Origin: Eubacterium sp.
GTDB lineage: Bacteria; Bacillota; Clostridia; Lachnospirales; Lachnospiraceae
NCBI GenBank assembly: GCA_017938215.1
Contig: JAGBBZ010000011.1
Location: 1-49,601, forward strand
Direction: 5' to 3'
DNA: 49,601 nucleotides
The first letter of the stretch is position 1; every line of letters starts with the position of its first letter. A program made the translations under genes and the position numbers. Under the pieces are notes generated by a model that was not told the DNA's origin, made no database searches, and saw only the letters and a list, made by a program, of their open reading frames with translations. This document shows positions 1 through 49,601 of the stretch, in pieces.

Positions 1-155
1 AAATCACAAAATGGGGTAAGGATATTTTCAATGGTGCCAGTAGAGACCTTGTTATCCATGTCCCGGCAAGTAAGAAACTGCAATATGAACTTGCTCTGCG
101 TGCTAAAGGACTTCCTACATATGTCAAGGTTGTTGGGGAGACGAGCTTGGATTAA
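1..155 (+). CDS. BspA-like leucine-rich-repeat protein, C-terminal fragment (5' end outside window)
   Basis: Only the last 51 codons are present, in the frame that begins at base 3 and ends at TAA 153-155. The translated tail (starting ITKWGKDIF and containing NGASRDLVIHV) is almost the same as the tail of the complete gene that follows, so this is the end of a tandem paralogue. By that comparison it should be a secreted BspA-type LRR protein whose repeat body lies upstream of the window. The two tails differ mostly at silent positions, which suggests duplication followed by selection on the protein. Only 37 bases separate its stop from the next start and no terminator lies between them, so the two genes are probably co-transcribed. 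The function of these proteins is usually surface adhesion or is unknown; nothing here decides it. Confidence 0.8.
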   Translation, partial: ITKWGKDIFNGASRDLVIHVPASKKLQYELALRAKGLPTYVKVVGETSLD

Positions 156-192
156 TTGCCTTTGAATTGCATCGAATACGGAGGTGAAATAC

Positions 193-1107
193 ATGATAAA
201 TCGAGTAAAAGTAATGTTCTTTGTATTTACTCTATGTATCTGCGCCAGCCTATGTGCTGGCACGGAAGCACAGGCGAAGATAAAGCGTGGGAAATGGAAG
301 GATAATGTTTCTTGGACATACGATACGAAGACAAAAGAGTTTGTGGTGACGGGAAAAGGAGAAATTGCAGAATTATACGAAACTGAGTATGATATATGTG
401 CTCCAAAGTGGGTTTGGATATCGTCGGATATAAGAAGTATGAAAATCGAGGGCAGAATTACAAAAATAAGTAACTTTTTTTCTGGCATTTCTGGATTTTC
501 CAATATGACAAGTTTGGAGTTGGGTAAAAATATTCGAGAGATTGGGGAAGGGGCATTTTGGGGTGCGCCGAAGCTAAAAAGTGTGAAACTGAATGTTGGG
601 TTGAGGAAAATAAAAAAAGATGCATTTCAACATTCAGGGTTACGAAAGGTTGTGATTCCAGAAAGTGTAGAAAAGATAGGTTTACATGCTTTTTACAATT
701 GCGAGAAGTTAAGAAAGGTAACGCTACGAGAGGGTGTAAAAGACACAGGAGTTGCTTCATTTTGCTATTGCCCAAAACTAGAGAAAGTTAAATTCCCGAT
801 ATCTCTAAAGCGGATAGGAGCCCGTGCATTTGAAGCATCAGCATTAAAAACAGTAACAATCCCAGAAAATGTAGTGGAAATAGGGAATGGCGCGTTTGAC
901 CAAAAATGGGCAGATAAAGTTACTTTAAAAAAAGTTACCATCAAATCCAAGAAAATAACAAAATGGGGTAAAGATATTTTCAATGGTGCCAGTAGAGACC
1001 TTGTCATCCACGTCCCAGCAAGTAAAAAACTGCAATATGAACTTGCCTTGCGCGCCAAAGGACTTCCAAGTTATGTGAGAGTTGTGGGCGAAGCGAGCTT
1101 GGGGTAG
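193..1107 (+). CDS. Secreted BspA-like (LRR_5) leucine-rich-repeat protein
   Basis: This 304-residue protein has a Sec signal peptide (MINRVKVMFFVFTLCICASL, likely cut after AEAQA-like residues near position 30). A short N-terminal beta region follows (GKWKDNVSWTYDTKTKEF), and then about six LRR_5/BspA repeats with the pattern IGEGAFxxxPxLKxVxL, for example IREIGEGAFWGAPKLKSV and VEKIGLHAFYNCEKLRKV. BspA-like proteins are exported and often bind host or bacterial surfaces. No LPXTG, SLH or other anchor is visible, so it is probably released or loosely bound. ATG 193 is preferred over the in-frame GTG at 184 because GGAGG at 180-184 lies 8 bases before ATG 193 and overlaps the GTG. It is the second copy of a tandem pair and is followed by a strong hairpin terminator. 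Confidence 0.82.
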   Translation: MINRVKVMFFVFTLCICASLCAGTEAQAKIKRGKWKDNVSWTYDTKTKEFVVTGKGEIAELYETEYDICAPKWVWISSDIRSMKIEGRITKISNFFSGISGFSNMTSLELGKNIREIGEGAFWGAPKLKSVKLNVGLRKIKKDAFQHSGLRKVVIPESVEKIGLHAFYNCEKLRKVTLREGVKDTGVASFCYCPKLEKVKFPISLKRIGARAFEASALKTVTIPENVVEIGNGAFDQKWADKVTLKKVTIKSKKITKWGKDIFNGASRDLVIHVPASKKLQYELALRAKGLPSYVRVVGEASLG

Positions 1108-1126
1108 CAAAACATACTACAAAAAT

Positions 1127-1176
1127 AAAAGAAGAAATGAAATCGTTTTATATCGATTCGTCATTTCTTCTTTTTT
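1127..1176. terminator. Bidirectional intrinsic terminator
   Basis: AAAAGAAGAAATGA (1127-1140) pairs perfectly with TCATTTCTTCTTTT (1161-1174), with a further inner AATCG/CGAT pairing and a T-run after it. On the opposite strand the left-hand A-rich tract gives a T-run too. It would end the LRR gene on the plus strand and the small gene at 1190-1402 on the minus strand. Confidence 0.8.
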
Positions 1177-1189
1177 ATGTCATCTTTTT

Positions 1190-1402
1190 TTACTGTGCAT
1201 CCGGATCGGTTTGTATAATAACCGGCGGTTTCAACTGGTATTGGTAATACTTGATTACATTTCCGCTGAACATTTGAAGCGGCTTCCAATTGCACAAGTT
1301 GTAATTTCTTTTGTAAGGAAGATTATCATAAAATTTCATGGAACGTTCATGTCCGCGATCAAAATTCATCAGCATTTTTTTGAATAGTTCGTTGTTATTC
1401 AA
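1190..1402 (-). CDS. Small hypothetical protein (70 aa)
   Basis: I do not recognise this protein. It is 70 residues, rich in Asn, Lys, Tyr and Pro, with no signal peptide and no membrane segment, and it ends in PPVIIQTDPDAQ. Reality as a gene is supported by three things: a promoter-like TTGATT-17-TATACT pair upstream at 1456-1484, an AAAGGA ribosome site at 1413-1418, and a bidirectional terminator just after its stop. The TTG at 1402 lies 10 bases from that site and begins MNNNELFKKM. In-frame GTG 1411 is too close to the site, and the upstream ATG at 1432 and GTG at 1438 would place the site inside the coding region. It is separated from the methyltransferase gene by about 100 bases and appears to be its own transcription unit. 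Confidence 0.5.
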   Translation of the reverse strand: MNNNELFKKMLMNFDRGHERSMKFYDNLPYKRNYNLCNWKPLQMFSGNVIKYYQYQLKPPVIIQTDPDAQ

Positions 1403-1455
1403 CGCTGTCACTTCCTTTCTACCCCGTGGCATTTGCACGCCATATTCGTATCTAT

Positions 1456-1484
1456 AGTATACTCGAAAATGGCATCGGAATCAA
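1456..1484 (-). promoter_or_regulatory. Sigma-A-type promoter for the 70-aa gene
   Basis: On the minus strand, TTGATT (1479-1484), a 17-base spacer and TATACT (1456-1461) precede the small gene by about 54 bases. The spacing is ideal and the boxes match the consensus at 4 of 6 and 5 of 6 positions. Confidence 0.5.
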
Positions 1485-1503
1485 TGCTTTTCGGACTAAA
1501 AAT

Positions 1504-2148
1504 TTACAAACGATAGACGCAGAAGCGCTCCCGTCGGTCCTTGCCAATATCGTCGCAAGCCGCGATTTCCTGAACCAATCGAAATGACGTGTGTCGTTCG
1601 ATGTAAAACACAGTAGTATCTTCCGGGTAGTAGAGAATCAATGTGATGGGGCGCTGGCATCGCTCGTAGGATGCCTCAATCTGATTTAGCACAGAGCGAA
1701 AAATCGCAGTGGAAAATGGATTGAAGCAGTAGATCACCGTCACCTCATCCGGAATCTCATAGTCCTCGGCTTTTGCCTGTGTAAACTGTAAACGTTCCCG
1801 GTGCACGCCTCGGTAGTTTTCCAGATTTTTCAGGGCACGTCGGTGAAAATCCGCTACCATCTCCACACCGATGGCTCCACAATGAAACACGTGATTGCAA
1901 TAAAAACTCAGCCGACCAAGTCCGCTTCCGTAATCCAGCAAAACGTCTTTGTCTGTCAGTGGAAGTTCCTGTGCCAATGTGTCCAGCACCCGATAAGGCG
2001 TGGGCTCATAACGATGACAATGAAAGGTATCCTTGTCGTCAGTCTGAATTTCTTCCGTATGGATTTTCAAAAATGAATCAATTTTTTTCGCCAAAGCTTC
2101 GTCGCTAAGGGCTTGGTTTTCTGCAATAAGTTGATTGATGTGGTTCAT
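1504..2148 (-). CDS. Class I SAM-dependent methyltransferase
   Basis: A 214-residue cytoplasmic protein with the Rossmann-type SAM-binding motif I at residues 70-78 (LLDYGSGLG), an acidic motif II near GVEM (94-97), and an NPF motif IV at 143-145 (YCFNPFS). NPF/NPP-type motif IV occurs in methyltransferases acting on nitrogen or related atoms, but the substrate cannot be told from the sequence. About 60 N-terminal residues form an alpha-helical extension ahead of the fold. The start is supported by AGGAAAGG upstream of the ATG. It lies 21 bases downstream of fabF on the same strand and is likely co-transcribed with it; a role tied to fatty acid synthesis is possible but unproven. Confidence 0.75.
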   Translation of the reverse strand: MNHINQLIAENQALSDEALAKKIDSFLKIHTEEIQTDDKDTFHCHRYEPTPYRVLDTLAQELPLTDKDVLLDYGSGLGRLSFYCNHVFHCGAIGVEMVADFHRRALKNLENYRGVHRERLQFTQAKAEDYEIPDEVTVIYCFNPFSTAIFRSVLNQIEASYERCQRPITLILYYPEDTTVFYIERHTSFRLVQEIAACDDIGKDRRERFCVYRL

Positions 2149-2169
2149 GTTGAAAATCCTTTCCTGAGG

Positions 2170-3417
2170 TTATTTGTTTTCGGTATATTTCCCTACGATC
2201 AAGCTGGAGTTCTGGCCGCCGAAGCCAAAGGCATTGGTCATGGCGTAGCGAACGTCACGCTTTTCCGCTTTATTTGGCACATAGTTCAAGTCGCATGCCT
2301 CGTCTGGATCATGGAGGTTCATGGTTGGTGGCACGATGCCTTCCTGTACAGCTTTGATGCAGGCAATGGTCTCTGTGACACCGCCGGCTCCCATCATGTG
2401 TCCGGTAGCACCCTTTGTGGAGGTCACTGCCATGTCATATGCATGATCGCCAAAAAGTTTTTTGATGGCGTTGGTCTCAATGGTATCTCCCATCGGAGTG
2501 GATGTTCCGTGGGTGTTGATGTAGTCAATGTCATCGGTGGAAAGTCCTGCTTTCTCAATGGCACCTTTCATACAAGCGATGGCGCCAATTCCTTCTGGAT
2601 GAGGAGCAGTCACATGGTGGCCATCGGTGCAGTTGGCGTATCCCAGAAGCTCTGCTTTGATGTTTGCGCCACGTTTTTTTGCATGTGCTTCTGTTTCGAT
2701 AAGCAGTGCACCACCACCTTCGCCAAATACGAATCCGTCACGTGTCTTGTCAAATGGACGGCTGGCAGTCTGTGGGTTGTCGTTGTTGGTGCTCAATGCG
2801 TGAGCGGATGCCAGACCGGCTACAACAACCGGGCAAAGACTTGCTTCCGCACCTACGACGATGATTGCGTCAGCTTCTCCAGCCTGCAACAGCATAGCTG
2901 CCGTGGTGATGGCGTCGGCACCGGAGGAACAAGCGGTACTTACTGTGAGACTTGGTCCGCGGTATCCTTTTGCAATGGCGATTTGCGCTGCCGCAATGTT
3001 TCCGATGAACTTTGGTACAAAGCGAGGGCTCACTTTTTTATGCTCCCCTGTACTGAGACCGTCCTGAGTCTCTGCAATGATGGAAACACCAGCCATGGCA
3101 GTTCCTACTACGACACCCATGCGCTCGGCAGGTATGGTGTCCTCTTTTATGTTAGCATCCGCCAAGGCTTCTTCCGCCGCAGCATATCCGTACTGCATGA
3201 AAAGATCCATTTCGCGGCTCTGTTTTTTCGTCATAAAATCATCCGGATTAAAGTCTTTTACCTGAGCGGCGATTTTAACCGGAGAATCCGTTGGGTCAAA
3301 GCGAGTGATGGTATCTACTCCACACACGCCGTTGATCAAATTGTTCCAATAGGTTTCTACACCGATACCGATGGGCGTTACCGCACCCATACCAGTGATG
3401 ACTAATCTTTCTTTCAT
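2170..3417 (-). CDS. fabF: 3-oxoacyl-[acyl-carrier-protein] synthase II (FabF)
   Basis: A 415-residue condensing enzyme of fatty acid elongation that joins malonyl-ACP to a growing acyl-ACP in the cytoplasm. The length is normal for FabF and all catalytic residues are visible: Cys163 in STACSSGA, His303 in THGTSTPMGD, Lys335, and His340 in KGATGHMMGAGG. The C-terminal FGFGGQNSS loop is typical of the family. The N-terminal MKERLVITGMGAVTPIG is standard for KASII. An AAAGGA site precedes the ATG. No other fab genes are adjacent, so this is a detached copy rather than part of a full fab operon. It is followed 21 bases later by a methyltransferase and preceded by the ABC-F gene on the same strand. 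A secondary role supplying acyl chains to the biosynthetic cluster at 32566-37606 is only speculation. Confidence 0.95.
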   Translation of the reverse strand: MKERLVITGMGAVTPIGIGVETYWNNLINGVCGVDTITRFDPTDSPVKIAAQVKDFNPDDFMTKKQSREMDLFMQYGYAAAEEALADANIKEDTIPAERMGVVVGTAMAGVSIIAETQDGLSTGEHKKVSPRFVPKFIGNIAAAQIAIAKGYRGPSLTVSTACSSGADAITTAAMLLQAGEADAIIVVGAEASLCPVVVAGLASAHALSTNNDNPQTASRPFDKTRDGFVFGEGGGALLIETEAHAKKRGANIKAELLGYANCTDGHHVTAPHPEGIGAIACMKGAIEKAGLSTDDIDYINTHGTSTPMGDTIETNAIKKLFGDHAYDMAVTSTKGATGHMMGAGGVTETIACIKAVQEGIVPPTMNLHDPDEACDLNYVPNKAEKRDVRYAMTNAFGFGGQNSSLIVGKYTENK

Positions 3418-3459
3418 AATCTATGATTTCCTTTCTGCGTTCAAAATACTCTAAGTTAT

Positions 3460-3488
3460 ATCTTACCATAAAGAAGGTGTGGGGGCAA
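3460..3488 (-). promoter_or_regulatory. Weak candidate promoter for fabF
   Basis: On the minus strand TTGCCC (3483-3488), 17 bases, TAAGAT (3460-3465) lie in the 78-base gap between the ABC-F stop and the fabF start. Each box matches the consensus at 4 of 6 positions. It could give fabF its own transcript. Confidence 0.3.
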
Positions 3489-3495
3489 AGATTTT

Positions 3496-5301
3496 TTACC
3501 CCTGCTCCCGTATCCGCTCCGCCAGATCTTCCAGATACTCCCACCGTTCCATTCTCTCCAAAAGTTCCGCTTCGGCAGTATCTTTTTCTTCCGTCAGTTC
3601 GGTCAATCTTGTATAGTTGCTGGCACACTCTGTCATCTCCGCCTCCAGCTTCTCGATTTTCTCTTCTAGCGCAGCGATATCTGCTTCGATGGTTTCGTAT
3701 TCCCGCTGCTCATTATAAGAAAATTTCAATTTCTTTGTTGTAGCTGACTTCCATGTTTCTTTCGAAGTGGCATTTTCCTTGCGCCCCTTTTCTTTCTTGT
3801 CGGATATGTTACTTGCCATGCCACCGGATTTTTGTAAGTAATCCGTATAACCACCCTCGTACTGCGTGATTTTCCCGTTTCCTTCAAAAGCGAAGATGCG
3901 TCGCGCCATTCGGTCCAGAAAATATCGGTCGTGGGAGACGGCAACTACGATGCCGGGGAATGTATCCAGATAATCTTCCAAGATCGTCAAGGTTTCGATG
4001 TCCAAGTCATTGGTTGGCTCGTCGAGAAAGAGCACGTTTGGTGCCTCCATCAGGATTCGGAGCAGATAGAGACGACGTTTCTCACCACCGGATAGTTTCT
4101 CAATGGGCATATAGTGCATGTTGGACGGAAACAAAAAACGTTCCAGCATTTGAGAAGCAGTGACATTACCGGTAGGGGTCTGGATGATCTCCGCACCTTC
4201 CCGCACATATTCAATCACTTTGAGAGAATTGTCCATTGCCTCGTTTTCCTGAGAAAAGTATCCCATCTTTACCGTCTGCCCGATGACAAGGCTTCCGCTG
4301 TCCGGTTCCAAGACGCCGTTTATGATTTTCATTAAAGTAGATTTTCCACAGCCATTGGCGCCTACGATGCCGATGCGGTCGTTGCGTAGGAAAATGTAGG
4401 AAAAGTCACGGACCAAGGTCGGATCACCAAAGGACTTGGAGATGCCCTCCAGTTCTACCGTGGTTCGTCCCAGGCGGGAGGCTACCGATGCCATTTCCAG
4501 CTTTTCGTCAATAGCTGGGGGTTGTACATCTTTCAATGCTTCATATCTTGCGATGTGGGCTTTCTGCTTGGTGGAGCGAGCTCTGGCACCACGCATCATC
4601 CACTGGATTTCCACACGCAACAGACTTTGGCGCTTGCGCTCTGTGGCAAGTTCCATTTCCCGACGTTCTTCCTTTAAGGCAAGATATCCGAGGTAACTGT
4701 CGGAATAGCTATAGAGTTTTCCGCGTTCCAGTTCCACGATGCGTGTCACCACGCTGTCCAGAAAGTAGCGGTCATGGGTGATCATGACGAGAGCACCACG
4801 AAAGTTCTGGAGATATTGTTCCAGCCATTCCGCCATGGCACTGTCTAAGTGGTTGGTGGGCTCGTCCAGCACGAGGATGTCAGCACCGGAAAGCAGGGTG
4901 CGAACTAAGGCGATACGTTTTCGTTGACCACCGGATAATTGGTTGACGGGTTGAGAGAAGTCGAGGATACCCAGGCGAGTGAGCATATTTTTTGCCTCGG
5001 GTTCTTTCTCCCAACTTTCTTGTTCGGAACACCCGCTGAGGGCAGCCGTGATGACTGTGTCGTCCTCGGTGAACTCTGGTGTCTGTGGAAGGTAGCAAAT
5101 GGTCAGGTTATTTCCCTTTACCACTGTTCCCTCGTCCGGAATGACGATGCCGGATATGATTTTTAAGAGCGTGGATTTGCCAGTGCCGTTGACACCGATG
5201 ATGCCCACCTTTTCTCCTTCATTTAGGGAAAAGGAAACGTCATCAAATAAAAGACGCTCGGTATATGAATGAGTAATGTGTTCTGCAGTTAATAAGTTCA
5301 T
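3496..5301 (-). CDS. ABC-F family ATPase, Uup-type
   Basis: A 601-residue soluble protein with two ABC ATPase domains and no membrane segment. Domain 1 has Walker A GVNGTGKST (36-44), signature LSGGQRKR (122-129) and Walker B with the ABC-F pattern LVLDEPTNHLD (143-153). Domain 2 has GANGCGKST, LSGGEKRR and LFLDEPTNDLD. Between them is the charged interdomain linker typical of ABC-F proteins (MRGARARSTKQKAHIARYE), which reaches the tRNA on the ribosome in characterised members. The C-terminal 85 residues or so form an Arg/Glu/Lys-rich coiled coil, as in Uup. ABC-F proteins act on translating ribosomes or protect them from antibiotics; this architecture fits a housekeeping Uup-like factor better than a resistance protein, but sequence alone does not settle it. 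GGAG precedes the ATG. Confidence 0.88.
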   Translation of the reverse strand: MNLLTAEHITHSYTERLLFDDVSFSLNEGEKVGIIGVNGTGKSTLLKIISGIVIPDEGTVVKGNNLTICYLPQTPEFTEDDTVITAALSGCSEQESWEKEPEAKNMLTRLGILDFSQPVNQLSGGQRKRIALVRTLLSGADILVLDEPTNHLDSAMAEWLEQYLQNFRGALVMITHDRYFLDSVVTRIVELERGKLYSYSDSYLGYLALKEERREMELATERKRQSLLRVEIQWMMRGARARSTKQKAHIARYEALKDVQPPAIDEKLEMASVASRLGRTTVELEGISKSFGDPTLVRDFSYIFLRNDRIGIVGANGCGKSTLMKIINGVLEPDSGSLVIGQTVKMGYFSQENEAMDNSLKVIEYVREGAEIIQTPTGNVTASQMLERFLFPSNMHYMPIEKLSGGEKRRLYLLRILMEAPNVLFLDEPTNDLDIETLTILEDYLDTFPGIVVAVSHDRYFLDRMARRIFAFEGNGKITQYEGGYTDYLQKSGGMASNISDKKEKGRKENATSKETWKSATTKKLKFSYNEQREYETIEADIAALEEKIEKLEAEMTECASNYTRLTELTEEKDTAEAELLERMERWEYLEDLAERIREQG

Positions 5302-5362
5302 GGAAAGTCTCCTTTATTGAAAATTGTAACGACGATTCAGAGCTTCATCATCGTTGCATATC

Positions 5363-5391
5363 TTTTTACATTTTAACACACATTTTGTCGA
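5363..5391 (-). promoter_or_regulatory. Weak candidate promoter for the ABC-F gene
   Basis: On the minus strand TCGACA (5386-5391, one base from TTGACA), 17 bases, and TAAAAA (5363-5368) lie about 60 bases from the start codon. The -35 box directly borders the 18-bp palindrome. Confidence 0.3.
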
Positions 5392-5394
5392 AAG

Positions 5395-5412
5395 ACTATC
5401 CCTAGGGATAGT
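5395..5412. promoter_or_regulatory. 18-bp perfect palindrome, operator candidate
   Basis: ACTATCCCTAGGGATAGT is its own reverse complement over all 18 bases. It lies between the two divergent genes and touches the candidate -35 box of the giant gene (5412-5417), a usual place for a dimeric repressor or activator to bind. No T-run follows, so it is not a terminator. Confidence 0.55.
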
Positions 5413-5440
5413 GGACTTTTGGAAAACGATGCGTTACAAT
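5412..5440 (+). promoter_or_regulatory. Candidate promoter of the giant surface-protein gene
   Basis: TGGACT (5412-5417), a 17-base spacer and TACAAT (5435-5440) end 31 bases before ATG 5472. The boxes match the consensus at 4 of 6 and 5 of 6 positions. Confidence 0.45.
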
Positions 5441-5471
5441 TTTGGACATAGTGAAAAAAAGGAGGATTATT

Positions 5472-8400
5472 ATGTTTTATTCACCCAAACGAATGCTTGC
5501 ATTGGCATTGGCAGTTGTGATGACCGTAACGAGTGTTGGTACATCCGCGCATGCTTATGAAGCAGAAAAAACAGATTATCTGTCGGTGACAGATAAGGAC
5601 GGAAAGGAAATTCTCGAGGATGAATCCTGGGAAGAAAAGTTTCCAAATGGAACATTTGCATTCAAATATGATTCCATTACATTGAAAGAAAAAGAAGATC
5701 AAAAAACGAAAAAGATTACGATTTACCGTCTTGGTGGAACCAAGGGAAAAGCCACAGCAAAAGTGGCAGTGGCACCTGCGGTTGTTGCTCTGGATGAGGA
5801 AGAGACGGATCTCGTATATGCCAATGCGGCGTCCAATACCGATTACACCATTCAGGTGGAAAATCCAATCGGAACGGACGGAACCATTGGAAAAAAGGAA
5901 CTGGAAAGTTCCTATGATGTAAAGTCAGAAACGAAAGAGGACAATGTCGTGCTTTCCCTGGATGGGGTGAAAGGGGAATACGTGCGATACTTCTGGCATG
6001 TAAAGACAGAGGATGAGTGGAAACCGGTAACAAGTGAAGGCGAAGAGACGCTTACCGTATCCACAGAGGAGTTTGCTGCTGGCGAGTACATGTGTGTCGT
6101 AGAAGCAGATTATGAATTGAGTGTGTCCAAATCCGCTAGTGCAAAGGAGCGAGACACAGAGGGAAAAGAAAAAGTATGGGTAAATGTAAACAGCAGACAC
6201 ATTACAAACGATGCTGCTTATGAAAAAAATACATATACCGATGTTACCATGGATGCGGCTATGCCATATAAGACAACTTTCCTGCAAGTGGATTTTGAGG
6301 AAGGGGAATGGGTAAAGGATATTGTTGTAAAGCCAACCGATGACGAAGAGCATGAAGCCGAGGAGATGGCGTCCTTTACGATTTATGATGTAGAAGGTGC
6401 TGCGTTTACAGAGACAGCAAACCGTTTTTCCATGTGCATCAGCGATGATGAAGAAGTGCTGGACAGTACCATGGGATTTTCTGTAAAAGAAGTTCGTGTG
6501 GATAAAAGTACAGGAAAAGTGAAGGTGAAAGTAAAGAGAACCGGAGCTCTCCAGTATGTCACATCGGTTGATTATGAAACCGTAGATGGAACAGCAAAAG
6601 CGGGAACCGATTATGCGAAAGCAAAAGCTTCCCTTGGTTTTAGTGGTGGAATCGATACGGGTGAGATCGAGATCGACCTTTTGGATGACAAGAAAAAAAC
6701 GGATGAAGATACGTACTTTACCATCCGATTGAAAAACGCCAAAGGTGGTAACTTGAAAAAAGGTGCGGATGAGATTCGTGTGAATTTGTTTAATACGGAT
6801 ACATCCAGTAAGGATAATGTTGCGACGGCTTCTAAGAGTAAGGAAGCAAAAGATGCGACTTCCCGTGTAAAGGAATCCAAGAAAGCCATTACCGAGTCCG
6901 ACAATGAAGTGAAGGTCGAGGCGGTGGAAAAAGAAAATACGGAACTTAAGCTTGATTCTATGGAACCCGAAGAAGGCGACATGGCAGCACAGGAAGATGC
7001 GAATTTCCACTACAATTTAAATGTCAGCGGTGCATATAGTTCCTGGGGCGACACGGTAAAAGTTAGCGATGCAGGGTCGTTCTATAAAGTAGATGGAAAT
7101 TCGAGAGTATCGTCTGCTACGGCAGGAAGTGTGCTGTTGGATACAAATCGACGTGATAATTCGTATTTTTATATTCCGAATCTTTGTAACCGATATGACA
7201 AACTGACAGGAAATTTGTATTTTCAGACAAATTATGCCTTGTATTGGGCTCGAGAATACTACAGTGGTGTTATGATGGCACTTGGTACGGAAAGCTTTGC
7301 GAATACCATATCTGATTATACAAGTACCAGTGGCGAGAATGCCATGGAAAATGCCATTAACAGTCAGAAAGGTAAAGCCACGTATAACATTTATGACCAG
7401 TATGATGATAATGACAAAAGTCGGAGTATTAGTGTAGATTTGAATAGTATTTCCAATACAGGAAGTGCCGATTATCTTGTGTTTAAGTCGTTTGTTACAA
7501 AACGTGGAAAAACGATTCGTGATCGTCATACGAAAGTGTCTGTACAGTCCGATCTTACGTTGAGACGACGAGCGTTGTCAAAAGACATCAAGATTAATGT
7601 AAATACGCCAGACAGTGATCGTTTGACCAGCATCTCCCAGAAGAATAATACCATCGGAAGTGAAACGAAGGCGTTGATCAAAGGAATTCAGCCGTCCATT
7701 TCGCTGCAAAGTGGTGGTTACAATAGTAAAAAGAAATGGTACATGGGAAGTGACCTGCTGGTAAAAACATCAGGAACCAACGGCGTGTACAAATTGGATA
7801 AAATTTCTTTGAAGGCAGATGGAAAACAAGTATATACGCGCACATTAAGCAATGGAAAAACCAATGTTCAGCTACAAAACGGCTCTTCCAGAATGTCCAC
7901 CAGTGCGCAGTATTCCATTGATTTTGATTACAATCGTTATCAGCAGATTCAGATCAACTGCGCGACGTCCATGTTGGATGTAGACACAGCGGATGATCGT
8001 ATGGATAAGATGAACCTGATTAAGAAGAACATTAAGGTAAATGGTTCATCGGCAAGTTGGTCCTCCAACACAAGTACATACATGCATACGATTCATTCGT
8101 ACAAGAATTTCAATACCATTAATTTTGGTTTGGGTGAAGGAACGAAGATTCTTTACAACGACAAAGTATACGAAGGAAGCGACACCATTACCATTTCTGA
8201 TGCAGATATGGATTCCGCAGTTCTTTCCTTTTCCGTATATACAGCAGATGCAGTTAGCGTTGTTCGTGATCCGGAGATTCTTGGTGAGAAAAAAGTATCG
8301 TTGTTCGAAGATAAAAACAACGATGGAAAATATACCGCAGCAGCCGATGGTTATGAGCCATTTTTGGTACTGGATGCCGGACAGTCCTATGATATTACGA

Positions 8401-11400
8401 ATTTCCGTAAGAGAAATGGAAACAATGTGGTGATCCACGTAGAGTATTCCATGCAACCAGCATCCTTGAACGTGCCACCGGGGGCGACAGGAAATGAGAC
8501 ATTTACGGTGGTTCCAGGATTTGTAACAACCTTGACGACCGAGGAAGAAAAAGCGAAGTTATCCAAAGAAATGAAAGGATATCGTGATATTGCTTCCAAA
8601 GATGGAACAGCACCGATGTATGGACGTGTTTCTGGTGGAAGCGTATCTTTCTTAGCTGGAAATGATAATAGTCCGGCTAGGATGAACGAACAAACCGAAG
8701 CTTACGAGTGGACACCGGATTGGGATGGAAATCTTCGCGCGAATTTTGATAACCCGGAAAAAATTAAAGTGTATGAAACAAAGATGCCAAATGGTTTCGT
8801 GGCGGCATCTACCAAGGCGCAGATTAATGAGTATCTTGGATGTATTCACGGAAATGACACTTACGTATTGACATCTCGTGTCAATGGAACTACAGGGGAG
8901 AAGATAACTGCCACTCAGAAAGGTGGATTCTATACCGTGCCGGAACCACCAGCTATGGCATTTGAATCGGATCCGACGGGAGAGGCAGCAGCACCATCAG
9001 ATAATACCGGAACCACAAGCGATCAGCCGGATGTGGCGAAGACATCTCCAAGTGTGGATATGCCAAAGATTAATATCGGTCTGGGGCATGGAAGCTTCTT
9101 TATGGAAGGAGATGAAATTGGTTTCTCCATTGGAACACAGATCTTTGGGTATGACCGGGCAACGGATGGTGCCAATGGAACGAGTGTCTTGGGCTCCTCA
9201 GCAATGAAAGACATGAAGGATGCCATGACCAGTAAAGATGATAATATCTTTAAGCAGTTGAGAAAAGCCGGTTCCAAAGATACTTATAGTAATAACAAAA
9301 AGGGGAGTGCCGGTTCAGCCACTTCTATGAAGGATAAGCAAAAACATGGAAAGGGCTCGGGAAGTATTGACTTTGCAGTGAACATGTCATTTATTTGGAA
9401 ATACAGTAAACTGACTGGTCATTTTGAGTTTTCTTCCGCGATGATTGCATTGTCCATTGAAGGAAGTCTTCGATTCCAGTATCGCTTCCAGGTTTGCCCA
9501 ATCTTCTATGTGTACGTCCAGGTTGGTTTGGGACTAGAGGCACAAACCGGGTTGGAAATGGAAAAGAAAGAAGTCCAAAAAGAAGATGGAACAACAACGA
9601 TTAAAAATGAGGTATCCTTCGCGGGAATTTCATTGAATCCGTCGGCGTATGTTGAAGCAGGAGCGGGAGTCGGAGTCGAATTAGCAAAATTAGAGATTTT
9701 CGTTAAAGTATCGGTGTCCTTCGCCTTTACGTTAGGCGAAGAGTCTCAGGTGGATGAGTTTATCACGGATGCAGCAGTGGGATTCCGAGCGGTATTCTTA
9801 TTCTTCTCTTACGAGATGGATCTCATCGGATGTCGAGCTGGATATGATGCCTCCCGAAAAGATGAAGGAAAGAAACCTTGGTTCTTCTCCTGGCGAGTTG
9901 TTGGCATTGACATGGGAGGAACGGAAGGAGATGATATTGATTCCGAAGTGGACGGTGCCGGTGTGACGGTGTCGAAGCCAAAGAATCGGTATCGGTTACA
10001 GAATATTTATTCCTCCGATGACAATGCCGAAAGCGATATGTCTGCTTTGGCATATGACGTAGAAGGAATTGAGGAATTCCAAGTAAGCGGTTATGGAAAC
10101 AATACCTCTGCTGTGGAATTGGCAAGTGGATTTGACAATGCATCGGATTTTCAGCTGTTGACAGTAGGAGAAACCAACTATGTATTGTATACCATTAGTC
10201 GTAAGAACCCATCCCATAGTATCCATACAACACAGCTTGTTATGTCAAAGCTTTCCACTACTGCAAGTGTGCCAGAGGGAGGCGACCTAGAAGCGCAGGA
10301 AGTAATGGGGCTTGTGAATCCAATTGACGAAAATGCAGCTACAAAATATATTGTGGTGGACCGTGTGGGCGGTGCCGCAGATGCGACAGGAGATTTGGAT
10401 TATGATGCTGTTGTGGATGGCAATAAAATTAAAGTGACATGGACATCTTATATGGAGAATGCAGCGGATGATATTCCAGAAAGCATGGATTCCCAGAGCA
10501 TGTTGCAGAAGGCAAGTCAGAAGCTTCAAGTAAAAACAGCAGAATTCGATGCCGAAAATCCGGCTGAGTTTACAGAGGCGAAAGCGTTGACGACAGAAGG
10601 TGCGTTCAATTTCTTGCCAAAAAGTGGTACCTCCGATGTTCATTTCTTCGCAGATACAAAAGCGTATTCCGAAGAGGAAATGGCAGAAAGAGAAACCGGT
10701 TATCAGGAAAAATACGAGCAGGATGCAGAAGGAAATGAGGCAGATGGCGAAGAGGGTACGGGAGATCCGTATGCAAAAGCCAATTACGAATATGCACTTA
10801 CCACGGATTACTTGTATGGTAAGTATTCCAGATTGTACTATAGTGTGAAGCAGCCAGATGGTTTGTATGATACTCAGAATGTAGAATTGACGGATGAGTG
10901 GAAAGAACAGGGAACTCGTCTGAATGATGTACAGGTGATAAAAGGCAGTGATGATAATTATTTCATCGCATATACTACCGATCAGAAGAATACCTACGGG
11001 GAAGAAAACGAGTATGCAACCGTGAAGAAGTTGTATATTCAGGAAGCTACTGTTGAGACGGTAGAAGTGGAAACAGCAGCGGCAGAAAGTGCAGATGTTG
11101 AGACAACCACTGTTGAACGACGAGAAATGGATTTGAAACAACCGGTTCTTTTGAAAACGTTGGTTGACTTTGAGGACTCCGATGAGAAGGATGGTGAATA
11201 TGTAGGTGGAGCGTTGACGACGCCAATGGAATCGCCAAACTTTACAGACTTGAAGTTTTTGGAAGGAAAGCTGAGCAGCGATTCGGACAAAGAGATCTTC
11301 ATGTTGTATAACATGAATTCCACAACCTATGTCATTGACCAGAAAAACATCAAGGATGCACTGGGAAGTGACGAAGCTACCATCAATGTCAAACCGTTGT

Positions 11401-14400
11401 TTGAGGTGGATACAGAAGACGGAAGCATGCAGGCAGAGGCTACCATTGGTGTAGACGGAGATGGAAATATCTCAGCAGTCTTTACACAAACGGTGCCAAA
11501 TACAGTAAACAATGCACTTTATGTGACAAAGTATGATCCAACGACCCAGGGATTTGGTGAAGCCTTTATGTTGGCTATGAACAAAATGCAGGTGTATGAG
11601 GATTGTATTTCACAGAATTTGTCTCCGGAAGATACGAGAAAAGCATTCTTCCAGAAGCAAGAGGATGGTAAGGTAGATAAGTTTATCTTCAATTCTCCAC
11701 AGATTGCCCTTGGCAAACCAACCACAGAAAACGAAAGTGGTACATTGACAATTTTGACAAAGGGTACGTTGACCAAGTTGGTGGAAACGACGTATGAGCT
11801 TGGTGGGGAATCAAGAACGGAGTTTGTACCGGATACTTCCGACGGAAGTATGGATGGAAATGCAGGTATTTATGCGATTTCCTACGGAGTAGGCAAACAA
11901 AAAATCGGTGAAACATCCATTACATTCGAGAAAAACAATTTTGTGAAAAATGCAACTTTGAATGGAAATGTTTCCTTCCGTAATACCGGAGATGTGGCGA
12001 TTCGTGCCAGCGAGGCAAATCCGGCAACGGTTACGATGAAAGTACAGACGGATAGTGGTGTGTATGAATTGGCACAGTGGGAATTGAAAGGAAATGTGCT
12101 GGCAGGACAGCAGGTGGTTACCGATAAGATCGAGACCAATCCATTGCCAGCTGACGTGTCAACTGGTGTGATTTTCTTTGAAATACAGGAAGATCCGGAT
12201 TATTCCGATGCACCAAAGATTAGCAGCATTGAGGAAGAAGAAGGAACCGGTAAGATCACCGTTGGTGAGAAAGCAGAGCTTTCCATCGATGAGTTGGAAA
12301 TTCGTACCGGAGACACCATCGAGCAGCGTACCGTAAATGGCGTGCCTTGTGCCGTGGCAGACGTGGAAATGTCGGTTAGCAACTTGGGCGTGAAGAATGC
12401 TTCCAATGTAACATTTGCCATTAAACGTTCCTCCGGAATGACGGCGGATAATGAGGAAAAATACGTTCCTTTGGAAGTGCAGGGTGATTTTGTTCTTGGT
12501 GAAAATGATGAAGTACTGATAGGAAACGGTAACGAAGAAGGTGTCTTTGATTTCCTGTCCTACTGGGATGAAACAGATGGAGCGGTAGTGGCGAATAAAA
12601 TAATTCCAGCGGGTACTACACGTACGATCAAAGGACGAGTTATGATTCCGCTTACTGCTTTTGATAGCGAGGATGCCAGTGGAGCTGCCAATATTCATAT
12701 GACGATTCAGTGTGATGGAGAGGAATATGAGAGCAGAAACAATACAGCAACTTCCCGATTTGTACCAACGACACGCTTTGACTGTTTGGACAATGTTTCC
12801 TTGACAGTTGGAAATCCAGTCAGCTTTAAAGTGAATCTTCAGAAGGCGATGGATATTACGAGAAGAAGTAATATCATGTTGACGGAGATGAAGGTAAGCA
12901 GTAATGGTGAATTGGTGGAAGCTACGGATAAATTGCTTGCAAATGCTGCTTATAATACACGGACCGGACATGCAACTATAACGGCTGCGAAAGAAGGTTC
13001 CGGTATTTTGCGAATCGCAGATACAGCAACTTCATCCTTTAAGGATATCGCATTTGTATCAACGATGTCGGGATGTAACATTCATACCGACAGTCCGGTG
13101 TATGAGTTTTTGAAGAAGGCAGATGGTGGAGTGACATGGGAGAACAAGGATGTCGGAACGGTACATGAAGGAACCATTTTGCCGGAAAACAGTGATATTT
13201 GTATTGGTAAGGAAGGTGGAAGCTTTACCTTCACTACTTACGCAAGAAGTATTGATTTGTATTTCGATGGAAAAGTTCGTGTCAGCAGTATTAACAGTTT
13301 TGGATTTACCGCACGTGAGTACAATTCATCCGATGGTGTGGAGGATGGACATTACTTCAAACGTCAGACCATTGACTTTGGAAACACGCAGTTGAAAAAG
13401 CATACTGTTACGGTAAAAGTGTTGAGCGGAACCGCTTCCTTTGACCATATGGTAGAGTATTATGCAGATCGTTCCGAAGGAGTAAGTAACTTGGATATCC
13501 TAGTGGACGAGACGGCACCAAGAATTTTCCTTGGAAAATCTCTTCCAGATGAGGGAACTCGTTTGAAACCGGGAACTCTTTTGGAGATTCCAGTGTATGT
13601 GTACGATGATGTGATGTTGAACTCCATTAGTATCAATGGTAGTGGTGCGGAGGAAAATGAGAGCAATCAGTTTGCGAAAGGTACTTTGCGTATCAAGAAA
13701 AACGGTGTATACCATGTGATTGTACAGGATAGCTCAGGTAATATTTCTCAGAAACAGGTGGAGATCACTTGTTATGAGGAAGGTGCCGAAAAAGTACAAG
13801 ATGCTACCGATACGTGGCCAAAAGTAGATTTGAAGCTTGTGGATGACAAAGACCAGGAGATTACCACAGCCACAAACTCCAATGCATATTTTGGCTATGA
13901 GATCCAGGCAGAGCACAAGGTGGAATCCATTGAGGTATCCAAGGTGGATATGGAGACCACAGATGTTACGGCGATCGGGGATCCGGTTGAAGTAGAAGCG
14001 GATGTAGAAGAACTTTCCGGAACCTATCCGGTAAACCTTATGTCCAATGGATATTATGAAGTAAAAGTAACAGATAAGATTGGAAATGTTACGAAGGTTA
14101 TCTACAACGTTGATATGTTGTCCCGCGGACAGGTAGTCACACTTTATGTGGCTGATCATGAGAAGAATGAAATGTTCTACTGCGTTGGTGATGAAGATAA
14201 TGAAATAGCGCTGAAGAAGATGGTGATCTACAAAGGCGTTGTAGAGGCAGATGAATACGATCAAGATTTGAATGTTGCAGGAAAAGAGCCATTGTTTACG
14301 AAAACCTATGATGACGAGACGATGGATTCGGAAACAATTACGCTGGATAAGAAGATTGGTCATAGTAAGTTTACCATTATTGCCAGTGACGTTTCCGGTA

Positions 14401-17309
14401 AGGTTACACATTATGTATATTCGGATGGAACTTGTCTGGATAACTTGGTGGTAGGTAATGCAGAAGATTTGGGATATGGTCTCCAGATAAATGAGGAATT
14501 CAAGCCATATCAGAGAGAATATGAAGTATTCCTTCCTTATGGATATCCATTAGATCGTGTTCCGGAAGTAAATGTAGTGGCAAAAGAGAATGCACAGGTA
14601 TCCAAGGTATGGAATGAAGATGTTCTGACTCTCACTGTAAAGAGTGGAAGAGTAGAGAATACATATACCATTACACTGAATCGTGAAATTTGTACATGTG
14701 ATATGGTGCTGGATGTGGACGAATCGACAATTATTGTTCCAAAGGAAAGTGGACATGCAGCAGAGGAGATTCGTGCCAGAGCAGATGTTGTACAGTGTGA
14801 AGTTCATGGAAAACATTTGGTTGAAAATATCACATATGCATATGAGATTGAAACGGCCGGATACGAGATTCCATTGTATGAAACAGCAGGAATCGAAACA
14901 GAATTGCTGGAAAGCGCGAGACCGGAGTACAATTTTGGAGAGAATGTAGACGTAGAGACGGTAACAGTAGAGACGGTAACCGCAGAGACGGTAACAATAG
15001 AGACCGTTCAAGTAGATACGCCATCGTCAACGGTGACAATTGGCGAGGATACGGTGATTCGTTTGACGGGTAATACATTGGATGCCAGTCGTATTCCGGA
15101 AGGAACCAATCAGGTATTCGTACGAGTGAAGGTTACGGCAACGTCGCCATCCATGAAGGCGCACCGCTATGTTACCTATCGCATCTCCAACCAATATGAT
15201 GTTGGGCTTTACCTCACACCGGGTGGTCAGGTAACTTGCGGAGAAGATACGATGATGGCAATGGAAGGAAACGAAGGTTCACAGGAAGAATTGGAAAAAG
15301 AAGGCGTGCTTCTTCAAGACCCGGATGAGCCAATTCGATATGATCTGGATACCGGTTCTGAATTGTTGTTATGTGCGCAGGAAAAAGAAGGATACGAGTT
15401 TGTAGGCTGGTTTAATGCAGATGAAGAAAAACTCAGTGCAAACAAAGAAATCTTATACATCGTAGGTAAGGATGCAAGTATTCGAGCATTGTTTAAGGAT
15501 GTGGTGAAACCGACAGGAAGCATCACATTGACAGATAAGACGGGAACGAATAATGTCATGACATCCGACGAGGGTGATATTCTCGTATCTGCCGAAGGAT
15601 TTACGGCGGAGATAAAAGCGGAAGATGCTCATTCCGGTGTGCAATCCGTACAGTATCAGATCGTGAAAAGGGGAGAAACCTATGATCCAGCGGGTGAATG
15701 GAAAACATATGGACTTACTCCTTTGGATCTGACAGAGGAAATGGACTTTGTCATGTATGTTAAAATCGTAGACAAGGATGGCAATGAAACGATTGTACAG
15801 TCCGAACGTACGATGATTGAAAAGTCCTTTGCAGGAATCGATGCGGCACCGAACTTTACAGAAGGCGTATTTACCAATCGAAAGGATGCGGCAATCATGG
15901 TTCTTGTGAAGAAGGGAATCGCAGCGATTCGTGAGATTACGTACAAAGTCGGGGAGGAAACCTACACTTCAGAAGAAATGACATTTGGTGTGGAAAATCT
16001 TCCGGATGGTGTGTACGATGTAACAATTCAAGTTACAGACGTATTTGGTAAGACGGTTGAGACGGTTGTACCAGTGAAGAAAGATACCGAGAATCCGGTA
16101 TTGACCATTACTGGTGTACCGGAAACAGAAACCGTAGAAGAAGCTGTTTTGGGAATTGAAGCAGATGGCGGATTGTCCGGTGTGAAGGAAGTTCGCGTAA
16201 ACGGAGAAACATGGGCAGAAGATACCTATACGGTAACAGAAAATGGAACTTACGTATTTGAGTTGGAGAACAACGCAGGAACTGCAGTGGCGGAGACGGT
16301 AAATATTGATAAAATCTTGATTCCGACACCGGCACCAACACCGACAGTAGCACCTGCATTGGAACCAACGACACCACCAACAGCAAATGCAGGAGTGGGA
16401 GAAATGCCGAATGGGGCAACCGGTGTGACAACAGCGTCACCTGCGGAAAATGTAATTCCTGATATTACAGAGATTAAAGTTCCAGCCAAGATGACTGTTG
16501 GTAAGGGGACATCGGAAGCGATTTCAGCGCAAGTTCTTCCGGCTGGAAGTGAAGCAAATGGCTTGACGTATGAAAGTACGAAAAAGTCAGTGGCGACAGT
16601 AAGTGCCCAAGGCGTCATAACTGGTAAGAAGTTTGGTAAGACAGAGATTATCGTTCGTTCGAAGAAAAATTCGAATGTAAAGGCGAAGATTGCGGTAACG
16701 GTTGTTTTACCGGTAACGAAAGAAATCCGTCTGGAAAGCTTAGGAAAGAAAGGTGCCCGCGTTACTTGGAAGGGCGTAAAAGAAGCCGTGGCTTACAAGG
16801 TTTATCGTTCCACGAAATCCAATGGAACGTATAAGCTGGTAGCTAAGGTGAAACAAAGTGTTTATACAAGCAAGAAGAAAGATGCGGATAAATACTATTA
16901 CAAAGTAGTCGCTGTTGCGAAAAATAAGAAGTACAATAGTGATTACAGTGCCTATACCGCAAAAGTACAGCTTCCTCCGGCAGCAGCTGGTGTATCTGCA
17001 GATGTGACAAAAGTCAAGGCAGAAAAACTTGCTGGTAAGGTGAAGAAGGTAAAAGCAAAAGCGAAGAAAGGCAAGATTGTAGTGTCTTGGAAGAAGTTCA
17101 AGAACGCAAAAAGCTATGTTGTATATCGCGCAGAAAGCCAGTATGGAATCTTTGATGAATATAAGGTGGTTAAAACGGCTAAGCTGAAGGATACATGCGT
17201 AGTGAAAGGTAAGAAGTACTATTACAAAGTACGTGCCATTACATACAAGAATGGAGAGCGTAAATTGATTAGTGATATTACCAAACAGATTCATGCAAAA
17301 GCCAGATAA
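5472..17309 (+). CDS. Giant secreted multidomain surface protein (3,945 aa)
   Basis: A Sec signal peptide at residues 1-28 (cut after SAHA) leads an exported protein of 3,945 residues. ATG 5472 is preferred to the upstream TTG 5442 because GGAGG at 5461-5465 lies 6 bases before it. Modules visible in order are: a Calx-beta domain (about 338-440); a beta-rich, partly hydrophobic stretch (about 1310-1487); a VET-rich tract (1859-1883); two CARDB-like beta domains (about 2140-2435); an Ig-like domain (about 2675-2768); a cadherin-like beta-sandwich (about 2990-3076); a VETVT repeat tract (3161-3183); an InlB B-repeat-like domain (about 3243-3346); further Ig-like domains to 3616; a Pro/Thr linker; a Big_2 domain (about 3666-3748); and two Lys-rich Fn3-like domains to the end. 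There is no LPXTG, SLH repeat or C-terminal membrane segment, so it must be released or held non-covalently. An adhesive or structural role is inferred, not shown. Confidence 0.85.
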   Translation: MFYSPKRMLALALAVVMTVTSVGTSAHAYEAEKTDYLSVTDKDGKEILEDESWEEKFPNGTFAFKYDSITLKEKEDQKTKKITIYRLGGTKGKATAKVAVAPAVVALDEEETDLVYANAASNTDYTIQVENPIGTDGTIGKKELESSYDVKSETKEDNVVLSLDGVKGEYVRYFWHVKTEDEWKPVTSEGEETLTVSTEEFAAGEYMCVVEADYELSVSKSASAKERDTEGKEKVWVNVNSRHITNDAAYEKNTYTDVTMDAAMPYKTTFLQVDFEEGEWVKDIVVKPTDDEEHEAEEMASFTIYDVEGAAFTETANRFSMCISDDEEVLDSTMGFSVKEVRVDKSTGKVKVKVKRTGALQYVTSVDYETVDGTAKAGTDYAKAKASLGFSGGIDTGEIEIDLLDDKKKTDEDTYFTIRLKNAKGGNLKKGADEIRVNLFNTDTSSKDNVATASKSKEAKDATSRVKESKKAITESDNEVKVEAVEKENTELKLDSMEPEEGDMAAQEDANFHYNLNVSGAYSSWGDTVKVSDAGSFYKVDGNSRVSSATAGSVLLDTNRRDNSYFYIPNLCNRYDKLTGNLYFQTNYALYWAREYYSGVMMALGTESFANTISDYTSTSGENAMENAINSQKGKATYNIYDQYDDNDKSRSISVDLNSISNTGSADYLVFKSFVTKRGKTIRDRHTKVSVQSDLTLRRRALSKDIKINVNTPDSDRLTSISQKNNTIGSETKALIKGIQPSISLQSGGYNSKKKWYMGSDLLVKTSGTNGVYKLDKISLKADGKQVYTRTLSNGKTNVQLQNGSSRMSTSAQYSIDFDYNRYQQIQINCATSMLDVDTADDRMDKMNLIKKNIKVNGSSASWSSNTSTYMHTIHSYKNFNTINFGLGEGTKILYNDKVYEGSDTITISDADMDSAVLSFSVYTADAVSVVRDPEILGEKKVSLFEDKNNDGKYTAAADGYEPFLVLDAGQSYDITNFRKRNGNNVVIHVEYSMQPASLNVPPGATGNETFTVVPGFVTTLTTEEEKAKLSKEMKGYRDIASKDGTAPMYGRVSGGSVSFLAGNDNSPARMNEQTEAYEWTPDWDGNLRANFDNPEKIKVYETKMPNGFVAASTKAQINEYLGCIHGNDTYVLTSRVNGTTGEKITATQKGGFYTVPEPPAMAFESDPTGEAAAPSDNTGTTSDQPDVAKTSPSVDMPKINIGLGHGSFFMEGDEIGFSIGTQIFGYDRATDGANGTSVLGSSAMKDMKDAMTSKDDNIFKQLRKAGSKDTYSNNKKGSAGSATSMKDKQKHGKGSGSIDFAVNMSFIWKYSKLTGHFEFSSAMIALSIEGSLRFQYRFQVCPIFYVYVQVGLGLEAQTGLEMEKKEVQKEDGTTTIKNEVSFAGISLNPSAYVEAGAGVGVELAKLEIFVKVSVSFAFTLGEESQVDEFITDAAVGFRAVFLFFSYEMDLIGCRAGYDASRKDEGKKPWFFSWRVVGIDMGGTEGDDIDSEVDGAGVTVSKPKNRYRLQNIYSSDDNAESDMSALAYDVEGIEEFQVSGYGNNTSAVELASGFDNASDFQLLTVGETNYVLYTISRKNPSHSIHTTQLVMSKLSTTASVPEGGDLEAQEVMGLVNPIDENAATKYIVVDRVGGAADATGDLDYDAVVDGNKIKVTWTSYMENAADDIPESMDSQSMLQKASQKLQVKTAEFDAENPAEFTEAKALTTEGAFNFLPKSGTSDVHFFADTKAYSEEEMAERETGYQEKYEQDAEGNEADGEEGTGDPYAKANYEYALTTDYLYGKYSRLYYSVKQPDGLYDTQNVELTDEWKEQGTRLNDVQVIKGSDDNYFIAYTTDQKNTYGEENEYATVKKLYIQEATVETVEVETAAAESADVETTTVERREMDLKQPVLLKTLVDFEDSDEKDGEYVGGALTTPMESPNFTDLKFLEGKLSSDSDKEIFMLYNMNSTTYVIDQKNIKDALGSDEATINVKPLFEVDTEDGSMQAEATIGVDGDGNISAVFTQTVPNTVNNALYVTKYDPTTQGFGEAFMLAMNKMQVYEDCISQNLSPEDTRKAFFQKQEDGKVDKFIFNSPQIALGKPTTENESGTLTILTKGTLTKLVETTYELGGESRTEFVPDTSDGSMDGNAGIYAISYGVGKQKIGETSITFEKNNFVKNATLNGNVSFRNTGDVAIRASEANPATVTMKVQTDSGVYELAQWELKGNVLAGQQVVTDKIETNPLPADVSTGVIFFEIQEDPDYSDAPKISSIEEEEGTGKITVGEKAELSIDELEIRTGDTIEQRTVNGVPCAVADVEMSVSNLGVKNASNVTFAIKRSSGMTADNEEKYVPLEVQGDFVLGENDEVLIGNGNEEGVFDFLSYWDETDGAVVANKIIPAGTTRTIKGRVMIPLTAFDSEDASGAANIHMTIQCDGEEYESRNNTATSRFVPTTRFDCLDNVSLTVGNPVSFKVNLQKAMDITRRSNIMLTEMKVSSNGELVEATDKLLANAAYNTRTGHATITAAKEGSGILRIADTATSSFKDIAFVSTMSGCNIHTDSPVYEFLKKADGGVTWENKDVGTVHEGTILPENSDICIGKEGGSFTFTTYARSIDLYFDGKVRVSSINSFGFTAREYNSSDGVEDGHYFKRQTIDFGNTQLKKHTVTVKVLSGTASFDHMVEYYADRSEGVSNLDILVDETAPRIFLGKSLPDEGTRLKPGTLLEIPVYVYDDVMLNSISINGSGAEENESNQFAKGTLRIKKNGVYHVIVQDSSGNISQKQVEITCYEEGAEKVQDATDTWPKVDLKLVDDKDQEITTATNSNAYFGYEIQAEHKVESIEVSKVDMETTDVTAIGDPVEVEADVEELSGTYPVNLMSNGYYEVKVTDKIGNVTKVIYNVDMLSRGQVVTLYVADHEKNEMFYCVGDEDNEIALKKMVIYKGVVEADEYDQDLNVAGKEPLFTKTYDDETMDSETITLDKKIGHSKFTIIASDVSGKVTHYVYSDGTCLDNLVVGNAEDLGYGLQINEEFKPYQREYEVFLPYGYPLDRVPEVNVVAKENAQVSKVWNEDVLTLTVKSGRVENTYTITLNREICTCDMVLDVDESTIIVPKESGHAAEEIRARADVVQCEVHGKHLVENITYAYEIETAGYEIPLYETAGIETELLESARPEYNFGENVDVETVTVETVTAETVTIETVQVDTPSSTVTIGEDTVIRLTGNTLDASRIPEGTNQVFVRVKVTATSPSMKAHRYVTYRISNQYDVGLYLTPGGQVTCGEDTMMAMEGNEGSQEELEKEGVLLQDPDEPIRYDLDTGSELLLCAQEKEGYEFVGWFNADEEKLSANKEILYIVGKDASIRALFKDVVKPTGSITLTDKTGTNNVMTSDEGDILVSAEGFTAEIKAEDAHSGVQSVQYQIVKRGETYDPAGEWKTYGLTPLDLTEEMDFVMYVKIVDKDGNETIVQSERTMIEKSFAGIDAAPNFTEGVFTNRKDAAIMVLVKKGIAAIREITYKVGEETYTSEEMTFGVENLPDGVYDVTIQVTDVFGKTVETVVPVKKDTENPVLTITGVPETETVEEAVLGIEADGGLSGVKEVRVNGETWAEDTYTVTENGTYVFELENNAGTAVAETVNIDKILIPTPAPTPTVAPALEPTTPPTANAGVGEMPNGATGVTTASPAENVIPDITEIKVPAKMTVGKGTSEAISAQVLPAGSEANGLTYESTKKSVATVSAQGVITGKKFGKTEIIVRSKKNSNVKAKIAVTVVLPVTKEIRLESLGKKGARVTWKGVKEAVAYKVYRSTKSNGTYKLVAKVKQSVYTSKKKDADKYYYKVVAVAKNKKYNSDYSAYTAKVQLPPAAAGVSADVTKVKAEKLAGKVKKVKAKAKKGKIVVSWKKFKNAKSYVVYRAESQYGIFDEYKVVKTAKLKDTCVVKGKKYYYKVRAITYKNGERKLISDITKQIHAKAR
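11047..11121 (+). repeat. VET-rich low-complexity tract in the giant gene
   Basis: Codons in this stretch give TVETVEVETAAAESADVETT, a degenerate version of the VETVT repeat that occurs again at 14952-15020. It looks like a flexible spacer between folded domains. Confidence 0.6.
14952..15020 (+). repeat. Tandem 15-bp repeat encoding VETVT units
   Basis: Units gtagagacggtaaca (14952-14966), gtagagacggtaacc (14967-14981), gcagagacggtaaca (14982-14996) and the more diverged atagagaccgttcaa (14997-15011) run head to tail, with a partial fifth unit. They encode VETVT-VETVT-AETVT-IETVQ. Every unit keeps the reading frame, so copy-number change would alter only spacer length. Confidence 0.85.
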
Positions 17310-17339
17310 ATCCGTATGGAAAGTGGTGAATAAAAAGGT

Positions 17340-17389
17340 GGCTGCCTACACGAGTAATTTTAGAACTTGTGTAGGCAGCCGTCTTTTTT
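17340..17389. terminator. Bidirectional terminator between convergent genes
   Basis: GGCTGCCTACAC (17340-17351) pairs perfectly with GTGTAGGCAGCC (17369-17380). A T-run follows on the plus strand (17384-17389), and AAAAA before the left arm gives a T-run on the minus strand. It ends both the giant gene and the S8 protease gene; the plus-strand T-run reaches the protease stop codon. Confidence 0.88.
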
Positions 17390-19514
17390 ATTTCTTCTTT
17401 TTATTAGGTTTCACGGTGACAAATGGACCGGAGTAGGTTCTACCGGATATAGTAACCTGAGCTCGGATACGAACCGATGCTTTTCTGGAGATACGTAAGG
17501 TCTTCTTGGTTTTCTTTGTATAATACCATTTCGTTGTTCCGATATCAGAGCGATGAACTTGTATTTGGTACCGTGTAATGCCTTTTTTCGGTTTCCATTT
17601 TATGGTCCATCGATTGTTTCCTTTTTGAAGTAGTTTTTTTATGGTTATTTTCGTTGGAATGTTTACCGCCACAACATTGGAGGCGGTTTCGTCTACCACA
17701 ACACGATAATAGTAGTTTTTTCCACGCTTAATCGTGCGGTCATACAACGAAAGTTGATTGGTTATGGTGGCGATTTTTTTTCCTAATTTATTTCTTTTGG
17801 TGGAGCGATATATCGTAAAAGTATGTGGCATCGTATCGTAGCTCCAGTTTAAGTGAACGGTTGTCCCTTTTTGACTACTTACTCGTAATTCTAGCACTGC
17901 CGGATGGACGATGGTAGAGATTGGTGGGAAAATAGTTAGGGGAGGCGTTGGTTCCGGGGTTATAGTCAATGGCGGAGTAACGGTTTGTGTGGGAGTTGCC
18001 GTTGGTACCGAAGTTGGTGTTGGAGCAATGGTTTGTGTTGGAGTTGCCGTTGGTACCAAAGTTGGTGTTGGAGTAATGGTTGGTGTTGGAGCACTAGTTT
18101 GTGTGGGAGTTGCCGTTGGTGCCGAAGTTGGTGTTGGAGCACTAGTTTGTGTGGGAGTTGCCGTCGGTGCCGACGTTTGTGTTGGAACGATGGTGGGAGT
18201 TGCCGTTGGTACCGATGTTGGTGTTGGTGGAATGGTTTGTATTGGTGCAACGGTTTGCGCTGGCGACAAAGTTGGCTCCGGGGTAGGGGTGGTGGCCAGC
18301 GATGCCAAGTCCTGAATGGCATTTTGAAGAGAATCCTCTAGGTTTAGGCGCGGCGAAGTGAAAGCGACACCAGCCTCATTGGTATAGGTAAAAGAGGAAT
18401 TGCTCATATACAAATATTTTTTTGTGTCATTCAAAAGCTCTTCTCGTGTGTCGTATTCCTTATTGGCTTCCAAAAATCCCATTATGATAGCCGCACTTCC
18501 AGCTACCATTGGAGATGCCATGGAGGTTCCACTTTTGGCTTCGTACAAATTGTAGCGACTGGTGGAAAGAATGGATTCACCCGGGCAAATGATATTGTAG
18601 TTGGCTGGATCGGTATCGTTCCAATTGGAGCCTGTCCATAAACCTCCTGTGGTAGCATTGCTTGCCATTACGCCTATAATGTAGGGATAGGAGGCTGGAT
18701 AAAGAGGGGCGTTGGAGGATGCATTGGAACTGTTTCCGGCAGCAGCAACCAGCACACAAGACTTCGCGGCTTCTTCCAGTGCAGATGCAAAGGCATCGCT
18801 TTGTTTTGTGCTACCGAAGGACATGTTGATTACATCTGCCCCGTTATCGACAGCATAGTTCACCGCTTCGATGCAGTTGGCGAAATGAAAGGAATTGCTG
18901 GCGGAACCAGCTTTTAGAATCATAATTTTGGTCTTGTAATTTACGCCTGCGTATCCCACGGAGTTAGAAGAATTCATGCCCACGATTCCACTCACATGAG
19001 TTCCGTGGCTGCTGTCGGAGTCATCTTCCGGAATATCGTATTTGGGAGGAGCTGTTCCCGATACGGGATCCACGGTAGGAAGACTGTCGAGATATTCACC
19101 TTTGTGAATCAAATCTAGACCATACACATCATCCACGTAACCGTTATTGTCATCGTCTACGTTTTCGATTCCATTTTTTTCTTTTTTATTGATCCACAAG
19201 TTATCGGCAAGATCTTCATGGGAAAGTTCTGCGCCGGTATCGATAATCGCCACAACGGTTTCATTTACATCGTAACCAGACAAGGTGTCGGCGATGTTAG
19301 TTGCTCCAATTTCGGATAAGTGGTAAGGTGGCACTGTCTCTACAGATGGACTTTCTTCGGAGGCGAAGAAGATGCCGTCCGAGGTAGTTCCTTTGTCGTG
19401 GAGAGAGAGTGCTTGGAGGTCGGGGGGCGTTGGTTTCGTTGATGAGCATAGGGATCCGAGAGTGGGTCCCATGATAACGAGAGATAAAAGTATGTATAAT
19501 AAATTCTTTTTCAT
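17388..19514 (-). CDS. Secreted subtilisin-like serine protease (S8) with PT-linker and C-terminal Fn3-like modules
   Basis: This 708-residue protein has an N-terminal signal peptide ([16 protein letters not shown]...) and a peptidase S8 domain at about 65-400. The catalytic triad is visible: Asp92 ([14 protein letters not shown]), His170 (SSHGTHVSG) and Ser331 (SGTSMASPM), with oxyanion Asn261 (AAAGNSS). No clear propeptide domain lies between the signal and the catalytic domain. A Pro/Thr/Ala linker of repeated PTxTPT units follows, then two basic Fn3-like domains ending in PNKKKK that resemble the C-terminal modules of the giant protein. The site near Cys23 (LGSLC) is a poor lipobox, so a lipoprotein is unlikely. 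AAAGGA precedes the ATG by 6 bases. It faces the giant gene across a shared terminator; a role in processing that protein is inferred from position and shared modules only. Confidence 0.88.
17943..18290 (-). repeat. In-frame minisatellite encoding the Pro/Thr linker
   Basis: GAGTTGCCGT-type unit starts (plus-strand sense) recur at 17993, 18041, 18107, 18155 and 18197, that is at steps of 48, 66, 48 and 42 bases, all multiples of 6. The units encode [14 protein letters not shown]-like peptides, so loss or gain of units keeps the frame. The Val/Gly-rich open frame on the opposite strand is a by-product. Confidence 0.8.
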
Positions 19515-19560
19515 GACATATCCTTTCTTTGAATTTTTGGAAAATTATCCTATCGATTTA

Positions 19561-19566
19561 ATTATA
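19561..19566 (-). promoter_or_regulatory. Candidate -10 box of the S8 protease gene
   Basis: TATAAT on the minus strand lies about 47 bases before the protease ATG. I see no convincing -35 box at 16-18 bases from it, so the call is tentative. Confidence 0.3.
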
Positions 19567-19617
19567 CTATAATCTTAATGGGTTTTCTATATATAAATGT
19601 GGATGTTTTATCATCAA

Positions 19618-19646
19618 GCATATTCCAATTCTCACCTGCATACAAT
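19618..19646 (+). promoter_or_regulatory. Sigma-E-type sporulation promoter of spoIIID
   Basis: GCATATT (19618-19624), a 14-base spacer and CATACAAT (19639-19646) match the known mother-cell sigma-E pattern (KMATATT, 14-15 bases, CATACAHT). The start point would be near 19653, with GGGGGGAG at 19662-19669 and the TTG start at 19676. In Bacillus subtilis spoIIID is transcribed by sigma-E, so box and gene agree. Confidence 0.75.
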
Positions 19647-19675
19647 GAAACAACAGTATTCAGGGGGGAGAATTT

Positions 19676-19930
19676 TTGAAAACATATATCGAGCAGCGCG
19701 CCATTGAAATTGGGAATTACATAATAGAAAATGGCGCCACGGTGCGGCAGACGGCGAAGCAATTTGGGGTTTCGAAGAGTACCGTACACAAGGATGTAAC
19801 GGAACGCATGATGCAGATCAACCCGACGTTGGCATCCCAGGCGCGAAAGATATTGGACATCAACAAAGCAGAGCGTCACATCCGAGGTGGAATGGCGACG
19901 AAAGAGAAATATTGTGGGCAGTCGCATTGA
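19676..19930 (+). CDS. spoIIID: Stage III sporulation transcriptional regulator SpoIIID
   Basis: An 84-residue DNA-binding protein of the mother cell that adjusts the sigma-E regulon and helps switch to sigma-K. The helix-turn-helix lies at residues 22-41 (TVRQTAKQFGVSKSTVHKDV), followed by a basic C-terminal region (AERHIRGGMATKEKY), which in the family adds minor-groove contacts. Length and motif order match the B. subtilis protein closely. The start is TTG, set by GGGGGGAG 6 bases upstream. A sigma-E-like promoter lies directly upstream and a strong terminator directly downstream, so it is a single-gene unit. It is strong evidence that the organism has a sporulation programme. Confidence 0.93.
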   Translation: MKTYIEQRAIEIGNYIIENGATVRQTAKQFGVSKSTVHKDVTERMMQINPTLASQARKILDINKAERHIRGGMATKEKYCGQSH

Positions 19931-19940
19931 AAAAGAGTCA

Positions 19941-19996
19941 AAAAAAGAAACGAAAAATCCGTCCGTACAACAAAGGGATTCTTCGTTTCTTTTTTG
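19941..19996 (+). terminator. Intrinsic terminator of spoIIID
   Basis: AAAAAAGAAACGAAAAATCC (19941-19960) pairs with GGATTCTTCGTTTCTTTTTT (19976-19995) with one mismatch, giving a stem that ends in a T-run. The A-rich left arm may let it work on the minus strand for glnA too. Confidence 0.82.
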
Positions 19997-20007
19997 TTAT
20001 TTTACAG

Positions 20008-20098
20008 GTAACTATTAGGACCTAATGTATGAAATCAATGCCTCTTACGTGCAAGCACAACGATCCATTGATTTCACACATTAGTCCTGAATAGTTAC
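20008..20098. repeat. Long imperfect palindrome (33-base arms) after glnA
   Basis: The arm at 20008-20040 (beginning GTAACTATTAGGAC, ending TGAAATCAATG) is repeated in reverse complement at 20066-20098. There is one substitution and a one-base shift around the GGAC block, and a 25-base loop. The right arm ends 3 bases before the glnA stop codon on the minus strand. No clear T-run follows on either side, so a simple terminator is less likely than a dispersed palindromic element or a processed RNA hairpin. Confidence 0.75.
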
Positions 20099-20100
20099 TT

Positions 20101-21525
20101 TTACAGATTAAAGTAACGGTCAAATTCTGCCGGATGTGGAATCTTGGCAAGCTCAGCGCATTCTTTTCGCTTGTTGGCGATAAAGTTTTTTAACAACTGC
20201 TCTGGAAATACGCCACCAGCGGTGAGGTAGTCATGGTCTTCTTCCAATGCATCCAACGCAGCGTCCAGTGTGGTAGGCAGGGAAGAAAGCTTCGCTTTTT
20301 CTTCCTCGGACAAGGAATAGAGATTCATGTCATATGGTCCCCATCCGTTTGCATGTGGGTCGATTTTATTCTTTACTCCGTCCAAACCAGCCATAAGAAT
20401 AGCGGCATAACACAAGTATGGATTGCATGTGGCATCTGGATTGCGAAGCTCAAAACGACGCATCTTAGGTGTTTTTGCATAAGCCGGAATACGAATGACA
20501 GCACTACGGTTGGAGGTTGCGTAACCGACAGTAACTGGTGCCTCAAAGCCTGGGACCAATCGTTTAAAGGAGTTGGTGCTAGGGTTTGTGAGAGCGCAAA
20601 GAGAGGAGATGTGCTTCAACAAACCACCCATGAAGTAATGAGCTGTTTCACTCAAGTGAGAGTAGCCATTGTCATCTGAGAAAACGGGTTCGCCATCCTT
20701 CAACAAAAGCATATGGACGTGCATACCATTTCCGGCCTCTCCGTATACCGGTTTTGGCATAAAGGTTGCCGTTTTGCCATATTTCAGTGCTGTGTTATGG
20801 ATAATGTACTTGATGGTCATGGTGTTGTCCGCCATTTTTGACATCTGTCCCAGCATCGGCTCGATTTCGAACTGTCCGGCTGCACCAACCTCTGGATGGT
20901 GATACTTAATAGGAATTCCCGCCTTTTGCATTTCCAAACACATTTCCGAACGACATTCATAGGAAGTGTCGAAAGGTTTTGCTACATGATAGGCTTTCTG
21001 GTGTGGGACGATGCGCCCACTTCCTTCTACATCACTGTTCCAGTAAGCCTGAGAAGCGTCTACTGACATAGCAATTTCATCTGGGCGCACGGTCCAACCT
21101 ACGTTATCAAACAAATGAAATTCAAATTCTGGAAGAATCAGCATTGTATCCGCGATTCCCGTATCTTTCATGTATTGTTCTGCGGCATTGACGATATTGC
21201 GGGGATATTGATCCAATGGTCGATTTTCCGGGTAATCAATAATCATTGCATTTCCTGTGATGGAAAGCGTAGGAATTTCGCAAAAAGGATCAATCAATGC
21301 GGTTTCTAGATCTGGGATAAATACCATGTCACTTTTTTCTACCACAGCGTATCCGTAGTTGGAAGCGTCAAAACCGATGCCCTCTTTTACCGTGCTTTCG
21401 GAGAATTGCTCCGCAGGAATCGTCACATGGCGATATTGTCCGTTGATGTCAACGATTTTGAAGTCAATCATCTGGATGTCATTTTCTTTGATAAAATTCA
21501 TAAGTTCTTGTGCTGTTTTTGCCAT
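20101..21525 (-). CDS. glnA: Glutamine synthetase type I, GSI-beta-like
   Basis: A 474-residue enzyme making glutamine from glutamate, ammonia and ATP, the main point of ammonium entry. It contains the beta-grasp N-domain (DFKIVDINGQYRHVT) and the catalytic domain with NGMHVH, NPSTNSFKRLVPGFEAP and RIPAYA-type motifs. Length and C-terminus resemble enterobacterial GSI-beta rather than Bacillus GSI-alpha: NLYSLSEEE places Tyr403 at the adenylylation site, and the ending LTAGGVF...HPAEFDRYF matches the beta pattern. ATG 21525 is chosen because GAGG lies just upstream; the 14 extra codons before it lack a ribosome site. A promoter and a palindrome overlapping its -10 box lie upstream. No glnR or adenylyltransferase gene is in the window, so whether Tyr403 is modified is open. 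Confidence 0.93.
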   Translation of the reverse strand: MAKTAQELMNFIKENDIQMIDFKIVDINGQYRHVTIPAEQFSESTVKEGIGFDASNYGYAVVEKSDMVFIPDLETALIDPFCEIPTLSITGNAMIIDYPENRPLDQYPRNIVNAAEQYMKDTGIADTMLILPEFEFHLFDNVGWTVRPDEIAMSVDASQAYWNSDVEGSGRIVPHQKAYHVAKPFDTSYECRSEMCLEMQKAGIPIKYHHPEVGAAGQFEIEPMLGQMSKMADNTMTIKYIIHNTALKYGKTATFMPKPVYGEAGNGMHVHMLLLKDGEPVFSDDNGYSHLSETAHYFMGGLLKHISSLCALTNPSTNSFKRLVPGFEAPVTVGYATSNRSAVIRIPAYAKTPKMRRFELRNPDATCNPYLCYAAILMAGLDGVKNKIDPHANGWGPYDMNLYSLSEEEKAKLSSLPTTLDAALDALEEDHDYLTAGGVFPEQLLKNFIANKRKECAELAKIPHPAEFDRYFNL

Positions 21526-21573
21526 TTTACATACCTCATTTCTTTTTTTAGTAATTTTGACCTGCATAAAATC

Positions 21574-21588
21574 TTCTATAATATAGAA
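21574..21588. promoter_or_regulatory. Short palindrome overlapping the glnA -10 region
   Basis: TTCTATA-A-TATAGAA is a perfect 7+1+7 inverted repeat that covers most of the TATTCT -10 box. It is a possible operator, but an AT-rich sequence makes a chance match likelier. Confidence 0.35.
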
Positions 21589-21613
21589 TAACGAAAATAG
21601 AAAAATAAATCAA
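21585..21613 (-). promoter_or_regulatory. Candidate glnA promoter
   Basis: On the minus strand TTGATT (21608-21613), 17 bases, TATTCT (21585-21590) lie about 60 bases before ATG 21525. Both boxes match at 4 of 6 positions with ideal spacing. Confidence 0.45.
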
Positions 21614-21716
21614 CACAACAAAAGCATAAAATTTGTATAAATGTCACAAAAATTATTGAGAATCTCTTATGAAAATGGCAAGATGTACAAAAATATTTTA
21701 TGGGGGAGCCGAGAAT

Positions 21717-22046
21717 ATGCGCAAGGCGATTCATACACTAAGTTCTTACGTAGATGACATTGCTTGTTCTATGGAGAAGTTTTCGGAAGGCGATTTCAAT
21801 GTTCAGCCGGAAGTGGAGTGGCAAGGTGATTTTATGAGCATCCAGGATTCGTTCCGGGAGTTTGAGAGAAAAATGTCTGTTATGATTCACGACATTCACA
21901 GTGTGGCAGACAAGGTGACAGGAGGAGCCAGCCGTGTGTCTGCAACTTCTGAAGAGTGTGCAGTGGCGAGTGAAGAAATGACAGGTCAGGCGCAAAATCT
22001 GGAACAGATGATTCGACGTTTCAAAGTGGCAGATTTTGAATTATAA
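21717..22046 (+). pseudogene. Internally deleted methyl-accepting chemotaxis protein (HAMP plus C-terminal stub)
   Basis: The 109-residue product starts in a HAMP-like region (FSEGDFNVQPEVEWQGDFMSIQDSF), runs into the first helix of a receptor signalling domain (SVADKVTGGASRVSATSEE), and then passes straight to the typical receptor C-terminus (CAVASEEMTGQAQNLEQMIRRFK). About 200 residues of the methylated, kinase-contacting hairpin are missing, and no sensor domain or membrane segment precedes it. The join lies at SATSEE, a motif that occurs near both ends of such domains, which suggests a deletion between short repeats. GGGGGAG at 21702-21708 favours ATG 21717; an in-frame ATG exists at 21669. 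It may be a remnant, or a small HAMP protein still made; the intact ribosome site and frame leave that open. Confidence 0.7.
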
Positions 22047-22087
22047 AAAAAAAATAAAACGAAAATTAACGAAATATAAGATAAATC

Positions 22088-22116
22088 TTGACATCTAATT
22101 AAAAAGGACTTATTAT
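22088..22116 (+). promoter_or_regulatory. Strong sigma-A promoter of the surface-layer-type gene
   Basis: A perfect TTGACA (22088-22093), exactly 17 bases, and TATTAT (22111-22116, 5 of 6) form the best promoter in the window. Transcription should start near 22122-22124, inside the left arm of the hairpin that follows. Confidence 0.82.
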
Positions 22117-22150
22117 ATGAAGTGTTTGTTTTTTTTGCAAACACTTCATA
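22116..22150 (+). promoter_or_regulatory. 5'-terminal mRNA hairpin
   Basis: TATGAAGTGTTTG (22116-22128) pairs perfectly with CAAACACTTCATA (22138-22150) around a T-rich 9-base loop. If transcription starts near 22121-22124, the RNA would begin with a stem of about 7-8 pairs. Such 5' hairpins protect abundant mRNAs from decay in known cases (for example ompA). The stem ends 28 bases before ATG 22179 and leaves the AAGGAGG site free. Confidence 0.65.
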
Positions 22151-22178
22151 TTTTATTTATCATTAAGGAGGAAGGAAC

Positions 22179-25100
22179 ATGAGTAAGCACTCAAGAATGC
22201 TTAAGAAGATTTTGGCATTTGGCTTGACTTTTGCGATGGTTGCTTCAGCAGCTTCGATGGCACCAAGCACGGACGCAAGTGCAGCAAAAAAAGTTGTCAA
22301 ATCCCTTAAAGTTTCAAAAGCAAACGTTACACTTACTGCAGGACAAAAGACAAAAATTAAAGCAACAGTAAAGGGAACTGCAAACAAAAAAGTAAAAGTA
22401 ACATTAACAAAAGCAAATAAAAAAGTGATTTCCAAAGTTAAAGTTGGAAAACCGAATAAAAAAGGTGTTTCTCAAATTACTTTTACTGCAAAAGCTTTGA
22501 CAAAGGAAGCAAAAACAACAGTAAAAGTTACTACAGCTGGAAAGAACAAGAAAAATAAGAAAATCACAAAGAAAGTGACAGTTGTGGTAAAACCAGCGAC
22601 AGCTGAAAATACAGAGAATGCACAGACAAGTGCTCAGCCTGGAAATCAGACAAGCGTTGCTGTGACAGCAGTACAACTTACAGCAGCTAGCACAAGCATT
22701 CAAGTTGGAGCTTCTACAAAAGTAACAGCAGCATTTGCACCAACAGGCGCAACTTCTACTCTTACATGGGCATCCAGCGACAAGTCTGTTGCTGTTGTAG
22801 ATGCAAATGGAAACGTAGTTGGTATGAAAGCCGGTACTGCTCAGATTACAGCAACTGCTGCAAATGGTGTGGTTGGAAAAATTACAATCACTGTAAATTC
22901 TGTAGCTGTTACAGGAGTAGCATTGGATAATACAGATATTAACTTGACCGTTGGTGGAACAACTGTATTGAACGAGACAGTAAGCCCAAGCAATGCTACG
23001 GATCGTCGTGTGACTTGGACTTCTTCTGACGCAGCCATCGCTCGTGTTGAGAATGGTCGTGTGACAGCAATTGCACCAGGTAATGCTACAATCACTGTTG
23101 AGACAGTAGATGGTGGATATAAAGCTTCTGCTCAGGTTGTCGTTACAGCAGATTCTACACAGGATGTGGATGGATTGACAGCATCTGTAACAAATAGCAT
23201 TAGCGGATATGAAAATACTGTACTTGTTGGTACACAGGCTAAAGTAGACATTAAAGTTACGAAGAATGGTGCTCCATATGGTGGAGACACGGTAAACGTT
23301 GTATTGGATCCTGTATCCGGATATGCATCTTATTATGAACTTTCTACTCAGGACGTTCAGGTTCGTGAAGATGGTATGGCAACGGTTTACGTTAGATTGA
23401 AGAGTGAATATCGCGACGGCGAGGAGGATGACAAAACAGCTGTTTTGAGCAAAGATGAAGATGCAGCATTTGCAAGTTTCAATTTGCAGCTTACATCCGG
23501 TGGAGCGAACTTCACTAAGACAATTCCAGTATCCTTTGCTCAGATCATGACAGAGACACTTTATTCCGGAAGTGCATTGTCTGTAGAAAATGAGCATGAT
23601 CCATTTATTAAGAGTTTGGAAGGTACAGATAGTTACGATTCATTGGGTTATGGATATACAAAGGAAGAGTACAAAAAAGAGTATGTAGTAGATCAGCAGG
23701 TAACATCCGATGCCATTGAAGATGGTAACCATGAGGTTGTATTGGATGCGGCACCATTGTTGGTTCGTTCTGCAACTCTTGGTGCAGAAGAGTCCGATCA
23801 CTATGTGAAAGATGGTATTAATCATACATTCTCCGAATACTCTGTATACGTAGGAGAGGAAAATGCATGTACCATCGAAGAGGTACCAGGCGGACTTGAG
23901 TATGCAACACTTACTTTTGATAAGTTGCAGCTTTCTCAGTATACACGAATCATCGTTCGTGCTTACTATGCAGGAACCAATGTTCCAATGCCAGGTACAG
24001 AGAACGGTCTTGCACAGAAGATTATCACAGCAGATACATTGATTTCTGAGGAAAGTCTTGGTAAGACAGTACAGATTAGAAAAGAAATATTTAATGAAAC
24101 AACAGCAGAGCAGAAAGAAATCGATATTAAGATTTTCGTAGAGTCCGAAGGACAGGTAAATGAGTCTGAGAACATCGGATTCACATTGCAGAAGATGGAA
24201 GGTGTATGGAGTAATCAGGAAGTGCTTTACCATGATTATGTACGTCTTCCAGAAGCAGTAACATGGACATTCGGTGGAGATAACGAGCATACCGGTGAGC
24301 AGGATCTTCCTACACCAGAATCTTATCTCGGAAGATTCTATGACGCAAACTGCAAATATACATACTCAATGCCAGCATTCCCAGATACCGGTAATGCAAT
24401 CATCATTGAGAGAGATGCAAATAAAGAGATTACACAGTATTACTTGTATCCAACAACAACAGTAGACAACGAAAACGTACTTGCTGGTACAGACAGCACA
24501 TACATTTTTGAGGCTTCTAAAGAGCAGGTAAAAGAGTTGGCTGAGTCTGCGTACACAAGCACAATCGGTTCCGATGCAAGATGTACCATCGATTCAACAA
24601 AAGCTGGATTCGTTCAGGTAAAAGCTACGGTAAATGTATTTGATGCAGTAAAATACGATGTACATTCTTATGTACAGTGGTCACCAATTCCAAACCGCGA
24701 GCTCGTGAAAGCAAAAGAGCACTATGCATTGTCTGGACAGACGGTAACATTGACAGCAGAAGTATATGACAAAAATGGAAACATTGTATCCGATGCAAAT
24801 GTTGATTGGTTAGAACAGGAAGAGAACAACATGGCAGCGGGAACAATTTCCGACGTGACAATTAGTGACATTGAGACAACAACAAACACAGACGGTCAGG
24901 CGAAGATGGTTCTGATTTCCAATGGTGTTGCTGACATTACAGATATTTCCGTAGATGTAGGAAGTGCATATGATGTAAAATTGTTTGTAGCAGATGAGGA
25001 AGTTCCTACAAATCGTGCAAACATTCACTGGGTAAAACCAGGTATCTACTATTGCCCATCTGTAGATTCAGAAGTAGATTATGACACATCCGATGATGAG

Positions 25101-26099
25101 ACAACGGTTACTGCTGATCAGAGTTCTTACAAGGTTGGCGATCAGTGGATCATCGGTACAAGAGTTGTAGGTGCAACAGGATACAACGTAGATATCCTCA
25201 ATATCTCTAACATCAAGATTGATATGAAATCATCCACAGATGATGAGAAATTGCAGGTAGACCTTGAGAATAAAGAAAATGGTGTATGTACGGTTTACAA
25301 TGAAACAATCGGACAGTCCCAGACAACTGCGAAGTTGGCAGGTTTGATCGATGAGAATCAGAAATGCGTAATCACTGTTGAGGAAACGGACAACGACGAA
25401 CGTGTTGTAAGAGATTATGTTTCCGTAGGTGAGGGTGCATTTAACGTAGGTGCAGACTTGATCGTTCCAATTCTTTGGAATGTCAAAGGTGAGAAGATGA
25501 CTCTTCTTAACTTCACAGAGAAATATGATGTTGCAAATGCATTGGATCCAATCGTTTATGTATCTGTAAAAGATGACTTTGCAAACCCTGTAGTGAACAA
25601 GGAAGTAACATACAAGGTAACGGATGCAAGTGGTAATGTAGTAGATGAAGCTACGACACAGACAAATGCAAATGGTTACATTGCAATTCAGATCTCTGCT
25701 CCAAGTGAGGCAACAACATATACAGTGTCTGCAAACATTGCAAGCAGCAGTAAAATTGAAACAACAAAAGTGAACTTCACAGACAATCAGAGCCCATACA
25801 ATGTGACTTCTGAGACTCCGGATGAAGATAATAGCACAATTACACTTATGTTCAGTACAGAGCTTAACGCAACGCTCGTAGAAGCTCATCCAGAGTTCTT
25901 CGAAGTAAGAGATGAGGCTGGTAATAAGGTAGACATCGCAACGGTTGACGTAGATTCCGCAAATGCGAAGAAACTTGTTATTACAACAAAACAGGCAATC
26001 ACATCTCAGGCTACTGTAACAGTTAAGAATCAGCATACATATGATGACGGAACAACGGTATATCATGTAGATGCAAATGGTACACTTTTTACCAACTAA
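22179..26099 (+). CDS. Major surface-layer-type protein with Big_2 domains (1,306 aa)
   Basis: A signal peptide (MSKHSRMLKKILAFGLTFAM..., cut near DASAA, about residue 35) is followed by a very Lys-rich beta region (about 37-145). An Ala/Gln/Thr linker and two Big_2 Ig-like domains follow (about 160-243 and 243-324; typical LTWASSDKSVAVVDANGNV and VTWTSSDAAIARVENGRV cores). A long acidic body of unrecognised beta structure runs to about 1200, and an Ig-like domain ends the protein (SPYNVTSETPDEDNSTIT...). There are no SLH, CWB2 or LPXTG anchors. A consensus promoter, a 5' hairpin, an AAGGAGG site 7 bases from the ATG and a strong terminator all point to very high expression. I infer a surface-layer or major wall protein; the basic N-terminal part could hold it to anionic wall polymers. 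Confidence 0.78.
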   Translation: MSKHSRMLKKILAFGLTFAMVASAASMAPSTDASAAKKVVKSLKVSKANVTLTAGQKTKIKATVKGTANKKVKVTLTKANKKVISKVKVGKPNKKGVSQITFTAKALTKEAKTTVKVTTAGKNKKNKKITKKVTVVVKPATAENTENAQTSAQPGNQTSVAVTAVQLTAASTSIQVGASTKVTAAFAPTGATSTLTWASSDKSVAVVDANGNVVGMKAGTAQITATAANGVVGKITITVNSVAVTGVALDNTDINLTVGGTTVLNETVSPSNATDRRVTWTSSDAAIARVENGRVTAIAPGNATITVETVDGGYKASAQVVVTADSTQDVDGLTASVTNSISGYENTVLVGTQAKVDIKVTKNGAPYGGDTVNVVLDPVSGYASYYELSTQDVQVREDGMATVYVRLKSEYRDGEEDDKTAVLSKDEDAAFASFNLQLTSGGANFTKTIPVSFAQIMTETLYSGSALSVENEHDPFIKSLEGTDSYDSLGYGYTKEEYKKEYVVDQQVTSDAIEDGNHEVVLDAAPLLVRSATLGAEESDHYVKDGINHTFSEYSVYVGEENACTIEEVPGGLEYATLTFDKLQLSQYTRIIVRAYYAGTNVPMPGTENGLAQKIITADTLISEESLGKTVQIRKEIFNETTAEQKEIDIKIFVESEGQVNESENIGFTLQKMEGVWSNQEVLYHDYVRLPEAVTWTFGGDNEHTGEQDLPTPESYLGRFYDANCKYTYSMPAFPDTGNAIIIERDANKEITQYYLYPTTTVDNENVLAGTDSTYIFEASKEQVKELAESAYTSTIGSDARCTIDSTKAGFVQVKATVNVFDAVKYDVHSYVQWSPIPNRELVKAKEHYALSGQTVTLTAEVYDKNGNIVSDANVDWLEQEENNMAAGTISDVTISDIETTTNTDGQAKMVLISNGVADITDISVDVGSAYDVKLFVADEEVPTNRANIHWVKPGIYYCPSVDSEVDYDTSDDETTVTADQSSYKVGDQWIIGTRVVGATGYNVDILNISNIKIDMKSSTDDEKLQVDLENKENGVCTVYNETIGQSQTTAKLAGLIDENQKCVITVEETDNDERVVRDYVSVGEGAFNVGADLIVPILWNVKGEKMTLLNFTEKYDVANALDPIVYVSVKDDFANPVVNKEVTYKVTDASGNVVDEATTQTNANGYIAIQISAPSEATTYTVSANIASSSKIETTKVNFTDNQSPYNVTSETPDEDNSTITLMFSTELNATLVEAHPEFFEVRDEAGNKVDIATVDVDSANAKKLVITTKQAITSQATVTVKNQHTYDDGTTVYHVDANGTLFTN

Positions 26100-26132
26100 T
26101 AACAGAGTGTAAAATAACATAAAAATGAAGGC

Positions 26133-26183
26133 AGGGCTGGTATCTGTTTACGAGAATGTAACGGATACCAGCCTTGTTTTTTG
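26133..26183 (+). terminator. Intrinsic terminator of the surface-layer-type gene
   Basis: GGCTGGTATC (26135-26144) pairs perfectly with GATACCAGCC (26164-26173), with a further TGTT/AACG-type inner pairing and a TTGTTTTTT run after it. Confidence 0.88.
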
Positions 26184-26193
26184 TCGAAAAAAG

Positions 26194-26202
26194 TGGTATG
26201 AT
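26194..26202 (+). promoter_or_regulatory. Extended -10 promoter candidate for the rnf operon
   Basis: TGGTATGAT is an extended -10 (TGn plus TATGAT, 5 of 6). The matching -35 position (26174-26179, TTGTTT) falls in the T-run of the preceding terminator and is weak. It lies 62 bases before the rnfC start. Confidence 0.45.
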
Positions 26203-26264
26203 AGAAATTATCAATAGCTTTGTTTTTGAAACAAAAGAAACTATATAAAAGGAGGGGGATTTGT

Positions 26265-27590
26265 TTGGGAAATTCAACCTTTAAAGGGGGAACGCATCCG
26301 TACGAAGGAAAAGAGCTTAGTATGGATTTTCCGATTCGCTCATGTATGCCAAAAGAGGAATTGGTATTTTCTATGAGTCAGCACATCGGAGCCCCTGCAA
26401 CACCGATTGTATCTGTGGGAGATACAGTAAAGATGGGCCAGATGATCGGAGAGGCGAGTGGTTTTATCTCTGCCAATATCATTAGTTCAGTGTCTGGTAC
26501 TGTGAAAAAAATTGAACCAAGATTGACACCGCTTGGTTCCAAAGCGACATGTATTGTCATTGAAAACGACGGTGAATACACACCGATTGAGGGGTTGGGA
26601 CAGGAGCGAGATTACACGACTCTTACCAAAGATGAAATCCGTCAGATTATCAAAGACGCAGGGATTGTCGGCATGGGAGGAGCGGGATTCCCGACCCATG
26701 TAAAAGTGACACCGAAAAATGAAGAAGAGATTGATTATGTGATCATCAATGGTGCAGAGTGTGAACCATACATTACATCGGATTATCGTTTGATGTTGGA
26801 GAGACCAGAAGAACTCATCACTGGTTTGAAAGTACTTCTTCGTTTGTTTGACAATGCACAAGGTGTGATTGCCATTGAGGACAATAAACCGGAGGCCATT
26901 GCGAAGCTTACGTATTTGACTCAGGATGATCCGCGACTTTCCGTGAAAGTTCTGAAGACGAAGTATCCACAAGGTGCAGAGCGTCAAGTGATTTATGTGA
27001 CGACAGGACGGAAGATTTATTCGAAAAAACTTCCGGCGGATGCGGGTTGCGTAGTAAATAATGTTCAGACGGTGCTTGCTGTTTACAATGCCGTTTGCAA
27101 GTCGACGCCATCCATGAGTTGTGTGATGACGTTGTCTGGTGATGCCATGGCGGAGCCTTGTAATTATGAAGTGAAGTTTGGTATGAGTCATGCGGAACTT
27201 TTGGAAGAGGCAGGCGGTCTTGTAGAAGGTGGTGCCGAGAAGATAATTTCCGGTGGACCGATGATGGGTTTTGCGATGTATGATATGAATGTGCCGATTA
27301 TGAAGACCAGTTCTTCGATTCTTGCCATGTCCAAGGATGAAGTGGCAGCATGTGAACCGACGAACTGTATTCGTTGCGGACGATGTGCCACGGTGTGTCC
27401 AAGCCATCTTGTGCCACAGAAAATGGCAGAGGCGGCAGAGCGCTCCGATCTTGCACTCTTTGAAAAGTTGAATGGTATGGAGTGCTATGAGTGCGGAAGT
27501 TGTACGTATGTCTGCCCAGCGAAGAGACGACTGACACAGGCATTTAAGCAGGCGAGACGGGCTGTTATGGACAATGCCCGTAAGAAATAA
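26265..27590 (+). CDS. rnfC: Rnf complex subunit RnfC (NADH-binding, FMN and Fe-S)
   Basis: A 441-residue peripheral subunit through which the Rnf complex exchanges electrons with NAD+/NADH on the cytoplasmic face. The N-terminal TFKGGTHPYEGKELS is the standard RnfC opening. GMGGAGFPTHVK marks the nucleotide/FMN-binding region, and two [4Fe-4S] motifs, CIRCGRCATVCP (near 367) and CYECGSCTYVCP (near 407), complete the electron path. The start is TTG 26265, set by GGAGGGGG 6 bases upstream and by homology; the open frame to the left has no ribosome site. First gene of rnfCDGEAB, the order usual in Clostridia. It is followed by an unusual 142-base gap of hairpins before rnfD. Confidence 0.95.
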   Translation: MGNSTFKGGTHPYEGKELSMDFPIRSCMPKEELVFSMSQHIGAPATPIVSVGDTVKMGQMIGEASGFISANIISSVSGTVKKIEPRLTPLGSKATCIVIENDGEYTPIEGLGQERDYTTLTKDEIRQIIKDAGIVGMGGAGFPTHVKVTPKNEEEIDYVIINGAECEPYITSDYRLMLERPEELITGLKVLLRLFDNAQGVIAIEDNKPEAIAKLTYLTQDDPRLSVKVLKTKYPQGAERQVIYVTTGRKIYSKKLPADAGCVVNNVQTVLAVYNAVCKSTPSMSCVMTLSGDAMAEPCNYEVKFGMSHAELLEEAGGLVEGGAEKIISGGPMMGFAMYDMNVPIMKTSSSILAMSKDEVAACEPTNCIRCGRCATVCPSHLVPQKMAEAAERSDLALFEKLNGMECYECGSCTYVCPAKRRLTQAFKQARRAVMDNARKK

Positions 27591-27638
27591 AGGTGAATTT
27601 TCAATTCACCTAACAAGTTTGCTATCGCAAACTTAAAG
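27588..27638 (+). repeat. 51-bp direct repeat, copy 1
   Basis: This 51-base sequence starts at the rnfC stop codon and is repeated without a mismatch at 27665-27715. It contains two hairpins: AGGTGAATT/AATTCACCT and AAGTTTGC/GCAAACTT. Confidence 0.95.
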
Positions 27639-27658
27639 ATGCACAGAAAACGTGTGCA
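27591..27658 (+). ncRNA. Three-hairpin cassette between rnfC and rnfD
   Basis: Three stems follow in fixed order: A, AGGTGAATT/AATTCACCT with a 3-base loop (27591-27611); B, AAGTTTGC/GCAAACTT with loop TATC (27615-27634); and C, TGCACA/TGTGCA with a 7-base loop (27640-27658). Gaps are 3 and 5 bases, the latter purine-only. The same order, stem sizes and gaps occur before atpD (48341-48408) with other bases that still pair, which points to selection on RNA structure. Whether it is a stabiliser, a processing site, an attenuator or a mobile repeat is unknown. Confidence 0.55.
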
Positions 27659-27664
27659 GTTAGA

Positions 27665-27715
27665 TAAAGGTGAATTTTCAATTCACCTAACAAGTTTGCT
27701 ATCGCAAACTTAAAG
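27665..27715 (+). repeat. 51-bp direct repeat, copy 2
   Basis: A perfect second copy of 27588-27638, offset by 77 bases. It brings hairpins A and B again, ending 17 bases before the rnfD start. GGAGG at 27722-27726 serves rnfD. Confidence 0.95.
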
Positions 27716-27732
27716 CAGTTAGGAGGAAAAAC

Positions 27733-28740
27733 ATGGATAAATTATTAAATGTATCTTCATCTCCTCATGTCCGTGATAAGTCTTCGACAAAATCCATCAT
27801 GAGAGATGTGGTGATTGCACTGCTTCCCACAACCTTAGTTGGTATCGGGAATTTTGGTGTTCGAGCATTGCTTGTAATATTGACGACATGCGTGAGTGCT
27901 GTTTTGGCTGAGTATGTATGGCAGAAGTGCATGAAACAACCAATTACCACTTATGATTACAGTGCCCTTTTGACAGGACTCTTGCTGGCACTGAATCTTC
28001 CGGCGACACTTCCACTTTGGATGTGTGTCATCGGTGGAGTATTTGCCATTATTATTGTGAAACAGCTGTTTGGTGGCTTGGGACAAAACTTTATGAACCC
28101 AGCTTTGGCAGCTCGATGCTTTTTGATGCTTTCTTTTAGTAGTGCTATGACAAATAACTTTGTTATTCCAAAGGGAAGCGCTTGGTGGGGTGGCTACCAG
28201 GCGACATTGGATGCGGTATCTACAGCAACACCATTGATGCAGGTAAAAGAGGCAACTTGTATGAATGATCTGGTACAAGGTGGTGTGAGTTTGAAGGACA
28301 TGTTCCTTGGAACCACATGGGGAACCATCGGTGAGACATCCGCTCTTGCGATTTTGATCGGTGGTATTTACTTGATTGCTAAGAAGATTATTGACTGGAA
28401 GATTCCGGTAATCTATATTTTGACTTTTGTTGTGTTTAACTTTATTTATGTTTGTGCAGTGGATGGCGCATATATGCCGATTTTCTATGAAGTATGTGGT
28501 GGTGGTTTGTTGCTTGGAGCATTCTTCATGGCAACGGATTATGTAACAAGCCCGATTACGAGCAAAGGAAAAATAATCTATGCGATTTTGATTGGTCTTC
28601 TGACTGGATTGTTCCGTTTCTTCGGAGAGTCTGCGGAGGGTGTATCCTTTGCCATTATCATTGGTAACATTTGTGTGCCATTGATTGAGCAGTATACCAT
28701 TCCAAAAGCTTTTGGAAAGGAGGGCAAGGCCGATGAATAA
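27733..28740 (+). CDS. rnfD: Rnf complex membrane subunit RnfD (covalent FMN)
   Basis: A 335-residue integral membrane protein with about nine or ten hydrophobic segments. It opens with LLNVSSSPHVRDKSSTKSIM, typical for RnfD, and carries the flavinylation motif STATPL with Thr166 as the likely FMN-bearing residue, plus the conserved GGLGQNFMNPALAARCF segment. It passes electrons across the membrane and belongs to the ion-translocating core. The ATG is served by AGGAGG a few bases upstream. The rnfG start overlaps its last codons by 8 bases, so the two are translationally coupled. Confidence 0.95.
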   Translation: MDKLLNVSSSPHVRDKSSTKSIMRDVVIALLPTTLVGIGNFGVRALLVILTTCVSAVLAEYVWQKCMKQPITTYDYSALLTGLLLALNLPATLPLWMCVIGGVFAIIIVKQLFGGLGQNFMNPALAARCFLMLSFSSAMTNNFVIPKGSAWWGGYQATLDAVSTATPLMQVKEATCMNDLVQGGVSLKDMFLGTTWGTIGETSALAILIGGIYLIAKKIIDWKIPVIYILTFVVFNFIYVCAVDGAYMPIFYEVCGGGLLLGAFFMATDYVTSPITSKGKIIYAILIGLLTGLFRFFGESAEGVSFAIIIGNICVPLIEQYTIPKAFGKEGKADE

Positions 28741-29464
28741 TGAAAAGAAAGAGCGCTCCTTTGTGGTGGATGCCATTATTCTCTGCGTGATCACGGTGAT
28801 TCTCGGTGCGATTTTGGCTGGTGTTTATACCATTACCAAGGAACCGATTGCAAAGACGCAGGCAGACATCGATAATGCGGCATGCGATACGGTGCTTGCT
28901 TCTGTGAAAGAGGCGGCAAAAGAAGTGGGCTTTGAAGTGACGTTGGCGGAAGCGGAGTCTGGGACTGTAGAGCAGGCCAATGAATTCCTTCAGAAACATG
29001 TACTGGATAAGTCTGTGAAAGAAGGCGAAGTGGCAGAAGAAACTGCGGAGTCTTATTCGAAGTACGTAGAGATAACAACCGTGAAAAAGATTCAGCTTAG
29101 TGGTGCTGATGCAGGTTATGTATTCATCGCAGATGCGAAAAAAGGATATGCGGGAAGTATCTCCTTTGTAATGGGTGTGTGTAGCGGTGTAGTAACCGGT
29201 ATCGAAATTACCAATCAGTCCGAGACGGCAGGACTTGGTGCTAACTGCGAGAATGAAGAGTTTAAGTCCAAGTTTGACTTTGACAATGGTCTCCAGTATC
29301 CGTCGGATGACAGCTACGCAATGTATTATAAAGCAGGTACCTCACCGAAGGATTCTAGGGGACAGATCGAAGCAATGTCTGGTGCGACCGTTACCACACG
29401 CGCTATCACCAATGCGGTAAAAGGACTTTTGTTATATGACAAATCGTTAAGGGGGGCTGAATGA
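28733..29464 (+). CDS. rnfG: Rnf complex subunit RnfG (covalent FMN)
   Basis: A 243-residue subunit with one N-terminal membrane anchor (about 13-33) and an extracytoplasmic FMN domain. The flavinylation motif SGATVTT lies at 216-222 with Thr219 the likely attachment site, and the ETAGLGANCE loop is typical of RnfG/NqrC. ATG 28733 is used rather than the upstream in-frame ATG because AAGGAGGG inside the end of rnfD lies just before it and homology begins there. It overlaps rnfD by 8 bases and rnfE by 4 (ATGA). Confidence 0.94.
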   Translation: MNNEKKERSFVVDAIILCVITVILGAILAGVYTITKEPIAKTQADIDNAACDTVLASVKEAAKEVGFEVTLAEAESGTVEQANEFLQKHVLDKSVKEGEVAEETAESYSKYVEITTVKKIQLSGADAGYVFIADAKKGYAGSISFVMGVCSGVVTGIEITNQSETAGLGANCENEEFKSKFDFDNGLQYPSDDSYAMYYKAGTSPKDSRGQIEAMSGATVTTRAITNAVKGLLLYDKSLRGAE

Positions 29465-30228
29465 TGAATAAATATGTAGAGCGACTTCATAATGGTATTA
29501 TCAAAGAGAACCCTACCTTTGTCATGATGCTTGGTATGTGTCCGACCCTTGCGGTTACATCTAGTGCCATCAATGCGATTGGTATGGGATTGTCCACAAC
29601 GGCGGTGTTGATCTTATCCAATATGTTGATTTCAGCACTCCGAAAAGTGATTCCGGATCGAGTTCGTATTCCGGCGTTTATTGTGGTGGTTGCATCCTTC
29701 GTAACCATTGTAGAACTTTTGTTGAAAGCGTATTTGCCAGCGTTGAATAACTCTCTTGGAGTATATATTCCGCTGATTGTAGTAAACTGTATCATCCTTG
29801 GCCGTGCCGAGGCATATGCCTCTCAGAATCCTGTGATTCTGTCGGCGCTTGACGGTGTGGGTATGGGACTTGGATTTACCGTCGGCCTTACGTTGATTGG
29901 TATTTTCCGCGAGATTTTGGGAAGTGGTTCCGTCTTCGGATTCCAGTTTATCCCGGATTCTTTCCACATTGCTATGTTCGTTATGGCACCGGGTGCGTTT
30001 TTCGTACTTGCAGGTTTGACTGCGATTCAGAACAAATTGAAAATGCCTTGTGCTACCAATACGCCGGAGGCAGAGGAAGCAGCTTGTACAGGAAATTGTG
30101 CAGCGTGTGCGTCCTCGACAGGTGTGTGTAGTGGCACACCGGCAGAAGAGAAGGTAGAGGAAACGGTTGAAACTGTAGCAGAAGCTGAGGAAGAGGCAGA
30201 TGTTGCAGCAGGAAAGGAGGAAGAATAA
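29461..30228 (+). CDS. rnfE: Rnf complex membrane subunit RnfE with a Cys-rich acidic C-terminal tail
   Basis: The first 195 residues or so are a normal six-helix RnfE with Cys27 (MLGMCPTLA) and Cys110 (VVNCIILGRAE), the positions that in Rnf structures help hold the intramembrane [2Fe-2S] cluster shared with RnfA. The protein continues for about 60 residues beyond the usual end: a stretch with Cys197, 209, 213, 216 and 223 (ACTGNCAACASSTGVC), then a Glu/Ala/Val run ending GKEEE. The tail might bind a metal or a redox partner; this is inference. It starts at ATGA overlapping the rnfG stop (ATG 29464 is an alternative), and rnfA begins right after its stop. Confidence 0.94.
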   Translation: MMNKYVERLHNGIIKENPTFVMMLGMCPTLAVTSSAINAIGMGLSTTAVLILSNMLISALRKVIPDRVRIPAFIVVVASFVTIVELLLKAYLPALNNSLGVYIPLIVVNCIILGRAEAYASQNPVILSALDGVGMGLGFTVGLTLIGIFREILGSGSVFGFQFIPDSFHIAMFVMAPGAFFVLAGLTAIQNKLKMPCATNTPEAEEAACTGNCAACASSTGVCSGTPAEEKVEETVETVAEAEEEADVAAGKEEE

Positions 30229-30804
30229 ATGAGTATTTTTACAATCCTTTTTACAGCTGCTTTGGTAAATAACTTCGTACTGAGCCAGTTTATGGGTATT
30301 TGTCCATTCCTCGGGGTAAGTAAGAAGGTGGAGACAGCTGCGGGTATGGGAGGTGCCGTTCTTTTCGTAATTACCATTGCATCTCTTTGTACCAGTGTAT
30401 TATACAATTATCTGTTGGTACCATTTGAATTGGAATACTTGAATACCATCGTGTTTATCCTTGTGATTGCTGCGCTTGTGCAGTTCGTAGAGATGGTATT
30501 GAAGAAAATGATGCCGGCACTTTACAAGTCGTTGGGTGTATACCTTCCATTGATCACCACCAACTGCGCGGTTCTCGGTGTGGCACTTCTGAGTGTACAG
30601 AACGAGTACAATGTGTTGGAAAGTGTAGTGAACGGAGTTGGTGCATCCCTTGGATTCTTCATCGCAATCGTGTTGATGGCAGGTATCCGTGAGAAACTTG
30701 AAAACAGTAATATTCCAGAGGCTTTCAAAGGCACGCCGATTGTACTTATCACAGCAGGTTTGATGGCAATTGCGTTCTGTGGCTTTGGTGGCGTTAGTTT
30801 TTAA
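30229..30804 (+). CDS. rnfA: Rnf complex membrane subunit RnfA
   Basis: A 191-residue six-helix membrane protein, inverted relative to RnfE in the membrane, forming the core of the ion-pumping module. Cys25 (FMGICPFLG) and Cys113 (ITTNCAVLG) are the conserved ligands of the intramembrane [2Fe-2S] cluster. Its length is typical. The ATG follows the rnfE stop directly, with the ribosome site (GGAGGAAG) inside the end of rnfE. RnfB follows after 18 bases. Confidence 0.95.
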   Translation: MSIFTILFTAALVNNFVLSQFMGICPFLGVSKKVETAAGMGGAVLFVITIASLCTSVLYNYLLVPFELEYLNTIVFILVIAALVQFVEMVLKKMMPALYKSLGVYLPLITTNCAVLGVALLSVQNEYNVLESVVNGVGASLGFFIAIVLMAGIREKLENSNIPEAFKGTPIVLITAGLMAIAFCGFGGVSF

Positions 30805-30822
30805 AAGAAGGAGGGTGTAGAT

Positions 30823-31614
30823 ATGAATACAATTATTGTATCCGTAATCGTTCTTGGTGTACTTGGCATCGCCATCGGCCTTCTTCTTGGTGTGGCAGGT
30901 AAATTCTTCTCCGTAGAAACGGATGAACGTGTGGAGCGGGTTCGTGAGTGTCTTCCCGGGAACAACTGTGGTGGCTGTGGATTTCCCGGCTGTGATGGTT
31001 TGGCTGAGGCAATCGTAGCAGGAGATGCTGAGGTGAATGGCTGTCCTGTTGGAGGTGCTCCAGTGGCAGAGAAAATCGGTGCCGTCCTCGGTGTGGAGGC
31101 TGGTGCTGGTGTGAAGATGGTGGCTCGTGTCCGCTGTGCAGGAACATGTGAGCAGGCATCCGTTAAGTATAATTATAACGGCGCACAGGATTGCCGTCAG
31201 GCGGTAATGGTTCCCGGACGAGGCGACAAGGCATGTGAGTATGGTTGTTTGGGACTTGGTTCTTGCGTGGCAGCTTGTCAGTTTGGTGCCCTTTCGATCA
31301 AGGACGGGATTGCTTTTGTGGATAAAGAAAAATGTGTTGCTTGTGGCAAATGTGTAGACACTTGTCCGAACAACGTGATTTCTTTGGAACCATATGAGAC
31401 ACCATATCAGGTGCAGTGTAATTCCAAGGACAAAGGGAAGGACGTTATGAGCGTATGTAAAGCTGGATGTATCGGCTGTGGTCTTTGTGTGAAGCAGTGC
31501 GAGTTCGGAGCGATTACGCTTGAGAATAATTTGGCAACTATCGACCCAGAGAAATGCCAGGGCTGTGGCAAATGTGCGGAGAAGTGTCCGAAGAAGATTA
31601 TTTTGAGTGTTTAA
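30823..31614 (+). CDS. rnfB: Rnf complex ferredoxin-facing subunit RnfB
   Basis: A 263-residue Fe-S protein with an N-terminal membrane anchor (about 3-25). It accepts electrons from reduced ferredoxin and passes them to the membrane subunits. Cluster motifs in order: CLPGNNCGGCGFPGC (43-57), a Cys-rich middle part (CEYGCLGLGSC), CVACGKCVDTCP, CIGCGLCVKQCE and CQGCGKCAEKCP. The Cys-rich middle and multiple ferredoxin-like repeats are typical of clostridial RnfB. GGAGGG precedes the ATG. It is the last gene of the operon and is followed by a long hairpin. Confidence 0.95.
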   Translation: MNTIIVSVIVLGVLGIAIGLLLGVAGKFFSVETDERVERVRECLPGNNCGGCGFPGCDGLAEAIVAGDAEVNGCPVGGAPVAEKIGAVLGVEAGAGVKMVARVRCAGTCEQASVKYNYNGAQDCRQAVMVPGRGDKACEYGCLGLGSCVAACQFGALSIKDGIAFVDKEKCVACGKCVDTCPNNVISLEPYETPYQVQCNSKDKGKDVMSVCKAGCIGCGLCVKQCEFGAITLENNLATIDPEKCQGCGKCAEKCPKKIILSV

Positions 31615-31619
31615 TAGAC

Positions 31620-31687
31620 ATGACATGCTTCATAGTTTTCAACGAGAAACACGTTTTCACTCGATGAAATCTATGAAGCATTGTCAT
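31620..31687 (+). ncRNA. Long hairpin after rnfB
   Basis: ATGACATGCTTCATAG (31620-31635) pairs with CTATGAAGCATTGTCAT (31671-31687) with one bulge. An inner TTTCAACGAG/CTCGATGAAA pairing with one mismatch extends the stem to about 26 pairs. There is no T-run after it, so it may be a transcript-end stabiliser, a processing site or a palindromic repeat rather than a classic terminator. The next 70 bases to the channel gene hold a further small TGAAAT/ATTTCA hairpin (31694-31712) and no clear promoter. Confidence 0.6.
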
Positions 31688-31761
31688 ATTCCGATGAAAT
31701 ACTCGAAATTTCAATGCGGGGCTTCGCGCGGTGGCATGAATACGATATGAGATAAGGTGTT

Positions 31762-32487
31762 ATGATGAGAAAACGAATTTTTGAGATTATTGATATTGAG
31801 GATGAGGAGCGAAAGAAGAATTCTTATTACGATGAGTTTATGACGGTTTGTATTATTCTTAGTCTTGTTCCGCTTTGTTTTAAAGAGACGAATTTGGCAT
31901 TTGTATGGATTGAGAGGGTGACGACAGGGATATTTGTACTGGATTATATCCTGCGTTGGGGGACGGCGGATTTGAAGTTTCCAGGGAATAAGGTATGGGC
32001 GTATATAAGATATCCGTTTACCCCCTTTGCTGTTGTGGATTTGCTTTCCATCCTGCCATCTCTGAGTGTTCTGGGACCTGGATTTAAGATGTTCCGATTG
32101 TTTCGTCTTGGGAAAGCCTTTCGGGCGTTGCGCTTATTGCGATATTCAAAAAGTTTTGAGCTGATTGCGCGAGCTGTGAAGCGAGAACGAGAAGCCCTTG
32201 GTGCAGTGTGCGTGTTGGCTGGTGGCTATATATTGTTGTCAGCCTTGATTGTGTTCCAGGTGGAACCGAATAGTTTTGATTCCTTTTTTGATGCTGTTTA
32301 CTGGGCGGTGGTCACGCTGACAACAGTGGGTTATGGGGATCTTTACCCTGTCAGCGATATTGGACGAGTAGTGGGCATGATATCTTCTTTTGTGGGGATT
32401 GCAATTGTAGCGTTGCCGACTGGTATTATCACGGCAGGCTACATGCATGAATTGAGCAAAGCGAGAGTTGAAAACGAAAACGATTAA
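31762..32487 (+). CDS. Voltage-gated-type potassium channel (6 TM)
   Basis: A 241-residue membrane protein with the layout of a prokaryotic Kv channel. Four hydrophobic segments form a sensor-like part, including an S4-like helix with regularly spaced basic residues (FRLFRLGKAFRALRLLR). A pore follows with selectivity filter TTVGYGDLYP (about 187-196) and a final S6 helix (FVGIAIVALPTGIITAGYM). It probably carries K+ down its gradient and may help set membrane potential. The cytoplasmic C-tail is short and lacks an RCK domain. AAGGTG lies before ATG 31762; a second ATG follows immediately. It stands alone between the Rnf operon and the promoter of the biosynthetic cluster. Confidence 0.88.
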   Translation: MMRKRIFEIIDIEDEERKKNSYYDEFMTVCIILSLVPLCFKETNLAFVWIERVTTGIFVLDYILRWGTADLKFPGNKVWAYIRYPFTPFAVVDLLSILPSLSVLGPGFKMFRLFRLGKAFRALRLLRYSKSFELIARAVKREREALGAVCVLAGGYILLSALIVFQVEPNSFDSFFDAVYWAVVTLTTVGYGDLYPVSDIGRVVGMISSFVGIAIVALPTGIITAGYMHELSKARVENEND

Positions 32488-32489
32488 AA

Positions 32490-32518
32490 TTGAATTTGCA
32501 TTATGTTTGTGTTAAAAT
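32490..32518 (+). promoter_or_regulatory. Sigma-A promoter of the stand-alone NRPS-like cluster
   Basis: TTGAAT (32490-32495), 17 bases, TAAAAT (32513-32518) lie 47 bases before the first gene. Matches are 4 of 6 and 5 of 6. The tight spacing of all six genes downstream suggests one transcript from here. Confidence 0.6.
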
Positions 32519-32565
32519 AAAACCAGAATTGTGCATGGATTACGAAGTGGGAAAGGAAACCAATT

Positions 32566-33117
32566 ATGCTTTATCTTGCAGAATACATATCTACAACTTC
32601 AAAAGAAGATAAAATTACCGAACATGAATTGGGAAGGCAGCTGTTGAGACAGGGGCTGGAGCAAGAGTACGGGCAGATCTGGGAAGTTTATGTGGAAGAA
32701 AAGAAAAAGCCGGTTCTTAAGGACGCGGAAGGCATTTGTTTTAACATAAGTCATACCAAGGGGTTAGTAGCTTGTGGGATTTCTCGGCTAGAAATTGGTG
32801 TAGATGTGGAGCGGATTCGCAAGTTTAAGGAAGCTTTGGTGCGAAAAGTGTGTTCGGAAAAGGAACAAAAATATGTATTTGCAGGAAAAGATGACCAAGA
32901 GAAGGCGACACGCTTTTGCAAGCTTTGGACACTGAAAGAAAGTTACATCAAAGCAATCGGAAAGGGACTTGCATTTCCTTTGGATAAGATTACCTTTGAG
33001 ATAATCGGAGATGAGATTTGTTCCAATATTCCGGGATGGCGCTATGAACAATTCGAGTATGGAAAAGAGTATATTATAGCAGTGTGCTACCAGTACACGG
33101 AAAGAGGAAACGTATGA
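32566..33117 (+). CDS. 4'-phosphopantetheinyl transferase, Sfp-type
   Basis: A 183-residue enzyme that moves the phosphopantetheine arm of coenzyme A onto a carrier-protein serine. The three family motifs are visible: NISHT (60-64), GVDVERI (78-84, Mg2+ ligands Asp80 and Glu82) and WTLKESYIKAIGKGL (121-135, Glu125 and Lys129). It is shorter than Sfp (about 224 residues) but longer than AcpS, and carries the WTxKE motif of the Sfp group. Lying first in an operon with a stand-alone carrier protein, it most likely activates that carrier. AAAGGA precedes the ATG, and its stop overlaps the next start as ATGA. Confidence 0.9.
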   Translation: MLYLAEYISTTSKEDKITEHELGRQLLRQGLEQEYGQIWEVYVEEKKKPVLKDAEGICFNISHTKGLVACGISRLEIGVDVERIRKFKEALVRKVCSEKEQKYVFAGKDDQEKATRFCKLWTLKESYIKAIGKGLAFPLDKITFEIIGDEICSNIPGWRYEQFEYGKEYIIAVCYQYTERGNV

Positions 33118-33431
33118 CGTATGAAGAGATTTTTGCAACAGTAAAAGAAAAATTTAAGGATGCAGATGTGAGCGGAATTCAGGAGCACTTGGCATATCAG
33201 TTCAACATCACTGGTGAGGGCGAAGGGGCTTTTTACGCAGAAGTAAAAGAAGGGCAATTATATGTGGAACCGTATGAATATTACGATCGTGATGCCATTT
33301 TCATTTGTTCTGCGAAGACGCTATTTAAGATAATAGATGGTAAATTGGATCCGGTGGCGGCATTTACCGTGGGAAAATTAAAAGTAGAAGGAAACATCGA
33401 CAAGGCATTGAAGTTAAAGGAATTTATCTAG
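33114..33431 (+). CDS. SCP2 sterol-binding domain protein
   Basis: A 105-residue single-domain protein. Its pattern (YQFNITGEGEGAFYAEVKEGQL, then FKIIDGKLDPVAAFTVGKLKVEGN) is that of the SCP2 family, small folds with a hydrophobic tunnel for lipids or acyl chains. ATG 33114 is chosen because GAGGAAA lies just upstream and the ATG overlaps the transferase stop (ATGA); the 10 codons before it in frame lie inside the transferase gene. In this cluster it may bind an acyl substrate or product, which is inference from context. Confidence 0.85.
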   Translation: MTYEEIFATVKEKFKDADVSGIQEHLAYQFNITGEGEGAFYAEVKEGQLYVEPYEYYDRDAIFICSAKTLFKIIDGKLDPVAAFTVGKLKVEGNIDKALKLKEFI

Positions 33432-33452
33432 GATACAAGGAGCGTTGATAAC

Positions 33453-34394
33453 GTGCTTAAATGGATTGCAGGAGCAGTGGCGTTAGGCGTTGTGGGTGAG
33501 TTCGCCATTGCAAAGTATTTTTTTCATCGGACGATGATGCGTTCCAATGCAAAGCGAGAACGCACGCAAAAAATGGCGGGGACGGATTGGGATGCCTACA
33601 TTCCGAATATTCGTGCTTGCCGTGAGTGGTTAGTTGAAAATCCTCATGAAGAAGTTCGTATCATTTCGGAAGATGGATTGAAGTTGTATGGGAATTTCTT
33701 TCCTTGTGAGGGATCGGATAAAGTGGTTATTTGCTTTCATGGATATACCAGTGAAGGGCTAAATGACTATACGACAGTGGCAAGATTTTATCTGGAGGAA
33801 GGATATAATCTGTTGATCGTAGACGAGCGGGCTCACGGAAAGAGCGAGGGAACCTATATCGGCTTTGGGTGTTTGGATCGGCATGATGCGAAAAAGTGGA
33901 TTGAATACGTAGTAAATCGTCTCGGAGAAGATTGTAAAATTGTTCTTCATGGTGATTCTATGGGAGGTGCCACAGTTCTTATGACGACGGGGTTAGAACT
34001 TCCATCACAGGTAAAAGCAGTAGTGTCAGATTGTGCGTTTACCTCGGCGTGGGAAGTGTTTTGTTCCGTGTTGAAAAACATGTATCATATGTATCCGTAT
34101 CCGGTGATGCAGATTTCCAATGCCATGGTAAAGAAAAAAGCAGGATACGAGTTGGATGAGTGCAATGCCAAGAGAGAAGTAGCAAAGGCGAATGTTCCAA
34201 TATTGTTTATGCATGGGGATTCCGATACGTTTGTGCCATGTTCCATGGTGTATGAGTTACATGATGCATGTAATTCGAAAAAGGAGCTTGTGATTATAGA
34301 AGGGGCAGGGCATGTGGAGTCTTGCTACAAGAACCCGGAGAAATATATGGGGGCGATTCGATCTTTTGTCTTTCCGATTGTGGAAGAGGCATAG
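33453..34394 (+). CDS. Alpha/beta hydrolase with N-terminal membrane anchor
   Basis: A 313-residue protein with one hydrophobic N-terminal helix (about 2-20) followed by basic residues, then an alpha/beta-hydrolase fold. The nucleophile elbow is HGDSMGG with Ser169, the oxyanion turn is CFHGYTSEG (94-102), and the remaining triad is Asp258 (HGDSDTF) and His287 (GAGHVES). The family includes esterases, thioesterases and acyltransferases; in a cluster with a carrier protein, release of a product from the carrier or trimming of an acyl group is plausible. The GTG start at 33453 lies 10 bases after AAGGAG and begins MLKWIAGAVA. It sits 21 bases after the SCP2 gene. Confidence 0.85.
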   Translation: MLKWIAGAVALGVVGEFAIAKYFFHRTMMRSNAKRERTQKMAGTDWDAYIPNIRACREWLVENPHEEVRIISEDGLKLYGNFFPCEGSDKVVICFHGYTSEGLNDYTTVARFYLEEGYNLLIVDERAHGKSEGTYIGFGCLDRHDAKKWIEYVVNRLGEDCKIVLHGDSMGGATVLMTTGLELPSQVKAVVSDCAFTSAWEVFCSVLKNMYHMYPYPVMQISNAMVKKKAGYELDECNAKREVAKANVPILFMHGDSDTFVPCSMVYELHDACNSKKELVIIEGAGHVESCYKNPEKYMGAIRSFVFPIVEEA

Positions 34395-34418
34395 GAGAAA
34401 GGACGAAAAGGTGAAAGT

Positions 34419-35822
34419 ATGGAGAAGAAAAAGGAGTACAAGGTTTATCCGTTGACATCGGCGCAGAAATTGCATTATTATAGCATGAAATTTTGCCCGA
34501 AAAAACAAGTGTTAAACATTGGATCGGGGCTTACGATTCAGGTGGAATTGGATTGGTACTTGCTGGAACAAAGCATTAAAGAGGCGGTAAAGAGATGTGA
34601 ATCCATGCGCGTCCGTTTTACGGAGGACAAAGATGGTACGGCATATCAGTATGTGGTTCCCCATGAAACGCAGTCGGTAAAGCATTTTGACTTTTCGGAG
34701 TGGAGTGAGGAAGAGGCTCATGCTAAGATGGATGAGTGGACGTGTGAGCCATTTGAATTTTATGATCAGCCGTTGCATGAAATTACCATGATCAAAATGC
34801 CAAAGGGATTTCATGGAATGTACATAAAGGTAAATCATATGATTATGGATGCCCAGTCCTTGGTGGCATTTTTTAAAGATGTGATTGAGATTTACTGCAG
34901 TCGAATTTATGATGATATTCCGTATCCAAAAGAAATGGCATCCTATATACGTCAGCTGGAAAAGGATCTTGCCTATGAAGCAGGCACGAAAGCAAGTGAG
35001 AAAGATCGAAAGTTTTTTGAGGATTTGATTACATCTTCGGAACCGATTTTCACGGATATTTATGGAAGAGACAAATTAGAGGCGGAGCGGGAGAAGACTG
35101 GTAATCCAAACCTCCGAGCAGCTACCAATACGTCAGATAACGTAGATGCGAATTTGGGATTGTTCCAGTTGGAAACGGAGCCGTCCTTAGAACTCTTGAA
35201 ATTCTGTGAAGAGCAGCAGGTGTCCATGACTTGTCTGTTGCTGATGGGACTTCGTACCTTTTTACAGAAGGAAAATGACGAGGAGGATGTGTCGGTGACC
35301 ACCACCATTGCCCGTCGCGCGACTTTGATGGAAAAGCGTTGTGGTGGAACGAGAATTCATTGTTTCCCATTCCGTACAATCGTTTCCCGAGAGGATTCCT
35401 TTATTGAAGGGATTTATAAAATTCGAGATATGCAAAATCAATACTTCCGTCATGCGAATTACAGTCCGTCAGAATATTATGCGTTTCGTTCGAAGTATTA
35501 TAAGTTGCAGCCGGGACAGACTTATGAGCCACTGTCGTTGACCTACCAACCGTTGACATTAAAGTACGATGGACCAGGATTGGAAGAGCTTGGCGATATT
35601 CAGTACAATATCAAGCGTTATACCAATGGAGCAGCGGCACATGCGTTGTATCTTACCGTAAGTCATCGACCGGATGGTGGATTGGATTTCTGTTTTGAAC
35701 ACCAGACAGGAGTGGTAACTCCAAAACGTCTGGAAGAGATTTATTACTTTTTGTGTCGTATTATTTTCCGCGGTGTGGAAGATTGTAACCGCAGCGTAGG
35801 GGAAATTATTGATTGGGCTTAA
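34419..35822 (+). CDS. Stand-alone condensation-domain-like protein
   Basis: A 467-residue protein with the overall pattern of an NRPS condensation domain or related CoA/carrier-dependent acyltransferase (WES/PapA/chloramphenicol acetyltransferase superfamily). It has the N-terminal YPLTSAQKLHY motif, a central active-site motif NHMIMDA (139-145), and late motifs around RIHCFPFRT and SHRPDGGLDFCFE. The usual HHxxxDG is changed: the first His is Asn, His140 (general base) and Asp144 remain, and the final Gly is Ala. This favours an active but non-canonical acyltransferase over a standard peptide-forming domain. It probably joins the acyl or aminoacyl group on the neighbouring carrier protein to a free acceptor. 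It lies 24 bases after the hydrolase gene and 21 before the carrier gene. Confidence 0.78.
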   Translation: MEKKKEYKVYPLTSAQKLHYYSMKFCPKKQVLNIGSGLTIQVELDWYLLEQSIKEAVKRCESMRVRFTEDKDGTAYQYVVPHETQSVKHFDFSEWSEEEAHAKMDEWTCEPFEFYDQPLHEITMIKMPKGFHGMYIKVNHMIMDAQSLVAFFKDVIEIYCSRIYDDIPYPKEMASYIRQLEKDLAYEAGTKASEKDRKFFEDLITSSEPIFTDIYGRDKLEAEREKTGNPNLRAATNTSDNVDANLGLFQLETEPSLELLKFCEEQQVSMTCLLLMGLRTFLQKENDEEDVSVTTTIARRATLMEKRCGGTRIHCFPFRTIVSREDSFIEGIYKIRDMQNQYFRHANYSPSEYYAFRSKYYKLQPGQTYEPLSLTYQPLTLKYDGPGLEELGDIQYNIKRYTNGAAAHALYLTVSHRPDGGLDFCFEHQTGVVTPKRLEEIYYFLCRIIFRGVEDCNRSVGEIIDWA

Positions 35823-35843
35823 AGAAAGGAATGAGGTAAAAGT

Positions 35844-36071
35844 ATGTTAGAAGAGTTAAGAGAAGTAATCTGTCAGTATGTGGAGGTTGAACCGGAGAAA
35901 GTCACAGAAGAGGCGAGATTTATCGAAGACCTTGGATTTAATTCATATGATTTTATGAGTCTCGTAGGTGAGATTGAAGAGATGTACGATGTGGAAGTAG
36001 AGGAGCGCGAAGTGGTAAACGTGAAAACAGTAGGCGACGCGATTGAGTATATCCAATCCATTCGAGAATAA
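35844..36071 (+). CDS. Stand-alone acyl/peptidyl carrier protein
   Basis: A 75-residue acidic four-helix carrier protein. The phosphopantetheine site is Ser34 in DLGFNSYDFMSL, where the usual DSL of fatty-acid ACP is replaced by NSYD, so it is a specialised carrier and not the fatty-acid synthase ACP. AGGAATGAGG precedes the ATG. It lies between the condensing and the adenylating enzyme, and the phosphopantetheinyl transferase of the same operon is its likely activator. Confidence 0.9.
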   Translation: MLEELREVICQYVEVEPEKVTEEARFIEDLGFNSYDFMSLVGEIEEMYDVEVEEREVVNVKTVGDAIEYIQSIRE

Positions 36072-36097
36072 AGTCAGAGAAGAATAGGAGAAAATGT

Positions 36098-37606
36098 ATG
36101 ACCCCAAAGACGTTGAAGGATATTATTAATTACGGTGCTACGACCTATGGTGAGCAGGCAGCGTATCGCTATAAGGTGCGGAAGGAAATTGCGAAAAAAA
36201 CGTATCTGGAGGTACAACGCGATTCGATGGCAGTGAGCCGGATGGTGGAAAAACTGGGGATGAAGGGAAGGCATATTGCTATCCTTGGAACCACTACGTA
36301 TGAGTGGATTATCAGTTTTTTTGGCGTGACCAATAGTGCAAGCGTGGCAGTGCCAATTGACGTCCAGTTGCCGGTGGATGACATATGTGAATTGCTGGAA
36401 CGAGCAGATGTGGAAATGCTGATTTACGATGAGCTGCGCAAAGATGTGGCAGCAGCGGTAAAAGAAAAATGCCCACGGATTCAGTGCCTCATATCCATGC
36501 AGGCAGAGGAAGCGACGGAGGGTGTTTTGAGTTTGCATCGTTTGTTGGAAGAGAACCAGGGGAATTACGATACGGACATTGATCCAGAGCAGCTTTGCGT
36601 TATTTTATTTACCTCAGGAACGACAGGAAAGAGCAAGGGAGTCATGCTCTGTCATCGGAATTTGACAGACAATGCCACAGTGTTGGATTACAAATTCCCG
36701 GTGGGAATGGTGGCGATGACATTGTTGCCGATCAATCATGTGTATTGCTTGACCATGGATATCATCAAGGGCTTGTACATTGGTGTCACTTCCTGCATTA
36801 ACGACTCCATCATGCGTGTACAGAAAAATATGAAGTTGTTCCAGCCGGAAATGGTATTGTTGGTGCCGTTGGTAATTGAGTCCATCTATGCCAAGTTAAA
36901 GGCGGCGGGTGGTATGATGCCGAAGAAAATGGTGGCAAAGGCGGCTTTTGGTGGCAACCTAAAATACATTTGCAGTGGTGGTGCGTATCTGAACCCGGAT
37001 TATGTGGACAAGTTTGCAGAGTATGGTATTACAATCTTGCAAGGATACGGCATGACAGAGTGTTCCCCGGTAATTAGTTCGAATCTTCCATGGGATAGTC
37101 GAAAAGGTTCTGTTGGTAAATTGTTACCAAACTGCCAGGCGAAAGTGGTGGATGAAGAAATCTGGGTCAAAGGCTCCAGCGTTATGATGGGATACTACAA
37201 AATGCCGGAAGAAACAGCGGAAGCATTGGAAGACGGTTGGCTAAAAACGGGAGATCTTGGTTATGTGGATGAGGATGATTTTATCTATATAACCGGACGA
37301 AAGAAAAATTTGATTATCCTTGCCAATGGCGAAAATGTGTCGCCAGAGGAAATAGAGAATCAATTAAGCGTACAGGAATTGATCAAAGAAATTCTTGTTC
37401 GCGAAAAAGATGCAGTAATTGAAGCGGAAATCTTTCCCGACTATGAATATGCAAAGAAAAAGCGCATCAAAGATGTGAAAGAGAAATTGCAGGAACTGAT
37501 TGACGAATATAACGAGAGTACCACCGTGTATAAGCGGATTCATAGTCTTGTGGTCCGAGAGACCGAGTTTGACAAGACGACGGCTAAGAAGATCAAACGC
37601 TTCTAA
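36098..37606 (+). CDS. AMP-forming adenylating enzyme (acyl-CoA synthetase / NRPS A-domain family)
   Basis: A 502-residue ANL-superfamily enzyme. Core motifs in order: FTSGTTGKSKG (about 171-181, P-loop), YGMTECSPVI (about 317-326), KTGDLGYVDEDD (about 383-394), GRKKNLI hinge, NGENVSPEEIE, and a C-terminal TAKKIKRF with the catalytic Lys. It activates a carboxylic acid as its adenylate and should load it on the carrier protein just upstream. The long-chain acyl-CoA synthetase-like layout (no fused T domain, MMGYYKMPEE segment) fits a fatty or aromatic acid at least as well as an amino acid; substrate residues cannot be read reliably by eye. RBS AGGAG precedes the ATG; it follows the carrier gene by 26 bases. 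Confidence 0.88.
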   Translation: MTPKTLKDIINYGATTYGEQAAYRYKVRKEIAKKTYLEVQRDSMAVSRMVEKLGMKGRHIAILGTTTYEWIISFFGVTNSASVAVPIDVQLPVDDICELLERADVEMLIYDELRKDVAAAVKEKCPRIQCLISMQAEEATEGVLSLHRLLEENQGNYDTDIDPEQLCVILFTSGTTGKSKGVMLCHRNLTDNATVLDYKFPVGMVAMTLLPINHVYCLTMDIIKGLYIGVTSCINDSIMRVQKNMKLFQPEMVLLVPLVIESIYAKLKAAGGMMPKKMVAKAAFGGNLKYICSGGAYLNPDYVDKFAEYGITILQGYGMTECSPVISSNLPWDSRKGSVGKLLPNCQAKVVDEEIWVKGSSVMMGYYKMPEETAEALEDGWLKTGDLGYVDEDDFIYITGRKKNLIILANGENVSPEEIENQLSVQELIKEILVREKDAVIEAEIFPDYEYAKKKRIKDVKEKLQELIDEYNESTTVYKRIHSLVVRETEFDKTTAKKIKRF

Positions 37607-37655
37607 GATACAACAATGCTAAAAGGGAAATAACCAGCGAAAGGACAGAAGTAGC

Positions 37656-39374
37656 ATGAAAAACAAGTGGAACATAATACTAATTATAGCGGCGGTTGTT
37701 GTGGTTTTAGCGGGAATCGGCGTGCTGATTTTTAAAAAATTTGCCCCAAGTTTTACCCAGCGGACTATGAGTGAGCAGTACAATGAACTTGGAAAAGAGG
37801 AAGCATTGATGATTGTCAATGGGTTTCCGATCGAGGACAAAGGGAAAGTCCTAAATGATACGATGTACGTGCCACTTACATTGGCCACCGATCTTATGAA
37901 TGAGCGTCTCTATTGGGATGCCAAGGAAGGTATTTTGTCCTTGGCGACGGTGCAGGGGCTGATTCGCGTCAACGGCGGTGAAGGAGAAGGCAGCACCACG
38001 TATACGTTGGGAAACGAAACCATAGAGGCGAAGAATCAAGTATTGTATCAAGATGGAGATGTGACATGGATTTCCATGGACTTTGTGGAACAATATTCTT
38101 GTATCGAGTACGAAGCGAAGAAAGAGCCAAATCGTATTCTTGTGAAGACTGATTTTGATACCGTGCGAACTTTTGCCAAGATGGCAGATGATGTACGTCT
38201 TCGTGTGGGTCCGAATAAAAAATACGACTATTTACTGGAGATTCCGAAGGATACGGAAGTGTTGATCGACACAGCGGCAAAGCCGGAAAATGAATATCAG
38301 AAAATCCTAACGACGGACGGTATCGAGGGCTATGTTCCTGTGGAGTATCTGACGGAACAGACGCAGAAGCCATGGAAAACAGAGAAGCAGGTTGAGGTAT
38401 TTCCACGGTTAAAAGAGGATGCTGGTACCATATGTCTTGGATGGCATCAGATGATGAGTACCGTGGGAAGTGCAGAACTGGAAGCCAAGATAGCAAATGC
38501 TAAGAGTTTAAATGTTATTTCTCCTACTTGGTTTGCTCTCAGCGATAATAAAGGAAATTTCACATCCATTGCAAGCACGGAGTATGTGACAGCGGCTCAC
38601 AGCAAAGGATTGAAAGTGTGGGGCTTAATCAATGATTTTGATACGAAAATTTCATTGAAAAAAGTGTTGGGACGGACGACGAATCGAACCAATCTTGTGA
38701 ACAATCTTGTGACAACAGCCATTAAATATGATTTGGATGGTCTTAATATTGATTTTGAAAAGATTACAGAAGAGACTGCGCCTGCTTACTTACAGTTTTT
38801 GCGCGAATTGACTCTTCGTTGTCATGCGAATGATATTACGGTATCAGTGGATGATTATTTACCTACGGCTGTTTCCTCCTTCTATCATTGGAGTGAGCAG
38901 GGACGTATCGTAGATTATGTGATATTTATGGCTTATGATGAGCATTATGCAGGAAGTGAAGAAAGTGGTTCTGTATCCTCCTTGCCTTTCGTGAAGAAGG
39001 GTGTCGATCTTGGATTGGAGCACATTCCGGCAGAGCGCGTTGTGGTGGCGTTGCCATTTTACACTCGCCTTTGGAAGGAGACGAAGGTGAAAGGAAAAAC
39101 GGAAGTATCTTCCAGTGCGTATGGCATGAGTTCCGCGGAAAGTGTGTTGCAGGCGAATGGTGCCACTACCAAATGGGATGATGCTACGAATCAATATTAT
39201 GCTCAATTCAAGGCGGATGGCGCTACTTATAAAATATGGCTGGAAGAGGAAACTTCTTTGGAGAAAAAGCTTGAGGTTGTTTTTGATAAGAAGGTGGCGG
39301 GAGTCGCTTTTTGGAAACTGGGATTTGAACGTCCGGTTACGTGGACAACCATTGAAAAACACATAAAAAAATAA
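37656..39374 (+). CDS. Membrane-anchored GH18 cell-wall hydrolase (YaaH/SleL-like) with Cu-amine-oxidase-N and SH3 domains
   Basis: A 572-residue protein with an N-terminal anchor (about 7-26). Next come a copper-amine-oxidase-N-like domain (about 45-155; VNGFPIEDKGKVLNDTMYVPL), an SH3-like wall-binding domain (about 165-235; DDVRLRVGPNKKYDYLLEIP), and a GH18 catalytic domain (about 255-572). The active site is DGLNIDFE (361-368) with Glu368 as the likely acid; FMAYDEHYAGS and the late AFWKLGFE are typical of the SleL/YaaH branch that cuts peptidoglycan in spore germination or wall turnover. It sits between the NRPS-like cluster and cwlD. AAAGGA is about 11 bases before the ATG, and it may be transcribed with the cluster since no terminator separates them. 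Confidence 0.88.
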   Translation: MKNKWNIILIIAAVVVVLAGIGVLIFKKFAPSFTQRTMSEQYNELGKEEALMIVNGFPIEDKGKVLNDTMYVPLTLATDLMNERLYWDAKEGILSLATVQGLIRVNGGEGEGSTTYTLGNETIEAKNQVLYQDGDVTWISMDFVEQYSCIEYEAKKEPNRILVKTDFDTVRTFAKMADDVRLRVGPNKKYDYLLEIPKDTEVLIDTAAKPENEYQKILTTDGIEGYVPVEYLTEQTQKPWKTEKQVEVFPRLKEDAGTICLGWHQMMSTVGSAELEAKIANAKSLNVISPTWFALSDNKGNFTSIASTEYVTAAHSKGLKVWGLINDFDTKISLKKVLGRTTNRTNLVNNLVTTAIKYDLDGLNIDFEKITEETAPAYLQFLRELTLRCHANDITVSVDDYLPTAVSSFYHWSEQGRIVDYVIFMAYDEHYAGSEESGSVSSLPFVKKGVDLGLEHIPAERVVVALPFYTRLWKETKVKGKTEVSSSAYGMSSAESVLQANGATTKWDDATNQYYAQFKADGATYKIWLEEETSLEKKLEVVFDKKVAGVAFWKLGFERPVTWTTIEKHIKK

Positions 39375-39390
39375 GGTATACACAAGATGT

Positions 39391-39434
39391 CCGCTCCGTA
39401 CATTAGTAATAACGATGTACGGAGTGGATTTTTT
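39391..39434 (+). terminator. Terminator or attenuator hairpin overlapping the cwlD ribosome site
   Basis: CCGCTCCGTACAT (39391-39403) pairs with ATGTACGGAGTGG (39415-39427) with one mismatch around an 11-base loop, followed by TTTTTT (39429-39434). The next base begins the cwlD ATG (39435). The GGAG of cwlD (39421-39424) is inside the right arm, so the hairpin both ends the upstream transcript and would hide the ribosome site in read-through RNA. Confidence 0.8.
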
Positions 39435-40133
39435 ATGGAAAAGAAAAACGGATTGTGGAAAATGTGGGTTGTTGCATTGCTTCTGTTTGGTATTATCATT
39501 GCAGCTGCTTTGCGTGTAGAGGATTTTCGAGTGTTGAATATGACGGCGAAGAATACAAAGGAACTTGTGGTGATCGATCCGGGGCATGGTGGTTATGATC
39601 CGGGGAAGGTGGGGGTGGCAGGGACGCTGGAGAAAGACATCAATCTTCGTATTGCTCTTAAACTGAAAAAGGTGTTGGAAGATAGTGGGTATCAGGTGAT
39701 CATGACTCGAGAAGACGACCGTGCTCTTAATGAAGAAAATGTTTCAGGAAAGAAAATGTCAGATTTGAAAAATCGAGTGAAGCGGATCAATGAACAGAAG
39801 CCTGCAGTGGCGATCAGTATACATCAAAATAGTTATTCGACCGAGACGAAAGGAGCCCAAGTATTTTATTATCAAGGTTCGGAGGAAAGCCATGCGTTTG
39901 CTACGGTATTGCAGAATACAATACGGGATGAACTGGCGGATGGGAATCATCGTGTGGAAAAGGGAAATGATAGTTATTATATGTTGAGAAAGACGGAAGG
40001 AATCTTTGCAATCGTCGAGTGTGGATTCTTGTCAAATCCCCAAGAGGAGGCACTTCTAAATACCGACGAATATCAAAAAAAAATGGCGTCAGCTATGGCG
40101 GAGGGAATCGAAAATTTCTTGTATACAAAGTGA
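39435..40133 (+). CDS. cwlD: N-acetylmuramoyl-L-alanine amidase, CwlD-like
   Basis: A 232-residue amidase_3 (zinc) enzyme with an N-terminal membrane or signal segment (about 9-25). Zinc and catalytic residues appear in VIDPGHGGYDPG (first His), GTLEKDIN (Glu), ISIHQNSY (second His) and VECGFLSNPQE (catalytic Glu). Length and lack of extra domains fit CwlD, which removes the peptide from muramic acid during spore-cortex maturation so that germination enzymes recognise it. ATG 39435 is chosen over 39387 because the extra 16 residues of the longer form are just the translated terminator hairpin. Its GGAG lies in that hairpin. Its own promoter is not obvious. Confidence 0.85.
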   Translation: MEKKNGLWKMWVVALLLFGIIIAAALRVEDFRVLNMTAKNTKELVVIDPGHGGYDPGKVGVAGTLEKDINLRIALKLKKVLEDSGYQVIMTREDDRALNEENVSGKKMSDLKNRVKRINEQKPAVAISIHQNSYSTETKGAQVFYYQGSEESHAFATVLQNTIRDELADGNHRVEKGNDSYYMLRKTEGIFAIVECGFLSNPQEEALLNTDEYQKKMASAMAEGIENFLYTK

Positions 40134-40147
40134 AAATGTGGTAAAAT
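40119..40147 (+). promoter_or_regulatory. Candidate promoter of the sua5-rpiB block
   Basis: TTGTAT (40119-40124), 17 bases, TAAAAT (40142-40147) start within the end of cwlD and end 37 bases before ATG 40185. Confidence 0.5.
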
Positions 40148-40184
40148 ATCGATATCTGTATAGTATACACAGGAAAGTGAAATT

Positions 40185-41258
40185 ATGATGAATACAAAAT
40201 ATATAAATTGGAGTTTGGAAACAGGATTTTGTCAGGAAGAATTGCAGGAAGCAGTAGCGATTATTCAAGCTGGTGGCTTAGTGGCTTTTCCGACAGAAAC
40301 GGTATACGGACTTGGTGGAAATGGACTGCGAAAAGAAGCAGCGAAAAAAATATATGCGGCTAAGGGACGTCCTTCGGATAACCCATTGATTTTGCATATA
40401 GGAAAAATGGAACAACTGGATGGCATTGTGAAAGTCATACCCCAAGCAGCAAGAAAGCTTGCGGAAGCGTTTTGGCCGGGACCGTTGACAATGGTGTTTG
40501 AAAAAGCGGATTGTGTGCCTTATGAGACGACAGGTGGATTGGATACAGTGGCGGTGCGTATGCCAGAGCATGATGGTGCATTGGATTTTTTGAGCGCGGC
40601 TCAGGTGCCAGTGGCGGCGCCAAGTGCCAATACATCCGGACGGCCAAGTCCTACATTGGCGCAGCATGTAAAAGAGGATCTGGATGGGAAAATTGACATG
40701 ATCATCGACGGTGGCGCAGTGGGGATTGGTTTTGAATCCACCATTGTGGATATGACAGAGGCAGTTCCAGTGATTCTTCGTCCGGGTTATATTACCCGGG
40801 AAATGCTTGCTGAGGTCGTGGGCGAGGTGGTGATGGACCCGGCGCTAATGTCCGTGAAAGCAGATGTGGCACCGAAGGCACCAGGCATGAAGTATCGGCA
40901 TTATGCACCAAGTGCAGAAATGACTGTATTTCGCGGCGATGAAGAGGCGGTAATTTCTCATATCAATGACTTGATAAAAAAATATGTGGAGCAGGGAAAT
41001 TATCAGCCAGAGGAAATTGGAATTCTGGCGACAGAGGAAAGTGCGATGCGTTATCCGATGGGACAGGTGATAACGGTGGGGTCCCGGAAGGAAGATAATG
41101 CAGGAAAATATCTGTATGGTGCATTGCGTCAGTTTGACCAATATGCAGTCAAAATAATATTATCCGAGAGTTTTTATGATTCGAAGAAAAATGAGGCGAT
41201 TATGAATCGACTCTTGAAAGCGGCAGGACAGCATGTGATTGATGTCGAAATGGATTGA
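40185..41258 (+). CDS. tsaC: L-threonylcarbamoyladenylate synthase, Sua5/YwlC type
   Basis: A 357-residue enzyme making threonylcarbamoyl-AMP from threonine, bicarbonate and ATP for the t6A37 modification of ANN-decoding tRNAs. The YrdC-like catalytic domain fills the first 205 residues or so (FPTETVYGLGGNG, AAKGRPSDNPLILHI, PVAAPSANTSGRPSPT). The linker motif APGMKYRHYAP follows, and then the C-terminal Sua5 domain, so it is the long Sua5 form and not the short TsaC. AGGAAAG precedes the ATGATG start. It heads a block matching the Bacillus ywlC-ywlE-ywlF order. Confidence 0.93.
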   Translation: MMNTKYINWSLETGFCQEELQEAVAIIQAGGLVAFPTETVYGLGGNGLRKEAAKKIYAAKGRPSDNPLILHIGKMEQLDGIVKVIPQAARKLAEAFWPGPLTMVFEKADCVPYETTGGLDTVAVRMPEHDGALDFLSAAQVPVAAPSANTSGRPSPTLAQHVKEDLDGKIDMIIDGGAVGIGFESTIVDMTEAVPVILRPGYITREMLAEVVGEVVMDPALMSVKADVAPKAPGMKYRHYAPSAEMTVFRGDEEAVISHINDLIKKYVEQGNYQPEEIGILATEESAMRYPMGQVITVGSRKEDNAGKYLYGALRQFDQYAVKIILSESFYDSKKNEAIMNRLLKAAGQHVIDVEMD

Positions 41259-41285
41259 GTTGCCGTGGCTAACAGGAGGTTTTTG

Positions 41286-41729
41286 ATGGAATACAATAAA
41301 GTAATATTCGTGAGCAAAGAAAATATTACGCTAAGTCCCTTGGCGGAATGGTTGTTTAAAAGTATATTGATGGACAAGGAAAAGGAAATTCTGTCCCGCG
41401 GGCTGGTGGTGTTATTTCCGGAACCACGAAATATGAAGGTGACAGATATTCTCATGACTCATTCCATCCCTTGCGAGGAGCAGATATCCCAGGAGTTTTC
41501 AGCAGAAGAGGTAACGGATGAGACCTTGGTGATTACGATGAATTTTGCCGAAAAGGTAAAGGTTTTAGAAGAATTCGGTGTGGACAAAAATGTATATACC
41601 ATGCATGAATTTGCCGGGGAAGAGGGAGAATTATTGCCACCTCACGGGGAAGAAAGCGTCTATGAAGCAAGTTATGTAGAGATAAAAGATTTGCTTTACA
41701 AAATAAAGAAAAAATTGGAATGGAGGTAA
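41286..41729 (+). CDS. Low-molecular-weight phosphatase-like protein lacking catalytic residues (YwlE position)
   Basis: A 147-residue protein that follows the low-molecular-weight tyrosine/arginine phosphatase fold in outline (IFVSKENITLSPLAEWLF at the N-terminus, GEESVYEASYVEIKDLL near the end). The active-site loop CX5RSP is changed to S-KENIT-L-SP: Ser10 replaces the nucleophile Cys and Leu16 replaces the phosphate-binding Arg. The late DP(F/Y)G loop is LPPHG, so the general-acid Asp is gone as well. It lies between sua5 and rpiB, exactly where B. subtilis has ywlE, the protein-arginine phosphatase. It is intact, with AGGAGG 7 bases before ATG 41286, so it is likely a pseudo-enzyme with a binding role, not a decayed gene. 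Confidence 0.75.
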   Translation: MEYNKVIFVSKENITLSPLAEWLFKSILMDKEKEILSRGLVVLFPEPRNMKVTDILMTHSIPCEEQISQEFSAEEVTDETLVITMNFAEKVKVLEEFGVDKNVYTMHEFAGEEGELLPPHGEESVYEASYVEIKDLLYKIKKKLEWR

Positions 41730-41733
41730 CGAT

Positions 41734-42165
41734 ATGATAGCATTGGGAAGTGACCAGGCAGGTTATGAGTTGAAGCAGGAGATTATCAAATATCTGGAAG
41801 AAAAGGGATTGGAGTACAAAGACTATGGCAGTTATAGTGCGGATCCTGTGGATTATCCAGTGTATGGAAAGAAAGTGGCACATGCTGTGGCAGACGGAGA
41901 GTGTGAGAAGGGAATCTTGATCTGTGGAACGGGAATTGGCATCTCCATTGCAGCAAATAAAGTGAAGGGGGTTCGTGCGGCACTGTGTAGCGATTGCTTT
42001 AGCGCAGAGGCCACAAGACTTCACAACGATGCGAATATTGTAGCATTTGGTGCGCGAGTAGTGGGAGCCGGCTTGGCAGTTAAGATTGTTGATACATTTT
42101 TAAATACAGAGTTTTCAGGGGCAGAGCGTCATGCAAGACGTGTGGCCATGTTAGAAAATGAATAA
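41734..42165 (+). CDS. rpiB: Ribose-5-phosphate isomerase B
   Basis: A 143-residue enzyme of the non-oxidative pentose phosphate pathway, interconverting ribose-5-phosphate and ribulose-5-phosphate. The catalytic Cys is in ILICGTGIGISIAANK, and the ring-opening His is in TRLHNDANIVAFGAR. The N-terminal motif is SDQAGYELK, with Gln where SDHAG is usual. Length is typical. GGAGG lies 6 bases before the ATG and only 4 bases separate it from the preceding stop, so the two are coupled. In B. subtilis the equivalent gene is ywlF, following ywlE. Confidence 0.93.
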   Translation: MIALGSDQAGYELKQEIIKYLEEKGLEYKDYGSYSADPVDYPVYGKKVAHAVADGECEKGILICGTGIGISIAANKVKGVRAALCSDCFSAEATRLHNDANIVAFGARVVGAGLAVKIVDTFLNTEFSGAERHARRVAMLENE

Positions 42166-42208
42166 CTCTGAATCGATACGAAAATGATTAGGAAGAGAGG
42201 AAATTACG

Positions 42209-43000
42209 ATGTTAGGTTTTATCGGATGCGGCAATATGGCGCAGGCAATGTTAAAAGGAATTACAGGAAAGAAACTTTATGATCCAAGTGAGATTATGGC
42301 AGCAGACCACAGTGAGCAGGCGTTGGAGACTGCTAAGGCGAATCTTGGAATTCAGGTAACGACAGACAATTGTCAGGTGGCAAGTCAGGCGGATGTTCTT
42401 GTTTTGGCGGTAAAGCCATTTCACTTTGAGACCGTAATTACGGAGATTCGAGATGTGGTAAAACCAGAGACATTGATTATTTCCATTGCTGCGGGACAGA
42501 CCATTGCGAATATTGAGCGTCTTTTTGGTAAGAATATCAAATTAGTGAGAAGTATGCCAAATACGCCAGCTCTTGTGTTGGAAGGAGCCGCTGGTGTGTG
42601 CTTCAATGCAAATGTAGTTGAGGATGAGAAAAAGACCGCCATGGCCTTGTTTTCCAGTTTTGGAATTGCCCATGAAGTCTCGGAGTCTCTTATCGATACG
42701 GTAGTTGGTGTCAGTGGAAGTTCGCCAGCGTATGTGTTTATGTTTATCGAAGCCATGGCAGATGCGGCGGTAGCAGATGGTATGCCACGAGCGCAAGCGT
42801 ATGAACTGGCAGCGCAAGCGGTGCTTGGAAGTGCGAAAATGGTTCTTGAGACTGGGAAACATCCTGGAGAATTGAAAGACATGGTATGCTCTCCGGCGGG
42901 AACTACCATTGAAGCTGTGCGAGTGTTAGAAAAAGAAGGATTCCGTAGCGCGGTAATCGAAGCACAGAAAGCTTGTGTAAAACGGGCGAAAGAAATGTAG
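42209..43000 (+). CDS. proC: Pyrroline-5-carboxylate reductase
   Basis: A 263-residue cytoplasmic enzyme, the last step of proline synthesis (pyrroline-5-carboxylate to proline with NAD(P)H). The Rossmann motif is GFIGCGNMAQAM at the N-terminus; VLAVKPFHFETV and the C-terminal dimer helices with GSSPAYVFMFIEAMADAAV and CSPAGTTIEAV are family signatures. GAGAGGAAA precedes the ATG. It follows rpiB by 43 bases and precedes the ATP synthase operon by 40 bases with no terminator in between. Confidence 0.94.
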   Translation: MLGFIGCGNMAQAMLKGITGKKLYDPSEIMAADHSEQALETAKANLGIQVTTDNCQVASQADVLVLAVKPFHFETVITEIRDVVKPETLIISIAAGQTIANIERLFGKNIKLVRSMPNTPALVLEGAAGVCFNANVVEDEKKTAMALFSSFGIAHEVSESLIDTVVGVSGSSPAYVFMFIEAMADAAVADGMPRAQAYELAAQAVLGSAKMVLETGKHPGELKDMVCSPAGTTIEAVRVLEKEGFRSAVIEAQKACVKRAKEM

Positions 43001-43040
43001 TTGGATGTATTGATGAAAAATTAAAATAGAAAGTTCGATT

Positions 43041-43334
43041 ATGAAAAAGAGAGATGAAAAAAAAGAGAGAAAAGAGATTTTTGGGGCACTAGCCATGATT
43101 ATGCAAATTGGTTTATCCATGATGACATGTATGGGAATCAGTTTTGCCATCGGGTACTATGTCGATCAGGCGTTAGGAACGAAGTTCTGGGTGTTGATTA
43201 TGCTTGTGATAGGAATTATGGCATCCATACGAAGTCTTTTTATCTTGACGGGGAAAATTGCTTCTACGGAAGATGACCAGAAAAATATAAGTAAGGGGGA
43301 TTCGGATGAAGGAAGCAAAAAAGACACTCTATAG
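43041..43334 (+). CDS. AtpZ/AtpI-family small membrane protein
   Basis: A 97-residue protein with a charged N-terminus, two membrane helices (about 15-37 and 49-68; the GISFAIGYYVDQALG loop between them is typical of AtpZ-like proteins) and a charged C-tail. Such proteins lie at the head of atp operons and help assembly of the c ring or Mg2+/Ca2+ supply. The ribosome site is weak (GAAAG). It overlaps the next gene by 29 bases, which suggests coupled translation. Confidence 0.75.
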   Translation: MKKRDEKKERKEIFGALAMIMQIGLSMMTCMGISFAIGYYVDQALGTKFWVLIMLVIGIMASIRSLFILTGKIASTEDDQKNISKGDSDEGSKKDTL

Positions 43335-43707
43335 AGTGATTCTTTTAATATGGGGTATGACGATTGTAGTAATTGTTGCCGGAATGGTTGCACGGATGTT
43401 TTTGACATTTTCTCTTCTAGCTTATGTGTTAGGACTTTTGCTGGGAAGCGGAATGTCAACGGTGCTTATGTTACATCGATTTTCTTCCATTGATTTGGAA
43501 CTGGACTTAGAGGAAAAAAGTGCTACCAACCATTCGAAAGCAATGGCAACCTTACGAACATTACTTGCCTTGGCCGCTCTTATCGTGGCGTTTCGATTTT
43601 CAAATTTCTTTATGCCACTTATGGTATTTGTGGGACTTTTTATTACAAAGGTGGCCGCTCTTTTGTACCCGGTATTTTTTCGGGATGAAGACCTACCTGT
43701 ACAATAG
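43306..43707 (+). CDS. atpI: ATP synthase subunit I (AtpI-like)
   Basis: A 133-residue protein with four predicted membrane helices (about 10-30, 33-53, 75-95, 100-122) and little else conserved, the layout of AtpI/UncI. It probably assists c-ring assembly. AAGGGGGATTCGG lies just before the ATG inside the previous gene. It is followed by atpB after about 70 bases. Confidence 0.75.
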   Translation: MKEAKKTLYRVILLIWGMTIVVIVAGMVARMFLTFSLLAYVLGLLLGSGMSTVLMLHRFSSIDLELDLEEKSATNHSKAMATLRTLLALAALIVAFRFSNFFMPLMVFVGLFITKVAALLYPVFFRDEDLPVQ

Positions 43708-43776
43708 TTTCTTCGGCAGATTTATCTGTCTGATGATAAAATTTTAAGGCATTTTGTCTTGGAAAGGAGAAAACAA

Positions 43777-44779
<1,003 letters not shown>

Positions 44780-44842
44780 GTTTTCGACGGATAGAAAAAA
44801 TATGGGTTATGCATGAAAGAGTGCGTAGGAAAGGTGAAAGAT

Positions 44843-45361
44843 ATGGATGGTAAAATTTTCGGACTGGATTCGCAGTTATTTGCGGATATAGGAATTACGA
44901 TGATTGCCATGCTTGTATTGTTTATTCTTCTTTCATATCTTCTTTTCAATCCAGCGAGAGCCCTTATCAAAAAGCGTCAGGAGTATATCCAGGGACAGCT
45001 TGATGAGGCCGCACAGGCGCAGAACGATGCCATGGAAATGAAATCTCAGTATGATGAGAAACTTTCCAAAGTAGACGCAGAAGCGTCGGAGCTTTTGGCG
45101 GATGCGCGTCGGAAAGCGTTGGATAAAGAGAAAGAAATTGTGGAAAAGGCATCCGAGGAAGCACATTTGATCAAGGTTCGTGCTGAGAAGGAAGTGGAGC
45201 TTGAAAAAGACAAAGTTCGCGATGAGATGAAACAGGAAATGGTTCAGGTGGCATCGGCAATGGCGGGCAGATTTGTAGCCGCTTCCATGGATGAGGATAA
45301 ACAAGCGCAGCTCATTGACGAGACATTGAAGGAAATGGGTGATAACACATGGCAAAATTAG
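44843..45361 (+). CDS. atpF: ATP synthase F0 subunit b
   Basis: A 172-residue stator protein: an N-terminal membrane helix (about 13-34, IGITMIAMLVLFILLSYLLF) followed by a long charged coiled coil (KRQEYIQGQLDEAAQAQND onward) that reaches up to F1. ATG 44843 is chosen over the in-frame ATG 44813 because AGGAAAGG lies 8 bases before it. Its end overlaps atpH by 13 bases. Confidence 0.92.
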   Translation: MDGKIFGLDSQLFADIGITMIAMLVLFILLSYLLFNPARALIKKRQEYIQGQLDEAAQAQNDAMEMKSQYDEKLSKVDAEASELLADARRKALDKEKEIVEKASEEAHLIKVRAEKEVELEKDKVRDEMKQEMVQVASAMAGRFVAASMDEDKQAQLIDETLKEMGDNTWQN

Positions 45362-45894
45362 TTTCAAAGGTATATGGAGATGCTTTGTTTTCTGTGGCAT
45401 TGGAGGAAAATCGACTGGATGAAATCTGGGACGAGGTAAAGGTGTTGCAGGATGCATTGACTGAGAATGGCGAATTTATGGATGTTATGGCACATCCGGA
45501 AATGACAAGAGAAAAAGGCTTGGCTCTGATTCGCGAGGCTTTTGCCGATAAGTTGTCAGATGTGATGATGGGATTTCTGGAGGTTCTTGTGAAAAAGGGA
45601 CGTTTTAGCGAGATCGTGTCAGTGTTGGAGCATTTTCAAAATGAAACAAGAGAATATAAACGAATCGGCGTTGTCTATGTGACGACACCGACGGAACTGA
45701 CGGATGCGCAGAAAGTCAGTATTGTAGAGAAGCTTACCCAGACATCGGGATATGAAACTCTCGAGATGAATTATGTGATTGATGCCAGCTTGCTTGGAGG
45801 AATCCGAATTCGCATCGGCGATCGGATTGTGGACAATAGCATCCAGACGAAGCTGGAAGAGATGACGAGAAAGTTAAGCAAGGTTCGGGTATGA
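45349..45894 (+). CDS. atpH: ATP synthase F1 subunit delta
   Basis: A 181-residue subunit linking the stator b subunits to the top of F1. It has the helical N-domain ([19 protein letters not shown]) and the C-terminal signature ([25 protein letters not shown]) of the delta/OSCP family. The ATG lies inside the last codons of atpF. Confidence 0.94.
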
Positions 45895-45922
45895 CTTCCA
45901 GGAAAGTAGGTGTTTAGAAAAC

Positions 45923-47437
45923 ATGAATTTGAGACCTGAAGAAATCAGTTCAGTGATTAAAGAAGAGATAAAGAAATATAGCACCGAGTTTGAAGTAGCT
46001 GATGTGGGAACCGTAATTCAGGTGGCAGATGGTATCGCCCGTGTCCATGGATTGGAAAAGGCGATGCAGGGAGAGCTGCTGGAGTTTCCAAATGAAATCT
46101 ACGGAATGGTGCTGAATCTGGAGGAGGACAATGTAGGTGCGGTTCTTCTGGGAGATTCATCGAACATAAACGAAGGAGATACGGTTAAGACAACGGGACG
46201 TGTGGCGACAGTACCAGTAGGCGATGCCATGCTCGGCCGTGTTGTTAATGCATTGGGACAGCCGATCGATGGCAAAGGACCGATTAAGACCGACAAGATT
46301 CGTCCGGTAGAACGTGTGGCAAGTGGTGTTATTTCCAGAAAATCAGTCGATACACCATTGCAGACGGGTATTAAGGCGATTGACTCCATGGTTCCGATTG
46401 GACGTGGACAGCGTGAGTTGATCATCGGTGACCGTCAGACAGGTAAGACGGCGATCGCCATTGATACGATTTTGAATCAGAAGGATCAAAATGTTCTTTG
46501 TATTTATGTTGCCATTGGTCAGAAGGCATCCACGGTGGCAAACATTGTAAAAACATTGGAAGACAATGGAGCGATGGACTATACAACTGTAGTTGCTTCT
46601 ACGGCAAGTGAGCTTGCTCCTCTTCAATATATTGCACCGTATGCCGGTTGTGCCATCGGTGAAGAATGGATGGAAGCAGGAAAAGATGTATTGATCGTTT
46701 ACGACGATTTGAGTAAACATGCGGCAGCGTATCGTACCCTGTCCTTGTTGCTTCGTCGTCCACCGGGACGTGAGGCATATCCGGGAGATGTCTTCTATTT
46801 GCACTCCAGACTGTTGGAGCGTGCGGCAAGACTTTCGGATAAATTGGGCGGTGGCTCTTTGACAGCCCTTCCAATCATCGAGACACAGGCGGGTGACGTA
46901 TCGGCGTACATTCCGACCAACGTTATTTCCATTACTGACGGACAGATTTATCTGGAGACAGAGATGTTCAACTCCGGTTTTCGTCCAGCGGTAAATCCGG
47001 GTCTGAGTGTATCTCGTGTAGGTGGTTCCGCACAGATTAAGGCAATGAAGAAAATTGCCGGTCCAATCCGTATTGAGCTTGCTCAGTATCGTGAGTTGGC
47101 AGCATTTGCACAGTTTGGTTCGGATTTGGATGCGGATACAAAACAGAAGTTGGATCAGGGTGAACGAATCCGTGAGATTTTGAAACAGGATCAATACGCG
47201 CCATTGCCGGTATGGTATCAGGTAATTATCATTTACGCAGCGACAAAGAAATATTTGTTGGATGTTGCGGTTGAAGATATTCTTGACTTCGAGAAGGGAT
47301 TGTTTGAATTTGTGGATACCAAGTATCCGGAAGTTCCAGCGGCAATTCGTGATGAAAAAGAAGTGAGTGAAGAGACCGAAAAAGCGTTGATTCAGGCAAT
47401 TGAAGAATATAAGAAACAGTGGGCGCATGAAGCTTAA
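45923..47437 (+). CDS. atpA: ATP synthase F1 subunit alpha
   Basis: A 504-residue non-catalytic nucleotide-binding subunit of F1. The P-loop is GDRQTGKT (169-176). The arginine-finger region appears as [19 protein letters not shown], and the catalytic-core segment as [27 protein letters not shown]. Length is normal. The start [13 protein letters not shown] is typical. It lies 28 bases after atpH. Confidence 0.97.
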
Positions 47438-47451
47438 GTGGAGGGTTGTAT

Positions 47452-48339
47452 ATGGCCTCAATGAGAGATATTAAACGACGTAAGGCGAGTATACAGAGTA
47501 CGTCACAGATAACCAAAGCCATGAAGCTGGTTTCCACCGTAAAGTTGCAGCATGCCAAGGGAAGAGCCGAGGAAACAAAGCCGTATTTTGATAAAATGTA
47601 CGAGACGGTTTCCGGGATGTTGGCTCGTTCCGGCAACGTGGATCATCCATTGTTGACAGAGCGTGAAACCGTTGGTCCCAAGAAGAAGGGTGTCATACTC
47701 ATCAGCTCCAATCGTGGTCTGGCTGGTGGCTACAACTCCAATGTGGTGAAGCTTGTTACCCAAGGGGACTTTTCCAAAGAGGATACGGTGATCTATCCTG
47801 TGGGTCGAAAAGGCTTGGAAGCAATGCAACGCTATGGATATGAGTGTCGGGGTGATTATTCGGAAGTAATGAATAATCCTCTCTTTGGTGATGCGATTTC
47901 CATTGGAAAAGCAGTGGTTTCTGCATTGGAAAATGGCGAAATCGACGAGGTTTATCTGGCATATACGGTTTTTAAAAATACAGTAACCCATGTTCCAACA
48001 TTGATTAAGCTTCTTCCGTTTTCTGCAGAGGATATGGCGTCCGAAGAGCAGGATGTGGCGGAGACAAATGCGTCGGACCAGTTACTGATGAACTATGAAC
48101 CGGCAGAGTCGGAGACGTTGGGATACATTATCCCTATGTATATGAACAGCCTTATATTTGGTGCGTTGGTAGAGGCAGTGGCCAGCGAAAACGGAGCCCG
48201 TATGCAGGCGATGGATTCGGCTACCAGCAACGCAGAAGAGATGATTGATAAGTTGGGCTTGCAGTATAACCGTGCAAGACAGTCTGCAATCACTCAGGAA
48301 TTGACAGAGATTGTCGCCGGAGCGTCGGCGATTGAATAA
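47452..48339 (+). CDS. atpG: ATP synthase F1 subunit gamma
   Basis: A 295-residue central shaft subunit with the two long terminal helices (MRDIKRRKASIQSTSQITKA at the start; ATSNAEEMIDKLGLQYNRAR near the end) and the central Rossmann-like part (ILISSNRGLAGGYNSNV). ATG 47452 is preferred to TTG 47446 because GGAGGG is 6 bases before the ATG. It is followed by 98 bases of hairpins before atpD. Confidence 0.95.
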   Translation: MASMRDIKRRKASIQSTSQITKAMKLVSTVKLQHAKGRAEETKPYFDKMYETVSGMLARSGNVDHPLLTERETVGPKKKGVILISSNRGLAGGYNSNVVKLVTQGDFSKEDTVIYPVGRKGLEAMQRYGYECRGDYSEVMNNPLFGDAISIGKAVVSALENGEIDEVYLAYTVFKNTVTHVPTLIKLLPFSAEDMASEEQDVAETNASDQLLMNYEPAESETLGYIIPMYMNSLIFGALVEAVASENGARMQAMDSATSNAEEMIDKLGLQYNRARQSAITQELTEIVAGASAIE

Positions 48340-48340
48340 A

Positions 48341-48408
48341 ATCTCCTGCCATAGCAGGAGATAGCAAGTTGCTAGTGCAACTTGAGAAATGCGCAAAAAA
48401 CATGCGCA
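48341..48408 (+). ncRNA. Three-hairpin cassette between atpG and atpD
   Basis: Stems in order: A, ATCTCCTGC/GCAGGAGAT with loop CATA (48341-48362); B, CAAGTTGC/GCAACTTG with loop TAGT (48365-48384); C, TGCGCA/TGCGCA with a 7-base loop (48390-48408). The gaps of 2 and 5 bases and the purine-only second gap match the cassette before rnfD, while stems A and C have different bases that still pair. It begins right after the atpG stop and leaves the GGAG of atpD free. Confidence 0.55.
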
Positions 48409-48416
48409 AGAAATAA

Positions 48417-49601
<1,185 letters not shown>

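Follow-up and report, generated by a model that had tools for sequence, protein, structure and literature searches.

The six closely packed genes analysed here very probably encode a CTA- or Oaa-type pathway for fatty acid amides (acyl amines), in a clade separate from that of the known condensation protein OaaC. They lie in a 49,601-nucleotide stretch of DNA from Eubacterium sp. (Lachnospiraceae), referred to below as the window. The operon looks like a little-studied branch of the gut-bacterial pathway that joins fatty acids to amines and, judged by sequence, its condensation–carrier–ligase (C-T-A) core is that of the fatty acid amide ('CTA', Oaa-type) operons of Lachnospiraceae. A named system thus matches the core, contrary to the preliminary description, which recognized none. 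The most likely products are N-acyl amides made from free fatty acids; the acyl amide suggested earlier as one hypothesis is supported, as is an acyl-ligase-like A protein.

In the Oaa pathway of Coprococcus eutactus (OaaA, OaaACP and OaaC; PDB 12KH), the A, T and C steps have been shown in vitro, with reconstitution from three proteins, and OaaC uses free amines to form fatty acid amides (PMC13142362). CTA operons of Clostridia are credited to Chang et al. 2021 (as cited in PMC13142362, PMC13060934, PMC10191378 and PMC12479983), and culture work on such an operon has been carried out in Blautia wexlerae (PMC13060934). As portrayed by the citing papers, CTA operons resemble that of the window in their C-T-A gene order, their occurrence in Lachnospiraceae and their patchy distribution within genera. 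The amides that gut Lachnospiraceae make from fatty acids are described as acting on human receptors, and they may shield their producers against fatty acids (PMC13142362, PMC13060934).

Organization of the operon

The open reading frames of the window include all six genes on the forward strand at 32566–37606 (Table 1), as originally described, and each protein scores above its Pfam cut-off. The end of the PPTase gene overlaps the start of the SCP2 gene by 4 bp, and the remaining intergenic gaps are 21–26 bp. The single promoter proposed earlier has a suitably positioned candidate upstream of the operon, but the region holds no more sites of this kind than shuffled sequence does (18 found, 19.2 expected).

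Table 1. Genes of the operon and the promoter-like site in the window
Feature	Position	Strand	Basis
Sfp-type 4'-phosphopantetheinyl transferase (PPTase), first operon gene	32566..33117	+	Pfam ACPS 1.1e-18
SCP2-domain small lipid-carrier protein, 105 aa	33114..33431	+	Pfam SCP2 2.4e-15
Alpha/beta hydrolase, hydrophobic N-terminal segment	33453..34394	+	Pfam Hydrolase_4 1e-17
Stand-alone condensation protein C, fatty acid amide type	34419..35822	+	Pfam Condensation 2.6e-39
Acyl carrier protein T	35844..36071	+	Pfam PP-binding 2.1e-11
AMP-ligase A, acyl-CoA-synthetase-like	36098..37606	+	Pfam AMP-binding 5e-62
Promoter-like site TTGAAT-17-TAAAAT	32490..32518	+	consensus match only

The stand-alone C, carrier and A genes follow one another in C-T-A order. 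Like the Oaa proteins they are free-standing, with a C protein homologous to OaaC over nearly its full length, an OaaC-type insertion and no acceptor carrier. In contrast to the three proteins described in the Oaa preprint (PMC13142362), the window also has SCP2, hydrolase and PPTase genes. A modular non-ribosomal peptide synthetase (NRPS) was rejected, in keeping with the earlier account: the proteins are separate and the C gene is the only PF00668 match in the window's own genome, which is 68% complete. NRPS starter condensation domains do share the condensation fold and an acyl donor (relation per PMC13142362), but the window has no modular synthetase, and the C domains of NRPS frames fall outside on the tree described below.

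The condensation protein and its clade

The window C protein aligns with OaaC over residues 8–465 of 467 (E = 1.7e-95, 35.5% identity), and the OaaC-type insertion is aligned without gaps. This identity falls under the 70% cut-off to characterized C and A proteins (PMC13060934), OaaC being the only reference compared. In the tree, the window C groups with OaaC, the only C protein of known function included, as a member of the sister clade: clade I, with the window, has 50 rows (support 99/94) and clade II, with OaaC, has 14 (100/100). Both are separate from the C domains of three long NRPS-type frames, although these outgroups are few and long-branched (three of eight NRPS regions gave a C stretch long enough). 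Rows L089 and L090, which duplicate L014 and L019, were dropped; L088, whose C is truncated and for which no carrier was found, was omitted from the tree and alignments; and the alignments left out proteins of unusual length. The boundary of clade I is not firm. In a second quick tree with 11 more rows and without L122, its support is 0.41, and three loci of another family, whose motif ends in Ser, join OaaC's clade weakly (0.685); by identity, two of these are 3–8 points and one is 10 points closer to the window than to OaaC.

The published active-site motif of fatty acid amide C domains is (D/H)HxxxD followed by S, A or G (PMC13142362). The window protein has NHMIMDA, that is, NHxxxDA where OaaC has DHxxxDS. 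The motif's second His and its Asp do not vary across the 65 aligned C rows. At the final position all 50 clade I rows have Ala, and 14 of 15 clade II rows (a set that includes L087 and OaaC) have Ser. The first residue, Asn in the window C and in 21 of the 50 clade I rows, lies outside the published (D/H)H formula. The terminal Ala in place of Ser, the frequent initial Asn and an identity of only 31–37% to clade II rows could signify that clade I uses the same enzymes on another nucleophile, with C acylating an amino acid, an alcohol or a membrane lipid headgroup. We consider this unlikely: the core gene set is the same, C is stand-alone with no acceptor carrier, and Ala occupies that motif position in 36% of 127 fatty acid amide C domains (PMC13142362), a set that for this reason probably includes clade I.

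The carrier and the AMP-ligase

Carrier T contains the motif LGFNSYDFMSL, in which Ser34 is the expected attachment site for phosphopantetheine. The phosphopantetheinylation on which the preliminary description had made the pathway depend is consistent with the sequences, since all 61 aligned carriers have this serine. The residue before it is mostly N, T or S; the over-cut-off carrier of the window's own genome has GADSLD.

The A protein shows TSGTTGK, GYGMTE and a C-terminal KIKR, and is proposed to be a fatty acid activator. It scores 253 bits against PRK06187 (NCBIfam long-chain acyl ligase) versus 131.5 bits against TIGR01733 (amino-acid adenylation), both under the curated cut-offs of those models, which agrees with its earlier assignment as closer to an acyl-CoA synthetase than to an amino-acid A domain.

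Gene order and neighbours in relatives

The usual clade I order is SCP2-hydrolase-C-T-A. Because this core is kept in relatives and the carrier serine is invariant, a single carrier-bound acyl pathway, as first proposed, is supported at the sequence level. Pairwise distances of the five proteins correlate with one another across 40 loci (r 0.65–0.92, without a species-tree baseline). The hydrolase gene lies upstream of C in all 50 clade I loci; its nucleophile motif is GDSMGG (Ser169), and S169, D258 and H287 are invariant in 49 clade I sequences, the window's included, and in four aligned clade II sequences.

SCP2 adjoins C at 27 of 29 clade I places (26 within 3,000 bp start to start and one, G101, at 3,025) compared with none of 14 more distant, mostly OaaC-type places; the last 12 rows of the SCP2 list, none of them from a genome in which a clade I or clade II C was matched, were left out of this placement. 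SCP2 is not strictly needed, however, since it is missing at 8 of the 50 clade I loci (one of them cut by a contig edge) and, among the best 42 SCP2 matches, 15 are off the contig of any clade I C. The idea that SCP2 marks clusters in which another joining enzyme replaces C was dropped after the ORF lists of 17 SCP2 regions lacking a nearby C had been judged by eye and no shared replacement noticed; L073, the eighteenth region, has a C of the OaaC type. Within these surroundings, L063 has a carrier gene near SCP2, and in L064 the A gene that follows TetR and SCP2 is reduced to remnants.

SCP2 and the hydrolase are thus usual companions of the clade I C-T-A genes and candidates for further pathway parts, absent from the three-protein reconstitution (PMC13142362). 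A term search of the PMC13060934 text found no SCP2, hydrolase, repressor, regulator, TetR or sterol carrier, and one of the PMC13142362 text no SCP2, hydrolase or TetR; open-access literature listings gave nothing linking SCP2 or TetR with such operons.

As one hypothesis, the preliminary description had placed the product at the cell envelope, where an acylated lipid or acyl amide would remain and work with the GH18 wall enzyme encoded next. A role at the membrane is suggested by SCP2 and by the hydrophobic N-terminus of the hydrolase, and the reported lack of a terminator was borne out by a search of the forward strand between A and GH18, where no terminator-like site was found. Nevertheless, GH18 is labelled at none of 66 related loci (viewed from 5 kb ahead of C to 6 kb past it, contig permitting) and was rejected as part of the operon, the amidase gene beyond it has a single weak match (29%, in L021), and the genes downstream of A vary from locus to locus. 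Considering also that the functionally characterized C relative, OaaC, forms its amides from fatty acids and free amines, we regard an envelope-lipid pathway as very improbable.

The phosphopantetheinyl transferase

The full six-gene set is uncommon. Besides the window, a PPTase gene adjoins the operon in nine of 71 scanned loci, and four of these (L002, L023, L148 and L091) have the complete set in the window's order; some members of the window's own branch carry a PPTase. The earlier description of a dedicated PPTase holds as far as the presence of the gene, but dedication is unproven, as this gene is the sole PF01648 match in the 68%-complete genome. It may instead be the cell's general enzyme, located here by chance beside a true pathway of five genes. 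The L002 genome, in which the operon's PPTase is likewise the only one found, and the 62 scanned loci showing none, some of which are short of flanking sequence, are consistent with this. On the other hand, the PPTase recurs at three different operon positions, one of them, in another family, lying between T and A. In L142 it forms one open frame with A, and in L023 with SCP2. A second PPTase match besides the operon's is found in each of the genomes G300 and G301 (L003, L023) and in G149. Chance placement of a general enzyme is a serious alternative, but one to which we give clearly less than an even chance.

Proposed pathway

By homology, the PPTase would convert apo-T into holo-T, A would use ATP to activate a free fatty acid and load it onto T, and C would transfer the chain bound on T to a free small amine. 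The resulting N-acyl amide would be released without an acceptor carrier or a thioesterase. More weakly, from sequence alone, SCP2 might shuttle free fatty acid or amide between A or C and the membrane, and the hydrolase, which probably has a membrane anchor, might cut acyl esters to supply fatty acid; cleavage of stalled acyl-T or of the amide is a less likely function.

TetR gene and a putative palindromic operator

The statement that the cluster has no regulator is true of the window but does not extend to its relatives, where a divergent TetR gene is present at 29 of 50 clade I loci. The palindrome TYGACC-n3-GGTCRA occurs, at no more than one mismatch, in all 34 TetR gaps tested (mean 0.05 and maximum 1 in shuffled gaps), and 24 of the 34 contain two copies 43–45 bp apart. 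Genome-wide, the pattern is no commoner than a reversed control (34 sites versus 37 in 47 genomes), and it is thus informative only through its position. Within 300 bp upstream of the window operon no such operator was found, the best match having four mismatches, and the whole window gave seven matches at up to three mismatches where 12.6 are expected by chance. The window's own branch shows neither TetR nor operator, and appears to have lost the switch.

In many relatives, a dedicated TetR protein bound at the double palindromic operator would keep the operon off until it meets a ligand, for which a fatty acid is the simplest choice; release by fatty acid would agree with the suggestion that in Blautia the pathway serves to detoxify fatty acids. 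We tentatively suggest, at somewhat below an even chance, that clade I is a fatty-acid response system and does more than produce signal molecules. TetR at the double operator (TTCGACC-n3-GGTCGAA, mostly 43–45 bp apart) would sense a fatty acid or the product and induce SCP2, the hydrolase and the C-T-A enzymes, the last of these turning toxic fatty acids into harmless amides, and some lineages, the window's included, would have dropped the switch. The TetR-operator-SCP2 core persists in some genomes in which the C-T-A genes are unseen or decayed. If confirmed, the conserved operator and repressor would show when the amides are made and what is sensed, and so bear on whether their native role is detoxification or signalling. 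In the genome of L091, which together with L088 was left out of the operator gap scan, an exact operator site lies between the PPTase and TetR genes.

A probable fatty acid amide type operon

The six head-to-tail open frames of the cluster are all present on the plus strand, as the preliminary description had it, and each protein exceeds its own Pfam cut-off; the PPTase and SCP2 frames have 4 bp (ATGA) in common, and all other intergenic gaps measure 21–26 bp. The AMP-ligase (A) resembles acyl-CoA ligases (253 bits) more closely than amino-acid adenylation domains (131.5 bits), in agreement with the earlier reading of it. No second match to the condensation family was found in the window's own genome, whose assembly is 68% complete.

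Coordinates of the operon and of the other features discussed
Feature	Location	Strand	Genome	Content
Operon	window 32566–37606	+	own	PPTase, SCP2, alpha/beta hydrolase, condensation protein (C), carrier (T), AMP-ligase (A), in that order
Large frame	window 5442–17309	+	own	3955-residue ORF with Calx-beta and bacterial Ig-like domain
PPTase–A frame	L142:8674–10758		G518	694-codon open frame in which Pfam recognises both domains
PPTase–SCP2 frame	L023:5427–6428			one open frame holding both proteins
Carrier near SCP2	L063:1520–1756		G070	carrier gene close to SCP2 gene
Operon remnant	L064:7110–9060		G031	TetR and SCP2 genes, operator between, then fragments matching parts of the A gene

The best solved relative of the window's C is PDB 12KH (E 1.7e-95), deposited as OaaC of Coprococcus eutactus; the two are homologous across residues 8–465, with 35.5% identity over 454 aligned residues. 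OaaA, OaaACP and OaaC produce fatty acid amides in vitro, A putting a fatty acid onto the holo-carrier and OaaC coupling the acyl-carrier with a free amine (PMC13142362). The preprint PMC13060934 names such genes the CTA operon, places homologs in 36 species, all Lachnospiraceae, reports a link between the operon and the acyl amines made by Blautia and Coprococcus, and proposes a role in fatty acid detoxification; both papers credit Chang et al. 2021. The core of the operon is already known: because C matches OaaC and the CTA operon is described, the earlier statement that no named system fits is wrong as regards the C-T-A core. Given the same match, the acyl-amide product guessed at earlier is a good prediction.

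A term search of the preprints PMC13142362 and PMC13060934 found no SCP2, hydrolase or TetR, and searches of an open library gave no other account. On that basis three things may be new to the literature: the clade that contains SCP2, the association with a TetR gene and its double operator, and the fusions of the PPTase. Some of this may be described in the founding paper (Chang et al. 2021) or in the papers' supplements.

By homology to the Oaa proteins, A would load a fatty acid on holo-T and C would join the acyl chain to a free amine. More tentatively, SCP2 could carry the fatty acid or the product and the hydrolase could be a source of the fatty acid. In sequence, the solved proteins nearest to the hydrolase are esterases and various alpha/beta hydrolases; monoglyceride lipases rank lower. 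The basic residues that come after the hydrolase's hydrophobic N-terminus suggest that the catalytic part is cytoplasmic.

Clades of C and conservation of gene order

Matches to the window's C were found in 64 of 299 genomes of the family and, on our reading of the identities, sort into 29 places (window included) at ≥50%, 14 at 31–38% and a weak remainder at 19–30%; scanning named genome contigs yielded 24 loci, with identities of 68–76% throughout. In a tree of 68 rows the window falls within a 50-row clade (clade I, support 99/94) and OaaC within a 14-row sister clade (100/100), both separate from the C domains taken from three long NRPS-type frames. Outside both, on a long branch with weak support, lies L087 (G047), a divergent stand-alone C. 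The motif (N/D/H)HxxxDA is found in 50/50 clade I rows and (D/N)HxxxD(S/A) in 15 rows, L087 and OaaC counted among them. Of 127 FAA domains, 42% carry Ser as the last motif residue and 36% carry Ala (PMC13142362), and therefore that set probably spans both clades.

The border of clade I is not firm. In three loci from another family of the same order (L140–L142) the motif ends in Ser and C is 43–51% identical to the window's C versus 39–41% to OaaC; in a quick second tree with 11 extra rows they join the OaaC clade at 0.685, and support for clade I is 0.41. Strong C matches occur in 33/392 genomes sampled from the order, those of L140–L142 included, and in 1/398 sampled from the phylum, few of which are listed as members of this family, the one being the window's own genome. 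The trait is patchy within the genus, since 22 of 39 genomes match (12 at ≥55%, own included, and 10 at 32–37%).

Removal of two duplicates from the 66 loci compared leaves 50 of clade I and 14 outside it, namely L087 and 13 from the OaaC clade. The conservation of gene order for which a check had been proposed is borne out for the core genes within clade I, where the hydrolase lies 5' of C in all 50 loci and SCP2 is present in 42 (L012 is cut by a contig edge). Among the 299 genomes, SCP2 starts within 3,000 bp of the start of C at 26 of the 29 clade I places, at 3,025 bp at a further one (G101) and, by the same measure, at none of the 14 places of 31–38% identity; of the 14 loci outside clade I, 4 have a hydrolase relative (31–33%) upstream of C. 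The suggested link to GH18 found no support: judged by the 66 loci, GH18 and the genes beyond it are not part of the operon.

Most clade I carriers have the motif LGF(N/T/S)S(Y/F)DF, whose serine is invariant (61/61 aligned). The usual carrier motif is DSL, and a carrier above the cut-off elsewhere in the window's genome reads GADSLD; this difference hints that the operon carrier may work separately from fatty acid synthesis. In the stretch examined around the carrier and SCP2 genes of L063, the window's C and A were unmatched.

PPTase

A PPTase adjoins the operon in 9/71 loci, plus the window. It precedes SCP2 or the hydrolase in the window, L002, L003, L023, L091 and L148, stands between T and A in L140–L142, and follows T in L087 (C-A-T-PPTase). 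The full order of the window's operon recurs in L002, L023, L148 (same genus) and L091. The frame in L023 apparently fuses the two proteins that come first in the window's operon; that in L142 apparently fuses PPTase and A, within an operon of fatty acid amide type from another family. Recurrence at the operon, in three positions and in shared frames, supports a functional tie. The preliminary description had called the PPTase dedicated; because the operon's copy is the sole PF01648 match in the window's genome (68% complete) and in that of L002, it may instead be the general enzyme of the cell.

A TetR gene and its predicted operator

A divergently transcribed TetR-family gene lies beside 29/50 clade I loci (family assigned by a Pfam check on L102 and L091), beside L140–L142, and beside 4/17 SCP2 regions that have no C close by (L058, L060, L064 and L067, three confirmed by Pfam). 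A TetR-type gene of another sort is common to nine OaaC-clade loci (L074–L080, L082, L083); in most it follows A and lies on the opposite strand, and L079, the one checked by Pfam, has TetR_C_8.

The palindrome TYGACCnnnGGTCRA occurs with ≤1 mismatch in 34/34 gaps between TetR gene and operon (27 of clade I, 4 SCP2-only, 3 of the other family), exactly in 27; because these regions are related, they are not 34 independent cases. In 100 shuffles, 0.05 regions matched on average and never more than 1. Two copies (up to 2 mismatches) are present in 28/34 gaps, spaced 43–45 bp in 24, 22–24 bp in three (the other family) and 54 bp in one; by eye, many gaps show a TTGAC-type −35 element overlapped by one copy and a −10 element with the other copy shortly beyond it.

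We scanned 47 genomes of our choosing, 30 in which this TetR gene accompanies the operon or SCP2 and 17 in which it does not, and found 34 exact sites in 24 genomes. A reversed control pattern, compared by total number only, gave 37 sites, so the genome-wide total is not above chance and position is the telling feature: by coordinates, 28 sites, from 22 genomes, fall in the TetR gap and the other 6 outside it (one in G076, two in G274, three in G005). That most exact sites sit at the gap suggests a one-operon regulon for TetR, the operator being predicted.

No TetR gene was found in the examined stretch of the 17 nearest tree rows, window included; for L002 and L007 the search reached at most ~0.3 kb beyond the first operon gene, where their contigs end. 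Likewise, no operator was found upstream of the window's operon (best match 4 mismatches) or in the 16 other rows (best 3–5 mismatches, 239–450 bp), and the exact palindrome is absent from the five scanned genomes of this branch (G000, G064, G310, G327, G343). TetR relatives in the window's genome are weak (26–29% over 65–68 residues). Since neighbouring clade I branches possess the switch, its loss in the window's branch is the simplest reading of these sequences.

L064 seems to be a decayed operon in which switch and lipid carrier are kept. Elsewhere in the window, the 3955-residue frame probably encodes a giant surface protein.
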